Source of the DNA: a virus
Reading direction: 5' to 3' (one strand)
Virus record (IMG/VR): IMGVR_UViG_3300030090_005560
Location: 1-47,182 of that record
DNA length: 47,182 bases
Both the position numbers and the translations under genes were made by a program. Below, one piece after another: positions 1 through 47,182 of this stretch. The stretch's first letter is position 1; the number at the start of each line of letters is the position of its first letter. Under the pieces are notes generated by a model. That model saw nothing but the letters and a program-made list of their open reading frames with translations. It was not told where the DNA came from and did no database searches.

Positions 1-371
1 AACATCAGAACCCTGCAATGCTTCCGGTATTTCTTCTATAGGACCAAACCCGCCATTTTCCAGCATGATATTGAACGCGCTTTCGACCATTGGCCCGGTG
101 TAGTCAGACTCAAGCCTGCCAAACACTGCGCCAATTTCACGCACGAATTCTTCACGACGCTGAATGACTTCAGTTGCCGTCATCTGCGGGCCTTGTACCG
201 GCAAATTTAATACGTTGCGATAAAACATTGCGAAAATTTGTTCGCGAGCCATGTTCTGCGCATCCAGCCCCCACGGGATTTGCGCGTTGCTTTCCATTTG
301 CTGGAACGGCCGCGACATACCTAAATTGCGAATAGCACGCGCGTCGTAATAGCTGACGCCACCCGGACGCA
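1..371. repeat. Left copy of contig-end overlap
   Basis: This stretch matches 46812-47182 over its full length with 12 substitutions and no gaps. The differences are at 61, 73, 85, 145, 172, 184, 220, 223, 235, 280, 282 and 283. Eleven fall on third codon positions of the portal reading frame, and the only amino-acid change is Gln versus Asn at 280-282. I infer an assembly overlap between two natural variants of a circular or circularly permuted genome, not an exact T7-like terminal repeat. Confidence 0.9.
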
Positions 372-1344
372 ACTGCGGCGCGTTTACCATCGAGTCAGAC
401 GGCAATAGCCATGGCGGGTCAACTGCACGATGCAAGCCGCGCAGCATTGTCTTGCCCATCTGCTGTAACGTCAGGGTGTCCGGCAACGCCAAAACACCAG
501 GGCCGCGTCCGTAAATTTCGCCGCTGCGCGTATCCCAACGTGGAAAAAAGAACGGCATCTGCTTAAAGCCGCCGGTCTGCACAATATGCTTGGACGTGAC
601 GTCGACCACGACCGAATAAAACGGCATGTTTTCCTGGTTTTTATACGCTGGATTGCGCTCGTGGCGCGGGCCAGTCTTCCATATGAACTCGTGTTTTTCT
701 TGGCCGCGCCCACGGTTATCCTCAACCTTCCGCAGCAACTGCTGCATTTCCTTCCCAAGATTCTCTTCACCAAATCGGCCAGCCGCCTGTTTGACGGTCA
801 ACTTTTCAATGATGTAGTAACACTCAGGCTGGTTCAGGCTGTCGACCTCGACATACACGTTAGCCATATGAAACGCGCGAAACATGAGACCGCTCATATC
901 AGGACGCACGCCAACATACCCGGCACCACTGCCAAACGTAACAATGTCCCCGTCTATCTCTCCGGTTGCCTCAATAAAGCGCGCTTTCGGGTTGTACAGC
1001 GCCTTCCACAGCCGCTCTTCACACATCGACAACCATGACTTAACTTCGCCGTCGTCCATCATGTCTTCGTCTTCTGGCACGATGTCGAACCACTTGCCGG
1101 GTGCTGCGCTTTTTGGGCGCATCATGGCGCCCAGTGCGTTAACCAAACCACGCTGGGCAATCATTGGCGTGGTGTCAAACACCTTCTGCATGCGTCGCTT
1201 GCTACGGTTTAACGATCCACGTGTGAACCCCATGCGCTCAGGCGCCAGCACTTCGCTGACCTCTTGCCACAATTCGTTCAATTGCGCGCGATCGCCACGC
1301 AGCGAATTTAGCGACTCAATAATTGCACTAGCGTCGTATTTCAT
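1..1344 (-). CDS. Portal (head-tail connector) protein, N-terminal part
   Basis: The open frame runs from an ATG at 1344 to the window edge and gives 448 codons. The sequence resembles the T7 gp8-like head-to-tail connecting protein family, which forms the dodecameric DNA channel at one capsid vertex. Recognisable stretches are ESLNSLRGDRAQLNELWQEV near the N-terminus, GLVNALGAMMRPKSA near residue 75 and FFFPRWDTRSGEIYGRGPG near residue 300. Its last codons continue in the same frame in the copy at the right end. Joining the two gives a 563-residue protein, normal for the family. The start overlaps the upstream stop as TAATG, so translation is probably coupled. The gene is cut only by the contig break and is not damaged. 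Confidence 0.92.
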   Translation of the reverse strand, partial: MKYDASAIIESLNSLRGDRAQLNELWQEVSEVLAPERMGFTRGSLNRSKRRMQKVFDTTPMIAQRGLVNALGAMMRPKSAAPGKWFDIVPEDEDMMDDGEVKSWLSMCEERLWKALYNPKARFIEATGEIDGDIVTFGSGAGYVGVRPDMSGLMFRAFHMANVYVEVDSLNQPECYYIIEKLTVKQAAGRFGEENLGKEMQQLLRKVEDNRGRGQEKHEFIWKTGPRHERNPAYKNQENMPFYSVVVDVTSKHIVQTGGFKQMPFFFPRWDTRSGEIYGRGPGVLALPDTLTLQQMGKTMLRGLHRAVDPPWLLPSDSMVNAPQLRPGGVSYYDARAIRNLGMSRPFQQMESNAQIPWGLDAQNMAREQIFAMFYRNVLNLPVQGPQMTATEVIQRREEFVREIGAVFGRLESDYTGPMVESAFNIMLENGGFGPIEEIPEALQGSDV

Positions 1345-1649
1345 TAGGCTTGCATGCCTCTAGCCATGCTCCTTCCGCCACCAAGTAGCTTTGGGCGCAT
1401 TGTGTCTGGGTCAGATTCCACGTCACCGCTTGTCAAATTGGTAGCCAACAAACCCATACGCCTCTGTCTGGCAATACGCTCGTCGTCAGCCGCCTTTGCA
1501 ATTGCGGGGTCTTCAGGGGTTGGTAACGGCTCTTGCTTTGCAACCTTTGGGGTTTTAGCGCCACCAAAAAGCGCAGAAACACCCGGCAACAACTGTCCGT
1601 CATGACAACTGGCTGCATATACAGCCTTTACAAACCTAATCAACTTCAC
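1344..1649 (-). CDS. Small head-region protein of unknown function
   Basis: This 101-residue protein lies between the portal and the 1636-2097 gene and overlaps both. Short charged proteins of this type, with a Pro/Glu/Asp-rich middle (PLPTPEDPAIAKAADDERIA) followed by an RQRRMG-like patch and a Gly-rich tail, are often found beside portal genes in podoviruses. No domain could be named. The N-terminal KLIRFVKAVYAASC segment is mildly hydrophobic but too short for a confident membrane span. It sits in the packaging and head part of the late arm, so a structural or assembly role is an inference from position only. Confidence 0.7.
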   Translation of the reverse strand: MKLIRFVKAVYAASCHDGQLLPGVSALFGGAKTPKVAKQEPLPTPEDPAIAKAADDERIARQRRMGLLATNLTSGDVESDPDTMRPKLLGGGRSMARGMQA

Positions 1650-2097
1650 TCTCCTTTGCGCTTTTAGCGCTTACGCACGGCACCGCACCGTTAGCTCGCA
1701 GACGCATATACAGCTGCCACGGCGTAAATGCAAGCGGCGCGTTCACGCCTAACAACGTTTTGACCATCCCAACGCAGTTGGACAGCGCCAATGGCCACTT
1801 TGCTTCCGGCGTCACACGCCTCGGATATCGCACCGCCGTCATGCCCGGTTGCGACGCATAAAATTTACCCAAATCGAAGTCAGAAGACGCAATAACTTGC
1901 GCATGCGGCACACCTCGATATCCATCCAGTATTATCCAGTGACTGCCGGACACCACAGCAATAAACACATGCTTAAAACCAGCGCGCAGATACGGGTCCA
2001 GCGGGTGCCGACCGCCAACGCCATGAAAGACCACAATCGCATCGCGCTGTAAATCAGCATCAACCTTTGCTGTCGCCTCAGTATTGGAATGGGTCAT
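1636..2097 (-). CDS. Conserved phage protein, possible permuted NlpC/P60 (papain) fold
   Basis: The product has 153 residues, and its start lies 20 bases inside the end of the terminase large subunit gene. It shows an early histidine in AGFKHVFIAV followed by GSHWIILDGYRG, and a later cysteine in LSNCVGMVKTLLG. A His-first, Cys-later order with a Cys at the start of a helix is what circularly permuted papain-fold proteins (LRAT/YiiX type) look like, so a cysteine-peptidase-like or amidase-like fold is possible. That is inference from motif order alone, and the substrate is unknown. The position between terminase and portal suggests a head-associated or co-injected protein. No signal peptide or membrane segment is visible. 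Confidence 0.75.
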   Translation of the reverse strand: MTHSNTEATAKVDADLQRDAIVVFHGVGGRHPLDPYLRAGFKHVFIAVVSGSHWIILDGYRGVPHAQVIASSDFDLGKFYASQPGMTAVRYPRRVTPEAKWPLALSNCVGMVKTLLGVNAPLAFTPWQLYMRLRANGAVPCVSAKSAKESEVD

Positions 2098-3691
2098 AGT
2101 CAGTCACCGCAGCCGGAGTGTGGCGCGTCTTTTGATGCCTGCCGCCAGCAATCTTGCCCATATCAAGCCCGCCTGCATTCCAGGCGTACACCACGGCGTC
2201 GCCTCTGTCTGGGCTACGGCCTAACCTTTTCATCATGTCTTTCTTTGCCTCCACATAAATCTTTGGCCGCTCCCCTGGCCTGACCTCCCACAGCGGCGCA
2301 GTTAAATCGGCCTGCAACGCGTTATCTGGCGGCAGCGCGACCTTAACGCCGTTCACTGGGTCAAGCGCTTCGCGGAGCATCCACCACATTTCAGACCTGC
2401 GAGTCTGGAACGTGTACGAATTATCTCGCGTTGCACCGTGGCTACGCTCAGCGCCGTTCATCGCCTCAAACGGCAGACCTGCATTGCGCAATGACGTTTC
2501 TGCGTCAGCGCCTACCCCGATTGAGTCAACGCCAACGACGGCGCCGTCTCGCAACTTGGCCGCGCATAATGCTGCGACCGACGGTCCGTCAGGCGTGTCT
2601 CGCCCTGGCACCACAGTCAATTCGCCAATGTACGAGCCCCAACGTGGAGCAAGCACCGTGCTATCCCGGCCGCCACGCGCCACGTCACAGCCAAGACTGG
2701 ACATTGGCACGGCGACATCGGGCCGTTTGTGGTGTTCTACGGTTTGCCATTCTCGCCACCGGTCAAACGCTTGCGTGACCCAGTCTGTCGGGATGACTTG
2801 CATGGCGTCGTCTTCGCGGGCAGCCATAAAATTGCCGTCGCGAATCGCGGACCGCATCGGCTCTGGTAATGCATCCAGTGTCGCGCGGTAGTCGGTGTCG
2901 CGCAGAAACGGATTGTCATCGAGGCTAGCCGGAATATATGTGCGGCTGCGTGGCCTGAATTCGCGACCGTCGTCTACGATGACCTCCGGCCCGTCTACCT
3001 CGACCTGCTCCCCGTGCTGATTTGTGATGTACCAGCGCAACTCGCCGGGCTTGGCGGGGTTGAGGTGCGCCGGATCCAGCCACGGCGCAAACCATCTAAT
3101 AATCCATTCGCCATCGGCGCCCATCGGCGGGTTGCTGGCAAACACCACTCGGGTTCGCTGACGAGATGCGGCGTCAAGGTCGTCGTCAGCCGCGCGATTC
3201 CAGCCCATTAGAAATTGCACCACGTCTTCCCTGAACTGGCACGCCTCGTCAAACGCAATCAGATCGTGCGGGTTGCCCTGCCACGTCTCGGCCTGTTCAA
3301 TTGTTGACGCAGCGCCGAAATTCACACGCCTGCCGTCAGCAGTATCGAATTTTGGCGGCGGCGCACGGTTGAGCCCTTGCCGCGTGCCCGCGACCTTGAC
3401 CAGCCTCTCGATAATGTTTCCCAAGTCGGTGTACTGCGGCCGCAGCACCAGGGTCCGCTGGTGCTCGCACAGCGCTAGCCCAACTAGCAGGTCGGTTTTG
3501 CCGCCACCGCCCTGGCCGCCGTACAACAGCAGGTCGGCGTCGCTGAAATACGCATCGGTCTGCGGCCCCGGCGATGGAAACCATGGCCGCTCTGCAGTTT
3601 GCGCGCTGACCATCGCCTGAACCTGCGTCAATTGCTCTTGAGGCAGGTCGCTCAGCCTGCCTAACAATTCCTCAAGCAGCGTCGCCGTCAT
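2078..3691 (-). CDS. terL: Terminase large subunit
   Basis: This is the packaging motor ATPase and headful or cos nuclease. The 537-residue reading from the ATG at 3691 is preferred over the longer open frame because it begins at the expected short N-terminus and overlaps the terS stop by 20 bases. A P-loop GGQGGGGKT is at about residues 58-66, and a Walker B strand LIAFDEA is at about 144-150. The SNPP motif near 185 fits the coupling motif. The C-terminal nuclease carries acidic residues in GCDVARGGRDS (Asp about 335), GVDSIG (Asp about 388) and DRGDAVVYAW (Asp about 497). Length and domain order are complete for a TerL. Confidence 0.95.
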   Translation of the reverse strand: MTATLLEELLGRLSDLPQEQLTQVQAMVSAQTAERPWFPSPGPQTDAYFSDADLLLYGGQGGGGKTDLLVGLALCEHQRTLVLRPQYTDLGNIIERLVKVAGTRQGLNRAPPPKFDTADGRRVNFGAASTIEQAETWQGNPHDLIAFDEACQFREDVVQFLMGWNRAADDDLDAASRQRTRVVFASNPPMGADGEWIIRWFAPWLDPAHLNPAKPGELRWYITNQHGEQVEVDGPEVIVDDGREFRPRSRTYIPASLDDNPFLRDTDYRATLDALPEPMRSAIRDGNFMAAREDDAMQVIPTDWVTQAFDRWREWQTVEHHKRPDVAVPMSSLGCDVARGGRDSTVLAPRWGSYIGELTVVPGRDTPDGPSVAALCAAKLRDGAVVGVDSIGVGADAETSLRNAGLPFEAMNGAERSHGATRDNSYTFQTRRSEMWWMLREALDPVNGVKVALPPDNALQADLTAPLWEVRPGERPKIYVEAKKDMMKRLGRSPDRGDAVVYAWNAGGLDMGKIAGGRHQKTRHTPAAVTDYDPFQY

Positions 3692-4130
3692 GCTCGATCG
3701 TCCGCTCTCGGTCTCGCTCCACGCCCAGCCGCAACATAAATGCAATGCGCCTCGCAGCTTCGGTAGTCCCCATGATAGTAACCGCCTTTTCAGTTGGCTC
3801 GCCGTGCCGGTCGAGGAAACCCAGCAGCTTGGCCTTGCCCATGGTGGCCGCGACCATGGCGCCGCTTTGGCCTTCCTGCATACCCACCTCGCGAGCCTGC
3901 TCCAACTCTTCAATTAGCGTGTCAATTGTCACGTTGTGGCGCTTTGACTGCATCTGCCGCAACTCGCTAACGCGGCGCTTCACGTCGTCGCGATTAGCAA
4001 TCCGCGTGGCCTTGCTGCGCGCTTGCGACTCCGGGTAGCCCGCCTCAACAAACGCAACCACTTGCTGCTTGCCCTCCGCTAACGCTTGCGCAAACAACTC
4101 GTGCCCGTGATTGGCCAACGGTTTTGGCAT
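3672..4130 (-). CDS. terS: Terminase small subunit
   Basis: This 152-residue protein lies directly upstream of terL and overlaps it by 20 bases. The N-terminal part, with QQVVAFVEAGYPESQARSKA then ANRDDVKRRVSELR, matches the helix-turn-helix region typical of terminase small subunits of the Terminase_2 kind. The middle is a predicted helical oligomerisation segment (DTLIEELEQAREVGMQEG), and MGKAKLLGFLDRHGE follows. It should recognise the packaging site on phage DNA and hand the DNA to TerL. A fourfold 11-mer lies just upstream of the start (4136-4236) and is a candidate binding site. The Shine-Dalgarno signal is weak (GTTAAG). Confidence 0.85.
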   Translation of the reverse strand: MPKPLANHGHELFAQALAEGKQQVVAFVEAGYPESQARSKATRIANRDDVKRRVSELRQMQSKRHNVTIDTLIEELEQAREVGMQEGQSGAMVAATMGKAKLLGFLDRHGEPTEKAVTIMGTTEAARRIAFMLRLGVERDRERTIEHDGDAA

Positions 4131-4131
4131 C

Positions 4132-4650
4132 TTAACTGGACGCGTCTACAGTACCAGATGCATCCCCAGTACCACTGAACAAATCATCAGTAAATGGGGC
4201 ATCCGCTGTACTGGATGCATCTGCACTGGACGCATCATCAGCACTACTGAGTGCGCAATCACTGCCCATCAAAGCCATCTCGACAAATTGAAGCGCGGCG
4301 CCTGTCCGAATTTGGCCGCTTGTCACGCGCAAAACCCGCCAGCCATGCGCAGTGGCCGTGTTGTATTTTTCACAGTCTGACTCAAAACCCTTGCCACTGG
4401 TGTGGCGACCGACTCCCCAAGTGCCGCCCTCAACCTCCAACGCCAGCATGTGGTCCGGCCAAGCAAAGTCAAAACGCCACCGCCGTACTGGATGAAACTT
4501 CAGTTCACGCTCAGGCTCAGGATAGCCAGCCACGCGCAACTGCGTTTCCATCGCGCGCTCAAGATGAGAGCCGCCACCTTTCCCTGCTCGCCTTGCCGCC
4601 CGCGTCACCCGTTTAGGCGTGCGCCCTGCAATCGCTTCGCTCGATACCAT
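4132..4650 (-). CDS. PD-(D/E)XK-type nuclease, likely junction resolvase-like, with Ser/Asp tail
   Basis: The product has 172 residues. The core (about 30-128) carries RRWRFDFAWP with Asp at about 61, then LEVEGGTW with two acidic residues at about 72 and 74. GRHTSGKGFESDCEKYN and GWRVLRVTSGQI follow. This arrangement is common in phage-encoded restriction-like nucleases annotated as Holliday junction resolvases or VSR-like enzymes. The likely role is resolving branched replicated DNA before packaging, which fits its place directly upstream of the terminase genes. The last 38 residues are a low-complexity tail rich in Asp, Ala, Ser and Thr with DASS-like repeats, which is not part of the fold. 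The start overlaps the neighbouring gene by 46 bases. Confidence 0.82.
   Translation of the reverse strand: MVSSEAIAGRTPKRVTRAARRAGKGGGSHLERAMETQLRVAGYPEPERELKFHPVRRWRFDFAWPDHMLALEVEGGTWGVGRHTSGKGFESDCEKYNTATAHGWRVLRVTSGQIRTGAALQFVEMALMGSDCALSSADDASSADASSTADAPFTDDLFSGTGDASGTVDASS
4136..4236. repeat. Four copies of an 11-mer next to terS
   Basis: The copies are CTGGACGCGTC (4136-4146), CCAGATGCATC (4154-4164), CTGGATGCATC (4211-4221) and CTGGACGCATC (4226-4236). Each contains a near-palindromic GAYGCRTC core. They lie inside the 3' end of the nuclease gene, where on the minus strand they encode Asp-Ala-Ser-Ser or close variants. They end immediately before the terS start. They could be a codon-level repeat, or a TerS binding (pac-like) array. 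Confidence 0.75.
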
Positions 4651-4814
4651 TTCACAGCCTCCCGCTCAGCTTCCTGACGCGTCAGCCCACCCTCATATTC
4701 ATAAATTGCCGCGCGTTCAACAAGCGCCTCATAATCAGCGCCAGCGTCAGCAATTGCGCGATGCCACAACGACCATTCAGCGTCCGCCCAACCAGACCGG
4801 CCGCTGCTCATCAC
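4605..4814 (-). CDS. Small hypothetical protein
   Basis: This is a 69-residue protein from an operon of short genes. The sequence WADAEWSLWHRAIADAGADYE suggests a compact helical protein, and the second half (YEGGLTRQEAEREAVKWYRA) is a charged helix. Phages often carry small proteins with a LTRxEAExxA helix of this kind in the replication region, but no function can be assigned. It lies between the 96-residue gene upstream and the nuclease gene downstream, which it overlaps by 46 bases. That overlap supports a shared transcript. Confidence 0.65.
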   Translation of the reverse strand: MMSSGRSGWADAEWSLWHRAIADAGADYEALVERAAIYEYEGGLTRQEAEREAVKWYRAKRLQGARLNG

Positions 4815-4817
4815 GCA

Positions 4818-5108
4818 TCACCCCTTGCCGCCAATGCTATCACGACCAAACGCAACTACATTTGTTTCGCCAGACTTCGCAACATTCTGCGCTTTTTCGA
4901 TAGCATCCATTTTATCTACCGCTGCTCGTGCTTTTTGCTGGACTGCATCCCACTGCTGGTCAGCCATCAATCGGTCTCGTGTCTCCAGCAATTCTTTTTG
5001 TAACGCGCGACCTGCTTCGACTCCCATGCAATGCGCACTTAAATACTCCTGATGCGTCCAGGGCAAAACCCCGCCATACCCGCCGCAATCGCACAACCGC
5101 TTACTCAT
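4818..5108 (-). CDS. Small hypothetical protein with Cys-rich N-terminus
   Basis: The chosen start is the ATG at 5108, which overlaps the upstream stop, giving 96 residues. A longer in-frame start exists at 5156 but would overlap the upstream gene further. The N-terminus MSKRLCDCGGYGG has a CxC pair and a later His/Cys (SAHCMG), so metal binding is possible. The remainder is a long charged helix (RALQKELLETRDRLMADQQW) likely to form a coiled coil. Function is not recognised. It belongs to the run of small genes between the replication and packaging modules. Confidence 0.65.
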   Translation of the reverse strand: MSKRLCDCGGYGGVLPWTHQEYLSAHCMGVEAGRALQKELLETRDRLMADQQWDAVQQKARAAVDKMDAIEKAQNVAKSGETNVVAFGRDSIGGKG

Positions 5109-5334
5109 TTGCAGCCTCCGCAGTATCTGCATGCATATCCAGTAGTCGCAAGCCAAGCGTGATGCGCGGCTCCTTGACGTTTCCTCTAGCCAGTCTGCGC
5201 AAGCCCTGCGCGTTGCAATTTAAGTGCCGCGCTATCGTGACAATCTTCCAGCCTCGCCGCGCAGATATTTCAAGAATCACGCGAGACCAATCCATGTTAG
5301 TCAGTTTGTACGCCAACACATTGCCCAAACTCAT
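5101..5334 (-). CDS. Small HTH (Cro/XRE-like) DNA-binding protein
   Basis: The frame gives 77 residues, with an internal ATG (MDWSRVI, start 5295) as an alternative. The pattern SARRGWKIVTIARHLNCN followed by AQGLRRLARGNVKEPR fits a small helix-turn-helix domain of the Cro/XRE type, with recognition helix around AQGLRRLARG. It could regulate the replication or late genes, but no operator can be assigned to it. It overlaps the downstream gene by 8 bases and the upstream gene by 4 bases, so it is translated from the same message. Confidence 0.72.
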   Translation of the reverse strand: MSLGNVLAYKLTNMDWSRVILEISARRGWKIVTIARHLNCNAQGLRRLARGNVKEPRITLGLRLLDMHADTAEAANE

Positions 5335-5561
5335 CGCTTTTCCTTTTTCCGCCTGCTGCGCATTGCGTCAGCCCACGTCCGTCCGCTGGGTAAATTCACA
5401 GGTCTGGCGTCGCGACTATTGTCGCGCTCTAGTCGAGGGTCATTGCGGACCGACACTGGCTGCCACGTCTCCGCAGTTGCTTCCAGCTTGTCGAACAAAT
5501 AACCGTTAATGCCTATCTTGCGGTCAAATTGATCAGTTTTGTACATTTTGCCTCGCCCCAT
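5331..5561 (-). CDS. Small hypothetical protein
   Basis: This 76-residue basic protein starts MGRGKMYKTDQFDRKIG and ends in a Lys/Arg-rich tail (RSRRKKEKR). No known domain is seen. The charge suggests nucleic-acid contact, but that is only inference. It sits 3 bases after the zinc-finger gene stop and overlaps the HTH gene by 4 bases, within the minus-strand small-gene run. Confidence 0.6.
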   Translation of the reverse strand: MGRGKMYKTDQFDRKIGINGYLFDKLEATAETWQPVSVRNDPRLERDNSRDARPVNLPSGRTWADAMRSRRKKEKR

Positions 5562-5564
5562 GAC

Positions 5565-5777
5565 TTACCCCCACGCCTTGCAAATAACCGCGCGAAACGC
5601 GCCTGACATGCGTTCGACTGCTTCGCGTTTTTCCCGCCGCCGCTTAATGTATTTCGCATTGCTCGCCTTGTTGTAGCACGACGTGGAGCAATAGATGCTC
5701 TGCTTATATCGCGGCTCGAATATGTCGCCGCATTGCGCACAATTTTTCAATACCTTCAATTTCCCTACCTCCCTCAC
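5565..5777 (-). CDS. Small zinc-finger protein
   Basis: The 70-residue product has CAQCGDIFEPRYKQSIYC then STSCYNKASNAKY. This CxxC-x14-CxxxC spacing is a typical treble-clef or zinc-ribbon binding site seen in small phage proteins and HNH-adjacent zinc fingers. No HNH catalytic residues follow; the C-terminal half is basic (YIKRRREKREAVER). It overlaps the upstream replication gene by 4 bases. DNA or RNA binding is likely, but its target is unknown. Confidence 0.72.
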   Translation of the reverse strand: MREVGKLKVLKNCAQCGDIFEPRYKQSIYCSTSCYNKASNAKYIKRRREKREAVERMSGAFRAVICKAWG

Positions 5778-6454
5778 ACCTTCGCGCCAAACAATTTGCG
5801 AGCCACGGCAAACGCCTCTTGGCGCGCCGCCTCTGTCGCAGCCAACTCCTCATCAGTCGGCGCCTGCTTTTCCGCAGTTTCTAGCGCAGGCTTTTCCCAA
5901 GGCCACGCATAAACCTTGCCCTTCTTCATTGCCGCTGTATGCCTGTCCAGTATGGGCTCCAGCGCTTTACGCGCCTGCCCGACGGACATGCGGCGCAGGT
6001 TCCAAATGTCTACGCTTGGGTCAGTCGCTACCGCCAACACCACCGGGTGTATCCACCACTGTTCAAACGTACAGTGCTGCGGGCGGGCGTCCTGCCTGCA
6101 CACCAGCGCCACCACTTCGCTCAAGTCCGGCACGTCTGGCGGCGCCAACAATTGTCGAAACTCAGCCGGTGATGACGGTGGCCACTCGCTTTCCCGCGCC
6201 GCTTTCGCCAGCGCTATGCGCACATCTTGCTCCGTCAGGTCCGCCAACGCGTAACTCCAAACTGCCGCCCATTCGTCAATCGCCGCCGGGTCTGCAAATC
6301 TACCTGACCAACGAGATTTGAACGTGACTTCCAGGCCCGCCCAAATCATTTTCGCCAACCTCCGATTGGTCGTCGCCTTCGCCGCTGAGCCCGTCTCGGA
6401 CGTAGTCGCTGAGTTGTTTAGCACGACTTGCGCTAGTTGTTCCGCTGTTTGCAT
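5774..6454 (-). CDS. Replication P-like protein (helicase loader type)
   Basis: The product is 226 residues from the ATG at 6454, which has a GGAGGT Shine-Dalgarno 8 bases upstream. An internal ATG at 6349 (MIWAGLEVTFKSRW) also has a GGAGG at good spacing, so two starts are plausible. Recognisable parts are FKSRWSGRF, the DEWAAVWSYALADLTEQDV helix and SEWPPSSPAEFRQL. This last pattern is common in phage lambda P-like replication proteins that recruit the host DnaB helicase. The later QWWIHPVVLAVA and the basic end fit the same family. It follows the O-like gene, as in lambda-type O/P modules. The first 155 bases overlap the O-like gene in another frame. Confidence 0.75.
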   Translation of the reverse strand: MQTAEQLAQVVLNNSATTSETGSAAKATTNRRLAKMIWAGLEVTFKSRWSGRFADPAAIDEWAAVWSYALADLTEQDVRIALAKAARESEWPPSSPAEFRQLLAPPDVPDLSEVVALVCRQDARPQHCTFEQWWIHPVVLAVATDPSVDIWNLRRMSVGQARKALEPILDRHTAAMKKGKVYAWPWEKPALETAEKQAPTDEELAATEAARQEAFAVARKLFGAKV

Positions 6455-7073
6455 GTCCAGTACCTCCGTAATTATTTCTTTCCCAAGTGCGCACGGCCGC
6501 CTTCCAATCCTTCATCGTGTTTCGCCCTACTCGCCAGCCGTTCGCCGTGTAGTGGTTTAACCACGCCTGTGCATCCACGCCCCTGCCGCGTTCAGCGCAA
6601 TAGTCCGCGACCTGCTCAAGCGTTGGCCGCGCCTGCTTCGCCGTGGGGGGACTATATACAGGGGGGTTCTTTATTACTGGTGTTGGTGCTGGTGCTGGAG
6701 AGCTTTCGCCCTGGGTTTCCACTGGGTTACCCAGCAATAACCCACTGGGTTTCATGGGCCTACCGCCCTTTTTTCCATTGGCCTGCGCGGCATCAATCCT
6801 TTTTCTATCCGCTTCAATGACTTGCATCGCTTTGCTGTTTATCCATCCAGCATCGGTCAGCGTCCAGAACTCCTCGAGCACAGACAACAAAGCGCGTTCC
6901 TCAACTCGCGTTCGAGATCCAATAATGCGACGGAGTTTGTCAACAGATTGCGGTAAAGGACGCTCCGTGGCGTAGTGTGCATCGAGCAGCAACGTGTACA
7001 CGCCGTGTTCCACCAGCGTCAAATGACGCGTGTCGCGCGCGTAGTCGCCAGGGTATCGCTTGTAATAATTCAT
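6300..7073 (-). CDS. Replication O-like protein with DUF1376 domain
   Basis: The start at 7073 (MNYYKRYPGDYARD) is chosen because the DUF1376 signature begins there; the longer frame to 7229 has no family support. The 257-residue protein has DTRHLTLVEHGVYTLLLDAHYATERPLP at residues about 13-40, then a basic hinge (KKGGRPMKP). A proline-rich linker follows, and then DYCAERGRGVDAQAWLNHY and MKDWKAAVRTWERN near residue 210. This is the layout of YdaU-like phage replication initiators, which bind the origin through the N-terminal winged helix. The origin itself was not located. The C-terminal 50 residues overlap the start of the P-like gene. Confidence 0.82.
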   Translation of the reverse strand: MNYYKRYPGDYARDTRHLTLVEHGVYTLLLDAHYATERPLPQSVDKLRRIIGSRTRVEERALLSVLEEFWTLTDAGWINSKAMQVIEADRKRIDAAQANGKKGGRPMKPSGLLLGNPVETQGESSPAPAPTPVIKNPPVYSPPTAKQARPTLEQVADYCAERGRGVDAQAWLNHYTANGWRVGRNTMKDWKAAVRTWERNNYGGTGHANSGTTSASRAKQLSDYVRDGLSGEGDDQSEVGENDLGGPGSHVQISLVR

Positions 7074-7077
7074 CTGT

Positions 7078-7380
7078 TTATGTGCCTCGCTCTGGTAGGT
7101 AGCACGCGTAGCGGCGACCCTTAAACCAATGGCTGATGGACCGGCAACGCCGCAGCTTGCGAGCGCCCAGTAAAAGGTCCACTGCCTCATGGATTTGGTC
7201 ATGCGGTAGGTCCGGCAACGCGGCCGCAATCATTATTTTAGACATGCCGTGGCCGTCTGCCTGGATGGCTGACAGCACCTGCTGAACAGGGCCAGCGGCG
7301 GCGGGGGTGGGAGTAGGTGGCTCGGAAAAAAGACCCGGCGCAACGGCCGGGTCAAGATCACCAGAAGGATTCGAAACCAT
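7078..7380 (-). CDS. Small protein with winged-helix-like C-terminus
   Basis: The chosen start at 7380 gives 100 residues and lies one base after the stop of the upstream repressor-like gene. The first 35 residues are Pro/Ala-rich and probably disordered. The rest (VQQVLSAIQADGHGMSKIMI, then HDQIHEAVDLLLGARKLRR) looks like a winged-helix domain in which a three-helix unit is followed by a basic wing and a YACYLPERG strand. A regulator or a replication accessory protein is possible. It belongs to the same message as the O-like gene, which starts 4 bases later. Confidence 0.65.
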   Translation of the reverse strand: MVSNPSGDLDPAVAPGLFSEPPTPTPAAAGPVQQVLSAIQADGHGMSKIMIAAALPDLPHDQIHEAVDLLLGARKLRRCRSISHWFKGRRYACYLPERGT

Positions 7381-7381
7381 G

Positions 7382-7621
7382 CTAAGCGGCCCGTGCGGCC
7401 GCCTCCTCATACTCTACCAGCACCGAATACACTCGTTCAATCGACACAATCCCAGGATTTTTGATGACGCCCTGACGCACTTTGGTCAGCCAGTGGTAGC
7501 CAACCCCAGCTTTGTCAGCCAGGGCTTTGTTGCTCAGTTTCGTTTGCCTCGCCAGACGCAGCGTTTCGCCCAGCCAATAGCTTTCGTTTTCCACGATTTC
7601 TCTCCAGTTTTGCCAACGCAT
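7382..7621 (-). CDS. XRE-family repressor-like protein
   Basis: The ATG at 7621 (MRWQNWREIVEN) gives 79 residues. A longer frame to 7705 would begin inside the divergent promoter and has no Shine-Dalgarno, so the shorter start is preferred. The helix-turn-helix is clear: LARQTKLSNKALADKAGVGY followed by HWLTKVRQGVIKNPGIVSIERV, the usual five-helix Cro/C1 domain. It is the first gene of the minus arm and faces the early plus promoter, the classic place for an early regulator. The GTA-N6-TAC-like dyads on the early promoters are candidate operators. No integrase is present, so a true lysogeny switch is not supported. Confidence 0.82.
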   Translation of the reverse strand: MRWQNWREIVENESYWLGETLRLARQTKLSNKALADKAGVGYHWLTKVRQGVIKNPGIVSIERVYSVLVEYEEAAARAA

Positions 7622-7690
7622 AATCGTACCACCGGAGTCGTGCGGCGGGTAGTCCGAATCACGCTTTTTTGCTGTCCCCCATTTCAGGGG

Positions 7691-7719
7691 TTGCAGCCCT
7701 GTCATTTTGGTAGTATTCT
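7691..7719 (+). promoter_or_regulatory. Early promoter P1
   Basis: TTGCAG (7691-7696) and TATTCT (7714-7719) are separated by exactly 17 bases. The -10 is embedded in the dyad GTAG-TATT-CTAC (7710-7721). A strong leader and the gene at 7760 follow. The same geometry recurs at P2 and P3, which supports a real sigma70-type promoter. Confidence 0.8.
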
Positions 7720-7724
7720 ACTTG

Positions 7725-7747
7725 CACATTCACTGATTACTGACCAA
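7725..7747 (+). repeat. 23-nt early leader repeat, copy 1
   Basis: The sequence beginning CACATTCACTGATTACTGAC is identical to 8013-8035. It lies just after the P1 -10 and so forms the 5' end of the transcript, ahead of the AAGGAAC Shine-Dalgarno region. Confidence 0.9.
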
Positions 7748-7759
7748 GGAACAAGCAAC

Positions 7760-7975
7760 ATGAACGTTGAACTTAAAAACATCCCTGGAGCATTGGACAA
7801 AGACAAGACCATCTTCATAAATGGAGTTGATGTTGGCACGGTATATCGCGGTTGGCTTCGCGATGGTGGCGAGCAGTGGGTCGTGTCCTCCCGCACTCTT
7901 GGCAGCTCTTGGGGCAGCAAAACCCTGCGCGACATAAAACGAAAAGCCGCATACCGTTTTACCTCGAAGAACTAG
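7760..7975 (+). CDS. Small early protein, unknown
   Basis: The product is 71 residues from the ATG at 7760, which has AAGGA 8 bases upstream. The sequence (MNVELKNIPGALDKDKTIF, GVDVGTVYRGWLRDGGEQWV, basic C-terminus) looks like a small beta-rich fold. It is the first gene expressed from P1, in the position usually held by host-takeover or anti-defence proteins of phages, but no family is recognised. P2 overlaps its stop region, so the next gene can be transcribed independently. Confidence 0.75.
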   Translation: MNVELKNIPGALDKDKTIFINGVDVGTVYRGWLRDGGEQWVVSSRTLGSSWGSKTLRDIKRKAAYRFTSKN

Positions 7976-7978
7976 GTG

Positions 7979-8007
7979 TTGACACCCTGGATATTTAGTA
8001 TTATTCT
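7979..8007 (+). promoter_or_regulatory. Early promoter P2
   Basis: A consensus TTGACA (7979-7984), a 17-base spacer and TATTCT (8002-8007) lie directly after the stop of the preceding gene. The -10 region reads AGTATTATTCTACC, closely matching P3. This is the best -35 box of the set. Confidence 0.88.
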
Positions 8008-8012
8008 ACCTC

Positions 8013-8035
8013 CACATTCACTGATTACTGACCAA
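8013..8035 (+). repeat. 23-nt early leader repeat, copy 2
   Basis: This is identical to 7725-7747 and sits at the same distance from the -10 box as in P1. It is followed by CTAAGGAACTAGCATC and the start codon at 8052. Promoter, leader and ribosome site have evidently been duplicated as a unit. Confidence 0.9.
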
Positions 8036-8051
8036 CTAAGGAACTAGCATC

Positions 8052-8258
8052 ATGATTCACCGCACTCTCAACGACGCCAATCAAGCTGCAGCCGAAATGA
8101 GCCGCTTCGGCCATTGCACTTACACCGTCATCGCGCTTGACGACGGCACATACCAAACCGTGAACGGTTCTGGTCGCGGTAAATTGGTCAGCCGTTTCCT
8201 CAACGGTCGCAAAACAGCGCTGTGGCCCAACTACGGACCCCTCGCGGACCTCATCTAA
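8052..8258 (+). CDS. Small early protein, unknown
   Basis: This 68-residue protein has an AAGGA ribosome site ahead of its ATG. MIHRTLNDANQAAAEMSRFG then CTYTVIALDDGTYQTVNGSG suggests one helix followed by a small beta sheet. The gene is expressed from P2. Family and function are not recognised. A GC-rich hairpin follows 9 bases after the stop. Confidence 0.75.
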   Translation: MIHRTLNDANQAAAEMSRFGHCTYTVIALDDGTYQTVNGSGRGKLVSRFLNGRKTALWPNYGPLADLI

Positions 8259-8266
8259 CCCCACCC

Positions 8267-8285
8267 AGCCCCGCCAGCCGGGGCT
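8267..8285 (+). other. Intergenic GC-rich hairpin
   Basis: A 7-bp stem AGCCCCG/CGGGGCT encloses a 5-base loop. No U-run follows, so it is not a canonical intrinsic terminator. The 3' flank GGGGCTAAGGCGGTAGAAGC recurs after the hairpin at 8794-8814. It may attenuate, process or stabilise the early transcript. Confidence 0.75.
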
Positions 8286-8321
8286 AAGGCGGTAGAAGCA
8301 CCAACAACTAGGAGCAAAAAC

Positions 8322-8498
8322 ATGAAGCAAGCCACGATTCATCACCAACGCGTAACGCTGGCCGACATACAAATGCAAATAGACGCGCTTCCCTCGTACG
8401 AGCATGCGCGTCAGTACGGTGAAAAAGCGGTAGTTGAATTGCACAAACAAATAAAACGTCTCATAGAAAGGCGAAACGCCATTCTTGGGCGGCAGTAG
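8322..8498 (+). CDS. Small early protein, unknown (58 aa)
   Basis: The gene starts ATG at 8322, with AGGAG 10 bases upstream, and ends TAG at 8498. The product (MKQATIHHQRVTLADIQMQI, later EKAVVELHKQIKRLIERRNA) is almost entirely helical and charged, as in a small coiled coil. It lies between two hairpins in the early small-gene run. No family is recognised. Confidence 0.68.
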   Translation: MKQATIHHQRVTLADIQMQIDALPSYEHARQYGEKAVVELHKQIKRLIERRNAILGRQ

Positions 8499-8509
8499 GA
8501 ACCACCAAC

Positions 8510-8770
8510 ATGAGCAAACAAGCAACATTTAGCAACGGTCAAACAATTGTTTACAAAGGCAAGCGCCCGGTGACAGCGGCGTGGATGCTTACTAAATCGG
8601 GCGAAGCTTGCGTAAACGAAGTGGTGACAACGGGGTTTAGCCGTGACTTGCAAGCGGCGACAAAAACAGCGAAGAGTAATTTGAATTGGGAAAAACGTTG
8701 CTGGAGTGCTAATTCGAAGCGTTCTAATGGACAACAATTTATTTATCGAATCGAAACGGTAGCCATTTAA
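8510..8770 (+). CDS. Small early protein, unknown
   Basis: This 86-residue basic protein begins MSKQATFSNGQTIVYKGKRP, with an AGGA ribosome site 9 bases before the ATG. It is rich in Lys, Thr and Ser and has alternating hydrophobic strands, so a small beta-barrel or RNA-binding fold is possible. It starts 11 bases after the preceding stop, in the same message. Function is unknown. Confidence 0.72.
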   Translation: MSKQATFSNGQTIVYKGKRPVTAAWMLTKSGEACVNEVVTTGFSRDLQAATKTAKSNLNWEKRCWSANSKRSNGQQFIYRIETVAI

Positions 8771-8793
8771 CACCACCTGAAATTCACTACCAA

Positions 8794-8814
8794 AGCCCCG
8801 CCCAAAGCGGGGCT
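8794..8814 (+). other. Intergenic GC-rich hairpin
   Basis: An 8-bp stem AGCCCCGC/GCGGGGCT has a CCAAA loop. The 3' flank GGGGCTAAGGCGGTAGAAGC is shared with the hairpin at 8267-8285, and the following CCAACAAC and GGAG are shared too. The unit reaches the start of the next gene. Confidence 0.78.
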
Positions 8815-8848
8815 AAGGCGGTAGAAGCGCCAACAACGGGAGAAAATC

Positions 8849-9058
8849 ATGAGCTTGGTAATGGTAAGCGTCTACATAGATACGTTCGGCCCAACCTGTC
8901 GGAAGATGCGTGAGGATGAATTAAAAGAGTACGAGAAGAGCCTCCGACAAAAGTGGGGCACCGCACTTTACAGCTTCGAAGTGTATACCGAAGCTCAATG
9001 GAAGGCTCGACTCGAGCGAGCACAGAATTACCACGCTTTGACAGACGACTGGAGCTAA
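8849..9058 (+). CDS. Small early protein, unknown
   Basis: The 69-residue product has a GGGAG ribosome site. MSLVMVSVYIDTFGPTCRKM is followed by a charged helix (REDELKEYEKSLRQKWG) and a C-terminal EAQWKARLERAQ helix. It is acidic overall and may mimic DNA or bind a host protein, but nothing specific can be claimed. It ends 2 bases before the next ATG. Confidence 0.72.
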   Translation: MSLVMVSVYIDTFGPTCRKMREDELKEYEKSLRQKWGTALYSFEVYTEAQWKARLERAQNYHALTDDWS

Positions 9059-9060
9059 CG

Positions 9061-9303
9061 ATGGATATCATTTGCCGCAATATCATCAACAATTTACGGA
9101 ACCCACACTTTGATAACAAAACATTGTTTTTGGCGTTCCTGCCGTTGGCGTTTTTGCCAAAGACATATCGCGACGCGATCCGGAATTGTGCACAAAAACA
9201 TTGGCACAAATGCCCAAGCGTTGCGCACCGTCTATATTGGATAACTGGCGGTGACTGTTTGCGCAATCAGACGTCTCTGGCCCGCCGCATTAGCCCCAAA
9301 TAA
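9061..9303 (+). CDS. Small early protein, unknown
   Basis: The ATG at 9061 lies 2 bases after the preceding stop and gives 80 residues. The protein is basic and contains a hydrophobic stretch TLFLAFLPLAFLPK that could touch a membrane but is short. AQKHWHKCPSVAHRLYW is rich in His and aromatic residues. A longer open frame in the same phase begins at 8953, but it would lie inside the upstream gene. Function is not recognised. Confidence 0.6.
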   Translation: MDIICRNIINNLRNPHFDNKTLFLAFLPLAFLPKTYRDAIRNCAQKHWHKCPSVAHRLYWITGGDCLRNQTSLARRISPK

Positions 9304-9332
9304 ATGCATGACAAAATAACCGAGGAATTAGC

Positions 9333-9533
9333 ATGACAAACGTATTTGGCTGGGCATACCCGGCAGGCGCCGAGCACGATGCAAACGCCCCGTTTAATCA
9401 GGGCGACTATCCTGCGGACTATTGCGAAGCTTGTGACACGTACGGGCATCGCGATATCCGCACCTACGTTCCGGTGCGCTTTGCCGAACAGTGGTGCTCG
9501 GCCTGCATCGAAGACCACGAGTGCCATGAATAA
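9333..9533 (+). CDS. Small zinc-ribbon-like early protein
   Basis: This 66-residue acidic protein has a GAGGAATTAGC ribosome region before the ATG. It contains CEAC (about residues 31-34) and CSAC (about 56-59), with a further His and Cys at the end (EDHECHE). Two CxxC knuckles about 22 residues apart fit a zinc ribbon. It overlaps the next gene by 8 bases, so translation is coupled. Confidence 0.72.
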   Translation: MTNVFGWAYPAGAEHDANAPFNQGDYPADYCEACDTYGHRDIRTYVPVRFAEQWCSACIEDHECHE

Positions 9534-9738
9534 AACTTTGTATTTTTACGCGTCGGGCGAGCCGGTGCCTGCTGACCTCACTCCTCACATCAAGCCAAAC
9601 AAGCAACGCCAATCTGGTGTTGTAAACCGCAAAATAGTGTTCACCGCCAAGCGCCTGCAGCAACTCAACAAGGCCGCTGACCGGCGCGCACTTGCCCGCA
9701 AAGAGATGCCAGATGAAAAAATTACGAGTAACAGTTGA
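9526..9738 (+). CDS. Small basic early protein, unknown
   Basis: The ATG at 9526 overlaps the stop of the zinc-ribbon gene by 8 bases, giving 70 residues. The product is basic (KPNKQRQSGVVNRKIVFTAK), with a helical second half (RLQQLNKAADRRALARKE). Nucleic-acid binding is plausible from charge alone. It overlaps the next start by 26 bases. Confidence 0.62.
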   Translation: MNKTLYFYASGEPVPADLTPHIKPNKQRQSGVVNRKIVFTAKRLQQLNKAADRRALARKEMPDEKITSNS

Positions 9739-9907
9739 ATTTACGGACGGCCAGCCTAGCAAAATCAGCAAAGACCTCGACCCCGAACACGTAGCCGCTG
9801 GAATTCGGCCCTTGCTTATGGACCTGTGTTTCACCAAAGATGTGGCTGCTGTCTACATTACTCGCGCAGACTGCCTGCAGTTTTTGCCAGGGGGCAATCG
9901 CAGTTAA
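9713..9907 (+). CDS. Small early protein, unknown
   Basis: The start at 9713 (MKKLRVTVEFTDGQPSKISK) gives 64 residues. It is preferred to the in-frame ATG at 9692, which has no ribosome site. The protein has two short beta strands and a helix (HVAAGIRPLLMDLC). It is the last gene before an intrinsic terminator, so this first early unit appears to end here. Confidence 0.65.
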   Translation: MKKLRVTVEFTDGQPSKISKDLDPEHVAAGIRPLLMDLCFTKDVAAVYITRADCLQFLPGGNRS

Positions 9908-9934
9908 CCCGCTGCAAGTGCGAAGGGTTGGCCA

Positions 9935-9957
9935 AGGCGGCATAGCCCGCCTGTTTT
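9935..9957 (+). terminator. Intrinsic terminator of first early unit
   Basis: The stem AGGCGG/CCGCCT has a CATAGC loop and is followed by GTTTT. It separates the small-gene unit from promoter P3. The U-run is short, so termination may be partial. Confidence 0.72.
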
Positions 9958-9978
9958 AAAAAAAATGACGGCGGGGGG

Positions 9979-10007
9979 TTGTACTCCGCCTAAATTGGTA
10001 TTATTCT
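9979..10007 (+). promoter_or_regulatory. Early promoter P3
   Basis: TTGTAC (9979-9984), a 17-base spacer and TATTCT (10002-10007) match P1 and P2. The -10 lies in the dyad GGTA-TTATTC-TACC. The transcript begins just ahead of the ArdC-like gene, whose ribosome region ACGGAACTAGCATT resembles those of the other early leaders. Confidence 0.82.
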
Positions 10008-10045
10008 ACCCACTCACTCGCAGTAGCAGCCACGGAACTAGCATT

Positions 10046-10933
10046 ATGAAAGACATTCAACAAAACCTGACCAACCGAATCTTGGCCCTGATGGAGGACG
10101 CTGGCGCATGGCAGCACTTCCTTGCCCAGATGCCCAAGTCCGGCGCTCCGGTCAACGCAAGCACCGGCCGCGCCTACAGCGGCATCAACGCGCTCGTCTT
10201 GTGGGACGAGGCGATACAACAGGGTTACGCCAGCAGCGGCTGGGTTACGTTCAACCAAGCAAAGAAGGCAGGCGGCTCCGTCCGCAAGGGCGAGAAGGGC
10301 ACGCAAGTTCTGCTGTGGAAGCCGGTCGAAAAGCGCGACGAAAACGGCAAGCGCGATGACTACCTGCTGGCCAAACAGTTCACCGTGTTCAACGTCGACC
10401 AGTGCACCGACCTACCTGAGTCGTGGGACGCCGACACCTCCGTAATTGAGCCTGCTACCGGCAACGACGCCAACGCAATCGCTGACGCGTTCATCGCCGC
10501 GCAAGGCGCTAAGCACGAGCACCATCCAACTCGCGCGTTCTACAGGCGCGACACCGACACCGTTCACACACCGAAGTTGGAAGCGTTTGCAAGCAGCACC
10601 GGTTATTACGGCACCGTCCTGCACGAGTTGGTGCATTGGACCAGCCACGCTGACCGTTGCGACCGCACGCTGGGCAATCGGTTTGGCGACGACGCATACG
10701 CGTTTGAAGAGCTGGTCGCGGAACTGGGTGCCGTATTCCTTCAGGCGGAACTGGGCGTCGACCTGGAACACGACCGCGACGGAATTGAAAACCACGCCAG
10801 CTACCTCAAGAGCTGGGCCAAGCGGATGCGCGACGACAAGCGCGCGATCATTAAGGCGGCCTCGCTGGCCTCTCAGGCGGCTGCCTGGATGGCAGCCAAC
10901 GCGCAGGCTGGCGAACTGGCGGAGGCGGCTTAG
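10046..10933 (+). CDS. ArdC-like anti-restriction protein (ssDNA-binding plus zincin)
   Basis: The ATG at 10046 gives 295 residues. The N-terminal domain (about 1-125) has the DUF1738 pattern: GRAYSGINALVLWDEA, GWVTFNQAKKAGGSVRKGEK and QFTVFNVDQC. It is known to bind single-stranded DNA in plasmid ArdC. The C-terminal domain holds the metallopeptidase motif HELVHWTSH (zinc ligands at about 193 and 197) and an EELVAELGA helix at about 221-229 that supplies the third ligand. ArdC-type proteins protect incoming DNA from host restriction. The gene has its own promoter P3, fitting immediate expression on entry. It is full length with no missing motif. Confidence 0.9.
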   Translation: MKDIQQNLTNRILALMEDAGAWQHFLAQMPKSGAPVNASTGRAYSGINALVLWDEAIQQGYASSGWVTFNQAKKAGGSVRKGEKGTQVLLWKPVEKRDENGKRDDYLLAKQFTVFNVDQCTDLPESWDADTSVIEPATGNDANAIADAFIAAQGAKHEHHPTRAFYRRDTDTVHTPKLEAFASSTGYYGTVLHELVHWTSHADRCDRTLGNRFGDDAYAFEELVAELGAVFLQAELGVDLEHDRDGIENHASYLKSWAKRMRDDKRAIIKAASLASQAAAWMAANAQAGELAEAA

Positions 10934-10939
10934 GCCGCC
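10924..10939 (+). other. Hairpin over the ardC-like stop codon
   Basis: A perfect 6-bp stem GGCGGC/GCCGCC has the loop TTAG, so the stop codon lies at the loop. No U-run follows. It may slow 3' exonucleases or act with downstream translation. Confidence 0.6.
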
Positions 10940-10969
10940 GCCCAGGCAACCACAACCACGGAGATACGC

Positions 10970-11155
10970 ATGCCGTTTGACACCATTGCAAACAAGCCAC
11001 AAACGTTCAGACAGATTCTTGACATTTACGCCAGGATTGATTCGAGGACTGCTGACTGGACAGCTTGCTACATGCTCGATTTTGGCGTTGTGCAAGGCGT
11101 CAAAGACAACATATTGAAGACGCGCAATCCCATGTTTGAGCGTTCAATTTACTAA
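10970..11155 (+). CDS. Small protein, unknown
   Basis: This 61-residue protein has CGGAGAT before its ATG. MPFDTIANKPQTFRQILDIY and YMLDFGVVQGVKDNIL suggest a helical protein. It lies between the ArdC-like gene and a GC-rich hairpin. No family is recognised. Confidence 0.65.
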   Translation: MPFDTIANKPQTFRQILDIYARIDSRTADWTACYMLDFGVVQGVKDNILKTRNPMFERSIY

Positions 11156-11167
11156 CAACCCAACCAA

Positions 11168-11186
11168 AGCCCCGGCTACCGGGGCT
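11168..11186 (+). other. Intergenic GC-rich hairpin
   Basis: An 8-bp stem AGCCCCGG/CCGGGGCT has a 3-base loop CTA. It belongs to the same family as the hairpins at 8267 and 8794 but lacks their AAGGCGG flank. No U-run follows. Confidence 0.75.
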
Positions 11187-11207
11187 GACACAACCACGGA
11201 GAGCGAG

Positions 11208-11588
11208 ATGAGCAAATTTTTGGAATCAGCAGCGGCCCGCGAAACATCGCCGGAACTGATGGAGGCGATCCATTTTGTCGCCGGTCGCGACGATGCACGC
11301 GCCGAGGCAATTTGGGAAGACGGCGGAACGTGCGGCGAACTCGCCAGCATTGCTGAGCGCGTGACCAAGAACGGGCTGCACGACACTACGGATTTTTGTT
11401 GGGGCGCCGCTGGGCAATCGTGGGCCCACAACAACAGCTATGACGTGGTGTTTATCGGGGGCAACCCGAGATGCCCAGCGGATATCATTTTTGCTGGCCT
11501 GACACGCGACGACGCGGAGGCTCGCAGCGACGCGCTTAACCGCCAATCACGCGGCGCAGCAGGTCGCTACGCGGTGCGCCACGCATAA
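11208..11588 (+). CDS. Hypothetical protein, 126 aa
   Basis: The ATG at 11208 follows CGGAGAGCGAG and gives 126 residues. Visible segments are SPELMEAIHFVAGRDDARAE and AIWEDGGTCGELASIAERV, then FCWGAAGQSWAHNNSYDVVF and a C-terminal DDAEARSDALNRQSR helix. The composition is that of a soluble alpha/beta protein. No catalytic motif or known domain is recognised. It is the last gene before promoter P4. Confidence 0.75.
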   Translation: MSKFLESAAARETSPELMEAIHFVAGRDDARAEAIWEDGGTCGELASIAERVTKNGLHDTTDFCWGAAGQSWAHNNSYDVVFIGGNPRCPADIIFAGLTRDDAEARSDALNRQSRGAAGRYAVRHA

Positions 11589-11590
11589 AG

Positions 11591-11620
11591 TTGCGCGCAA
11601 CGCCAAATAGGCATTATAAT
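11591..11620 (+). promoter_or_regulatory. Early/middle promoter P4
   Basis: TTGCGC (11591-11596), an 18-base spacer and a perfect TATAAT (11615-11620) lie just after the upstream stop. It lacks the TATTCTAC dyad of P1-P3, so it may not be under the same control. It serves the recombination module. Confidence 0.82.
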
Positions 11621-11629
11621 GCTTTACAG

Positions 11630-11646
11630 CTGCCCGCCGTGGGCAG
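11630..11646 (+). other. Leader hairpin of the P4 transcript
   Basis: The stem CTGCCC/GGGCAG has a 5-base loop (GCCGT) near the 5' end of the P4 message. AAGGAACTAGCATC and the ATG at 11669 follow. It may protect the 5' end or tune initiation. Confidence 0.6.
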
Positions 11647-11668
11647 CACAACCCAAGGAACTAGCATC

Positions 11669-11974
11669 ATGACCAACGAAAACCTCGCCCCCGTCGCCGC
11701 CGAACTGGTCGAACTGCGCGCGCAGATTGATGACCTGCGCAAACAGGAAAAGGCATTAGCCGCGCAGCTCAAGGCGGCAGGCCCGCTCACCATCGACCTT
11801 GGCCAACACCGTGTGACCGTCACGGCGGAAAGCGCCAAGACCGTCGAGACCATCAACTGGCAAGCGATTGCCGAAAAGCTGAACCCCAGCCGTCAGCTGG
11901 TGACGGCCCACACCACGCACACTATTAAGGCCATCGCGCCCAGCGTGCGCGTGTACGGCCGCAAGGCAGCGTAG
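11669..11974 (+). CDS. Small coiled-coil protein, unknown
   Basis: The ATG at 11669 is preceded by AAGGAAC and gives 101 residues. Residues 1-35 form a heptad-like helix (AAELVELRAQIDDLRKQEKA), and the rest is beta-rich (LTIDLGQHRVTVTAESAK). The protein resembles small accessory factors next to phage recombination genes, but no name is justified. It opens the P4 transcript that leads to exonuclease, RecT-like protein and SSB. Confidence 0.75.
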   Translation: MTNENLAPVAAELVELRAQIDDLRKQEKALAAQLKAAGPLTIDLGQHRVTVTAESAKTVETINWQAIAEKLNPSRQLVTAHTTHTIKAIAPSVRVYGRKAA

Positions 11975-11976
11975 CA

Positions 11977-12516
11977 ATGGTGTTGCATCAATTGAACCGC
12001 GAACGCGGCGACAACAGGTATTGCGGGCCCGCTGTGGTGTCGTTTTTGACAGGCCTCAACACGTCAGAAGTCGCACGCCAGATACGGGAGGCGACCGGGC
12101 GGCGCATGATTACAGGCACCGACGTTGTGGAGTTACAACACGTCCTGCTCTTCCACCACATGGTCCTCGAAGAGCGAAGCATTTATTTGCCGCCGTCGAG
12201 CCACGTTAACGTCGACATAGACGAACTTGCGGGATTTGCACCTCGCATAAATTCAGAACTTGTCGAATGGCAAATGAAGTGCGACCGGGCCCAATACTTA
12301 GCGGCTGCCCGGCCAACCCTGGCCGCGTGGTTGCGGGAGCATAAAGGCATGCGGACGTCTGGCCGGGTGTACCTGCTTGCAGCAGGCAACCATTGGCAAC
12401 TAATCACGGGATTTCGCTACGCATGCGGGCAGGTTGGAGAGATCGTGTCGGTGCGTGACCCGCGTGTTCGCCGCCGCGCCCGCGTATCCGAAGTGTATGA
12501 GGTCATCAAGTGCTAG
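11977..12516 (+). CDS. C39-like papain-fold cysteine peptidase
   Basis: The 179-residue product shows NRYCGPAVVSFLTGL (catalytic Cys at 16), SEVARQIREATG then ITGTDVVELQ, and AAGNHWQLITG (His about 139), with Asp in SVRDPRV at about 161. This Cys-His-Asp order and the NRYCGP opening fit phage and bacterial C39-type papain-fold proteins. No signal peptide is present, so it acts inside the host. The target is unknown; candidates are a host protein or a phage precursor. It starts 2 bases after the coiled-coil gene and overlaps the small membrane protein gene. Confidence 0.8.
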   Translation: MVLHQLNRERGDNRYCGPAVVSFLTGLNTSEVARQIREATGRRMITGTDVVELQHVLLFHHMVLEERSIYLPPSSHVNVDIDELAGFAPRINSELVEWQMKCDRAQYLAAARPTLAAWLREHKGMRTSGRVYLLAAGNHWQLITGFRYACGQVGEIVSVRDPRVRRRARVSEVYEVIKC

Positions 12517-12620
12517 CAAAAGGCTTTTGGTTGGGCGCCCTTCTGGGTGCCCTGGCAGCGTGGGTGTTGCCGCAAATTTGGAGCGATGCGCGCCGCGAAT
12601 GGCGCAATAAAGAGGCTTAA
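12510..12620 (+). CDS. Tiny single-span membrane protein (36 aa)
   Basis: A GTG at 12510 overlaps the stop of the C39-like gene and opens a frame of 37 codons to TAA at 12620. The product has one clear membrane segment, FWLGALLGALAAWVLPQIW, followed by a basic tail (SDARREWRNKEA). Small proteins of this kind can be holin-like or bind host membrane proteins. No holin family is recognised. The frame is open, the overlap is tight and the hydrophobicity is strong; there is no other support. Confidence 0.55.
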   Translation: MLAKGFWLGALLGALAAWVLPQIWSDARREWRNKEA

Positions 12621-12623
12621 CAA

Positions 12624-12917
12624 TTGAACCAAGAAAGAAACCAATCGGGCGGAGGCTCCGCACGCGGGTGGGCAAAGCAGCCACCTTTTCGCCAAGGTTA
12701 CCTCGATGCCCAGCAGTCGAAGGTCTGGACCAATTACGCGAACGAATGGGACGCCGTCTTTTATGAGGCAGGGAGATACCTCGTTGCCGCGATGAATCTT
12801 TCTGATACTCCGTTGCCGGATTGGCGCAAGCCGAATGTGCCGCAGGCCATTACCCGCGCGATATACAACGCGGCTGGCCGTTTTGGCAGTGGGTTTGTAT
12901 ATGGCGAGTTTAGATGA
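12624..12917 (+). CDS. Small protein, unknown
   Basis: The 97-residue product starts at a TTG at 12624, with AGAGG upstream; no ATG lies nearer the N-terminus. The sequence has PPFRQGYLDAQQSKVWTNYA and RYLVAAMNLSDTPLPDWRKP, then AITRAIYNAAGRFGSG. It looks like a soluble helical protein. Its function is not recognised. Two hairpins follow: GGGTT/AACCC at 12925-12940 and the terminator-like one at 12955. Confidence 0.65.
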   Translation: MNQERNQSGGGSARGWAKQPPFRQGYLDAQQSKVWTNYANEWDAVFYEAGRYLVAAMNLSDTPLPDWRKPNVPQAITRAIYNAAGRFGSGFVYGEFR

Positions 12918-12954
12918 ACCAGCCGGGTTGTTTTTAACCCACCAATAGTTAACC

Positions 12955-12975
12955 GCCCCGCGTTGCGGGGCTTTT
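12955..12975 (+). terminator. Terminator-like hairpin
   Basis: A 7-bp stem GCCCCGC/GCGGGGC has a GTT loop and is followed by TTTT. It shares the GCCCCG/CGGGGC core of the other early hairpins and is the only one of them with a U-run. Since the recombination genes lie downstream with no clear new promoter, it is probably a partial terminator. Confidence 0.75.
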
Positions 12976-13007
12976 GCCTGGAAACAGGCGCATAACAGGA
13001 GCGACAC

Positions 13008-13496
13008 ATGTCGATCAAACAAATGTCTCGGCGCGAAAACATGCAACTAACAGACGCTCGGCGGGAATTGCCGGGTTACGGCGACAACCCTCCGGCGTGG
13101 ACAGTTATCGAAATGGCAGCATGGCTGTCTGGCCAATTAGGCAGAGAGGTTAGCCTTGCGCAGGCTAGTAATTTTGCGCGCGACGCTGACGTGACGTTGT
13201 TGCCGCGCAAACCGACGCGGCGAGTAATGGACAGCGGCAATAAATTTATTGGGCATTGCCTTGCAGATTTATTTGCCGCAGTTGGACAGCCGGTGCCTCG
13301 TCATTTAAGCGACTGGCTAATGCATAAAATTACGCTTGAGGAGGCAGCTGATATGCGCGCAGACACGGCGCCGCATCAGGCGCCTATAAATTTTGCTGAC
13401 GCCACGCAATCAGAAACGTTGTTAGGACTGGTTCGCGGCAATTCATCGCCTGACGTCAACGGACACGATGCGTCACCGCGAGATCCAAAATGGTAA
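13008..13496 (+). CDS. Hypothetical protein, 162 aa
   Basis: CAGGAG lies 7 bases before the ATG. The product has WTVIEMAAWLSGQLGREVSL followed by AQASNFARDADVTLLPRKP, which could be a helix-turn-helix-like unit, then GHCLADLFAAVGQPVPRHL and a low-complexity C-terminus. It is placed directly ahead of the recombination genes. DNA binding is only suggested by the helical pattern; no family is named. Confidence 0.75.
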   Translation: MSIKQMSRRENMQLTDARRELPGYGDNPPAWTVIEMAAWLSGQLGREVSLAQASNFARDADVTLLPRKPTRRVMDSGNKFIGHCLADLFAAVGQPVPRHLSDWLMHKITLEEAADMRADTAPHQAPINFADATQSETLLGLVRGNSSPDVNGHDASPRDPKW

Positions 13497-13678
13497 CCGA
13501 ATGCGAATGGTCCGTCACAGAAACGGGCGTGGCTGAAGGCATGCACTACAGTATTCACCTTTGCATGGCATGTTCGCGGGAGGCCGTCGCTGTTGACGGC
13601 CGCATCAACCTGTCGCAATGGCAATGCTTTGGCGACCCAACACAACCAGGAGAATCAGATGGAAACAACAGCCGATAG
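13490..13678 (+). CDS. Small protein, unknown
   Basis: The product has 62 residues and overlaps the upstream stop by 7 bases and the exonuclease start by 20 bases. MVTECEWSVTETGVAEGMHY then SIHLCMACSREAVAVDGRIN contains a CMAC pair with a His nearby, a possible half zinc site. The tight overlaps support expression. Function is unknown. Confidence 0.6.
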   Translation: MVTECEWSVTETGVAEGMHYSIHLCMACSREAVAVDGRINLSQWQCFGDPTQPGESDGNNSR

Positions 13679-14567
13679 CCGCGACCTCTCAATTGAGGGG
13701 CCGCGTTTCTATATGGGAGGCAGTGACGCGGCCACGGCGGCGAACATGAACCCCTACAAAAGCAGGTATGCGCTCATCATGGAAAAGCGCGGGGCATGGC
13801 AGCCGGAGGACATTAGCGACCTACCGGCCGTGCGATTTGGAAACGAGCTGGAGGCATTCATCGCAGATGAGTTCTCGCTCCGCACGGACCTAAAAGTGCG
13901 AAGGCACTCGGGCGCGATCATCCATCCCGAGCATGAATGGATGGTGGCTCATATTGACCGGCGGATTGTCGGCCAAAACGAGGGCCTAGAAATTAAAAAC
14001 CGTGGCAGTGCCATGGCCCAGCATTACGGGTCGGGCGACGATGAAGCGCCACGTATCTACGCACCTGACATGCTGCAGTGTCAGCATTACATGGCCTGCA
14101 CCGGGTGGGACCGGTGGCATTTAGCGGTCTATTTTGGCGGCGGCGATTTTCGCACCTATCAAATTGAACGAGACGATGAGCTAATCGACGGGCTCATAGA
14201 AATTGAGGCCGAGTGCTGGGCGCAAATCACATCAGCAGACCCGGTCCAGCCGGAGTGGTCAGCGCCAACCGTGGGGAAAGACATTCTCCGCACTTACCCT
14301 GGCACAACCGGGGAAATCGTTACGCTGGGCGAAGAGGCCCAACATTGGCATGAGGTGGCCGTCATGGCCGGTGAAAAAGCCAAGCAATATTTGGCCGCGC
14401 GTGAGGCCGCGCTAAATCATTTGCGTTGGGAAATTGGCGAGGCTGCGGGCGCCATGATTCCAGGCGTTGACGGCGGATACACTCGCAAGCTGCGCAAGCG
14501 CAAGGCGTATAGCGTGGAAGCCAGTGAAGCGATGGTGATGGCATATACCAAAAAGGAAGTCGGATAG
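13659..14567 (+). CDS. YqaJ-family recombination exonuclease
   Basis: The start at 13659 has AGGAG 6 bases upstream and gives 302 residues; an open frame upstream is not needed. The family signature begins FYMGGSDAATAANMNPY. Catalytic residues of the PD-(D/E)XK core are visible as GNELEAF (Glu about 63), AHIDRRI (Asp about 100) and LEIKNR (Glu 111, Lys 113). QCQHYMACTGWDRWHLAVYF follows. Enzymes of this lambda-exonuclease-like family degrade one strand from a double-strand end to give 3' overhangs for an annealing protein. The partner is the next gene, which starts at the stop codon of this one. Confidence 0.93.
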   Translation: METTADSRDLSIEGPRFYMGGSDAATAANMNPYKSRYALIMEKRGAWQPEDISDLPAVRFGNELEAFIADEFSLRTDLKVRRHSGAIIHPEHEWMVAHIDRRIVGQNEGLEIKNRGSAMAQHYGSGDDEAPRIYAPDMLQCQHYMACTGWDRWHLAVYFGGGDFRTYQIERDDELIDGLIEIEAECWAQITSADPVQPEWSAPTVGKDILRTYPGTTGEIVTLGEEAQHWHEVAVMAGEKAKQYLAAREAALNHLRWEIGEAAGAMIPGVDGGYTRKLRKRKAYSVEASEAMVMAYTKKEVG

Positions 14568-15517
14568 TGACCCAGGAAATTACGACATTGCAACCGGGGC
14601 AGGCAATTGCCCCGATTGTGCCGCAAACCATTAGCGAAATGATGGAGTTCGCAAAACTCATCGCTGTCAGTAAATTGGTGCCAAAAGACTACCAGGGCTC
14701 GCCGGAAGATGTGCTAGTCGCCATGCAGAAGGGCATGGAACTGGGCCTGACGCCCATGGCCAGCCTGTCGACCATTGCGGTCATTAACGGGCGCCCAGCC
14801 ATGTGGGGTGACGGCATGCTAGGGTTAGTCAAACGGCATCCACAACATGTGGCAACCGAGGAGTATTTGACTGTTGAGGAAAACGGAGGCATGACGGCCA
14901 CTTGCATATGCAAACGTGCAAACGAGCCGGACGTTATTCGCACGTTTAGCGAAGCGGACGCACGCACGGCCGGATTGTTGGGCAAAGCTGGGCCGTGGAA
15001 GCAGTACCCAAAACGTATGCTGCAGATGCGCGCTCGAACGTTTGCATTACGCGACATGTGGGCTGACGTGTTTGCTGGCCTGACATCCGCCGAAGAGGTG
15101 GGCGACTATTCGCCAATTGAAGTCAGCACCGTCAGCACCGTCAAGCCTGTCAGCACTGCTGAGTCGGTCAAAGCACAGATGCAACTTGACCGCAGCGTAA
15201 AGGCGTTCACTGACCCGGCGCCCGCCGACGCCCAAACTGTTGACGCTGAAATAATCGAACAGCCGCCAGCTTCACCTGTTGAGGCTGAAATTGTCGAGGC
15301 GAACGATGACGACGGCATGCACAAAGATGCGTTTGAACGTCTGACATGGTTGCTCGATTTTGCGTCAGATGAGGAGTCGTATCGTGACGTGCAGGTGGAA
15401 GCCAGCGAAGCAAAAGAATCCATGTCAGCAGAGCAAATTAAGAAGTTGGCTGGCATGATGAAGGTCAAAGCATTGGCACTGAACATTCAGTGCAAGCGAG
15501 GTGAGTCTAATGGGTAG
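14567..15517 (+). CDS. recT: RecT-family single-strand annealing protein
   Basis: A GTG start at 14567 has AAGGAAG upstream, giving 316 residues. The RecT core is recognised from AMQKGMELGLTPMASLSTIA (about 52-71), NGRPAMWGDGMLGLVKRHP and WKQYPKRMLQMRARTFALRD followed by WADVFAGL. After about residue 185 the protein becomes low complexity (SVKPVSTAESV-like) and then ends in a charged helical domain unlike the core, so this RecT carries a C-terminal extension. It anneals the overhangs made by the YqaJ exonuclease and may bind the neighbouring SSB. Confidence 0.92.
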   Translation: MTQEITTLQPGQAIAPIVPQTISEMMEFAKLIAVSKLVPKDYQGSPEDVLVAMQKGMELGLTPMASLSTIAVINGRPAMWGDGMLGLVKRHPQHVATEEYLTVEENGGMTATCICKRANEPDVIRTFSEADARTAGLLGKAGPWKQYPKRMLQMRARTFALRDMWADVFAGLTSAEEVGDYSPIEVSTVSTVKPVSTAESVKAQMQLDRSVKAFTDPAPADAQTVDAEIIEQPPASPVEAEIVEANDDDGMHKDAFERLTWLLDFASDEESYRDVQVEASEAKESMSAEQIKKLAGMMKVKALALNIQCKRGESNG

Positions 15518-15941
15518 GGGAGTTAACCGGGTAACGTTGGTCGGCAATCTTGGCCGCGACCCAGAAATTAGGGCGGCCAATACAGGCACAAGCATTGCCA
15601 ATTTTTCGGTCGCTACGGCCGAGTCAGTTAAACGCGGCGACCAATGGGAGGACCACACCGAGTGGCACCGCTGCGTAGCATTTGGTCGCACGGCTGAGGT
15701 AATTGGCCAGTATCTGTCAAAAGGATCGCAAGTTTACCTTGAGGGGCGATTGCGCACGCGCAAATATACGACTAGGGATGGCACTGAAAAATCGTCCACG
15801 GAAATTGCGGTCGACGTTATGAACATGTTGGGAGGAAAGCCAAAGCAACAGCAGACACAGGAATCATCGTGGGCAACGCCGCCCGCTAAAACTGCAGCTC
15901 CTGCTGAAGAGCAAAGCTTCAACGACGACATTCCGTTTTAG
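15510..15941 (+). CDS. ssb: Single-stranded DNA-binding protein
   Basis: The ATG at 15510 has AGGTGA 5 bases upstream and is preferred to the GTG at 15501. The 143-residue product shows the OB-fold pattern GVNRVTLVGNLGRDPEIR, IANFSVATAE, TEWHRCVAFGRTAEV and SKGSQVYLEGRLRTRKY. A Gln/Ala-rich linker leads to the acidic tip DDIPF, which recruits replication and repair partners in bacterial SSBs. It belongs to the recombination unit with exonuclease and RecT and overlaps the recT end by 8 bases. Confidence 0.95.
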   Translation: MGRGVNRVTLVGNLGRDPEIRAANTGTSIANFSVATAESVKRGDQWEDHTEWHRCVAFGRTAEVIGQYLSKGSQVYLEGRLRTRKYTTRDGTEKSSTEIAVDVMNMLGGKPKQQQTQESSWATPPAKTAAPAEEQSFNDDIPF

Positions 15942-15950
15942 GGGAAAAAA

Positions 15951-16412
15951 ATGAGTAGACAAAATTGGGGCGCGCTCGATTGCGCGATGCAATACCTGGG
16001 CATAAAAGAGGTGCCCGGACATAAAAGTAACCCGGCCATTTTGGCTATGCTGCAGATGGACATGAAGTGGCCAAAAGATGACGCCACGCCGTGGTGCAGC
16101 GCGTTCGCCAACTGGGTGGCTTTCAATATGGGGCTGGAACGCAGCAAAAGCTTGCGCGCCAGAAGCTGGCTGCTAGTCGGTAAAGAAGAGTCGCTAGAAG
16201 GGGCAAACGCTAACTGCGTAGTGATATTTAAGCGCGGGCGAGGCAGGCAGCCTGGGCCTGACGTTATCAAGGCGCCGGGACATGTGGCTTTTTTCAGCCA
16301 TTTGCAAGACGATAAAGTCTGGGTCGTTGGAGGCAATCAAGGCGACAAAGTGTCAATTAAAGCTTACCCCCTGACTCAGGTGTTGGGCGTCCGTCGATTG
16401 CGGCGTGTCTAA
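15951..16412 (+). CDS. Endolysin-like NlpC/P60-CHAP amidase (TIGR02594-like)
   Basis: The 153-residue product has AGGGGA ahead of the ATG. Its pattern LGIKEVPGHKSNPAI, ATPWCSAFANWV (catalytic Cys about 49), APGHVAFFSH (His about 111) and VVGGNQGDKVSI is that of the TIGR02594-type cysteine amidases used by phages to cut peptidoglycan. No signal peptide is visible, so it needs a holin or another route to the cell wall. It is the last intact gene of the plus arm and is separated from the other lysis-type candidates on the minus strand. Confidence 0.85.
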   Translation: MSRQNWGALDCAMQYLGIKEVPGHKSNPAILAMLQMDMKWPKDDATPWCSAFANWVAFNMGLERSKSLRARSWLLVGKEESLEGANANCVVIFKRGRGRQPGPDVIKAPGHVAFFSHLQDDKVWVVGGNQGDKVSIKAYPLTQVLGVRRLRRV

Positions 16413-16575
16413 CGGCAGAGAAGCTCCGGCCGGTATTACGTTGGCCGAGTTCCGCGAGCTTTAAGAGGCGGGCCTAATTCACTCGGCACCATGCGGCGAC
16501 TGTGGCCGCATTGACGAGATTTGTGAGCAATGCCGGGACGACATTAACTCCCGGCCCACGATCATTCCCATTTAG
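16405..16575 (+). pseudogene. Zinc-ribbon ORF interrupted by one ochre codon
   Basis: A GTG at 16405, overlapping the endolysin stop, opens a frame that reads VSNGREAPAGITLAEFREL, then TAA at 16462-16464. It continues in the same frame as EAGLIHSAPCGDCGRI and DEICEQCRDDINSRP to a TAG at 16573. The second half holds two CxxC pairs and no ATG, GTG or TTG before the first cysteine, so it cannot easily be translated alone. A single base change (GAA, AAA or CAA) would restore a 56-residue zinc-ribbon protein. It may be a true nonsense mutation, a sequencing error or read-through. Confidence 0.6.
16532..16555 (+). other. Hairpin between the convergent arms
   Basis: A perfect 7-bp stem GCCGGGA/TCCCGGC has a 10-base loop and lies in the interrupted zinc-ribbon ORF. 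It could be part of the transcriptional barrier at the meeting of the two arms. Confidence 0.55.
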
Positions 16576-16987
16576 GCCCAAACATTTTCACGGCCCGGAC
16601 CATTGTCCGGGCTTTCCATTTTCCGGCACCGTCCTCCAACAGCATTTTGTGAAACAGGTCCGCAGCCTGCAAATAGTTCAACTCTGGCGGGCGCGTGTCG
16701 CAAAAATAATCATGGACTAGTGCTGCGCGCATGACGCGCGGGTCAAATTTGCTATAGGTCGCCGCCCACGTTAGACCAATCAGTGTCGGAATAGATGCCC
16801 CGTCATATACATATCCAGGGCGGATCGTCCATTCCCGGCCCGACTCATCATCAAACCGATACATGTTTAGCAACTGATAACGCGGTTCTTTACCTCGTAG
16901 ACGACGGTCGGCAGGCTTGACCGGCAATGGTCTGATGACAGGCATTCGCCCGTAAGTCGTCAACAAATCTTCGCGCATAGCGCCCAT
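16562..16987 (-). CDS. DUF1353 protein
   Basis: The product is 141 residues, last in the minus arm. IRPGYVYDGASIPTLIGLTW, RAALVHDYFC and QAADLFHKMLLEDG followed by RAVKMFGPKWE match the DUF1353 family. This is a small phage protein family usually found next to lysis or tail-fibre genes and of unproven biochemical role. The conserved HDY and Asp residues suggest metal or substrate binding. An internal ATG at residue 4 is an alternative start, as the ribosome site is weak. Confidence 0.85.
   Translation of the reverse strand: MGAMREDLLTTYGRMPVIRPLPVKPADRRLRGKEPRYQLLNMYRFDDESGREWTIRPGYVYDGASIPTLIGLTWAATYSKFDPRVMRAALVHDYFCDTRPPELNYLQAADLFHKMLLEDGAGKWKARTMVRAVKMFGPKWE
16593..16618 (+). terminator. 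Likely terminator of the plus arm
   Basis: The stem GCCCGGA/TCCGGGC has a 6-base loop and is followed by TTTCCATTTT. It sits inside the 3' end of the convergent DUF1353 gene, about 20 bases past the last plus-strand stop. The U-run is broken by CCA, so efficiency is uncertain. Confidence 0.6.
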
Positions 16988-16989
16988 AA

Positions 16990-17178
16990 TTATTTACCGA
17001 ACAAACTACCGCACACGTCGTTAACTGTTGAGCGGTTGGCATTGCCTGTTCCGGCTGCGTTATCACACCCAGCAGCAATACCCGTAGCAAGGCTCGCACC
17101 TACAGTGGCTACCGTCGCCAAACATCCAGACACAGCGAACGCTGCGCATACCACAATTACTAATTTTGCTAATTTCAT
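16990..17178 (-). CDS. Small lipoprotein
   Basis: The 62-residue product begins MKLAKLVIVVCAAFAVSGCL: a basic n-region, hydrophobic core and lipobox VSGC with the lipidated Cys at 19. The mature part is short and Ala/Gly-rich with two further cysteines. It should be exported and anchored in a membrane, as are phage o-spanins (Rz1) and superinfection-exclusion lipoproteins. The sequence lacks the Pro-rich body of typical Rz1. It overlaps the upstream gene as ATGA. Confidence 0.78.
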   Translation of the reverse strand: MKLAKLVIVVCAAFAVSGCLATVATVGASLATGIAAGCDNAAGTGNANRSTVNDVCGSLFGK

Positions 17179-17426
17179 GTTTTACCCTTGTTTTTTGCGC
17201 TTAACTTGGCTTTGGGAGGGCCGCATCCTACCGCGCTCTGCACTGGCATGACACCTACGGCCATAGCCTCGTACCCCGCTTTCATTAAAATTGGCCCGCC
17301 ATCAGCCTCTGCCTTCGCTTTGCATTCCGCCAATGACTCATAAGTAATGTCTGTTGGGACGCGGTGGCATTTTGGCTCCTGACCCGGAGCCAACATAACG
17401 CACAGCACCAAAATTAGTTCAACCAT
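17175..17426 (-). CDS. Small secreted or membrane-anchored Cys-containing protein
   Basis: The ATG at 17426 overlaps the DUF4376 stop as TAATG and gives 83 residues; a GTG 9 bases upstream is an alternative. The N-terminus (MVELILVLCVMLAPGQEP) is a short hydrophobic segment that can act as a signal anchor. Four cysteines are spread through the rest (PKCHRVP, AECKAKA, VGCGPP). With the following lipoprotein it may form the lysis or envelope group, but neither a holin nor an i-spanin family can be named. Confidence 0.65.
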   Translation of the reverse strand: MVELILVLCVMLAPGQEPKCHRVPTDITYESLAECKAKAEADGGPILMKAGYEAMAVGVMPVQSAVGCGPPKAKLSAKNKGKT

Positions 17427-18064
17427 TACGGCCACGCGTTTTCAATGTCAATTTCGCGTATTGCTTCGATGCTTGGCGCCGTCTCCGCAAGGGTCAATAA
17501 CGCGTCTTCGTTGTCGGCCGTTTCTACCAAAACTAACGCAACCAATTCAACTAACGCCGCAAACTGTGAGGCATCTAGCCGCACCCGTTTAGCCGTGTCA
17601 GTGCTCAATTGCGTGCAATAAAATGGCACGCCGCCTACTGGGTATGTGACGCCTGCCCCCATAGCACTGCCAATCAAGCCGTATCGGTCCACTGCCTCAC
17701 TATCAGTCTCAAACCTATACCCATGCAACACCACGCCTTTTTGACGCGACTGAGAGGCTTTGGCGGCGATTTGTGACATACATTTTTTTCGCGCCTGTTC
17801 CAGCGTCATATCCACGTAATGCCATTGTTGTTTTGCGCGATATCCGTCTGGCACAATTATTCCAGCCGTCGCAATCATGTACGTGTTTGGCGGTGATTGC
17901 GCAGCTTGGTCAAGTCTTCGCACTCCGAATGATGACAACGTTTCATCAGGCAATTTGGCGAGATTGGCAGAATTAATTACGCCGCTATTGTTGCGCGTCG
18001 CGTGCTCAGCAGCTGCGTTGGGCGAGGCCTGTATCCAGGCAGAGTCATTTTCAATTGCATACAT
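17426..18064 (-). CDS. DUF4376-containing tail-associated protein
   Basis: The 212-residue product has its family segment at about 90-190: LEQARKKCMSQIAAKASQSR, RFETDSEAVDRYGLIGSAMG and VRLDASQFAALVELVALVL. DUF4376 proteins are encoded after tail fibres in many phages and are thought to help fibre assembly. The N-terminal 80 residues contain a beta-rich GIIVPDGYRAKQQWHYVD section. The ribosome site GGAGATAA precedes the ATG. It lies directly downstream of the two fibre genes. Confidence 0.8.
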   Translation of the reverse strand: MYAIENDSAWIQASPNAAAEHATRNNSGVINSANLAKLPDETLSSFGVRRLDQAAQSPPNTYMIATAGIIVPDGYRAKQQWHYVDMTLEQARKKCMSQIAAKASQSRQKGVVLHGYRFETDSEAVDRYGLIGSAMGAGVTYPVGGVPFYCTQLSTDTAKRVRLDASQFAALVELVALVLVETADNEDALLTLAETAPSIEAIREIDIENAWP

Positions 18065-18066
18065 AG

Positions 18067-20454
18067 TTATCTCCCTGGGATGGGTGGCAGGCCGGTGCCA
18101 GTGGCGACGTCAGCAATGGCGACATAGAAATAGCTTGTGCCACTAGTATTGAGTGTTGAAGTAGTATCGCGCAGCTTGAAACCGCCTCCCCCGGTAGAGA
18201 GGAGGTCAAGATCTTTGTGGTCGGTGCCTTCAGCGCCGTCGCTATCTGCCTGCAGATACACCGAAGAGTCATCGTTTGTAACGTTACGCGCGGTATCGTA
18301 AATTTGCCATTCCTGCCCAGAGCCGCTGCCCTTGATTAGCAAAAAGCGAATTTTAAACCCAGTTAAAATCACTGGCCCGTCAACGTTTCCATTGCCAACA
18401 TATTCCCCAGCTTGCAAAAGCCCTGGCACGTTTCGGAAACAATACATCACATAAGTTCCGGCACCGAATATGGTGCCTCCGTTAACTACTGTAGATGTAG
18501 GTAGCGCCGTATAAACAGCGGAGTTGGTAGCGACCGCGTCAGTTGTATCCAACGTTAAATATTGCGTGCCACCCATGCCCTGCATCCATGTGTACCACGC
18601 GTCCGTGCCATTGCGTCGTTTGATAGTTACGAAATCTGGCGCACCTGACAGCCCGTGACCGTAAGTGGCAGCCGAGCCAGTAGCAGTAAATGTGGCAACG
18701 GAAATGTGCCCTTCAGACGCGACTTGAACCGTCGTTGTTATGCTCCCGTTGCCATTGCTCGCCGTGGTGCCGCCGTTAATTTTCCAAAGCCATGCGGCAT
18801 AGGTAGCCCCACTATCGTTAGTGCTATCCGCGTTATCAACACGTATTCCGTCAGTTTGAAAACTATCTAACCCCGCCTCAGTCGCCTCGGCACTGTTAAC
18901 ATCTGAAGCGACAACTTTTGTCACGCCTCGGCTTGAGTCAATTAACTTGTGGCTTTGCGACCCGTTGCGGCGCTTGTGCCACATAAAATCTGGTTGAAAA
19001 CCTGCGCCAGTAATATCACGATTGTCAGCCGCGTTGCCTGTGTACAACAGTGTTTGAAACACATCAGCGCCCTGCGTCCCCGGCTTTGCAAGATTGCTAT
19101 ATTTTGGGGGCGTATACCCTGTCGTTGGGGTGTGCGTCATGTCAGCGACCTTCGCGACAATGCGGGCGTCTGCATTGTTGTACGCGTCCATGGCAAAAAA
19201 CACTGGCGCTTCTAGGCCTGCCGACGACGTCGTTGACTGTAACGACCCGCCTTTGTACCAGCGGATAACGTTGCTATTTAAGTCGACTTCTATCGCTATG
19301 TGGTCGTTGGTGGTGAAAGATGCCGGTGAGCTATCAATCGTTGACCCCTCGTGGAGAATTGCGCCGCTCGGGTCATATCCGTAGCTGCCCGGAACAGCAG
19401 CGCTGCCTAACTCGTGCGACCCGGAGGTGGCATGCACCGAGTCGTCGCGCATAGTCGCCGCGTCCACCAGTCCAACTTTAGGATAGCCAGATGCGTTGTT
19501 TGCAATGTCGAATTCAATGACATGCTTACCTGAATAAAACCCTGGCGTAACCACTAACAAATTAGCTTCAGACCCGTCCGCCGATCCACCGACAGCCCCG
19601 CCTTCTTCAAAATAAACGTTGCCGCCACCGCGCAACAGCGGGTTAAAAATCGGCAAAGGGTCTGTGGGCGTGTCATCACTGCCGTTCGCCGCATCAGACA
19701 TACTGCTTGCGGTGAAGTTATTCCCTTTGCTGCTGTCGTCAGTGCCGTCGCCAATGTCACTGGCCAGAAAAAAACTTGCAGTTCCGCCAGCGTTGGCAAG
19801 CGCTTTCAAGTCAGCTTCGGATTTAAGATAGTGAACGCTTCCGTTCGTTCCTACGGTGTGGCTATCCAACACGTCGCTTGGCGTGAGCGCGGTGTTATCC
19901 GCGTGCAAAATAGCTGCAAAAGAACCTTCCCAATAATTTTGCAGCGAGCTATAACTTTGCACACCAATATGTTGGCTAGTGCCATCGTTCCACGACGTAT
20001 CGTAATTCAGGCTCGGATTTGTACGGTTTGTTGATTGCTCAACCTCATTCACATACAGCCGCCAGCGAAGCGCGGCAGACGCATTTGCAGTATCGCAAAC
20101 GCACAAAAACGTGTACCACTCACTATCTCGAATTAGACCGTCGCTATAAACAGCAGCATTTACGCTGCCGCCGCTGTAGTCAAAAAATTGCAGGTCTTGC
20201 TCGGCGCGCAACAAAAGAGCAGTTTGAGATGAAGTGCCGCTAGCACATTCAAAAATATAACGACTACGTGCGCTAAAATCGGTAACTCGAAACGCACCAA
20301 ATATTGACCATTTGCGAGTGCTAGTGCCCGTGACGCTGCTGCGCGACAAGTAATCAGCGCTGCCGTCGAACCACGCAGAGCGAGTAATGTTGTTGGCTTC
20401 GGTCCAGCCACCACCTCCCGCTGCTTTGAACCTACCTTGAAGTGGGTTGCCCAT
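18067..20454 (-). CDS. Tail fibre or receptor-binding protein with concanavalin/SPRY-like and DUF7483-like domains
   Basis: The 795-residue product has a Gly-rich N-terminus. A LamG/concanavalin-like region follows at about 20-225 (SAWFDGSADYLSRSS, ALRWRLYVNEVEQS), then a SPRY-like region at about 280-440 (GFYSGKHVIEFDI, YGYDPSGAILHEG, AIEVDLNSNVIRWYKGG). The long C-terminal beta-rich part (AGFQPDFMWHKRRNG, GAPDFVTIKRRNGTDAW, YFYVAIADVATG) resembles the DUF7483 domains of many environmental phages. Such proteins bind surface glycans. It starts at the stop of the fibre with the T7-type N-terminus (TAATG), so the two probably assemble together. Confidence 0.82.
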   Translation of the reverse strand: MGNPLQGRFKAAGGGGWTEANNITRSAWFDGSADYLSRSSVTGTSTRKWSIFGAFRVTDFSARSRYIFECASGTSSQTALLLRAEQDLQFFDYSGGSVNAAVYSDGLIRDSEWYTFLCVCDTANASAALRWRLYVNEVEQSTNRTNPSLNYDTSWNDGTSQHIGVQSYSSLQNYWEGSFAAILHADNTALTPSDVLDSHTVGTNGSVHYLKSEADLKALANAGGTASFFLASDIGDGTDDSSKGNNFTASSMSDAANGSDDTPTDPLPIFNPLLRGGGNVYFEEGGAVGGSADGSEANLLVVTPGFYSGKHVIEFDIANNASGYPKVGLVDAATMRDDSVHATSGSHELGSAAVPGSYGYDPSGAILHEGSTIDSSPASFTTNDHIAIEVDLNSNVIRWYKGGSLQSTTSSAGLEAPVFFAMDAYNNADARIVAKVADMTHTPTTGYTPPKYSNLAKPGTQGADVFQTLLYTGNAADNRDITGAGFQPDFMWHKRRNGSQSHKLIDSSRGVTKVVASDVNSAEATEAGLDSFQTDGIRVDNADSTNDSGATYAAWLWKINGGTTASNGNGSITTTVQVASEGHISVATFTATGSAATYGHGLSGAPDFVTIKRRNGTDAWYTWMQGMGGTQYLTLDTTDAVATNSAVYTALPTSTVVNGGTIFGAGTYVMYCFRNVPGLLQAGEYVGNGNVDGPVILTGFKIRFLLIKGSGSGQEWQIYDTARNVTNDDSSVYLQADSDGAEGTDHKDLDLLSTGGGGFKLRDTTSTLNTSGTSYFYVAIADVATGTGLPPIPGR

Positions 20455-21968
20455 TAGCGATGGTCCTGTGTTATCGCCGCGATAATATCGCTACCTTTTT
20501 TGTAAAGTGATATCACGTCGTACGCATTATCTGTAGTAGAAATGGTCGGAGCTGTCGCAGCGGGCCATTTAACAGCAGCAGGCCACCCCGTAACAGTTCG
20601 CGCACCAGAGCCCTGTTGTATGATTAAAGTTGCCCACGCGTTTTCTGGCAAATTAGAAATCGTGATAGAAGTTATGTTTTCCGTTAAATCCAGGAAACAA
20701 TCACCCCCAGCAAAATCAAATGTAACAGCGTTTGAAGACGACGTATCTGTTTGGAGCGTCATGCGCTGCTGGGCGGTGTAAACATTTTCAGCAGACAACT
20801 CAAGCCTAGACGCCCAGACTGCAGCGCCAGCGCTTGCGTCAACGCAAATGTAAAAACGGTCGGCTGTCACATCGACCCAAACAGACCCCACGGAATAACC
20901 GTCGTTTGTGTCGTCTCCCGCCGTTGGCGCTGACGTGGCGTCGTATTTATTTTGCGCTAGCCCAGTCGCAGGCGTGAAAATTGTCATCAGCCATTGGTTA
21001 TCATCCTGGTCGCCAATAAAGTTTTTAACGTCGTATTGGTCGGTGATAACGTGTGACGCAGCGCCGTTAATTGTGCCGCTACCCTGCGCTTGCACAGTAA
21101 CGGTATTTGCGTCGCTGGTTAGCTTAGCTATAGCGTAGCGCTGGTCTGATGACTCGCTGCTTAAATTTGGCAGCTTTACAATCACATTGCCGCCAGACGT
21201 ATCGACCTCAAACAAGTCGCCATCATTTGCGTTACTGATTGTGTAGGGCGAATTGGCATACGTGATGTCAACAACATCCCTGAAAAACCCGCTGGCGGCA
21301 GATGCCGCCGCCGCTGCCGCGCTGCTCGACGCGCTAGTCGCTGACGCAGCTGCGTTAGTCGCGGACGTGGCCGCACTTGTTGCAGAACTCGCCGCACTTG
21401 TTGCGCTTGCAGCAGCAGCAGTAGCGCTAGTCGCAGCGTCGTCAGCCCCACTTTCAATTTGCGTTAACGTTTTAGTTGACGCTGTTGGCTGCCCGCCAGC
21501 AGTAAAAGCAAACAGCTTATTGGCTCTCGTTGCCAACAACGGCAAATTATCAAGCGACGCCTCGGTAATTGGCGCTGTAACTGTGCGGTCAAAAATTTCG
21601 TTTTGCCGCAAATTTTGACGAACCAAATTGTCGAATGCGGCTTCAATGTCTACCGGACTTATTACCCCGCCACGAGGCAACGCTGTTTGCTGCAAAAATG
21701 CCGGAGTCAGCCTAACAACCAGGGTTTGCCCTGATACTGGAGTGTAATCTGTAGGACTTGTGTCAACCGTTACGCTACCAGCGGCGCCAGTGCCTGCTCC
21801 AGTAAGCGTGTATTGCGTACCCTCTGTCCAAGCCGTCTCAACGCCTGCTGAACTAACCAGCACGACAGAAACTTCATTGTTTGCGCTAAATAAAAACGAC
21901 GTTGAAAAAACAGTCGTTGCGCCGTCACCTGCATAAGTGACTTTATTAGTTTCGCTAGAAACTGTCAT
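20454..21968 (-). CDS. Tail fibre with T7-type N-terminal adaptor
   Basis: The 504-residue product starts MTVSSETNKVTYAGDGATTV and reaches LPRGGVISPVDIEAAFDNLV at about 98-117, the pattern of T7-like fibre N-termini that dock on the tail. An Ala/Ser/Thr-rich coiled-coil repeat (SAASSATSAATSATNAAASA-like, about 175-227) forms the trimeric shaft. The following SGFFRDVVDITYANSPYTIS and LPNLSSESSDQRYAIAKL begin a beta-rich tip. The short length and the separate 795-residue gene behind it suggest this is the adaptor of a two-part fibre. RBS: GGGGATAGGTAA. Confidence 0.9.
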   Translation of the reverse strand: MTVSSETNKVTYAGDGATTVFSTSFLFSANNEVSVVLVSSAGVETAWTEGTQYTLTGAGTGAAGSVTVDTSPTDYTPVSGQTLVVRLTPAFLQQTALPRGGVISPVDIEAAFDNLVRQNLRQNEIFDRTVTAPITEASLDNLPLLATRANKLFAFTAGGQPTASTKTLTQIESGADDAATSATAAAASATSAASSATSAATSATNAAASATSASSSAAAAAASAASGFFRDVVDITYANSPYTISNANDGDLFEVDTSGGNVIVKLPNLSSESSDQRYAIAKLTSDANTVTVQAQGSGTINGAASHVITDQYDVKNFIGDQDDNQWLMTIFTPATGLAQNKYDATSAPTAGDDTNDGYSVGSVWVDVTADRFYICVDASAGAAVWASRLELSAENVYTAQQRMTLQTDTSSSNAVTFDFAGGDCFLDLTENITSITISNLPENAWATLIIQQGSGARTVTGWPAAVKWPAATAPTISTTDNAYDVISLYKKGSDIIAAITQDHR

Positions 21969-24900
21969 TTACCTATCCCCTGTGAAAAGCACGCGTTTCA
22001 TGCCTTCTGGCGTCCAAATATCTTCAACTGGATGTTCCAAGTCGCCTTCCACATATTTATATAGCCAATCTGTGCTTTTAATAATCTGATTAGTACCGGG
22101 AACACCTTTGGCATAACCAACAGCGCGAGCTATGGCTTTTGCCTCACGCGTAGTCATCTCGTAATCCTCGTCCGTTAACATTCCAAACACTTCTTGGCCG
22201 CCAGTAGCAATTGCTGAAAACACCGACTCTGCTGGCGTAAAAGAGGGCTTAAAGCCAGAAGCAATACCGCTTGCAACGTCTCGTATAAAAAACACTTGAC
22301 CCGTTGCGTATAGCAACGTTTGTAGCGCCAGCCACTCTGAATAGCTCATGTTTTCTTCATCTTCTTCCGTGAAGCTTTCCAAAAGAATTGCCCCAAAAGC
22401 GCCCGGTATTAACGTTAGCAACGTCGAGTGATAGAGAAACGCAGCAACGTTTGTTGCTGTTTCTGCTACCCCCTGTGATTGCCTTATCTTGTTAAACGCT
22501 TCTGCCTGCAAATTGTATGTGGTATTAAAATACGACCCAAACATTGTGACAAGCTTTGACAGCTCATCAAGCGATTGAATGTTTGACAAATTCAAATTGC
22601 CGCCAGTGCCTTGCGAGCGCCTTACAACACTGTCCGCGTAAGCAATTGCATTCGACTCATCGCCTTCTGCGACATTCTTAACTTTCCCGGCCATCGCTTT
22701 TTCGTAAGCACCAAGCCATGTCGGCATTGACACCGAATACACATCCAGGAACAACATTGGCGCAAACCCAGCTTTTTGCGCGCTCTTTCCTAATGACCCC
22801 GATATGTCAAATTCAATTTTGTTTTGAACTTCATTTAGCTCGCGCGTTGCAACTCTTGCTCGGTTGCGCATAAACAAGCTTTTTGCAAACACTTGCCGAG
22901 CGTTGTCGTACATTGAGTAGCCAGGGACTCTAAGCGACAATAAATGCGACCCAGGCTTACTTCCGCTTAAGTACCATTGAATTAAGCCTCTTGTCATATA
23001 CGTCGGGCCAAGAACCGAAATTGACTGCAACAGACCAAGCGGCGTAGACAAAATGCTTTTAAGGTTTAACGCCATAATGGCGTTTGCTGCTTTCATGCGA
23101 ACACTGCGCGCAAATTGCCCCGCTGGCGTAATTGGCGCGGCTCGCCCTTGCGCAACCGTAATGACAGTCCTTCGCATTTCTCGCAGTCCAGACTCACCAA
23201 TTGCATCTTTAATTGCGTCGCTTACAGCTGAGTCGGTCAAAATATTGTCTGCGTTAACAACCGCCTGCCTGAAAGCAAGGTCATGCGTAACTTGTTCAAA
23301 ATGGTCCATCAGCACATCTAGGCCCAATCTGATTGGGCGCCCGCCAGAACCTTTGCGCGCAATCGTGTGATTATGCGCAGTCATTGCCGAGCCCGGATAG
23401 CCGCCTACAAGAGCGTTTTCAATATTCATCTCGCCTTCGCGAGCAACTTGCTCACTGGCATGGGGGTTGTACTTTAAGGGGTAATACCCGCCTTTAATTA
23501 CTTTGCCGTTTGAAGTAAATGGCAACGCTTTAACTTTAGGGGGAGCAAGACCGCTTTCTTGCTTCTCAAGATTTTTAATTCCGATCGTGACCAAATTTCC
23601 ATTGTCGTCATAAACGTCTTCCCAAAACGAATCGACTAAATCAAAAATCTCTTGAACTACTTGTCTGTCTTTTGCCGACAGCATGTCTAACACCGCTTGC
23701 AAAGCGCTGTCGCCCCACTCGCTTTTGCCTATGGCATTGCCGTTGCTGTCTCTTGGCGTAAACAAATCTTTGAGCTGCTTATCGTCCAACAACGCTTGGC
23801 GTGAGCTTTCATTTCCCGAGTTAAGCGCAATTGCTAAGCGCTCTTCATGAGTTAACGTTACGTTAGAATTTATACCCGGCACTTTTTTCGCAGAGCCAAA
23901 CGCTAAATTCGACGAATACCAAGATGAACCGGCAGACCTCATGCGGCGCCGTTCGTCCAGGTTGTAAGCGCTAAAAATTTTGTCTACACCCTGAACAATT
24001 TTTCTACTCAACTCGGCTTTAACGTCTTCGCCATCTTGCAGCGGCCTGAATAACGCTTGCCACAGCGGACCCATGTCTTGGAAATTTTCTAATTGACGAA
24101 CAAGGCTTTCTAGCTTGCGATGCGACGCTTGGAACCATCTCTTTTTGGCGCTCTCTGACTCTTCTTTTGCGGTTAGTATTCTCCCGTCTTTAATCTTTCT
24201 GCGCGGCTTTGCGTTTGTTGCGTTTCGTATATGCTGCGCTAATTGCATATTTCGCAACATACGTTGCGCTTTGCTTGCCTCCGCATTGCGACGACCTAAA
24301 TTCTCAAGCATCTTTGTAAGCGCTTTTAACGCCGCAAATTCGCTGGTCGTCATTTCCGACCAATGTTTAAGCATAAACGCTTTGGGCTGAACTCCGTTTT
24401 CGTCAAAATCGCCAATACTTATTAGTTCGCCTGGGACGCTTAGCGCTTCACCTTGCGCCTGCTTTGCATCGATCCAACTCATAACGCCTGTAGCTAACGC
24501 TCGCATTTCTGGCGTAATTTGACCTGCTGCCTGCCATTGCTTTGGCGACTCTTTTAACCCAAATATATTGAGCAGCGTCTTAATCTGGCCAATGTATTCA
24601 GGCGCAATCTTTTTTGGATCGATTTTCTGCGTCTGTAACTTGCGCAATTGTTTTCGCGTTTTATTAGCTTCGTCGCGCAATTTGAGAGTTTTGCGGAATA
24701 ACTGATGATTGAGCAAATGCTTTTGTTTGCTTTCATATGCGCCTAAAAGGTCACCGGCAGCAGCACGTCTTTCTGCTTCCTGCGCATGGCGAACAGATGC
24801 AGCCTCGTACTTAAGCGGCGATAACAATTCAGCAATTGGCGTGAAGCTGATAATTTCGTCAGCCATTACTCTGGCCAAATCTTGTGTAGTCTTAGGCTTG

Positions 24901-27900
24901 CCCAAAGACTCTGCTAGAGCGTTCAACTCAGACAAAATTACTTTTTGCCTTGCCCCGTGATACAAGTTTTCTTTGGCTAACCGTTCTCGTGTTCCGTCAT
25001 TGGCCGGGTCACCCAGCTTTTGACGAACCCGTTGCGTAGCTTCGTTATCAATAATTTCTTGAGGCGGCGCCAAATCACGCATGGCAGCAATTAGACTTGC
25101 GCCATCTTGATATCCTAATGCCTCAGCCAGTACATCTGCGTTAACGCCGTCAATTGCGTAGACAGCGCGTCCTCTTGGGCCTCTTGGAATGTTGGCTAAA
25201 TCTTGCGGCGTAAAGCCTGCTTCCACGAGCGCTTTTTTGCTAAGGCGCTGCCCCTGCAATCTTTGACGCATTTTTACTTGCTGAATTGGCGCGTCTGGCT
25301 CAGGCGCTAACGTCCCGCCCGTCAAAAACAACCACGCCTTATATTGCGGCATTGCCCAAAGCTCTGCGGCTACCTGCGCGCGCTCTGCTTCATACGCGGC
25401 TTGCCATTCAGCTTCTTTCTCGGCCTGCTCTAGCTCTGCATCAAGTAACAACAACCGCTGCCGGTCTAATTCTTCGGCCTCTTCTTGTACGGCCATAAAT
25501 TTGGCCTGATTTTTTGGATCCATCATCGCCACTATTGTTGGCGACGCGTTTGCGTTCATGCCTGAGCTTTGACGCATAATTTGCAGCTCTTCATCAGTCG
25601 CCAACATCTTGTCAAAGACGTCGTTGATTTCAGGCGACAACGTCGTACCCAGTTTGCGCAATCTTGTGTATATGAACGTTAACCAACGTCTGAACATAGA
25701 AAACGCAGACCTGAGCGCTGCGCTTGGCGCCTTACCTTCCATAAGGTATTTCTCGAACGAGCGCGCGAGTAGCTCTTGTCGGTCTCTTGCGGCATCACGC
25801 TCTTCTTGCGTTTTTGCTCGGTCCGTGTAATCCATGTCGTAAGCGCTTTCTGCGCCTACCAGTTTTAGCATCGCCGCATAATTGTCTTTTATTCGTTGCG
25901 GCGCATTTTCTGCTAGCGCCATACGCTCAAGCAACTCAACAAATACATGCCCTGTTTCATGCAAGAACGTTGATTTGTCAGCGTTTTGAAACAAGAAAAT
26001 AGTTGTTTTTTCCGGCTGAAATTCAGTAGCCCCAAGCGGGTCAGCTTCTACTGCTGTTGACGGTTCCGCTACTTCGGCAGGCTGATTAAGTATTGCGCTT
26101 TTTTTCTGGTCAGCAACCGGCTGTCCGTTTTCCTGCAGCATGGTGATGGCGTCTTCATCCCACACCACAAAATTGCGCGTGCCGTCGCCTGCTGCGCGGC
26201 TACCACCATCCCAATACTTAATGCCGGGAATGCCTAGCTGATTTAAGTTATGTGATGCTAGCTCCGCTGGGCTTTTTTGCACGCTGGTATGCGTCGCGTC
26301 AATTGCGTCATAAATGCTCGCAATTTCGTCGGCGTGCTCGGGGTGCAATTCCAGCGCCAGCGATCTTTTGAGCGGGTTAATTAGCCCCGTAATCTCCCTG
26401 AGCCGAAGCACGGCATCTTTTGCGCGTCTGCCTTGCGCCGCTAGCTCTTTGCCTGCATCCTCCGCAAATGCATCATAAATCGCCCGCCCGGTCACTTTTG
26501 CCGCGCCATAACTATCTCGGACAAGACCGAGCCGGGCATTCACTGTTGGATGTGCGCGAATCGCCTCCAGCACATTCTCCCGTTGCTCACTCAGCGGCGC
26601 GTCCCAATCCAGCATGTTTTCAACGGCGCCGTCTGCAATGTCGACCGTGTACAGATTGCCTGTTGGAGGCTTTACATCATCAAAATTTCTATAAGTATCT
26701 GGCGGGTCCCCCTCTTCGTTGAACAAAATCGCAGAATTGTCTGACAATCGATACAGTGTTGCCCCATATCCACCTGCCCCCGTCACGACATAAATCGTTT
26801 CGACCGCATCATCAAGCAGCTTGTCCAACTTATCGCTTGCAAACTTCAAACCGCTTGCGTAATACAACTGGTCTATTTGATAAGCCAATTGCTCCGGCTC
26901 GGCTTCTTGTGCGTTTGGGTCCGGCTGCCAACCGCGTTGTGCTAAGGTGCGCTGATAGTCTTCAGCTACCTCGCGATCTTCCGCAAAATAAAGTCCCCAC
27001 CCAAACGCTTGGGCTCCTTCTCCGGTGCCTATTTTTTGCAACGAAAAGGCATCAACTGTATGTGGCGTTCCGTGGAATGCTTCCTGGTAAAGAAAACGCG
27101 GATCTTGCGGGTCAAACGCGCCGACATTGCCAACTGCGCTTTTCACCTGATTTGGTCTAAACGCCAGATAATGAGTGGCTCCGCGAGAGTCGGGCATGCC
27201 GCTAAATTCAGCAGTATGAATAATGCCGTCGTAGCCCATTCGCTCTAATGCCAAACGCACAACTTCGTTGCCAATAAAGTTGGCGTTTTCATCGACCAAA
27301 AACGGAATGCCAGTGTCTTCTGCTTGTTTTGCAAACATTACTGCGTCGTACAACCCGACGCCTTCCAGGCCTAAGCCAAATTCGTTTTCCATTGTTGTTC
27401 TAATGTTGGCTTCACGATCTGCGTTGTCAGCTAAATCAAAAGCAGCAGTTTCTAATTCTTGAATAAACTCTGCTAGCGTGCCCTCAATTTCAAAATCGCC
27501 TTGCTCAATTGCAATCTCTTTTGCAACAAACTCTCTAAATTCTTGCAGGTCTTCTGCATTCAAGAGCGACATTTCGTCTTCGTCAAATCTTTCGTTCAGA
27601 CGCTCGTCTATCTCGCTTTCGTCAACACGGCCAATATCTGGAATAACATCAACCGTCAAAACAGCTTCGCTGTCCCTGCGCAAGTCCGCAGGGTTTTGCA
27701 AAGAAAAATACACGGGCGATATGTTGGGCGCGTCGCCGCCAACTTGCGTTGCGGCAAACGCTTCCCACCAATCAAATGGCACTTCATTTGGCTCTACAGT
27801 CAACTCCGGGTTGTCCGGGTCAATCTCAAAGCCCTCATTACTTTCTTCTCTAATTACAGGGTCGCGCTGAGCAGCAGGTATCAAACTGCCATCCGCGTTG

Positions 27901-30900
27901 CGTACTTTTGTGTCCAGCATCCATTGCCGAAACTTGGGCATGTCTTCCCAACCATAAATACGCTGCGCGTCAACTTCCAATTGCTCAGCGGCTTCATAAA
28001 TCTTGGACTGGAGGTCTGGGCCTTCTTGGGTCGCGTAATAGCTGCTTACATCTTCAGTTGAATCAGACGCGTAAAACGCTTTACCAAAGAAATTCTCGAC
28101 ATTAGCTTGGCTGATATCGGCTCTATCGACATCTGGCCGCGTTGAGCCGTGGTACACCACTAAAGGCTCGCCGCTTTCGTCCACGACTTTGCTGTTGCCA
28201 AACCAAGCCTTAAACTCGCGCGTCTCGGTTTGAGCGGCTTGCCGCATTTCGCTTTGCGTCGCACTACCCGCAACATATTCTGCGACTGCGTTTTCGCGAG
28301 ATACTGGAAAAGGAATTACATTCCGGCCTTTTTCAGACAGCAACGTTTCTGGCCAAACTTCGATGTAATCAAAGTCACCTTCGCGTTGTTCACTCCATCG
28401 AATAACATCGGTGCTCAAGCGTACGGGCATTGTCGTATAGCCCATATCTTTAAGCGCGCGCGCTCTGTGCCTTCCCTCGTGCCCAGTAACATTTGCTTGT
28501 TTGTCGCGGCCAACATCTATCGATAGAAACGGCACTTCAAATTTTTGCCCAGCAGCCAACATCTCTGCTACACGACTTGTTTTTTGAGCGTCTTCCCCAG
28601 GCGCAGCCATGGCAAGAAAATCATCAATAGCCATGCTAATGACTCGGTCCCTTGCTTTATGCGCAGGAAACGCCTCTACATCTTCTGGCTTGAAAAAATC
28701 TGTTGCGTCTAGCTGGTCGGGTTGTGCGGGCGTAGGAGATTGAAACAGCGTGCGAGTCAGCTCTGCGTCTGACCTGTATGGCTGCTCGGCGTTTTGATAC
28801 TCCATGTAGACCACGTCAGGGCGCCCGTAAGAAAAACCCCCAAATGTTTTATAGTCCCAACCATCGGGCTTGTATTCTTCGCTCCAAGTATCGCGCCCTA
28901 CTTCCACAAACCCAGATGCCGCGTAGAGGTACGGCAAAATTGTGTCGAACGCGTCTAGCTTGGTGCCGCCTTGATGTACTGCTAACGACAGGAAATATGG
29001 CACAACGCCTTTGTGTGGCGAGCCTTGCAGATTAAATACAGATACGATGTCGCCGTCTGGCTTAATTGCAAAACCAGCTTTGCCGTCATCAGTAACCCAT
29101 AGCTGCATGTTTTCGTATGCAGACTCAGGATACACATACACTGCGGCGCCAAATTTGCTTTCTGCTTTACTTTGTTCAATTAGCTTAACGAATGTAGCGG
29201 CGTCTGTTTCGCCCACAGCAGGCGCCGAATAGCCAGCTTGCGTGTACGCACTAACTATGCGTCCGTTGGCTACCAGCCTGCCATTCTCGCCATCTCTGCT
29301 ACGTCCTCCGGTGACGCCCCTAATTCGCCCGCTGCGCGCATCAATAAATCGTCTTCGTAAATTGAAGACGGCCTGTTCGCGTCTTGTAACTGGCGCAGGT
29401 GCTGTTCCTTCGATTGCTGCGTTTGCTTCAAGGATTGCTTTGCGCTCTTGATAGCTTTGCTTCGCTTCTTTTTCATTTATTGACCTACCTTCTTGCCACG
29501 TCCACTCTGGCATTAATCCGATTTTTTGCTCGGCAAAAATCGTATCTTCAGTTAATGCCGTGCGATTCGCCTCACCTGTTGGACCATAATTGACCCAACT
29601 GTTTTGGCCTCTTGTCTCTGTCGTAACAGCCCCTGCTGCTTCATCGCTGTACAAGCGAATATGCGCCTGCCAAGCGTTTTCCTCCCCACGCGCGCGGAAC
29701 AGGCTGCCTTCTACGCCATGCCCAAACACGTCATGCACAATGCGGAACACGTCGTTAGCGCGCAAACGCTGGCCATTTATTTCGTAGTCAGTAAAAGCCA
29801 GTAACGGATTTTCCGCAATTTGGCTCTGAGGTATTAGTGCTGGCGCGCCTTCTTCGCTTGTGCCGTATCCAAAGTCCGTTGGGAAAAACCACAAATGCTT
29901 GTTGACGCTTAAATCTTCAAGCGCCTCTTTGACAGTTGGGTATGGATTTTCAAAGCCTTCGACTATTGGAGTGAAGGTGTATCCCAATTCTAGAATGTAT
30001 TCATATTGAGCAAGCGTTTCGCGAATCATTGCGTTGTAAGACGCTTGCACAGCCGGGTCGTTTGGCGCGTGCTCCATGTCCTCGTACGCCTGCGCAATAC
30101 GCTGCGCGCGCTCTATGTCTACCCGTGCATATTCTGCTTGATGGTCGTGTTCTATGCCTGCTTGACGGGCATAATCTGCTGCAGCTTCTCTAAGCCCCGG
30201 CACCGCGCCGGGGCTGCCTTGTTCTAGCCCTTTGAGCCGCGACCTGCCGTTTTGCCCAGTGAGCCGAACCGCCCCCTGCTTTGCCGATACAAGCGCGTCT
30301 GCCACGCCCTCTCGTCCAAATCGGTCGCTGTCGGGTCGTTCTCCCGCCGCCTCCGGTCCTGCACTATCTCGCTGGAAGAGGGTCCCTCTGATTTGGGGTC
30401 CAATTCCCACGGTATCCCCGTCTGCAGAAGATACATCTCCAAATCCGAACCCTTCGGCATGTTGTCTGGATCGAATATTGAGTCCAGCCAGTTCTCCATC
30501 GTAACTGGCAAGCCTAGACGGATCAGTCGCTGTATTTCTGGCGTCGTCGCTGGTTGCCCACTCTGGTGCCCGAAGTCCACCTGCCATCTCCAATATCTGA
30601 GAGCGCGCAGCATCTTTGCTAATGGCGCCGCGCTCGTATTGCGCCCACACCGCTTTTACGGCGGCTTTGTTTGCTTTGTTCTTAAAAGCAGGTATAAATA
30701 TACTACGAATTGCCTCCCAAGTAATGCTTTGTATTTGCCTTGGAAGACGGTCAATGCCTGGGTCGGCAGCCGCTCTACGATACGCTTCTGCCAGTATTCC
30801 ATATATGCCTTGCGAACCGGTTACGTTTGAACTCGGAGCGCCGCCGCCGCCAAAATTTTGCGCGACCTCAAGGTCTGACCCGCCAAGCGGCAACATCAGC

Positions 30901-32402
30901 GCAGCAGCCACGGCATGCGTGTCGATCGTGACTTCGCCAAAAGGGCTGTTTGGCGTCAGTATGTTGTTGTAAAAATTGCGGACCTTATGTTCGCCGCCAA
31001 TAAACGCGCTAATGCCCTCAACACTGGGGTCTCGCACCGCAGATATAGCTTTGGCTATTTCTCGGAAAGTGCCCCACGTTGCGCGTGCTGGCGTACCGTC
31101 GTTGTTTGTTGCTAAATCGCCAAACGCGCCTTCTGGCGTGACAAGCCGATATGTTCTAGGGTTTTCTGCTTCATCATATGCGCGCAACCACATGGCGCGT
31201 TCGATGTCGCCGTTTTGGCCTTCTGGCAAATCTGAGTACGTTTTATCGCCTGCAAACAACTCTCTGTATTGCGCAAGCTTGAGGGCGTTGTTGCGCTCAT
31301 CGCGCTCCCATTCAGCTTTCCTTTTAGCGCTTTTCTTGTCCCAATTTGCTGGCTTCTTTCTTGGCGCGTATTTAGCGTCAGCCCACGCCTTCATAGAATC
31401 TAACGGTGGCATGGCAACTGCGTTACCAGTTGTCAAATGCGTGTGAATATCTAACACGCGTTGCGCCAGCGTGACGTTCTTAAACCAATCCATTTGCGGA
31501 CTCAGCGCTGCCAGCACTGCTGCGACACTGCGGTCCGGCACGCCGTAAATCTTTGCCCACTCTGTGGTTATGCGACGGGCGCCGTCGTACCACTGGTGAC
31601 TGCGCTCAATTAGGTCTGGATATTGCTCCGCCACCAAATTGTGCAACCACATCAAATTGTCTTTGACGTGCTCTATATATTCTTCGATAACCTTCTCTGG
31701 CTTACGACTGCTTGTCTTAAATCCAGCATGTAACTTAAGCGCGCTTGCCATTTTCTTTAGCTGCTCAGGCGGCAACTGCAATACGTGCTCGACACCTATC
31801 GATAACGGCTGGCCGTCGTAAACGGCCTGCTCTGCCTGCCCAGCCGTCGCTTTGGCGCTAGGCACCCTGGTAGACATCTGGAACGGGTGCGTGCCGTCAT
31901 CGCGCTTCCCGTCTGCTTCTGAGTCGGGCATGTCGTAGCGCTGATACAAAATGGGCGCAACGACTTCTATGTCTTGCTTAAGTCTTTTTGAAACCTCATC
32001 AAGAACTAAAGGGCTTAGTACCGCTAAATCTTGCGCGTCAATGCCTTGCCCTTCCAAATTAGCAAGTATGTCTGACACTACTTGATCTATGTCATATTCG
32101 TTCAGGGCAGGACTTAAGGTCGGTACTTCACGCTCAGCTCTAGACTCACCAGCCTCCGCGCTTTCTGACGCAGCTTCCACGCTTTCCTGCACAGCCTCTA
32201 CGGCCTGCTCTACAGTTGGCGCCTGCGCGTCTATGCCTTGCTCTGTCAGCTGGTCACGCAATGTCTGCTCGTCTTGCCGCAATTCTTCAATGTACTGCTC
32301 AACGGCCGACACATCATCACCCGCGCGCATTGCAACTTGCCGCAATTCATTTGCGTCGTCAGGGTCAAATTCCAATGACACTAAGCATGATTCTAGGCTC
32401 AT
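21969..32402 (-). CDS. Giant polyvalent internal virion protein (3477 aa)
   Basis: This one frame covers about 22% of the genome. Regions seen, by residue: an HhH-DNA-glycosylase-like part at about 225-600 (KVRNFYNNILTPNSP, VTIDTHAVAAALM); a conserved VHDVFGHG...GEENAWQAHIRLYS...TTETRGQNSWVNYG signature at about 880-930; a GNAT-like part at about 1090-1190 (HQGGTKLDAFDTILPYLYAA); a ParB-like motif TGHEGRHRARAL near 1305; an ADP-ribosyltransferase-like start FKAWFGNSKVV...VVYHGST near 1394; a second one, FHGTPHTVDAFSLQKIGTGE, near 1775; and a zincin HETGH at about 2148. A helical C-terminal third resembles LPD-type polyvalent domains. Such proteins are packed in the head and ejected. No break in the frame is seen. 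Confidence 0.88.
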   Translation of the reverse strand: MSLESCLVSLEFDPDDANELRQVAMRAGDDVSAVEQYIEELRQDEQTLRDQLTEQGIDAQAPTVEQAVEAVQESVEAASESAEAGESRAEREVPTLSPALNEYDIDQVVSDILANLEGQGIDAQDLAVLSPLVLDEVSKRLKQDIEVVAPILYQRYDMPDSEADGKRDDGTHPFQMSTRVPSAKATAGQAEQAVYDGQPLSIGVEHVLQLPPEQLKKMASALKLHAGFKTSSRKPEKVIEEYIEHVKDNLMWLHNLVAEQYPDLIERSHQWYDGARRITTEWAKIYGVPDRSVAAVLAALSPQMDWFKNVTLAQRVLDIHTHLTTGNAVAMPPLDSMKAWADAKYAPRKKPANWDKKSAKRKAEWERDERNNALKLAQYRELFAGDKTYSDLPEGQNGDIERAMWLRAYDEAENPRTYRLVTPEGAFGDLATNNDGTPARATWGTFREIAKAISAVRDPSVEGISAFIGGEHKVRNFYNNILTPNSPFGEVTIDTHAVAAALMLPLGGSDLEVAQNFGGGGAPSSNVTGSQGIYGILAEAYRRAAADPGIDRLPRQIQSITWEAIRSIFIPAFKNKANKAAVKAVWAQYERGAISKDAARSQILEMAGGLRAPEWATSDDARNTATDPSRLASYDGELAGLNIRSRQHAEGFGFGDVSSADGDTVGIGPQIRGTLFQRDSAGPEAAGERPDSDRFGREGVADALVSAKQGAVRLTGQNGRSRLKGLEQGSPGAVPGLREAAADYARQAGIEHDHQAEYARVDIERAQRIAQAYEDMEHAPNDPAVQASYNAMIRETLAQYEYILELGYTFTPIVEGFENPYPTVKEALEDLSVNKHLWFFPTDFGYGTSEEGAPALIPQSQIAENPLLAFTDYEINGQRLRANDVFRIVHDVFGHGVEGSLFRARGEENAWQAHIRLYSDEAAGAVTTETRGQNSWVNYGPTGEANRTALTEDTIFAEQKIGLMPEWTWQEGRSINEKEAKQSYQERKAILEANAAIEGTAPAPVTRREQAVFNLRRRFIDARSGRIRGVTGGRSRDGENGRLVANGRIVSAYTQAGYSAPAVGETDAATFVKLIEQSKAESKFGAAVYVYPESAYENMQLWVTDDGKAGFAIKPDGDIVSVFNLQGSPHKGVVPYFLSLAVHQGGTKLDAFDTILPYLYAASGFVEVGRDTWSEEYKPDGWDYKTFGGFSYGRPDVVYMEYQNAEQPYRSDAELTRTLFQSPTPAQPDQLDATDFFKPEDVEAFPAHKARDRVISMAIDDFLAMAAPGEDAQKTSRVAEMLAAGQKFEVPFLSIDVGRDKQANVTGHEGRHRARALKDMGYTTMPVRLSTDVIRWSEQREGDFDYIEVWPETLLSEKGRNVIPFPVSRENAVAEYVAGSATQSEMRQAAQTETREFKAWFGNSKVVDESGEPLVVYHGSTRPDVDRADISQANVENFFGKAFYASDSTEDVSSYYATQEGPDLQSKIYEAAEQLEVDAQRIYGWEDMPKFRQWMLDTKVRNADGSLIPAAQRDPVIREESNEGFEIDPDNPELTVEPNEVPFDWWEAFAATQVGGDAPNISPVYFSLQNPADLRRDSEAVLTVDVIPDIGRVDESEIDERLNERFDEDEMSLLNAEDLQEFREFVAKEIAIEQGDFEIEGTLAEFIQELETAAFDLADNADREANIRTTMENEFGLGLEGVGLYDAVMFAKQAEDTGIPFLVDENANFIGNEVVRLALERMGYDGIIHTAEFSGMPDSRGATHYLAFRPNQVKSAVGNVGAFDPQDPRFLYQEAFHGTPHTVDAFSLQKIGTGEGAQAFGWGLYFAEDREVAEDYQRTLAQRGWQPDPNAQEAEPEQLAYQIDQLYYASGLKFASDKLDKLLDDAVETIYVVTGAGGYGATLYRLSDNSAILFNEEGDPPDTYRNFDDVKPPTGNLYTVDIADGAVENMLDWDAPLSEQRENVLEAIRAHPTVNARLGLVRDSYGAAKVTGRAIYDAFAEDAGKELAAQGRRAKDAVLRLREITGLINPLKRSLALELHPEHADEIASIYDAIDATHTSVQKSPAELASHNLNQLGIPGIKYWDGGSRAAGDGTRNFVVWDEDAITMLQENGQPVADQKKSAILNQPAEVAEPSTAVEADPLGATEFQPEKTTIFLFQNADKSTFLHETGHVFVELLERMALAENAPQRIKDNYAAMLKLVGAESAYDMDYTDRAKTQEERDAARDRQELLARSFEKYLMEGKAPSAALRSAFSMFRRWLTFIYTRLRKLGTTLSPEINDVFDKMLATDEELQIMRQSSGMNANASPTIVAMMDPKNQAKFMAVQEEAEELDRQRLLLLDAELEQAEKEAEWQAAYEAERAQVAAELWAMPQYKAWLFLTGGTLAPEPDAPIQQVKMRQRLQGQRLSKKALVEAGFTPQDLANIPRGPRGRAVYAIDGVNADVLAEALGYQDGASLIAAMRDLAPPQEIIDNEATQRVRQKLGDPANDGTRERLAKENLYHGARQKVILSELNALAESLGKPKTTQDLARVMADEIISFTPIAELLSPLKYEAASVRHAQEAERRAAAGDLLGAYESKQKHLLNHQLFRKTLKLRDEANKTRKQLRKLQTQKIDPKKIAPEYIGQIKTLLNIFGLKESPKQWQAAGQITPEMRALATGVMSWIDAKQAQGEALSVPGELISIGDFDENGVQPKAFMLKHWSEMTTSEFAALKALTKMLENLGRRNAEASKAQRMLRNMQLAQHIRNATNAKPRRKIKDGRILTAKEESESAKKRWFQASHRKLESLVRQLENFQDMGPLWQALFRPLQDGEDVKAELSRKIVQGVDKIFSAYNLDERRRMRSAGSSWYSSNLAFGSAKKVPGINSNVTLTHEERLAIALNSGNESSRQALLDDKQLKDLFTPRDSNGNAIGKSEWGDSALQAVLDMLSAKDRQVVQEIFDLVDSFWEDVYDDNGNLVTIGIKNLEKQESGLAPPKVKALPFTSNGKVIKGGYYPLKYNPHASEQVAREGEMNIENALVGGYPGSAMTAHNHTIARKGSGGRPIRLGLDVLMDHFEQVTHDLAFRQAVVNADNILTDSAVSDAIKDAIGESGLREMRRTVITVAQGRAAPITPAGQFARSVRMKAANAIMALNLKSILSTPLGLLQSISVLGPTYMTRGLIQWYLSGSKPGSHLLSLRVPGYSMYDNARQVFAKSLFMRNRARVATRELNEVQNKIEFDISGSLGKSAQKAGFAPMLFLDVYSVSMPTWLGAYEKAMAGKVKNVAEGDESNAIAYADSVVRRSQGTGGNLNLSNIQSLDELSKLVTMFGSYFNTTYNLQAEAFNKIRQSQGVAETATNVAAFLYHSTLLTLIPGAFGAILLESFTEEDEENMSYSEWLALQTLLYATGQVFFIRDVASGIASGFKPSFTPAESVFSAIATGGQEVFGMLTDEDYEMTTREAKAIARAVGYAKGVPGTNQIIKSTDWLYKYVEGDLEHPVEDIWTPEGMKRVLFTGDR

Positions 32403-32465
32403 GAGTTAACGCGCTCCAAAAATGTTAGTACGACGTCCGTCAACACTTAGTCATCACCATTTTTG

Positions 32466-32831
32466 CTATTTGTCTCTTTCAAGCCGAGCCACGCGCTCAA
32501 CCATATTTAGATTAAACTTTTGCGTGCTAGACAACATTTGGTCGAGCTTTTCCGACTGCTTCTGCCTTTCTGCGCGCGAATCAGCAAAATTGCGCTGCTG
32601 CTCGTTCAGCAGACGCTCGAATTTACTGTCAACTCGCTTAGTCCAATCATTGAATTGCTCAATATCCAGCTTTTTGTCGTCCATTTGGCTCACTTTTGCG
32701 TACAGCTCATTAAACTGATTTTCCTGCATAGATATCCAGCGCTTGGCAATCCACCACAACACGACAAAAGCGCCAGCTATAGCGCCGCCAGCTATCCACG
32801 TTGCAAGTTCTGGGTCTGTTGGCGGGCTCAT
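32466..32831 (-). CDS. Single-span membrane protein with long coiled coil
   Basis: The 121-residue product has one membrane segment at about 8-30 (ATWIAGGAIAGAFVVLWWIA) followed by a charged coiled coil to the end (NQFNELYAKVSQMDDKKLDI, QRNFADSRAERQKQSEKLDQ). This layout fits an i-spanin or a holin-like accessory protein, or a virion-associated membrane protein. It lies between the 776-aa and 3477-aa internal proteins, unlike lysis genes in most podoviruses. No family is recognised, so lysis is only one option. Confidence 0.7.
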   Translation of the reverse strand: MSPPTDPELATWIAGGAIAGAFVVLWWIAKRWISMQENQFNELYAKVSQMDDKKLDIEQFNDWTKRVDSKFERLLNEQQRNFADSRAERQKQSEKLDQMLSSTQKFNLNMVERVARLERDK

Positions 32832-32846
32832 AAATGCGCTGTTTCC

Positions 32847-33119
32847 TCAATTGAAGACTTGTTCGCTTGGCATTGGTGCAATCTCTGCACTTGGCTGAGC
32901 TTCGGTTTCAATCCCGCTTAGCTCAGTCATAACCGCATCAAGTTTTGCTATGACTTCACTTGCTTCAGCCATGCGCGCTTCTAGTTGTTGCAACTGAGCC
33001 ATAATCAAATCAAGCTTTTCATTTGAGCCAACCGCCTCTGATGATTGAGGCGGCGGCTCGTTTTTTGGCACCGCTGCCGACTTGTCGATGCCAGGAAAAT
33101 CTCGCCACCTAAGAGCCAC
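32847..33119 (-). CDS. Small coiled-coil protein
   Basis: The 90-residue product has a Pro-rich N-terminus and a helix (KLDLIMAQLQQLEARMAEAS, EVIAKLDAVMTELSG) with clear heptads. It overlaps the upstream internal-protein gene by 11 bases and precedes the membrane protein. It may oligomerise with one of the internal virion proteins. No name is possible. Confidence 0.65.
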   Translation of the reverse strand: MALRWRDFPGIDKSAAVPKNEPPPQSSEAVGSNEKLDLIMAQLQQLEARMAEASEVIAKLDAVMTELSGIETEAQPSAEIAPMPSEQVFN

Positions 33120-35439
33120 GAACGCACCTCAATAACTGCTCTGCTGCATCCATGCGAGTGCGTATCGAATCAAACGCAATACCTGCTGGAATCAAGGCCG
33201 TCTCACCCGTCTCCATTGGCATAGAAATTTCTACATTGCGCCATTCTTGAGATTGGTTTAGCGGGTCTAATTCTTGCTCAACAGCTTGACGCGCCTCTAT
33301 TGCAGCCGACTCTTCTTGCGCAACTTGCTCTGGCGTGCGAACCGTAAGGCCCAAGTCCTCAAAAAACTGCGCCACCGAAAAACCTCGGCCCTCTTTATCA
33401 GCAGCATCTTGCGCAACGCGATAGAACGCTTCGATAACAGACGCCAAAGTCGCTGCGCTCTGCTCCGTTTCTTTGCCAGTTGCTACAAGCTGCTCTGCTA
33501 TAGCATCAGCGACTGCTACAGACTCCGGCGTTGGCTCGGACACATATTGAGCGGTAACTTCTTCAATGCGCTTTCTTACGGAATCAACTTGGAGCGCGAC
33601 TTCGCTGGTGGTCGGCGCGCCCGGCTCTGCGCGCACGTTATTAACAACTGCCTCGGTAACGTCGCTGTCGCTTAGGACTTGAACCATTGTCGCAGCGTTA
33701 ACTTCAACGTCTTGACCGGTCCTAAGCGCCTCGTCAAGCGCTTCAGGGGTAACTCCAACCGACTCAAAAAACTCGACTGGGTTAACACCCTGCGCGTCTA
33801 GCTCAATAGATAATGCTTGCGGCTCAATTAAAACAGGTTCAGCATTTTGGTTTAGAGTATTAAGAAAATCTTCAGCAGCGCTTGGCGAACGATTGTTTAA
33901 ATCACCTTCTCTGAACGCTTCAATTGCTCGAACAACGCGCTCTCTAGCCAATTCAGCTTGTTTTTGCCTGCGAGCGTCAGTTGCCACGCTGAGTGCAGCT
34001 GGCCCAGCGGTCATGCTGGCGCTTGAAATAGAGCCCGCTAAAACCGCTTCTAACAAACGCTCGCTAATTGCGTCCCAAGTAATCTCGGCAAAGTTGCCGC
34101 CTTGTATATCCCGGATAATATGCGTAGCAGCTATTTTAATAGCTTCTTGGACCCCCTCAGTGCCACCTTCCATTAAGGCAGACACAAATTGTCCTTTAAA
34201 CGCCTCTGCTAAAATTTGCCTGCCTGTTTTTGTTGACAGTTGCGACTTCAAAATTTGTCTAAGCGATTGAGACAACGCTCTAGAAACCGCTAAACCGCCA
34301 ACTACCTCAGCGCCTGCCGCCAGCACACCAACGACAAGCGACGCTTTGTTAACTAAATCTCGATTGATTTTGTTGCCAGCAAGGTCTCTGTCTTGCAGGA
34401 ATTCTCTTCTTGCCTCTCCCGATAATTGTTGAAACGACTCAACAGCCATTCCTATCCTGAAGCCGACTTTGCCACTAAATGCCGCAAACGCCGCCGCTTT
34501 TCCTGGACCCACAAGCGCGCCAATAGCCGCTGCAGGCCCAGCAGCAGCTGCCGCTCCTTTCCCACCTTCAATATACAAATTTGCCAAAACAGGCAATTGT
34601 TGAGCGCTGATTTGCGCGTATTTACCAACGGTCGTTCGCGGGACAGCCCCTCGCGATTGATTGATGTAATTCAGTCGCGCTTTTTCTTCTGAACTTAATT
34701 GCGCTGGTGAAAGCCCCAGCTCAAACAACGCCTCTTTTGAAGACAGCGTGTTTGCCTCAATTGACTCAACGCTGGTTGCAACAGCGAACGGAATATCGGC
34801 AATGTCCCTGCCAATACTAGTCAATAATCCTGGTCGCTCTACAACTCTCTCTAGGTCTGCAGGCTTTAGACTTTCTCGCGCGGCAAAAGCCTGGGCAAAA
34901 ATACTTTCATATTCTGCTACTTCTTTTGTCAGGTCTGCGCTTATTGCGGCATTCGACGGGTTTTCTGCCATCCACCGACTTGCCAATGGCGCCGCCTGCA
35001 AATCTTCAGCGCGCTTGTTTATTGCGGCGTCAACTTCTAAAGCCTTTGTGGCTTCGGGGTAGCCTGTCGTATCAATACCTGTTTGTTCATACAGCTCACG
35101 CGCTTTAGCTGCTTGTTCAGGCGAAATCTGCGATTGCAATTCGTTTGCTACATACGGGATAGTTAAATCCGTATCAGCAATAACAGGGCCATCGGCGCCG
35201 GTTTCGACGCCATAAAACTCTGGCTCTATTTCGAGTGCTTCGGTGTCCGGCTCTTCGTCGGCTGCGTCTGCAAATCTATCAATGAGGATTCTGTACGAAT
35301 TACCGGAATCCGTGTATGGCGTGGCAGGCTGGTTTTCTGCGGGCTGCAAAGTGGAGCCAAGCGGCGCCGCTGTCGAGCTTGACGACGCGCCTGATATCTT
35401 TTCTCTCTCTTCAAGAAAGCTTTGGTAAAGCGAACTCAT
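33109..35439 (-). CDS. Internal virion (ejection) protein, 776 aa
   Basis: The protein begins MSSLYQSFLEEREKISGASS and has a disordered Ser/Thr/Glu-rich N-terminus. A central hydrophobic part follows (ANLYIEGGKGAAAAAGPAAA, GVLAAGAEVVGGLAVSRAL, VLAGSISSASMTAGPAALSV) that could insert in membranes, and then a helical C-terminus. The terminal NVEISMPMETGETALIPAGI segment resembles a linker found in phage polyvalent proteins. It lies between the 912-aa protein and the giant protein, where T7-like phages encode the proteins of the ejected trans-envelope channel. No enzymatic motif is visible. Confidence 0.82.
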   Translation of the reverse strand: MSSLYQSFLEEREKISGASSSSTAAPLGSTLQPAENQPATPYTDSGNSYRILIDRFADAADEEPDTEALEIEPEFYGVETGADGPVIADTDLTIPYVANELQSQISPEQAAKARELYEQTGIDTTGYPEATKALEVDAAINKRAEDLQAAPLASRWMAENPSNAAISADLTKEVAEYESIFAQAFAARESLKPADLERVVERPGLLTSIGRDIADIPFAVATSVESIEANTLSSKEALFELGLSPAQLSSEEKARLNYINQSRGAVPRTTVGKYAQISAQQLPVLANLYIEGGKGAAAAAGPAAAIGALVGPGKAAAFAAFSGKVGFRIGMAVESFQQLSGEARREFLQDRDLAGNKINRDLVNKASLVVGVLAAGAEVVGGLAVSRALSQSLRQILKSQLSTKTGRQILAEAFKGQFVSALMEGGTEGVQEAIKIAATHIIRDIQGGNFAEITWDAISERLLEAVLAGSISSASMTAGPAALSVATDARRQKQAELARERVVRAIEAFREGDLNNRSPSAAEDFLNTLNQNAEPVLIEPQALSIELDAQGVNPVEFFESVGVTPEALDEALRTGQDVEVNAATMVQVLSDSDVTEAVVNNVRAEPGAPTTSEVALQVDSVRKRIEEVTAQYVSEPTPESVAVADAIAEQLVATGKETEQSAATLASVIEAFYRVAQDAADKEGRGFSVAQFFEDLGLTVRTPEQVAQEESAAIEARQAVEQELDPLNQSQEWRNVEISMPMETGETALIPAGIAFDSIRTRMDAAEQLLRCVRGS

Positions 35440-35468
35440 GTCGTTTATTTACACCACTTGTTCTGATT

Positions 35469-38207
35469 CTACGGTGCAGACGTTTCTTTCTGAATGGTGT
35501 TTTTTAAGTTTTCTTCAGCTTCTCTTCGCCTTTGTTCAAACCTAGAGTTCTTGTTTTGAGTGTTGAGGTTATGTTTTTTCAAAAGCTCATAGTCAGCTTG
35601 CCTAAACTTTTTAAATTCTTCCATCCACTTATGATAGCTGGCTGGAGCATTGCTCTTGGTCCTCTCTACCTTTTCCCCGGCAGCAAACGCTTTTGCGGTC
35701 TTTTCGTCTACCTTCCAGATCGGAAAATTTTCCCATCCTTTCTGTTCCGCAATTTTTAATGCTTCGTCCTGCGATAACAACTTTCCGTTGTAGAACCCTG
35801 GCAATTCAATTATTCCTGCAGACTCTGTATCCCAGTTCCAATAAAACCTCATGCTGTTTATAGTTACGGGGTTACCTTCTTTGTCAGTTTTGGTTAGGCC
35901 GGATAACAACGCCCCCCTATGCAGGAGTGCTAGCCTTTCTTGTGCTTTAGTCCAACCCTCGGGAATTGGCGGAAAATCCGGTATAGCTCCTTGCTCCAAA
36001 TATTTCCCTAAGTCAACTGCACTACCGTTATACTCCATATAAGCCGTTTCTACTTTTTCAACCTTTTCTAATTCTTGCTTTAGCTTGCGTTCGTTTTGAG
36101 CCCTTTGCGCTGCTTTTTGCGCTTCTGGCTCTGCACGCTGTCTAGCTTGTTCCTCGTCTACTTGTGTTTCTGTAGGCCCCCAATTAAATCCTGCAACTTT
36201 TGCGACCCTGCCAAAATAAGCAGCAAGTGCCGCATTTGCTCTAGGTAAGTCTGCGCTTCTTAACACCTCGTCTTGGCCAATCTTTTCTGCCATCCTTAAC
36301 AGCACCTCGATCTTGTATAACTCTTGATCTGACAGGCTATCTGGATCGAAATTTTTAAGATTGGCTGGCAACGGCACCTTTTCTTGTTTGTACGCTTGCC
36401 TCGCTTGCGAGGCGACAGTCCTAATACCATTTACAGCTCTGTTTCTGTTTTCTGGCACTGCCATAAAAACTTTGGCTATATCTTCATCAACTTCAAGGGA
36501 TTTACCACTTTTACCAAAGCTTTCAAGCTCTATGGTGGTCATACTGGATGCGGATTGTACTGTTGCCGGGAAACCAAAATATGACTGGGTCACTGCTTGC
36601 CCTTCAGGGATATTCGCCACTATAAAACCCATCAATTGCCCAACGGTCCAATCTGAGTTGGCGCCTAGTGCTTCTAGCCTATGAGCAAACTCTCTTATTG
36701 CATCCTCTTTCCTTGCAAGGTCTAAGACACCCATCTTGTCAGGCGATGTTGAATAATTAAAATTCAAACCACGTTTGTATATAGTTCTACGAACGTTTAG
36801 TGCGCCATCGTCTGCCAACCTCCGTATAGTCGCTACAAATTTTTCATGTTCTTTTTTAGACCCAAAAGCATACTCGCCCTTAGCCGCCAAAACTTTTGGA
36901 GCCCACTCCTTGTATGCTTGTGGCGTGAGTCGCCTTCTCAGATCCTCCAAATCTATTGACGCAAGATCTCGTTTATCCATGTTGTGCAATGATGCAATGA
37001 AGTCTTGCACCGCTGGCGTCTGGTCACTCACCGGCGTGCCGAGACGCGCTGAAACGCCTAAATCATAAGCGCTTAGAACGGCGTTGTTACCTTTCTTAGT
37101 TTTCCACCCCGGCCAATTTGGATATCTTTGCTGCAACTCTCTTGGCGTTGAACCTGCATAAGCTAAGTCTGTAATTTGTTTTTTGTCAGTCTTATCATTG
37201 GCTGCAACTGCGTCTGTTTGCTCTTTTGCTAACGCTTTCACACGCGCCAGAGTTGCATCAACCCAACTTTGACCTTTGTCTTTTGCCGAAGCCTTTATTC
37301 GCTTTATGGCACCGGCAACGCCAAATTCAGCAACTAAATTTTCTGCTGCAACAGCCGTGTCTCGCTTAAAATTCGCTTCCTTGATGGCTTTAGAAATAGC
37401 GTCATGCTGGTCGGCGTTTATTTCATCCTTGTATTGGTTGAAATAGCGCAATGCTTCTACGCCATTTGGGTCATCAACCAAAAGCTGATTAATCCGCTCT
37501 CGGTGAACGTTAGTTAAGCCGTCTCTTACTTCGTTTTGAAGCAAAGTTTGCGCTTGTGCGCGCACACTCTCAGGCAGCTCGCCTAAACTTCTAATGCCGT
37601 TGCTTTTGAAAAAGCTTGCGATTTTTTCGGCTTTGAACGCCTCTAAATCTTTTGGACTTCCAGTTTCAATAAACGTTTGTGATAATTCATCAGCGCGAGC
37701 ACTTGCCGCTTCTGCCTGAAACTTTTTTCGAGCATCAATGACAGCCTCAGATACACGCTCATATTCTAGGCTGGTTCTCTTTAAGCCTACTGGCTCAAAT
37801 TTACTGCGCGCCCTATCGTCCAGTCCGCTTAGAATCTCTTGATACGCAGAATCAATTTGTTCGTTAAGTTGTGGCTCGGCATTAACAAGCCCGAAGCCTT
37901 GTAGCGTGCGCCAGCCGGGTTTGGCCGTAACCGTCAGACCGGCGTCAAGCTCATTGCTGCCAGCATCGGGGTCACCCAGCGTGCCGTTGCGCATCTCACG
38001 CAATTTCTTTTGCAGCTCAGCGTCTGCCTTACGAGCATCTGCAGTAGCCTTTTCTTCTGCTTGCTGTTCGCCAAGCGCAATTAACTGGTCGCCAGCTCGC
38101 TGCATAGCAACGGCGCCCGCTGTGAACGGCTCCACGGGAATGCGGACGTTTGGGATACTGATGCCCCGCACTTGGCGAACATCGGCTCGTGTTGGAAGCC
38201 TTGCCAC
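35469..38207 (-). CDS. Internal virion protein, gp15-like position, 912 aa
   Basis: The product begins MARLPTRADVRQVRGISIPN and is almost wholly helical, with many charged coiled-coil stretches (QQAEEKATADARKADAELQK, DARKKFQAEAASARADELSQ). The ADAGLTV-to-GWRTLQGF region and the later IKEANFKRDTAVAAENL are typical of podovirus internal virion proteins of this place and size. There is no signal peptide. It should be part of the core stack ejected through the envelope, next to the gp14-like protein at 38221. It ends with a charged tail. Confidence 0.85.
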   Translation of the reverse strand: MARLPTRADVRQVRGISIPNVRIPVEPFTAGAVAMQRAGDQLIALGEQQAEEKATADARKADAELQKKLREMRNGTLGDPDAGSNELDAGLTVTAKPGWRTLQGFGLVNAEPQLNEQIDSAYQEILSGLDDRARSKFEPVGLKRTSLEYERVSEAVIDARKKFQAEAASARADELSQTFIETGSPKDLEAFKAEKIASFFKSNGIRSLGELPESVRAQAQTLLQNEVRDGLTNVHRERINQLLVDDPNGVEALRYFNQYKDEINADQHDAISKAIKEANFKRDTAVAAENLVAEFGVAGAIKRIKASAKDKGQSWVDATLARVKALAKEQTDAVAANDKTDKKQITDLAYAGSTPRELQQRYPNWPGWKTKKGNNAVLSAYDLGVSARLGTPVSDQTPAVQDFIASLHNMDKRDLASIDLEDLRRRLTPQAYKEWAPKVLAAKGEYAFGSKKEHEKFVATIRRLADDGALNVRRTIYKRGLNFNYSTSPDKMGVLDLARKEDAIREFAHRLEALGANSDWTVGQLMGFIVANIPEGQAVTQSYFGFPATVQSASSMTTIELESFGKSGKSLEVDEDIAKVFMAVPENRNRAVNGIRTVASQARQAYKQEKVPLPANLKNFDPDSLSDQELYKIEVLLRMAEKIGQDEVLRSADLPRANAALAAYFGRVAKVAGFNWGPTETQVDEEQARQRAEPEAQKAAQRAQNERKLKQELEKVEKVETAYMEYNGSAVDLGKYLEQGAIPDFPPIPEGWTKAQERLALLHRGALLSGLTKTDKEGNPVTINSMRFYWNWDTESAGIIELPGFYNGKLLSQDEALKIAEQKGWENFPIWKVDEKTAKAFAAGEKVERTKSNAPASYHKWMEEFKKFRQADYELLKKHNLNTQNKNSRFEQRRREAEENLKNTIQKETSAP

Positions 38208-38220
38208 AGTTCAATTACCC

Positions 38221-38676
38221 TTAATTTAGGCCAAACGTTTTTTTGCCAAAGTCGCTTTTGAGCAAAGTTGTACCAGCCTTAAATATACCGCTCGTTAATC
38301 CGGCGCTAGACTTAGCCCTTGCTGCCGCATAATCAATATTTGCTTGGTCCCTAATCGCCTTAGCTTTTGTTGCTGCATTTGCCTCTTCAAGCCTCGCCGC
38401 AAACTCACCTTCTCTTGCGGTATTTTCCGAGATGAGCAACGCCGACCCTTCCCCGGGCGCACCGCCTGTTCCAGCTCTAAGCGCTGTTTGCAACGCAAGC
38501 AAGTCACTTGTTTCTCGCCGCTGTCTTCTGGCATTTAATGCACCAATTTCTTGTTCGCGTTGCGCGCGCTGCCTATCAAGCTCTTGCTGCTGCCTTGCAA
38601 TTTTGTTTTCTTGCTTGGCCTGCATGGCAGAGCCAATAAGGTTTGAAGCAATGCCAATAGCTGTCATCAAACACAT
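38221..38676 (-). CDS. Internal virion protein, T7 gp14-like
   Basis: The 151-residue product starts MCLMTAIGIASNLIGSAMQA and continues as a long helix (RQQQELDRQRAQREQEIGAL). GTGGAPGEGSALLISENTAR and a C-terminal AKSSAGLTSGIFKAGTTLL follow. This hydrophobic start, coiled coil and Gly-Ser middle are characteristic of gp14-like ejection proteins that enter the outer membrane. It directly follows the GNAT gene (overlap of one base). Confidence 0.82.
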   Translation of the reverse strand: MCLMTAIGIASNLIGSAMQAKQENKIARQQQELDRQRAQREQEIGALNARRQRRETSDLLALQTALRAGTGGAPGEGSALLISENTAREGEFAARLEEANAATKAKAIRDQANIDYAAARAKSSAGLTSGIFKAGTTLLKSDFGKKTFGLN

Positions 38677-39152
38677 TAGTGATAACCCTCCGTCATCATG
38701 TAAAACGCACCCGTGCGCTCCATACCCCAGCGCTCATACAAACGGGCAACGCCACCGGGACTGCTTTCAAGACAAGTAAACGAAATACGCGCTATCTGAC
38801 CGTTTCTGGTTTCTTCAATAAATTCCATGGCCGCATTAAACAATTTGTGCGCCGCCTTGATTGGAGCGCCATCTTGAACCCACCAAAACAACTCTTCGCA
38901 AAACAACACGTTCTTGTTCCACATCCACGGACCACAAGACACGCCAATTCCGCCTACCAGCTTTTTGTCTACCTCGGCCGCGATAACGGTGACCGCAGGA
39001 ATGTTGAGCAATTCCCACATGGTCGACTCCAAAGACGAGCTGTCTACTTGTACGCCACCCATTACGCCGCTTTGCTCAAGAAACGCTCTGGCGCCACTGA
39101 TGACGTCTTGCAAATCACGCTGGCTATTAAGGTCTGCTGTCCGAATAATCAT
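38676..39152 (-). CDS. GNAT-like virion protein (gp13-like position)
   Basis: The 158-residue product has a GNAT-type layout: VTVIAAEVDKKLVGGIGVS (the beta4 region), ELFWWVQDGAPIKAAHKLF, then ARLYERWGMERTGAFYMM at the C-terminus, the usual LYxxxGF-like end. Podoviruses commonly encode such acetyltransferase-like proteins between the nozzle and the ejection proteins. Whether it acetylates or is purely structural is not known. It overlaps both neighbours by a few bases. Confidence 0.8.
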   Translation of the reverse strand: MIIRTADLNSQRDLQDVISGARAFLEQSGVMGGVQVDSSSLESTMWELLNIPAVTVIAAEVDKKLVGGIGVSCGPWMWNKNVLFCEELFWWVQDGAPIKAAHKLFNAAMEFIEETRNGQIARISFTCLESSPGGVARLYERWGMERTGAFYMMTEGYH

Positions 39153-41884
39153 GGCATTGCCGTTTCTATTTCTGGGACAATCGCGAGCACTGTTGCAGGC
39201 ACCGGCTGGTTCCCAGTCAGGACTAAACGCAACTCTCTGTCGAAACCAGTTTCTAATCCGAGTCGCACTTCGCCTGTATAGAAAGCCACTGGGTCAGCAT
39301 CTAAATTAGCTGCGTCACGCAAATCCAGCTCTGCCTCTTCGTTGACCAGTCCGTCCTCTTCTGTTTTCCACGTAAACGCGCCTTCTGCCGTCTCCATCAC
39401 GGCCACAGTCAAATCTGCGATGTTCTTTAATCGCCCGACTGCACTACCCTGCGGACCGCCTCCATACGCAAGCTTTAGTGAGCGCCATGTACGCGTGTAC
39501 GCCAGACCTATGTGAACTAGCCCTGCTGGCGAGTCCAACGCAATTTGTCCCGACGCCACCGTTTTTTCGGTTTGCGTCGCTCCATCCGCAAACACCTGCA
39601 CCGTCTCGCCTTCGAGGTGAGCGAGGCCAGATACGACTGACACCTTTTCGCGCACTTGGCCATTTTTGACGTAGGTGCCGAATCCTGTCGTATTGACATT
39701 GACGTCATCCTCGTCAGTGAGCTGAAACGTGTTAGACGTAACGTTCGCTACCTTATAGGTGTTGCCATTTAACTCGGTCATACCAACAACGCGCACAATT
39801 CTGATAAGTGCGCCATTGCTCAAGCCGTGGCCAGTAATTGTGACCACGCCAGGATTCGCTTTGGTTACGCCCTCAATTGATAGCGGCAAATCCAACGTTA
39901 CGCCACTGTCTACGCAAAACGCTTCTTCTTGCAGGTCTTCATCGCCGTTGAATAAACGCTCCAAGACTTCAACGTAGCGGACCGTCGACCCATCTATTGT
40001 CATCTTGACCGCGACCCAAACTTCGTAACGCTCAGTTGAATCCTTAAATTGTCCAGCGCCGTCTTGGCCTGGAATGCAAGCAACGCTTTCAATGACCGCG
40101 TTTTCCGTGTCAAACGTGCCCCCGTGAATATGCCGAGACCAGCCAATAACTTGTTGGTCTGGCTGATACGTAAGCGCCGCCGTTTGACCATCCTCACGCA
40201 CGCACCAAACGACACTGTCAGGCTCTTGCTGATACGCCAGTTGCGTAACACCACTGCGCAACACACGGTCCTGCAATAACGTCAAGTCAAACGCGTCAAA
40301 GCCCTGCACGCCTGAGTCCTGCAAGACGTCTGCCAGCTCTAGTAATTTGCGCTTTTGCGCTTGCGCGTACAGCAGACGAGAACGCACCTCTACCGGCTGT
40401 ATTCGAGCCACCCCTGTAGTGACCTCAAAGTCCGCCGCAATGTCCGTAGGCGTCAACACAGCGCCGTCTGAGCGCAACGTCCAGTTGCCACCTACAGTGC
40501 CAATCACCGGCTTTTTGCGTGATGCCATCCAGCGAATGGTATTTACCTGCAAAGCAGCAAACGTGTAAGCAATAGAGCTGTCTGCTTTTACCTCGCCGAC
40601 GTCGTTTTCGTCTTGAAAATTCTCAATTTCGGCAGATTTGCTAAGCCAAAATGTCTGAGGGCTGTCAGAAGTTGCAGCAAAACCCAGTCGCTGCTGAATA
40701 AAGCCGACAACACTAGGCCAGCCAGTGTGGTCAGACCACTCGCCCAATCGCCAGCCAGTCACAGCGCCTGTGCCTGCATCCTTCCCCAGGATGTCTACAA
40801 CGACAACAGTGGCACTGGTGTAATTAACAATTTGAACCCAAGTCCAATTGTCGGTCGAATACTCTATTCGCACTAATCGACCCACATCGTCAGTGCGAAA
40901 CCCTTCGCCATCGTTAATCCCATCTGTTGCGCTAGCAGTCAGATTTACGCCGCGACCGGTTGCGGCAGCCAACTGTAGCGTCGTGCTGGTGCTGTTTTCA
41001 GTTTTCCAAGGGCCATCCTCAAATAGCACCTTCACCAGCGACCACGACGCATTTCCGTACCGCTCAAGCTTGTAGGGATGCACCGGACCAATGCACATGT
41101 ACAGCACATCCGCGCTTTGCGCATAGCTAATATCAGGCAACTGCGCCTCTGACCACGGCGTGACCAGTTCAACTGGCGCGTTGTTGAGCAGCGACACATC
41201 GTCGACCGGAACGGTTTTATTCAGTGCAGTTTCAAATTCAACATGGAACGGTGAAGCTGCTGGCGTAAATTCAACGCAATGCCAACCGGTTTGTCGGTTT
41301 GCGTCTGATAGGTACTCACTGCCGCCCGCCGTTGACCCAACGCGCACCGTAACCGTGTCGCCAGGATCGCCAGCTATATAAAATTTCAAGACATGCAAAG
41401 TGCCGGTGTTGCTTGTCGTGACGCTTTGCCGCGCTTTTGCCTCATTCCCGGCGCCGCCGCCGTCTAAATTAAGCGCTTTTAGAGTAGAATTATGCGAAAT
41501 AGCGCCTGTTCCCGCGCTACTATCAGTCCATCCGGTAATATTTGTGGCAAATGTGCCATTTGTAATTGTGGCGTTTGTTGCAGGCGCCGCAATTTGACCT
41601 TGGTTTCGATACCAGCGTATGCACTGCTCACCAAGCTCTATGACGTACGACTGCTCGGTCGAAAAAACAAAAGGGATTAGCCAGGGGCGCACGCTTGCGC
41701 TTTTGGCTGACGTGACATACCGAAATCCAGGCCGGTAAGTCCAGCCGCCTTGCGGCAGCGGCATGATGTTTTCGACAGTGGCGCCAGCATTGACGTACTT
41801 ATCAAAGCTAACACGCGCCTCCATCCGCTTGCCAAACTCGCCAGCATTAAACGAGTCTTGTATAGGCGCGATTTGATTAGCCAT
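39149..41884 (-). CDS. Tail nozzle (gp12-like / stabilisation) protein with CBM-like insertion
   Basis: The 911-residue product starts MANQIAPIQDSFNAGEFGKR, with KYVNAGATVENIMPLPQGGW and RPGFRYV following, the common N-terminus of podovirus nozzle or tail tubular protein B. A jelly-roll carbohydrate-binding-like insertion is seen at about 107-234 (ITNGTFATNITGWTDSS to TVPVDDVSLLN), which is absent from minimal family members. A second small beta domain lies near VTITGHGLSNGALIRIVRVV and NGNTYKVANVTSNTFQLTDE. It forms the distal tail tube and may touch surface sugars. It begins at the stop of the gp11-like gene. Confidence 0.88.
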   Translation of the reverse strand: MANQIAPIQDSFNAGEFGKRMEARVSFDKYVNAGATVENIMPLPQGGWTYRPGFRYVTSAKSASVRPWLIPFVFSTEQSYVIELGEQCIRWYRNQGQIAAPATNATITNGTFATNITGWTDSSAGTGAISHNSTLKALNLDGGGAGNEAKARQSVTTSNTGTLHVLKFYIAGDPGDTVTVRVGSTAGGSEYLSDANRQTGWHCVEFTPAASPFHVEFETALNKTVPVDDVSLLNNAPVELVTPWSEAQLPDISYAQSADVLYMCIGPVHPYKLERYGNASWSLVKVLFEDGPWKTENSTSTTLQLAAATGRGVNLTASATDGINDGEGFRTDDVGRLVRIEYSTDNWTWVQIVNYTSATVVVVDILGKDAGTGAVTGWRLGEWSDHTGWPSVVGFIQQRLGFAATSDSPQTFWLSKSAEIENFQDENDVGEVKADSSIAYTFAALQVNTIRWMASRKKPVIGTVGGNWTLRSDGAVLTPTDIAADFEVTTGVARIQPVEVRSRLLYAQAQKRKLLELADVLQDSGVQGFDAFDLTLLQDRVLRSGVTQLAYQQEPDSVVWCVREDGQTAALTYQPDQQVIGWSRHIHGGTFDTENAVIESVACIPGQDGAGQFKDSTERYEVWVAVKMTIDGSTVRYVEVLERLFNGDEDLQEEAFCVDSGVTLDLPLSIEGVTKANPGVVTITGHGLSNGALIRIVRVVGMTELNGNTYKVANVTSNTFQLTDEDDVNVNTTGFGTYVKNGQVREKVSVVSGLAHLEGETVQVFADGATQTEKTVASGQIALDSPAGLVHIGLAYTRTWRSLKLAYGGGPQGSAVGRLKNIADLTVAVMETAEGAFTWKTEEDGLVNEEAELDLRDAANLDADPVAFYTGEVRLGLETGFDRELRLVLTGNQPVPATVLAIVPEIETAMP

Positions 41885-42504
41885 TACGGCAGCTCAACCT
41901 CTCCGGGCTCGTAGTATTCTCTATCGCCGTATCTCACCGCGACCCAATCAGACTCTGGCAGCCCAAAATTGAAATCTTGCAAGCTGTCAGCGCTCTTGGC
42001 TGTCGGCAGGTCTTGCGTTAAAAATTCGTCATACAATGCTTGCGCGCCCGACCTTGATTGCGCCAGAGACGTGGCAAGACGAGAGGCAATGAATTTTGAC
42101 AATGCCAGCCTAAAAGTAGGCCGCATTTTATTAGGGTCGCTAATCCGCGCGATATAACGGGCATACACGTCTGTCTCGTCCGAAACTACGGTGTCGCCCT
42201 CAATTTTGTAAGCAATGCGCCCTCGCCCGTTTGGGTGCCCATATAAATGCACAATCCGAATGTAGTCGGACGGCATTTGATAGGCGTAATCCCATTCAAA
42301 CTCAGGCGCCTCAGACAAGCGTGCAAGCTTTTGTCGTTTTGTCGCAAAATTCCATTGGTGCATTTCCAATAAGGAATCCCGCAGCTCTTCGTATATGACC
42401 TCACACGCGTTGGCTTCTTTCGTGCCTTGAGACAACGATGTAATGCGCTTGCTGTGCTTGACCATTTGCAAAGCAGCGTTGCAAATACCGACTTCACTTG
42501 CCAT
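41884..42504 (-). CDS. Tail tubular protein, gp11-like (adaptor)
   Basis: The 206-residue product starts MASEVGICNAALQMVKHSKR and contains CEVIYEELRDSLLEMHQWNF, FEWDYAYQMPSDYIRIV and FRLALSKFIASRLATSLAQS. This is the T7 gp11 adaptor pattern, in which four-helix units ring the portal and connect to the nozzle. Length is typical. It ends at the nozzle start (overlap of one base) and follows the tiny Lys-Gly gene. Confidence 0.93.
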   Translation of the reverse strand: MASEVGICNAALQMVKHSKRITSLSQGTKEANACEVIYEELRDSLLEMHQWNFATKRQKLARLSEAPEFEWDYAYQMPSDYIRIVHLYGHPNGRGRIAYKIEGDTVVSDETDVYARYIARISDPNKMRPTFRLALSKFIASRLATSLAQSRSGAQALYDEFLTQDLPTAKSADSLQDFNFGLPESDWVAVRYGDREYYEPGEVELP

Positions 42505-42507
42505 GAA

Positions 42508-42585
42508 CTAGCGCCCCCTGGGCTTGCCCTTGCCTTTACCCTTGCCCTTACCCTTACCTTTGCTTTTGTCGCCGTTATACGCCAT
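42508..42585 (-). CDS. Lys-Gly repeat micro-protein (25 aa)
   Basis: The ATG at 42585 is preceded by AGGAGG at good spacing. The product is MAYNGDKS followed by seven KG pairs and KPRGR. Podovirus genomes often have a short KG-repeat gene next to the head-tail genes. The high positive charge suggests DNA or capsid-interior binding. The strong ribosome site argues that it is translated. Confidence 0.75.
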   Translation of the reverse strand: MAYNGDKSKGKGKGKGKGKGKPRGR

Positions 42586-42597
42586 GTGAGACCCCTC

Positions 42598-42960
42598 CTA
42601 TGCCGCTTTAGGCGGCGGGTTAACGCGTTTTGCAGGTTTCTGAGGCGGCTTAAGGCCCGTCTCTGGCTCGCTTATTAGCTGGCCTGTGCTACGCCACTCG
42701 CTAATTTGGACCACGCCTGTATGCGTGGACGTGACATTCAGAACTTCGAAAACAGCTTTGTACCAAATACCAGCTGAAGGCTCTCGCACGCAAACATACA
42801 ATTCATCGCCTGGACGCAAATAATTAGACGACAAAGAGTGAAAATAGTTGTCCCCCTCTACGTCAGCCATTGTGTGGTCCGTAACGGTGTACTGAAATAT
42901 TGTGGAAAACTTCAACCTGTTTCGATATTCAATCAATTCAGGCTTTGCTTGTACCGGCAT
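42598..42960 (-). CDS. Hypothetical head or tail protein, 120 aa
   Basis: The chosen ATG at 42960 has GGAGG 5 bases upstream and gives 120 residues; a longer frame to 43089 would cross the terminator. The sequence has KPELIEYRNRLKFSTIFQYT and YLRPGDELYVCVREPSAGIW, then FEVLNVTSTHTGVVQISEW. It is beta-rich, with a Pro/Lys tail (LKPPQKPAKRVNPPPKAA). It follows the capsid terminator, so it begins the next part of the late operon. No family is named. Confidence 0.75.
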   Translation of the reverse strand: MPVQAKPELIEYRNRLKFSTIFQYTVTDHTMADVEGDNYFHSLSSNYLRPGDELYVCVREPSAGIWYKAVFEVLNVTSTHTGVVQISEWRSTGQLISEPETGLKPPQKPAKRVNPPPKAA

Positions 42961-42973
42961 AAAACCTCCAAAC

Positions 42974-43002
42974 GAAAAAAAAGCGGGGGCCGAAACCCCC
43001 GC
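42974..43002 (-). terminator. Intrinsic terminator after the capsid/decoration genes
   Basis: On the minus strand a 7-bp GC stem (GCGGGGG/CCCCCGC) with a 6-base loop is followed by a run of eight or more Ts. It lies just after the decoration gene and is the strongest terminator seen here. Confidence 0.92.
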
Positions 43003-43015
43003 CACATTAGGACTA

Positions 43016-43282
43016 TTAGTCCCCGTCAGTTTCTGCGATGGCGGTGCCATCCGAAATATCGACGGTAGTCCCGTCATTTGACAACACAATGCACAGGTTC
43101 ATGGTTGGCGTGTTCGTGTCAGACACGATCATGACGTCACGCACCTTGAGCATATCCACGGACTCGCCCGTGAAATAGCCTGCGGTATTTACCGTCGCGA
43201 TCGCGTCAGCAGACGCGTAGTGCCAAAGCGTGAACCCATCACCGTAAGCCAAGGCCGACAGGCCAGAAGCTGCATATGCCAT
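43016..43282 (-). CDS. Small head decoration-like protein
   Basis: The 88-residue product (ALAYGDGFTLWHYASADAIA, NTAGYFTGESVDMLKVRD, VMIVSDTNTPTMNLCIVLS) has the beta-rich look of small proteins encoded just after podovirus capsids, which stabilise the head. It lies 14 bases after the capsid stop and shares its transcript. Name by position and composition only. Confidence 0.72.
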   Translation of the reverse strand: MAYAASGLSALAYGDGFTLWHYASADAIATVNTAGYFTGESVDMLKVRDVMIVSDTNTPTMNLCIVLSNDGTTVDISDGTAIAETDGD

Positions 43283-43296
43283 GTCTACCTACCTCC

Positions 43297-44187
43297 TTAG
43301 CTGGTTGCGATAGCAGTGGTGTCATTAAGGTTTGCCTCAATAACGCCAGTGTCATCAATCATGACCGCATTGCCGCTCATCATATGATTAACGAAATGCG
43401 ACGCGCGGTCACCGTGCCATGAAATATCCGCCGCAACAGACTCATTTTCTGCTGCGTTACCCGCATGAGCACCGCTGGCATAGCCAACAGCCATCTTGTG
43501 GTAAGCGAAACATTTGGCAGTAGAAGTGCCGCGACCTGGAAGACCAGGATGCATGCACCATTTCACGCCCATCCATTCTCGGAACTTACGATGACCGGGG
43601 GCACCATCGTTGAATGGACGGCCAGCCTCATTGACATAGTCCTGGCTAGCAAACGACTCGACTGTCATCGCTTGAGCATAAGCACGAGGCGTGAGCACCG
43701 CGTAACGCATGCCGTCATTCGGAACAGAATTGGCGTCAAGCGCCTCAACCATCTGAATAAGCGAAGACTGAATAGCCGCGTAGGACGTGACAGTAAACGT
43801 GACCGTGCTTTGAGTCGTTGCGTCCATTACCGTAAAAATTTGGTCATCGACTTTGCGACCCAACGCATACGCGCCAGAGCGGGCATAAGCCATGCGTGCA
43901 TCGATGTTGGTTTTAGCCTCATCGAGCAAATCGACCCAGTCACCTGCGTAAAAATCTTCCAGGGTACAACTAGGCTGAGTATGCACAGCGTTCATCGGGG
44001 TAATCTCGCCGTGACGAGATTTCGTGGTTGCGACTCCGGTGCCCAGCTTTTCAAAATAAGCGGTCGAACCAACAATACCGTCTTTTTCGTAGACAGTCGG
44101 TTTGATCATTCCGCCTTCGCGCTGGAACACCAAATGTACATCTGCCTCATAGTCAGCAATAAAGGCAGCGTCAATCGTGGTGGACAT
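43297..44187 (-). CDS. Major capsid protein (HK97 fold)
   Basis: The 296-residue product starts MSTTIDAAFIADYEADVHLV. It has the P22/T7-neighbour type layout of small HK97-fold capsids: EKLGTGVATTKSRHGEI (E-loop region), DWVDLLDEAKTNIDARMAYA (spine helix region), GRPFNDGAPGHRKFREWMGV and KMAVGYASGAHAGN. It lies between scaffold and tail genes and has its own candidate promoter at about 44.36-44.39 kb and terminator at 42.97 kb. No maturation protease is visible in the window. Confidence 0.9.
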   Translation of the reverse strand: MSTTIDAAFIADYEADVHLVFQREGGMIKPTVYEKDGIVGSTAYFEKLGTGVATTKSRHGEITPMNAVHTQPSCTLEDFYAGDWVDLLDEAKTNIDARMAYARSGAYALGRKVDDQIFTVMDATTQSTVTFTVTSYAAIQSSLIQMVEALDANSVPNDGMRYAVLTPRAYAQAMTVESFASQDYVNEAGRPFNDGAPGHRKFREWMGVKWCMHPGLPGRGTSTAKCFAYHKMAVGYASGAHAGNAAENESVAADISWHGDRASHFVNHMMSGNAVMIDDTGVIEANLNDTTAIATS

Positions 44188-44322
44188 AGTAGGTTTGTCT
44201 CCAGTTGCCCAATTAACAAATGAAGTGCAAACCGCTAGCCGGGGTGGCCTCGCTCTGTGCTTACGGGGTGCCTCTTAATAGAGGGCCGCTTGTCACCTGC
44301 TCAGCGCCATCAGCGTTGCATA

Positions 44323-44350
44323 ACGACTACTGTGTAAAAGCACAGGTCGT
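44323..44350. other. Leader hairpin upstream of the capsid gene
   Basis: Two 5-bp stems (ACGAC/GTCGT and CTGTG/CACAG) stack with a 2-base bulge and a 6-base loop. They lie between the candidate capsid promoter and the capsid start, so they would be in the 5' leader. No terminator U-run follows on the minus strand. Confidence 0.65.
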
Positions 44351-44360
44351 CTGGCGCGAA

Positions 44361-44390
44361 TATATAGCGCGCTAACATGAAATGCAACAA
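44361..44390 (-). promoter_or_regulatory. Candidate capsid promoter
   Basis: On the minus strand TTGTTG (44385-44390) and TATATA (44361-44366) are 18 bases apart. The -10 is flanked by an inverted GCGCG/CGCGC pair. The -35 overlaps the repeated 15-mer at 44383-44397. No other gene lies between this and the capsid start at 44187. Confidence 0.65.
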
Positions 44391-44449
44391 AAGTCACGAG
44401 ACACATAAAATGTTGCAGCAGAAGAAATCTGTCCTGCAACAAAAATCAC
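44383..44449. repeat. Repeated 15-mer near the capsid promoter
   Basis: TGCAACAAAAGTCAC (44383-44397) and TGCAACAAAAATCAC (44435-44449) are direct repeats with one mismatch, 52 bases apart. An inverted TGTTGCA lies between them at 44411-44417. The first copy covers the -35 box. This is a candidate binding site for a phage or host regulator. Confidence 0.7.
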
Positions 44450-44516
44450 CGCTTTCATTTGCCAGCCGATTTGCCCAAACTCCGCGCCAGCTCTACGAAT
44501 CCGCCGATTCTTAGTA

Positions 44517-44560
44517 GGGAGAGGGATAGGGACAGGGATTGGGAGAGGGATAGGGACAGG
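44517..44560 (+). repeat. G-rich 6-bp periodic tract (quadruplex-prone)
   Basis: Seven GGG runs and a final GG are spaced every 6 bases, with intervening triplets AGA, ATA, ACA, ATT, AGA, ATA and ACA. It is two copies of a roughly 24-base unit. Seven consecutive G3 runs with 3-base loops are ideal for a G-quadruplex. The minus strand would be C-rich. It lies in the 420-base gap between the 33-aa gene and the capsid gene. Confidence 0.9.
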
Positions 44561-44607
44561 TATACAAGTCAAGTGTCACATTTGAAACGAATCTATTTTG
44601 TGACGCC

Positions 44608-44709
44608 TCATGTGGTTGCCTCCGGCAGTTTGCCGCTAGGGACCTCGGGCAAATTTGCATTAGGTTCAAAGTTGGCTATGCCAGGGTCCGCAAATTTGCG
44701 TATGCTCAT
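44608..44709 (-). CDS. Tiny ORF, 33 aa, coupled to the upstream gene
   Basis: The ATG at 44709 overlaps the stop of the upstream 74-aa gene (ATGA) and has GGAGG upstream. The product MSIRKFADPGIANFEPNANL is followed by a Pro/Glu/Gly-rich end. It has no recognised domain. The remaining stretch to the capsid start (44188-44607) holds regulatory sequence and no supported gene. Confidence 0.55.
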   Translation of the reverse strand: MSIRKFADPGIANFEPNANLPEVPSGKLPEATT

Positions 44710-44930
44710 TTTTCCTCCCAAGCGATACTGTCTTCAGTGACGACTTTGCGGATGACCCCTTTCTTGACCATCCGGGCAAGCACATGACGATGTGCTCGTT
44801 CTCCGTTACGCGGGCCGCCACGGATTGTTGTAAAAAACCCCGACTGCCGAACATTCATGGCTACTTTGCCGGTCCGAATGCCTTCAAGCAGAGCTTGCTC
44901 AGCTTTACTTAATTTCACAGTGTCGCCCAT
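44706..44930 (-). CDS. Small winged-helix-like protein
   Basis: The 74-residue product has AAGAGG before its ATG. LSKAEQALLEGIRTGKVAMN, VRQSGFFTTIRGGPRNGERA and HRHVLARMVKKGVIRKVVT have the alternation of a small winged helix, in which the second helix precedes a basic wing. As it sits between two terminators, next to the capsid promoter, a regulatory role is possible but unproven. Confidence 0.7.
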   Translation of the reverse strand: MGDTVKLSKAEQALLEGIRTGKVAMNVRQSGFFTTIRGGPRNGERAHRHVLARMVKKGVIRKVVTEDSIAWEEK

Positions 44931-44971
44931 TGAAATTTGCCTCTTTGCTAAATGCGTGCGCCCAGGCGCAC

Positions 44972-44996
44972 AAAAAAAGCCGCCAGGGAGGCGGCT
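44972..44996 (-). terminator. Intrinsic terminator after the scaffold gene
   Basis: On the minus strand a 7-bp stem AGCCGCC/GGCGGCT with a 5-base loop is followed by seven Ts. It ends the transcript of the head genes upstream of the small wHTH gene. Confidence 0.92.
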
Positions 44997-45020
44997 TAGG
45001 TGCTATTTCTGTGGCGTTCG

Positions 45021-45920
45021 CTACCCGCGAATAGACTTTGTGCCGTTTATTTGCTCGGACACGCGTCTGCGCTGCTCGCCATACTTTTTCGCCTCATCTC
45101 GATTGCCAGCCTGCTGAGCGTCGTACATCTTGCGAGTCAATTCAGCATGCGTTGCACGCAGGTCTTGGCCCTGCTCTGCCGACAAAAACTGGTGCACGGT
45201 TTTATTGTCCGACCCGCGCAGGCGCCCTAAATCAGCAGCTATACGGATAAACAAAGGGTTATTACCCAGCTGCGACCCGTCTTTAAGCACCAAATCTGTA
45301 ATGCCGGGTACGCTTTGCACGGCTTGCTCTGCAGCCGCCATGTTTGCCTTGTAATCGCTGCCCCAATCTTTGCGCAATTGCTCTTCTGCTGCGTCAAGCC
45401 AAGCAGCGTCCTGCCTTTGTTGCTCCGCACTGGCAGCAGCGCTGACGCCAAAATATGCATCAACCACGGCTTTAAGCCCAGATTGATTGACGCCAGCAGC
45501 GTGCGCAGCCGACAACACGGGAGATAGCACTGATTGCATCGCTTCGCCTTGCCATTGCTCGTCTGTGTAGTCTGCTGGCTTCATAGCAGTCACGTCATAG
45601 CCTTCAACCGAATCGGGTACGCCCATCACTTTTCGGAAACGAGCCATGTCCTCTTCGGAGGCATCCTCTCCCGGCATCGCAACGCGCTTTGACAGCATTT
45701 GCTCTTTTTCAAGCAACGCATTTGCCGCCGCATCAATTGTGGAATACCTGTCAAAGAACGCTCGCGCTTTAGGGTCTTTGATGCCGTCTCGATAGCTTTC
45801 GGCAGCGTCTGTAATTTGTTGCGCATCTTGCGATGCTTCTGGCGCTTCATTTGCGCCTAATCCTGCGTCTCTGCCTTCGGCCGCCTCTGTCGAGCCCATT
45901 TCTGCTGCAACTTCGCTCAT
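45021..45920 (-). CDS. Scaffolding protein
   Basis: The 299-residue product is acidic at the N-terminus (AAEMGSTEAAEGRDAGLGAN) and helical throughout. VMGVPDSVEGYDVTAMKPAD and QWQGEAMQSVLSPVLSAAHA lie in the middle. The SDNKTVHQFLSAEQGQDLRA and MYDAQQAGNRDEAKKYGEQR C-terminal coiled coil is the usual capsid-binding end. Position between portal and capsid and the composition are those of podovirus scaffolds. It is probably lost or recycled in head maturation. Confidence 0.9.
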   Translation of the reverse strand: MSEVAAEMGSTEAAEGRDAGLGANEAPEASQDAQQITDAAESYRDGIKDPKARAFFDRYSTIDAAANALLEKEQMLSKRVAMPGEDASEEDMARFRKVMGVPDSVEGYDVTAMKPADYTDEQWQGEAMQSVLSPVLSAAHAAGVNQSGLKAVVDAYFGVSAAASAEQQRQDAAWLDAAEEQLRKDWGSDYKANMAAAEQAVQSVPGITDLVLKDGSQLGNNPLFIRIAADLGRLRGSDNKTVHQFLSAEQGQDLRATHAELTRKMYDAQQAGNRDEAKKYGEQRRRVSEQINGTKSIRG

Positions 45921-46210
45921 AACTCATCCTCCGTTTGGGTTGGTAAATCAGTAAGTGGCGCATAAAGCGCTGCTTTTAAGTCATGCGCGACCTCTTTTTT
46001 TCCGGCCCATCGCGCCAACTGATGAGGGTCTGATGGCGGCGGCTTAAATTCACCGAGTTGCTCTAACAGCCAAATCAGCGCTGCAGCCGAAGACGGGTGA
46101 TCGCTAAAAAACGTGTGCCGCAAAGCTTGTGCAACGTCTTGGTCTGACAATTGTCGTGAATGAACGCCAATAGCCGTGCGTGCAAGGTCAGTGTCAGTGT
46201 CTATGCTCAT
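45917..46210 (-). CDS. Small head-region protein
   Basis: The 97-residue product (DLARTAIGVHSRQLSDQDVA, LRHTFFSDHPSSAAALIWLL, HQLARWAGKKEVAHDLKAAL) is helical and resembles the small Bbp19-like proteins found near the portal in podoviruses. That resemblance is faint. It overlaps the scaffold start by 4 bases. Confidence 0.65.
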   Translation of the reverse strand: MSIDTDTDLARTAIGVHSRQLSDQDVAQALRHTFFSDHPSSAAALIWLLEQLGEFKPPPSDPHQLARWAGKKEVAHDLKAALYAPLTDLPTQTEDEL

Positions 46211-46467
46211 ATCAGCGACAACTGCTGGCTTTTGGCCGCCATACCAAGCTCAATTAATTCAGCGGCACGACCGCGAAACGAATCAGGATACTGCGCAAAA
46301 CAATGCGACCCGGCGCCAGATGCTTTCGTCGCCAATTGCTTGGGCGGCAAGCGCCCATACGCCTGCCGGTATCCCTCGCGCAATGCAGCGCCCAACTCCC
46401 AATTCATGTGCTTATCATTATCGGGGTAGCCCATCTGAGCCATGAGGTCACGCAACAGAAAACTCAC
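46207..46467 (-). CDS. Small head-region protein, unknown
   Basis: The 86-residue product (MSFLLRDLMAQMGYPDNDKH, NWELGAALREGYRQAYGRLP, GSHCFAQYPDSFRGRAAELI) has overlaps of 4 bases with both neighbours. It follows the portal directly. No family is recognised. Confidence 0.65.
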   Translation of the reverse strand: MSFLLRDLMAQMGYPDNDKHMNWELGAALREGYRQAYGRLPPKQLATKASGAGSHCFAQYPDSFRGRAAELIELGMAAKSQQLSLI

Positions 46468-47182
46468 GCGCCTGTCGCTTCCATGTCTTCCATGCCTTGC
46501 ATTGCGGTCATTGCTGGTGCAGCAGACCCGGCAGCACTAGCCAAACGCTCAGCCGTCTGCATGCCAGCCTCCATCGCTGCTTGCTGCTGCCTTTGCTGCT
46601 GCAACGCGTCCATTGCCGAATCGTCCAGCGTCAACTCTGGTGGGAAGTCGCCTGCCTCAGCAATAAATTTGCCAATTGCATCCCAGTTAAAGCGGTCCAT
46701 AATTTCTGGCTTAACCTGCCCAATAGCCATCACTTTCTGGATGCTCTCAGACACGGTTGCCTCTTCGATTTGCCGCTTGGCCTTTTCGACGGGCGAAGCA
46801 AAACGGAAACTAACATCAGAACCCTGCAATGCTTCCGGTATTTCTTCTATAGGACCAAACCCGCCATTTTCTAGCATGATATTAAACGCGCTTTCCACCA
46901 TTGGCCCGGTGTAGTCAGACTCAAGCCTGCCAAACACTGCGCCAATTTCACGCACAAATTCTTCACGACGCTGAATGACTTCGGTTGCCGTCATTTGCGG
47001 GCCTTGTACCGGCAAATTTAATACGTTGCGGTAGAACATTGCGAAGATTTGTTCGCGAGCCATGTTCTGCGCATCCAGCCCCCACGGGATATTTGCGTTG
47101 CTTTCCATTTGCTGGAACGGCCGCGACATACCTAAATTGCGAATAGCACGCGCGTCGTAATAGCTGACGCCACCCGGACGCA
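46464..47182 (-). CDS. Portal protein, C-terminal part
   Basis: The frame is open to the right edge and continues in the first base triplets of the left copy. The product includes NMAREQIFAMFYRNVLNLPV, EVIQRREEFVREIGAVFGRL and a Gln/Ala-rich helical tail that ends TAMQGMEDMEATGA. Joined with 1-1344 it gives the complete 563-residue connector. The overlap region carries the variant residue Asn where the left copy has Gln. Confidence 0.92.
   Translation of the reverse strand, partial: RPGGVSYYDARAIRNLGMSRPFQQMESNANIPWGLDAQNMAREQIFAMFYRNVLNLPVQGPQMTATEVIQRREEFVREIGAVFGRLESDYTGPMVESAFNIMLENGGFGPIEEIPEALQGSDVSFRFASPVEKAKRQIEEATVSESIQKVMAIGQVKPEIMDRFNWDAIGKFIAEAGDFPPELTLDDSAMDALQQQRQQQAAMEAGMQTAERLASAAGSAAPAMTAMQGMEDMEATGA
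46812..47182. repeat. Right copy of contig-end overlap
   Basis: This is the counterpart of 1-371, with 12 substitutions and no indels. Removing one copy makes a circular genome of 46811 bp in which the portal gene is intact. Confidence 0.9.

Follow-up and report, generated by a model that had tools for sequence, protein, structure and literature searches.

A 3477-residue multidomain podovirus protein with a conserved zincin and core, variable enzyme-like modules and an undescribed HDxFGH domain

The genome and its late genes

The window analyzed here is the whole 47,182-nucleotide stretch of IMG/VR record IMGVR_UViG_3300030090_005560. Its two ends carry an identical 88-base overlap (284-371 and 47095-47182), and the portal gene, whose two parts lie within positions 1-1344 and 46464-47182, reads in frame across the join to give 563 aa. 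Based on the overlap and the portal reading through the join, the window is probably a complete, circularly permuted podovirus genome of ~46.8 kb. At the left end there are 283 extra bases without explanation. Among named phages we found no close DNA relative of the window.

The late genes on the minus strand are found in the order portal, major head protein, tail tubes A and B, an acetyltransferase-like gene, an internal virion protein, a 912-aa ORF, a 776-aa ORF, a small ORF weakly matching Rz-spanin, a 3477-aa ORF, and tail fibres. The genes that matter for this analysis are the following:

43297-44187, minus strand: major head protein (phrog_3437, E = 3e-51)
39149-42504, minus strand: tail tube proteins (phrog_376 and phrog_394)
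38221-38676, minus strand: internal virion protein (phrog_418, E = 6e-16)
35469-38207, minus strand: 912-aa protein, flanked by the genes for the internal virion protein and the 776-aa protein
33109-35439, minus strand: 776-aa protein, LPD22-like, corresponding to the N-terminal half of phrog_9880 and split partner of the core described below
21969-32402, minus strand: polyvalent-type ORF of 3477 aa, in the gp16/Bbp10 position, with PHROG and Pfam matches
18067-21968, minus strand: tail fibre/spike genes, directly downstream of the 3477-aa ORF

The 912-aa protein had no Pfam or PHROG matches. We noted that the tail tube protein at 39149-41884 (minus strand) matches the FCCH domain of ubiquitin-activating enzyme E1 (Pfam E = 7e-11), which is likewise annotated in Microcystis phage Mel-JY33.

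Similar late-gene orders occur in Mel-JY33, podovirus ctQRb9 and Bordetella phage BPP-1. The order is of the T7 type, with the 3477-aa ORF in the place of gp16: as with T7 gp15 and gp16, the tail tube genes and a small internal virion protein come ahead of it and the tail fibre follows. However, sequence homology between the T7 proteins and the 3477-aa ORF is undetectable, so the likeness is a functional analogy only, and no lytic transglycosylase of the kind found in T7 gp16 was detected in the 3477-aa protein.

Elsewhere in the window there is a small second gene of polyvalent type (9965-10933, plus strand), with an ArdC N-terminal domain and an MPTase-PolyVal domain (Pfam E = 2e-30 and 1e-42). 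Its PHROGs annotation is anti-restriction, and RecE/RecT-like genes adjoin it.

Modules of the 3477-aa protein

The ORF has an ATG start and no internal stops. A preliminary description of this DNA had placed a frame of 3477 residues at 21969-32402, which is exactly right; it gave no strand, and the strand is minus. From the N-terminus to the C-terminus we distinguish the following features:

31713-32402, minus strand: N-terminal 230 aa, acidic, probably coiled-coil, conserved only in the viral locus L002
30846-31703, minus strand: DUF7178 domain, residues 234-519 (Pfam E = 1.6e-24)
29487-30185, minus strand: HDxFGH domain, residues 740-972, a candidate metalloenzyme of ~235 aa
29718-29735, minus strand: HDVFGH motif, proposed metal ligands H890 and H895
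29595-29624, minus strand: TTETRGQNSW motif, proposed third ligand E929 and pocket residues
28794-29204, minus strand: GNAT-like region, residues 1067-1203 (phrog_2563, E = 9e-10 to 1.5e-12)
27099-28706, minus strand: cassette of ParB-like region and ART1, residues 1233-1768, missing from L002
28278-28685, minus strand: weak ParB-like region, residues 1240-1375 (two PHROG ParB-like nucleases, E ~0.1)
27099-28229, minus strand: ART1, polyvalent-type ADP-ribosyltransferase, from residue 1392 (ART-PolyVal, E = 4.2e-18)
26163-27092, minus strand: ART2, second ADP-ribosyltransferase-like domain, from residue 1771 (ART-PolyVal, E = 1.5e-5)
26082-26090, minus strand: LNQ, an LxQ motif, residues 2105-2107, candidate processing site ahead of the zincin
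25851-26003, minus strand: zincin-like module, residues 2134-2184, with HETGH at residues 2148-2152
22092-25784, minus strand: conserved core, residues 2207-3437, a Bbp10 homologue (phrog_9880, E = 2e-201)

Profile searches with the N-terminal 230 aa gave no significant family matches. In Pfam the ORF also matches ART-PolyVal (E = 5.1e-22), and this match, like those to DUF7178 and phrog_9880, goes far beyond chance. ART1 scores 66.9 bits against the ART-PolyVal model, for which the curated cut-off is 31.2, while ART2 scores 26.2 bits and falls under that cut-off, although a profile made from the ART2 alignment matches PARP10/tankyrase chains (E ~0.002). Within the H-Y-D/E triad, the H and Y positions are recognisable in the ART sequence (YHGT, GxGxYF). 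Of the two ART-like regions proposed from the sequence by eye, the first is thus confirmed and the second moderately supported. The proposed zincin motif is also supported, as its HExxH and a downstream E are invariant in 20 relatives (alignment positions H49, E50, H53 and E111) and the profile matches SprT/Spartan proteins (human Spartan, E = 2.4e-4).

Two other proposals fared less well. The GNAT-like region is a conserved module seen in 7 relatives, but its eight members had no Pfam matches and there were no PDB sequence matches, so that we have a conserved family with nothing from Pfam or PDB to make it a GNAT. A suggested link between this module and Alice gp113 gained no support from comparison. 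For the ParB-like motif, the two PHROG nuclease matches listed above are all that was found; exact peptide patterns gave no viral relatives of the segment, and it had no Pfam matches.

In 2017 Iyer et al. (PMC5512222) described a class of polyvalent proteins in phages and conjugative elements, and proposed that they are delivered with the DNA and processed by their own metallopeptidase (MPTase) domains. The 3477-aa protein resembles them in being a large multidomain late-gene protein in which an ART and a zincin-like MPTase stand together with further catalytic domains. It combines at least two unrelated catalytic-type domains in one polypeptide (ART, zincin, DUF7178, HDxFGH), and it has the late, virion gene context of an invasive element. 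It differs from the described members in that the function of DUF7178 is undescribed, the order of cargo, zincin and core is fixed, and HDxFGH matches no Pfam family and thus is none of the deposited LPDs. The polyvalent reading put forward in the preliminary description therefore stands for the unrelated domains, the ART, the zincin and the late virion context; its GNAT and ParB parts are unconfirmed, and its glycosylase part holds at the level of a motif only. The word glycosylase is absent from the text of PMC5512222.

Conserved core and variable cargo

The core, which has hydrophobic segments close to its C-terminus, aligns together with the zincin to phrog_9880 from position 915 of that family onward, and the 776-aa neighbour aligns to the first 656 positions, which means that some relatives have both as one protein. 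The core HMM matches BPP-1 Bbp10 at 9e-257, and E-values over Bbp10 and five related podoviruses range from 9e-49 to 4.5e-273. Core relatives of the Bbp10 type are found in Xanthomonas, Cobetia, Caulobacter, Pseudomonas and Vibrio phages, and tblastn with the core retrieved 43 phage records; exact peptide patterns from the zincin and core gave no viral relatives. BPP-1 Bbp10 and its Rauchvirus-like homologues share the homologous zincin and ~1200-aa core and also lie before tail fibre genes. In contrast to the window protein, Bbp10 has 2052 aa and is without the HDxFGH, DUF7178, GNAT and ART cargo. HDxFGH, DUF7178 and GNAT are also missing from the Bbp10 relatives in the phages of these five genera, of which the Caulobacter relative carries an ART.

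Of the 26 ORFs that hold both HDxFGH and the zincin, 25 have HDxFGH first. In this 26-ORF set, GNAT, DUF7178 and ART2 precede the zincin in every case and ART1 in 17/18. The nearest relative, L002 (73% and 62% identity in two blocks), lacks residues 1233-1768 exactly: the window reads LTRTLFQ/SPTP...RFLYQ/EAFHGT, with slashes at the borders, and L002 reads LTRTLFQ/PAFHGTP. This clean loss of the ParB-like and ART1 cassette is direct evidence for module exchange. We infer that the zincin and the C-terminal ~1200 aa are the conserved, Bbp10-homologous core part of the protein, and that the N-terminal enzyme-like modules are variable cargo.

A short motif, LxQ, is found 15-46 residues before HExxH in 15 of 21 non-redundant relatives. 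Random windows give 3.0, and no more than 10 in any of 2000 draws. LxE, LxK and LxR do not occur in this stretch in any of the 21. The distance of LxQ to the zincin varies from 28 to 47, so LxQ does not belong to the zincin as a fixed element. In a held-out set of nine phage and prophage proteins, LxQ was present in 4/9, where 1.7 would be expected (P = 0.07). The less strict pattern Q...[RK]G was present in 6/9 against 1.2, but this pattern was picked post hoc. We saw no LxQ enrichment at other module borders. Given that the enrichment is confined to the pre-zincin stretch and given the held-out result, we rejected LFQ/LYQ as a general module-border cleavage signal. P1 DdrB, a polyvalent protein, is known to be processed (PMC5512222), and the prohead protease of a giant phage cleaves after A-x-E (PMC10052503), so a short site of the LxQ form would not be unusual. 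We consider LxQ before the zincin a lead, which may mark a processing site.

The HDxFGH domain

We counted at least 587 viral stretches with an HDxFGH domain, and the HDVFGHG region has relatives in 544 viral stretches. In the window protein HDVFGHG corresponds to residues 890-896 and TTETRGQNSW to residues 927-936. Twelve residues never vary in 76 of 76 diverse sequences (Q799, Y821, H890, D891, H895, F902, G906, E907, H914, T930, Q933 and N934), and E929 is kept in 75/76. By its conservation, this pattern is a putative active-site signature. The preliminary description knew of no function for HDVFGHG and thought it worth separate study, which our searches bear out: sequence profiles had no matches in Pfam or PDB, and although AlphaFold2 models were confident (pLDDT 89 for the first, pLDDT 92 and pTM 0.89 for a divergent member), Foldseek found no significant PDB match for either. 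Since neither model has such a match, the metalloenzyme reading is drawn from the residue patterns.

Free-standing HDxFGH genes are present in ~190 actinophages. Those of Alice (gp99, located among head genes) and Skog (gp166), both phrog_3170, have all of the key invariants, lie in virion gene clusters and adjoin a DUF7178 gene, so that what is one polypeptide in the window is encoded by separate genes there. A search for phrog_3170 across 399 genomes of one phylum gave nothing beyond two already-seeded cases. HDxFGH is also found at the C-terminus of ~460-aa plasmid proteins in Microbacterium and Arthrobacter. In three actinobacterial plasmid proteins of this size (L209-L211) the C-terminal motif is an HDxxAH variant, and the N-terminal region is weakly phage-SAM-lyase-like (best E = 0.0015). 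Chromosomal genes occur in Enterovibrio and BD1-7 bacteria, in each case downstream of an AdoHcyase-like NAD-binding gene and adjoining DUF3293, or fused with it (BD1-7). We observed these bacterial operons, comprising the NAD-binding protein, the HDxFGH protein and DUF3293, at L101:4784-7120 and L103:4768-7239, and from them a metabolic role is possible. Two viral sequences (L065 and L097) each have one stop codon in the HDxFGH frame, for which recoding, a pseudogene or an assembly error are possible explanations.

HDxFGH would most likely be a metal-dependent enzyme that uses H890, H895 and E929, given their conservation, with E907, H914, Q933 and N934 as probable further ligands or pocket residues. 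Tentatively, and with a chance somewhat short of even, HDxFGH may represent a new enzyme fold. It would then be a phage-borne metalloenzyme of wide distribution with undescribed chemistry, perhaps non-heme iron oxidation, which is virion-delivered alone or in giant polyproteins and has stand-alone relatives encoded by plasmids and bacterial operons.

DUF7178 as a possible partner

The region that had been described as HhH-glycosylase-like is Pfam DUF7178. Its LGGEHKVRNFYNNIL...TIDTHA looks like the HhH-GPD signature LPGVGRKTANVV...VDTH, and the family conserves a VDTH-like motif (TIDTHA/TVDTHH) and an HhH-like hairpin with a Lys, in register with HhH-GPD. The motif and the hairpin thus stand, while glycosylase homology is unconfirmed: hhalign against HhH-GPD was non-significant (E = 0.3, with 22/120 shuffles equally good). 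We found no PDB sequence matches for DUF7178 and no literature on it.

Alice gp98 and Skog gp165 are DUF7178 proteins (E = 9e-9 and 6e-12) encoded directly upstream of the HDxFGH genes. In viral loci, DUF7178 is fused with or adjoins HDxFGH in 6 of 80, in either order; it comes after HDxFGH in L025 and L077 and before it in the window, L002 and L011. At 6/80, the pairing is recurrent but not obligate. The two domains together could be a DNA-modifying or base-processing pair that alters the incoming phage DNA or the host DNA during infection. The retained DTHA/DTHH motif and Lys hairpin, the adjacency in actinophages and fusion in either order in podoviruses, and the glycosylase annotation of the Skog gene all fit such a pair; but with a hhalign score that shuffles often equal, a majority of HDxFGH loci without DUF7178, and the neighbours of the two chromosomal solo genes hinting at a metabolite substrate, we think it improbable. 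In the broader sense that HDxFGH with DUF7178 acts on nucleic acid or a nucleotide, a joint role is probable, to the extent that such weak indications suggest.

Comparison with aromatic amino acid hydroxylases

HDxFGH contains the HxxxxH...E iron triad motif of the aromatic amino acid hydroxylases (PF00351), with which it shares H[DE]xxGH and the glutamate of a downstream TxExG. It could thus belong to the hydroxylase (Biopterin_H) superfamily as a distant member. In that case it would be a mononuclear iron enzyme with an H-D/E-x-x-G-H ... T-x-E facial triad that hydroxylates a host protein side chain, a nucleobase or a small molecule. Bacterial phenylalanine hydroxylases contain FHDVFGH followed by TVEFG, the order helix-strand-helix-strand ahead of the motif seems alike in both, and the profile score between them is 29.3, compared with at most 24.0 in 120 column shuffles. 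However, this alignment spans only 8-12 columns, and the hydroxylase family was picked after the motif was seen. In the Foldseek search with the first model, human TPH2 came first of 350,542 PDB chains, and the hydroxylase likeness had been recorded before that search, but the match is non-significant (E = 0.13, TM 0.17), and the better second model (pLDDT 92, pTM 0.89) had no hydroxylase among its matches. Loop lengths and the remaining sequence differ, and there is neither a fold match nor a Pfam match. With the weak first fold result not reproduced by the second model, we rejected hydroxylase homology as an established result and kept it as a rival, which we consider unlikely. The two families have a metal-site motif in common, and homology is unproven.

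Proposed role of the protein

That the protein is mainly a structural ejection or cell-wall protein with decaying or non-catalytic N-terminal modules seems very unlikely, for although homologues are annotated as lysin or lysis protein and only the core is conserved throughout the BPP-1-like phages, residues of catalytic type never vary in HDxFGH (76 sequences) or in the zincin (20), and modules are exchanged cleanly rather than degraded. We consider it likely that the 3477-aa protein serves a podovirus as its large internal virion (ejection) protein, with a conserved zincin and core and exchangeable N-terminal cargo. It would probably be located in the head, be ejected with the DNA and aid the genome in crossing the envelope; the gene position and the homology of the core to BPP-1 Bbp10 point to probable ejection. 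Passages on BPP-1 mass spectrometry name only Bbp16 and Bbp17, and we found no proteomics for such a protein in the literature.

As an ejection protein, it would bring its N-terminal ~2100 aa to the host at the first moment of infection as exchangeable cargo, comprising DUF7178, HDxFGH, the GNAT-like and ParB-like regions and the two ARTs. Judging by their family, the ARTs would most likely have host proteins as targets of ADP-ribosylation. By cutting at LxQ or close to it, the zincin may free the cargo from the core. Counter-defence may be one role of the cargo among others.

Overall, the protein is of a known kind, a polyvalent, probably ejected phage protein. The new detail consists of the conserved, undescribed enzyme-like domain HDxFGH and, in the sequences compared, the fixed cargo-zincin-core order and the gain or loss of a cassette. 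A dark region spotted by eye is now a delimited domain of wide occurrence, for which candidate catalytic residues can be named and short stand-alone forms (305 aa in Enterovibrio, 291 aa in Skog) lend themselves to purification. LxQ offers a concrete site for testing the 2017 proposal that metallopeptidases process polyvalent proteins. For the Bbp10-type podoviruses, the injection machinery, which would be the zincin and core, can be told apart from the swappable effector cargo.
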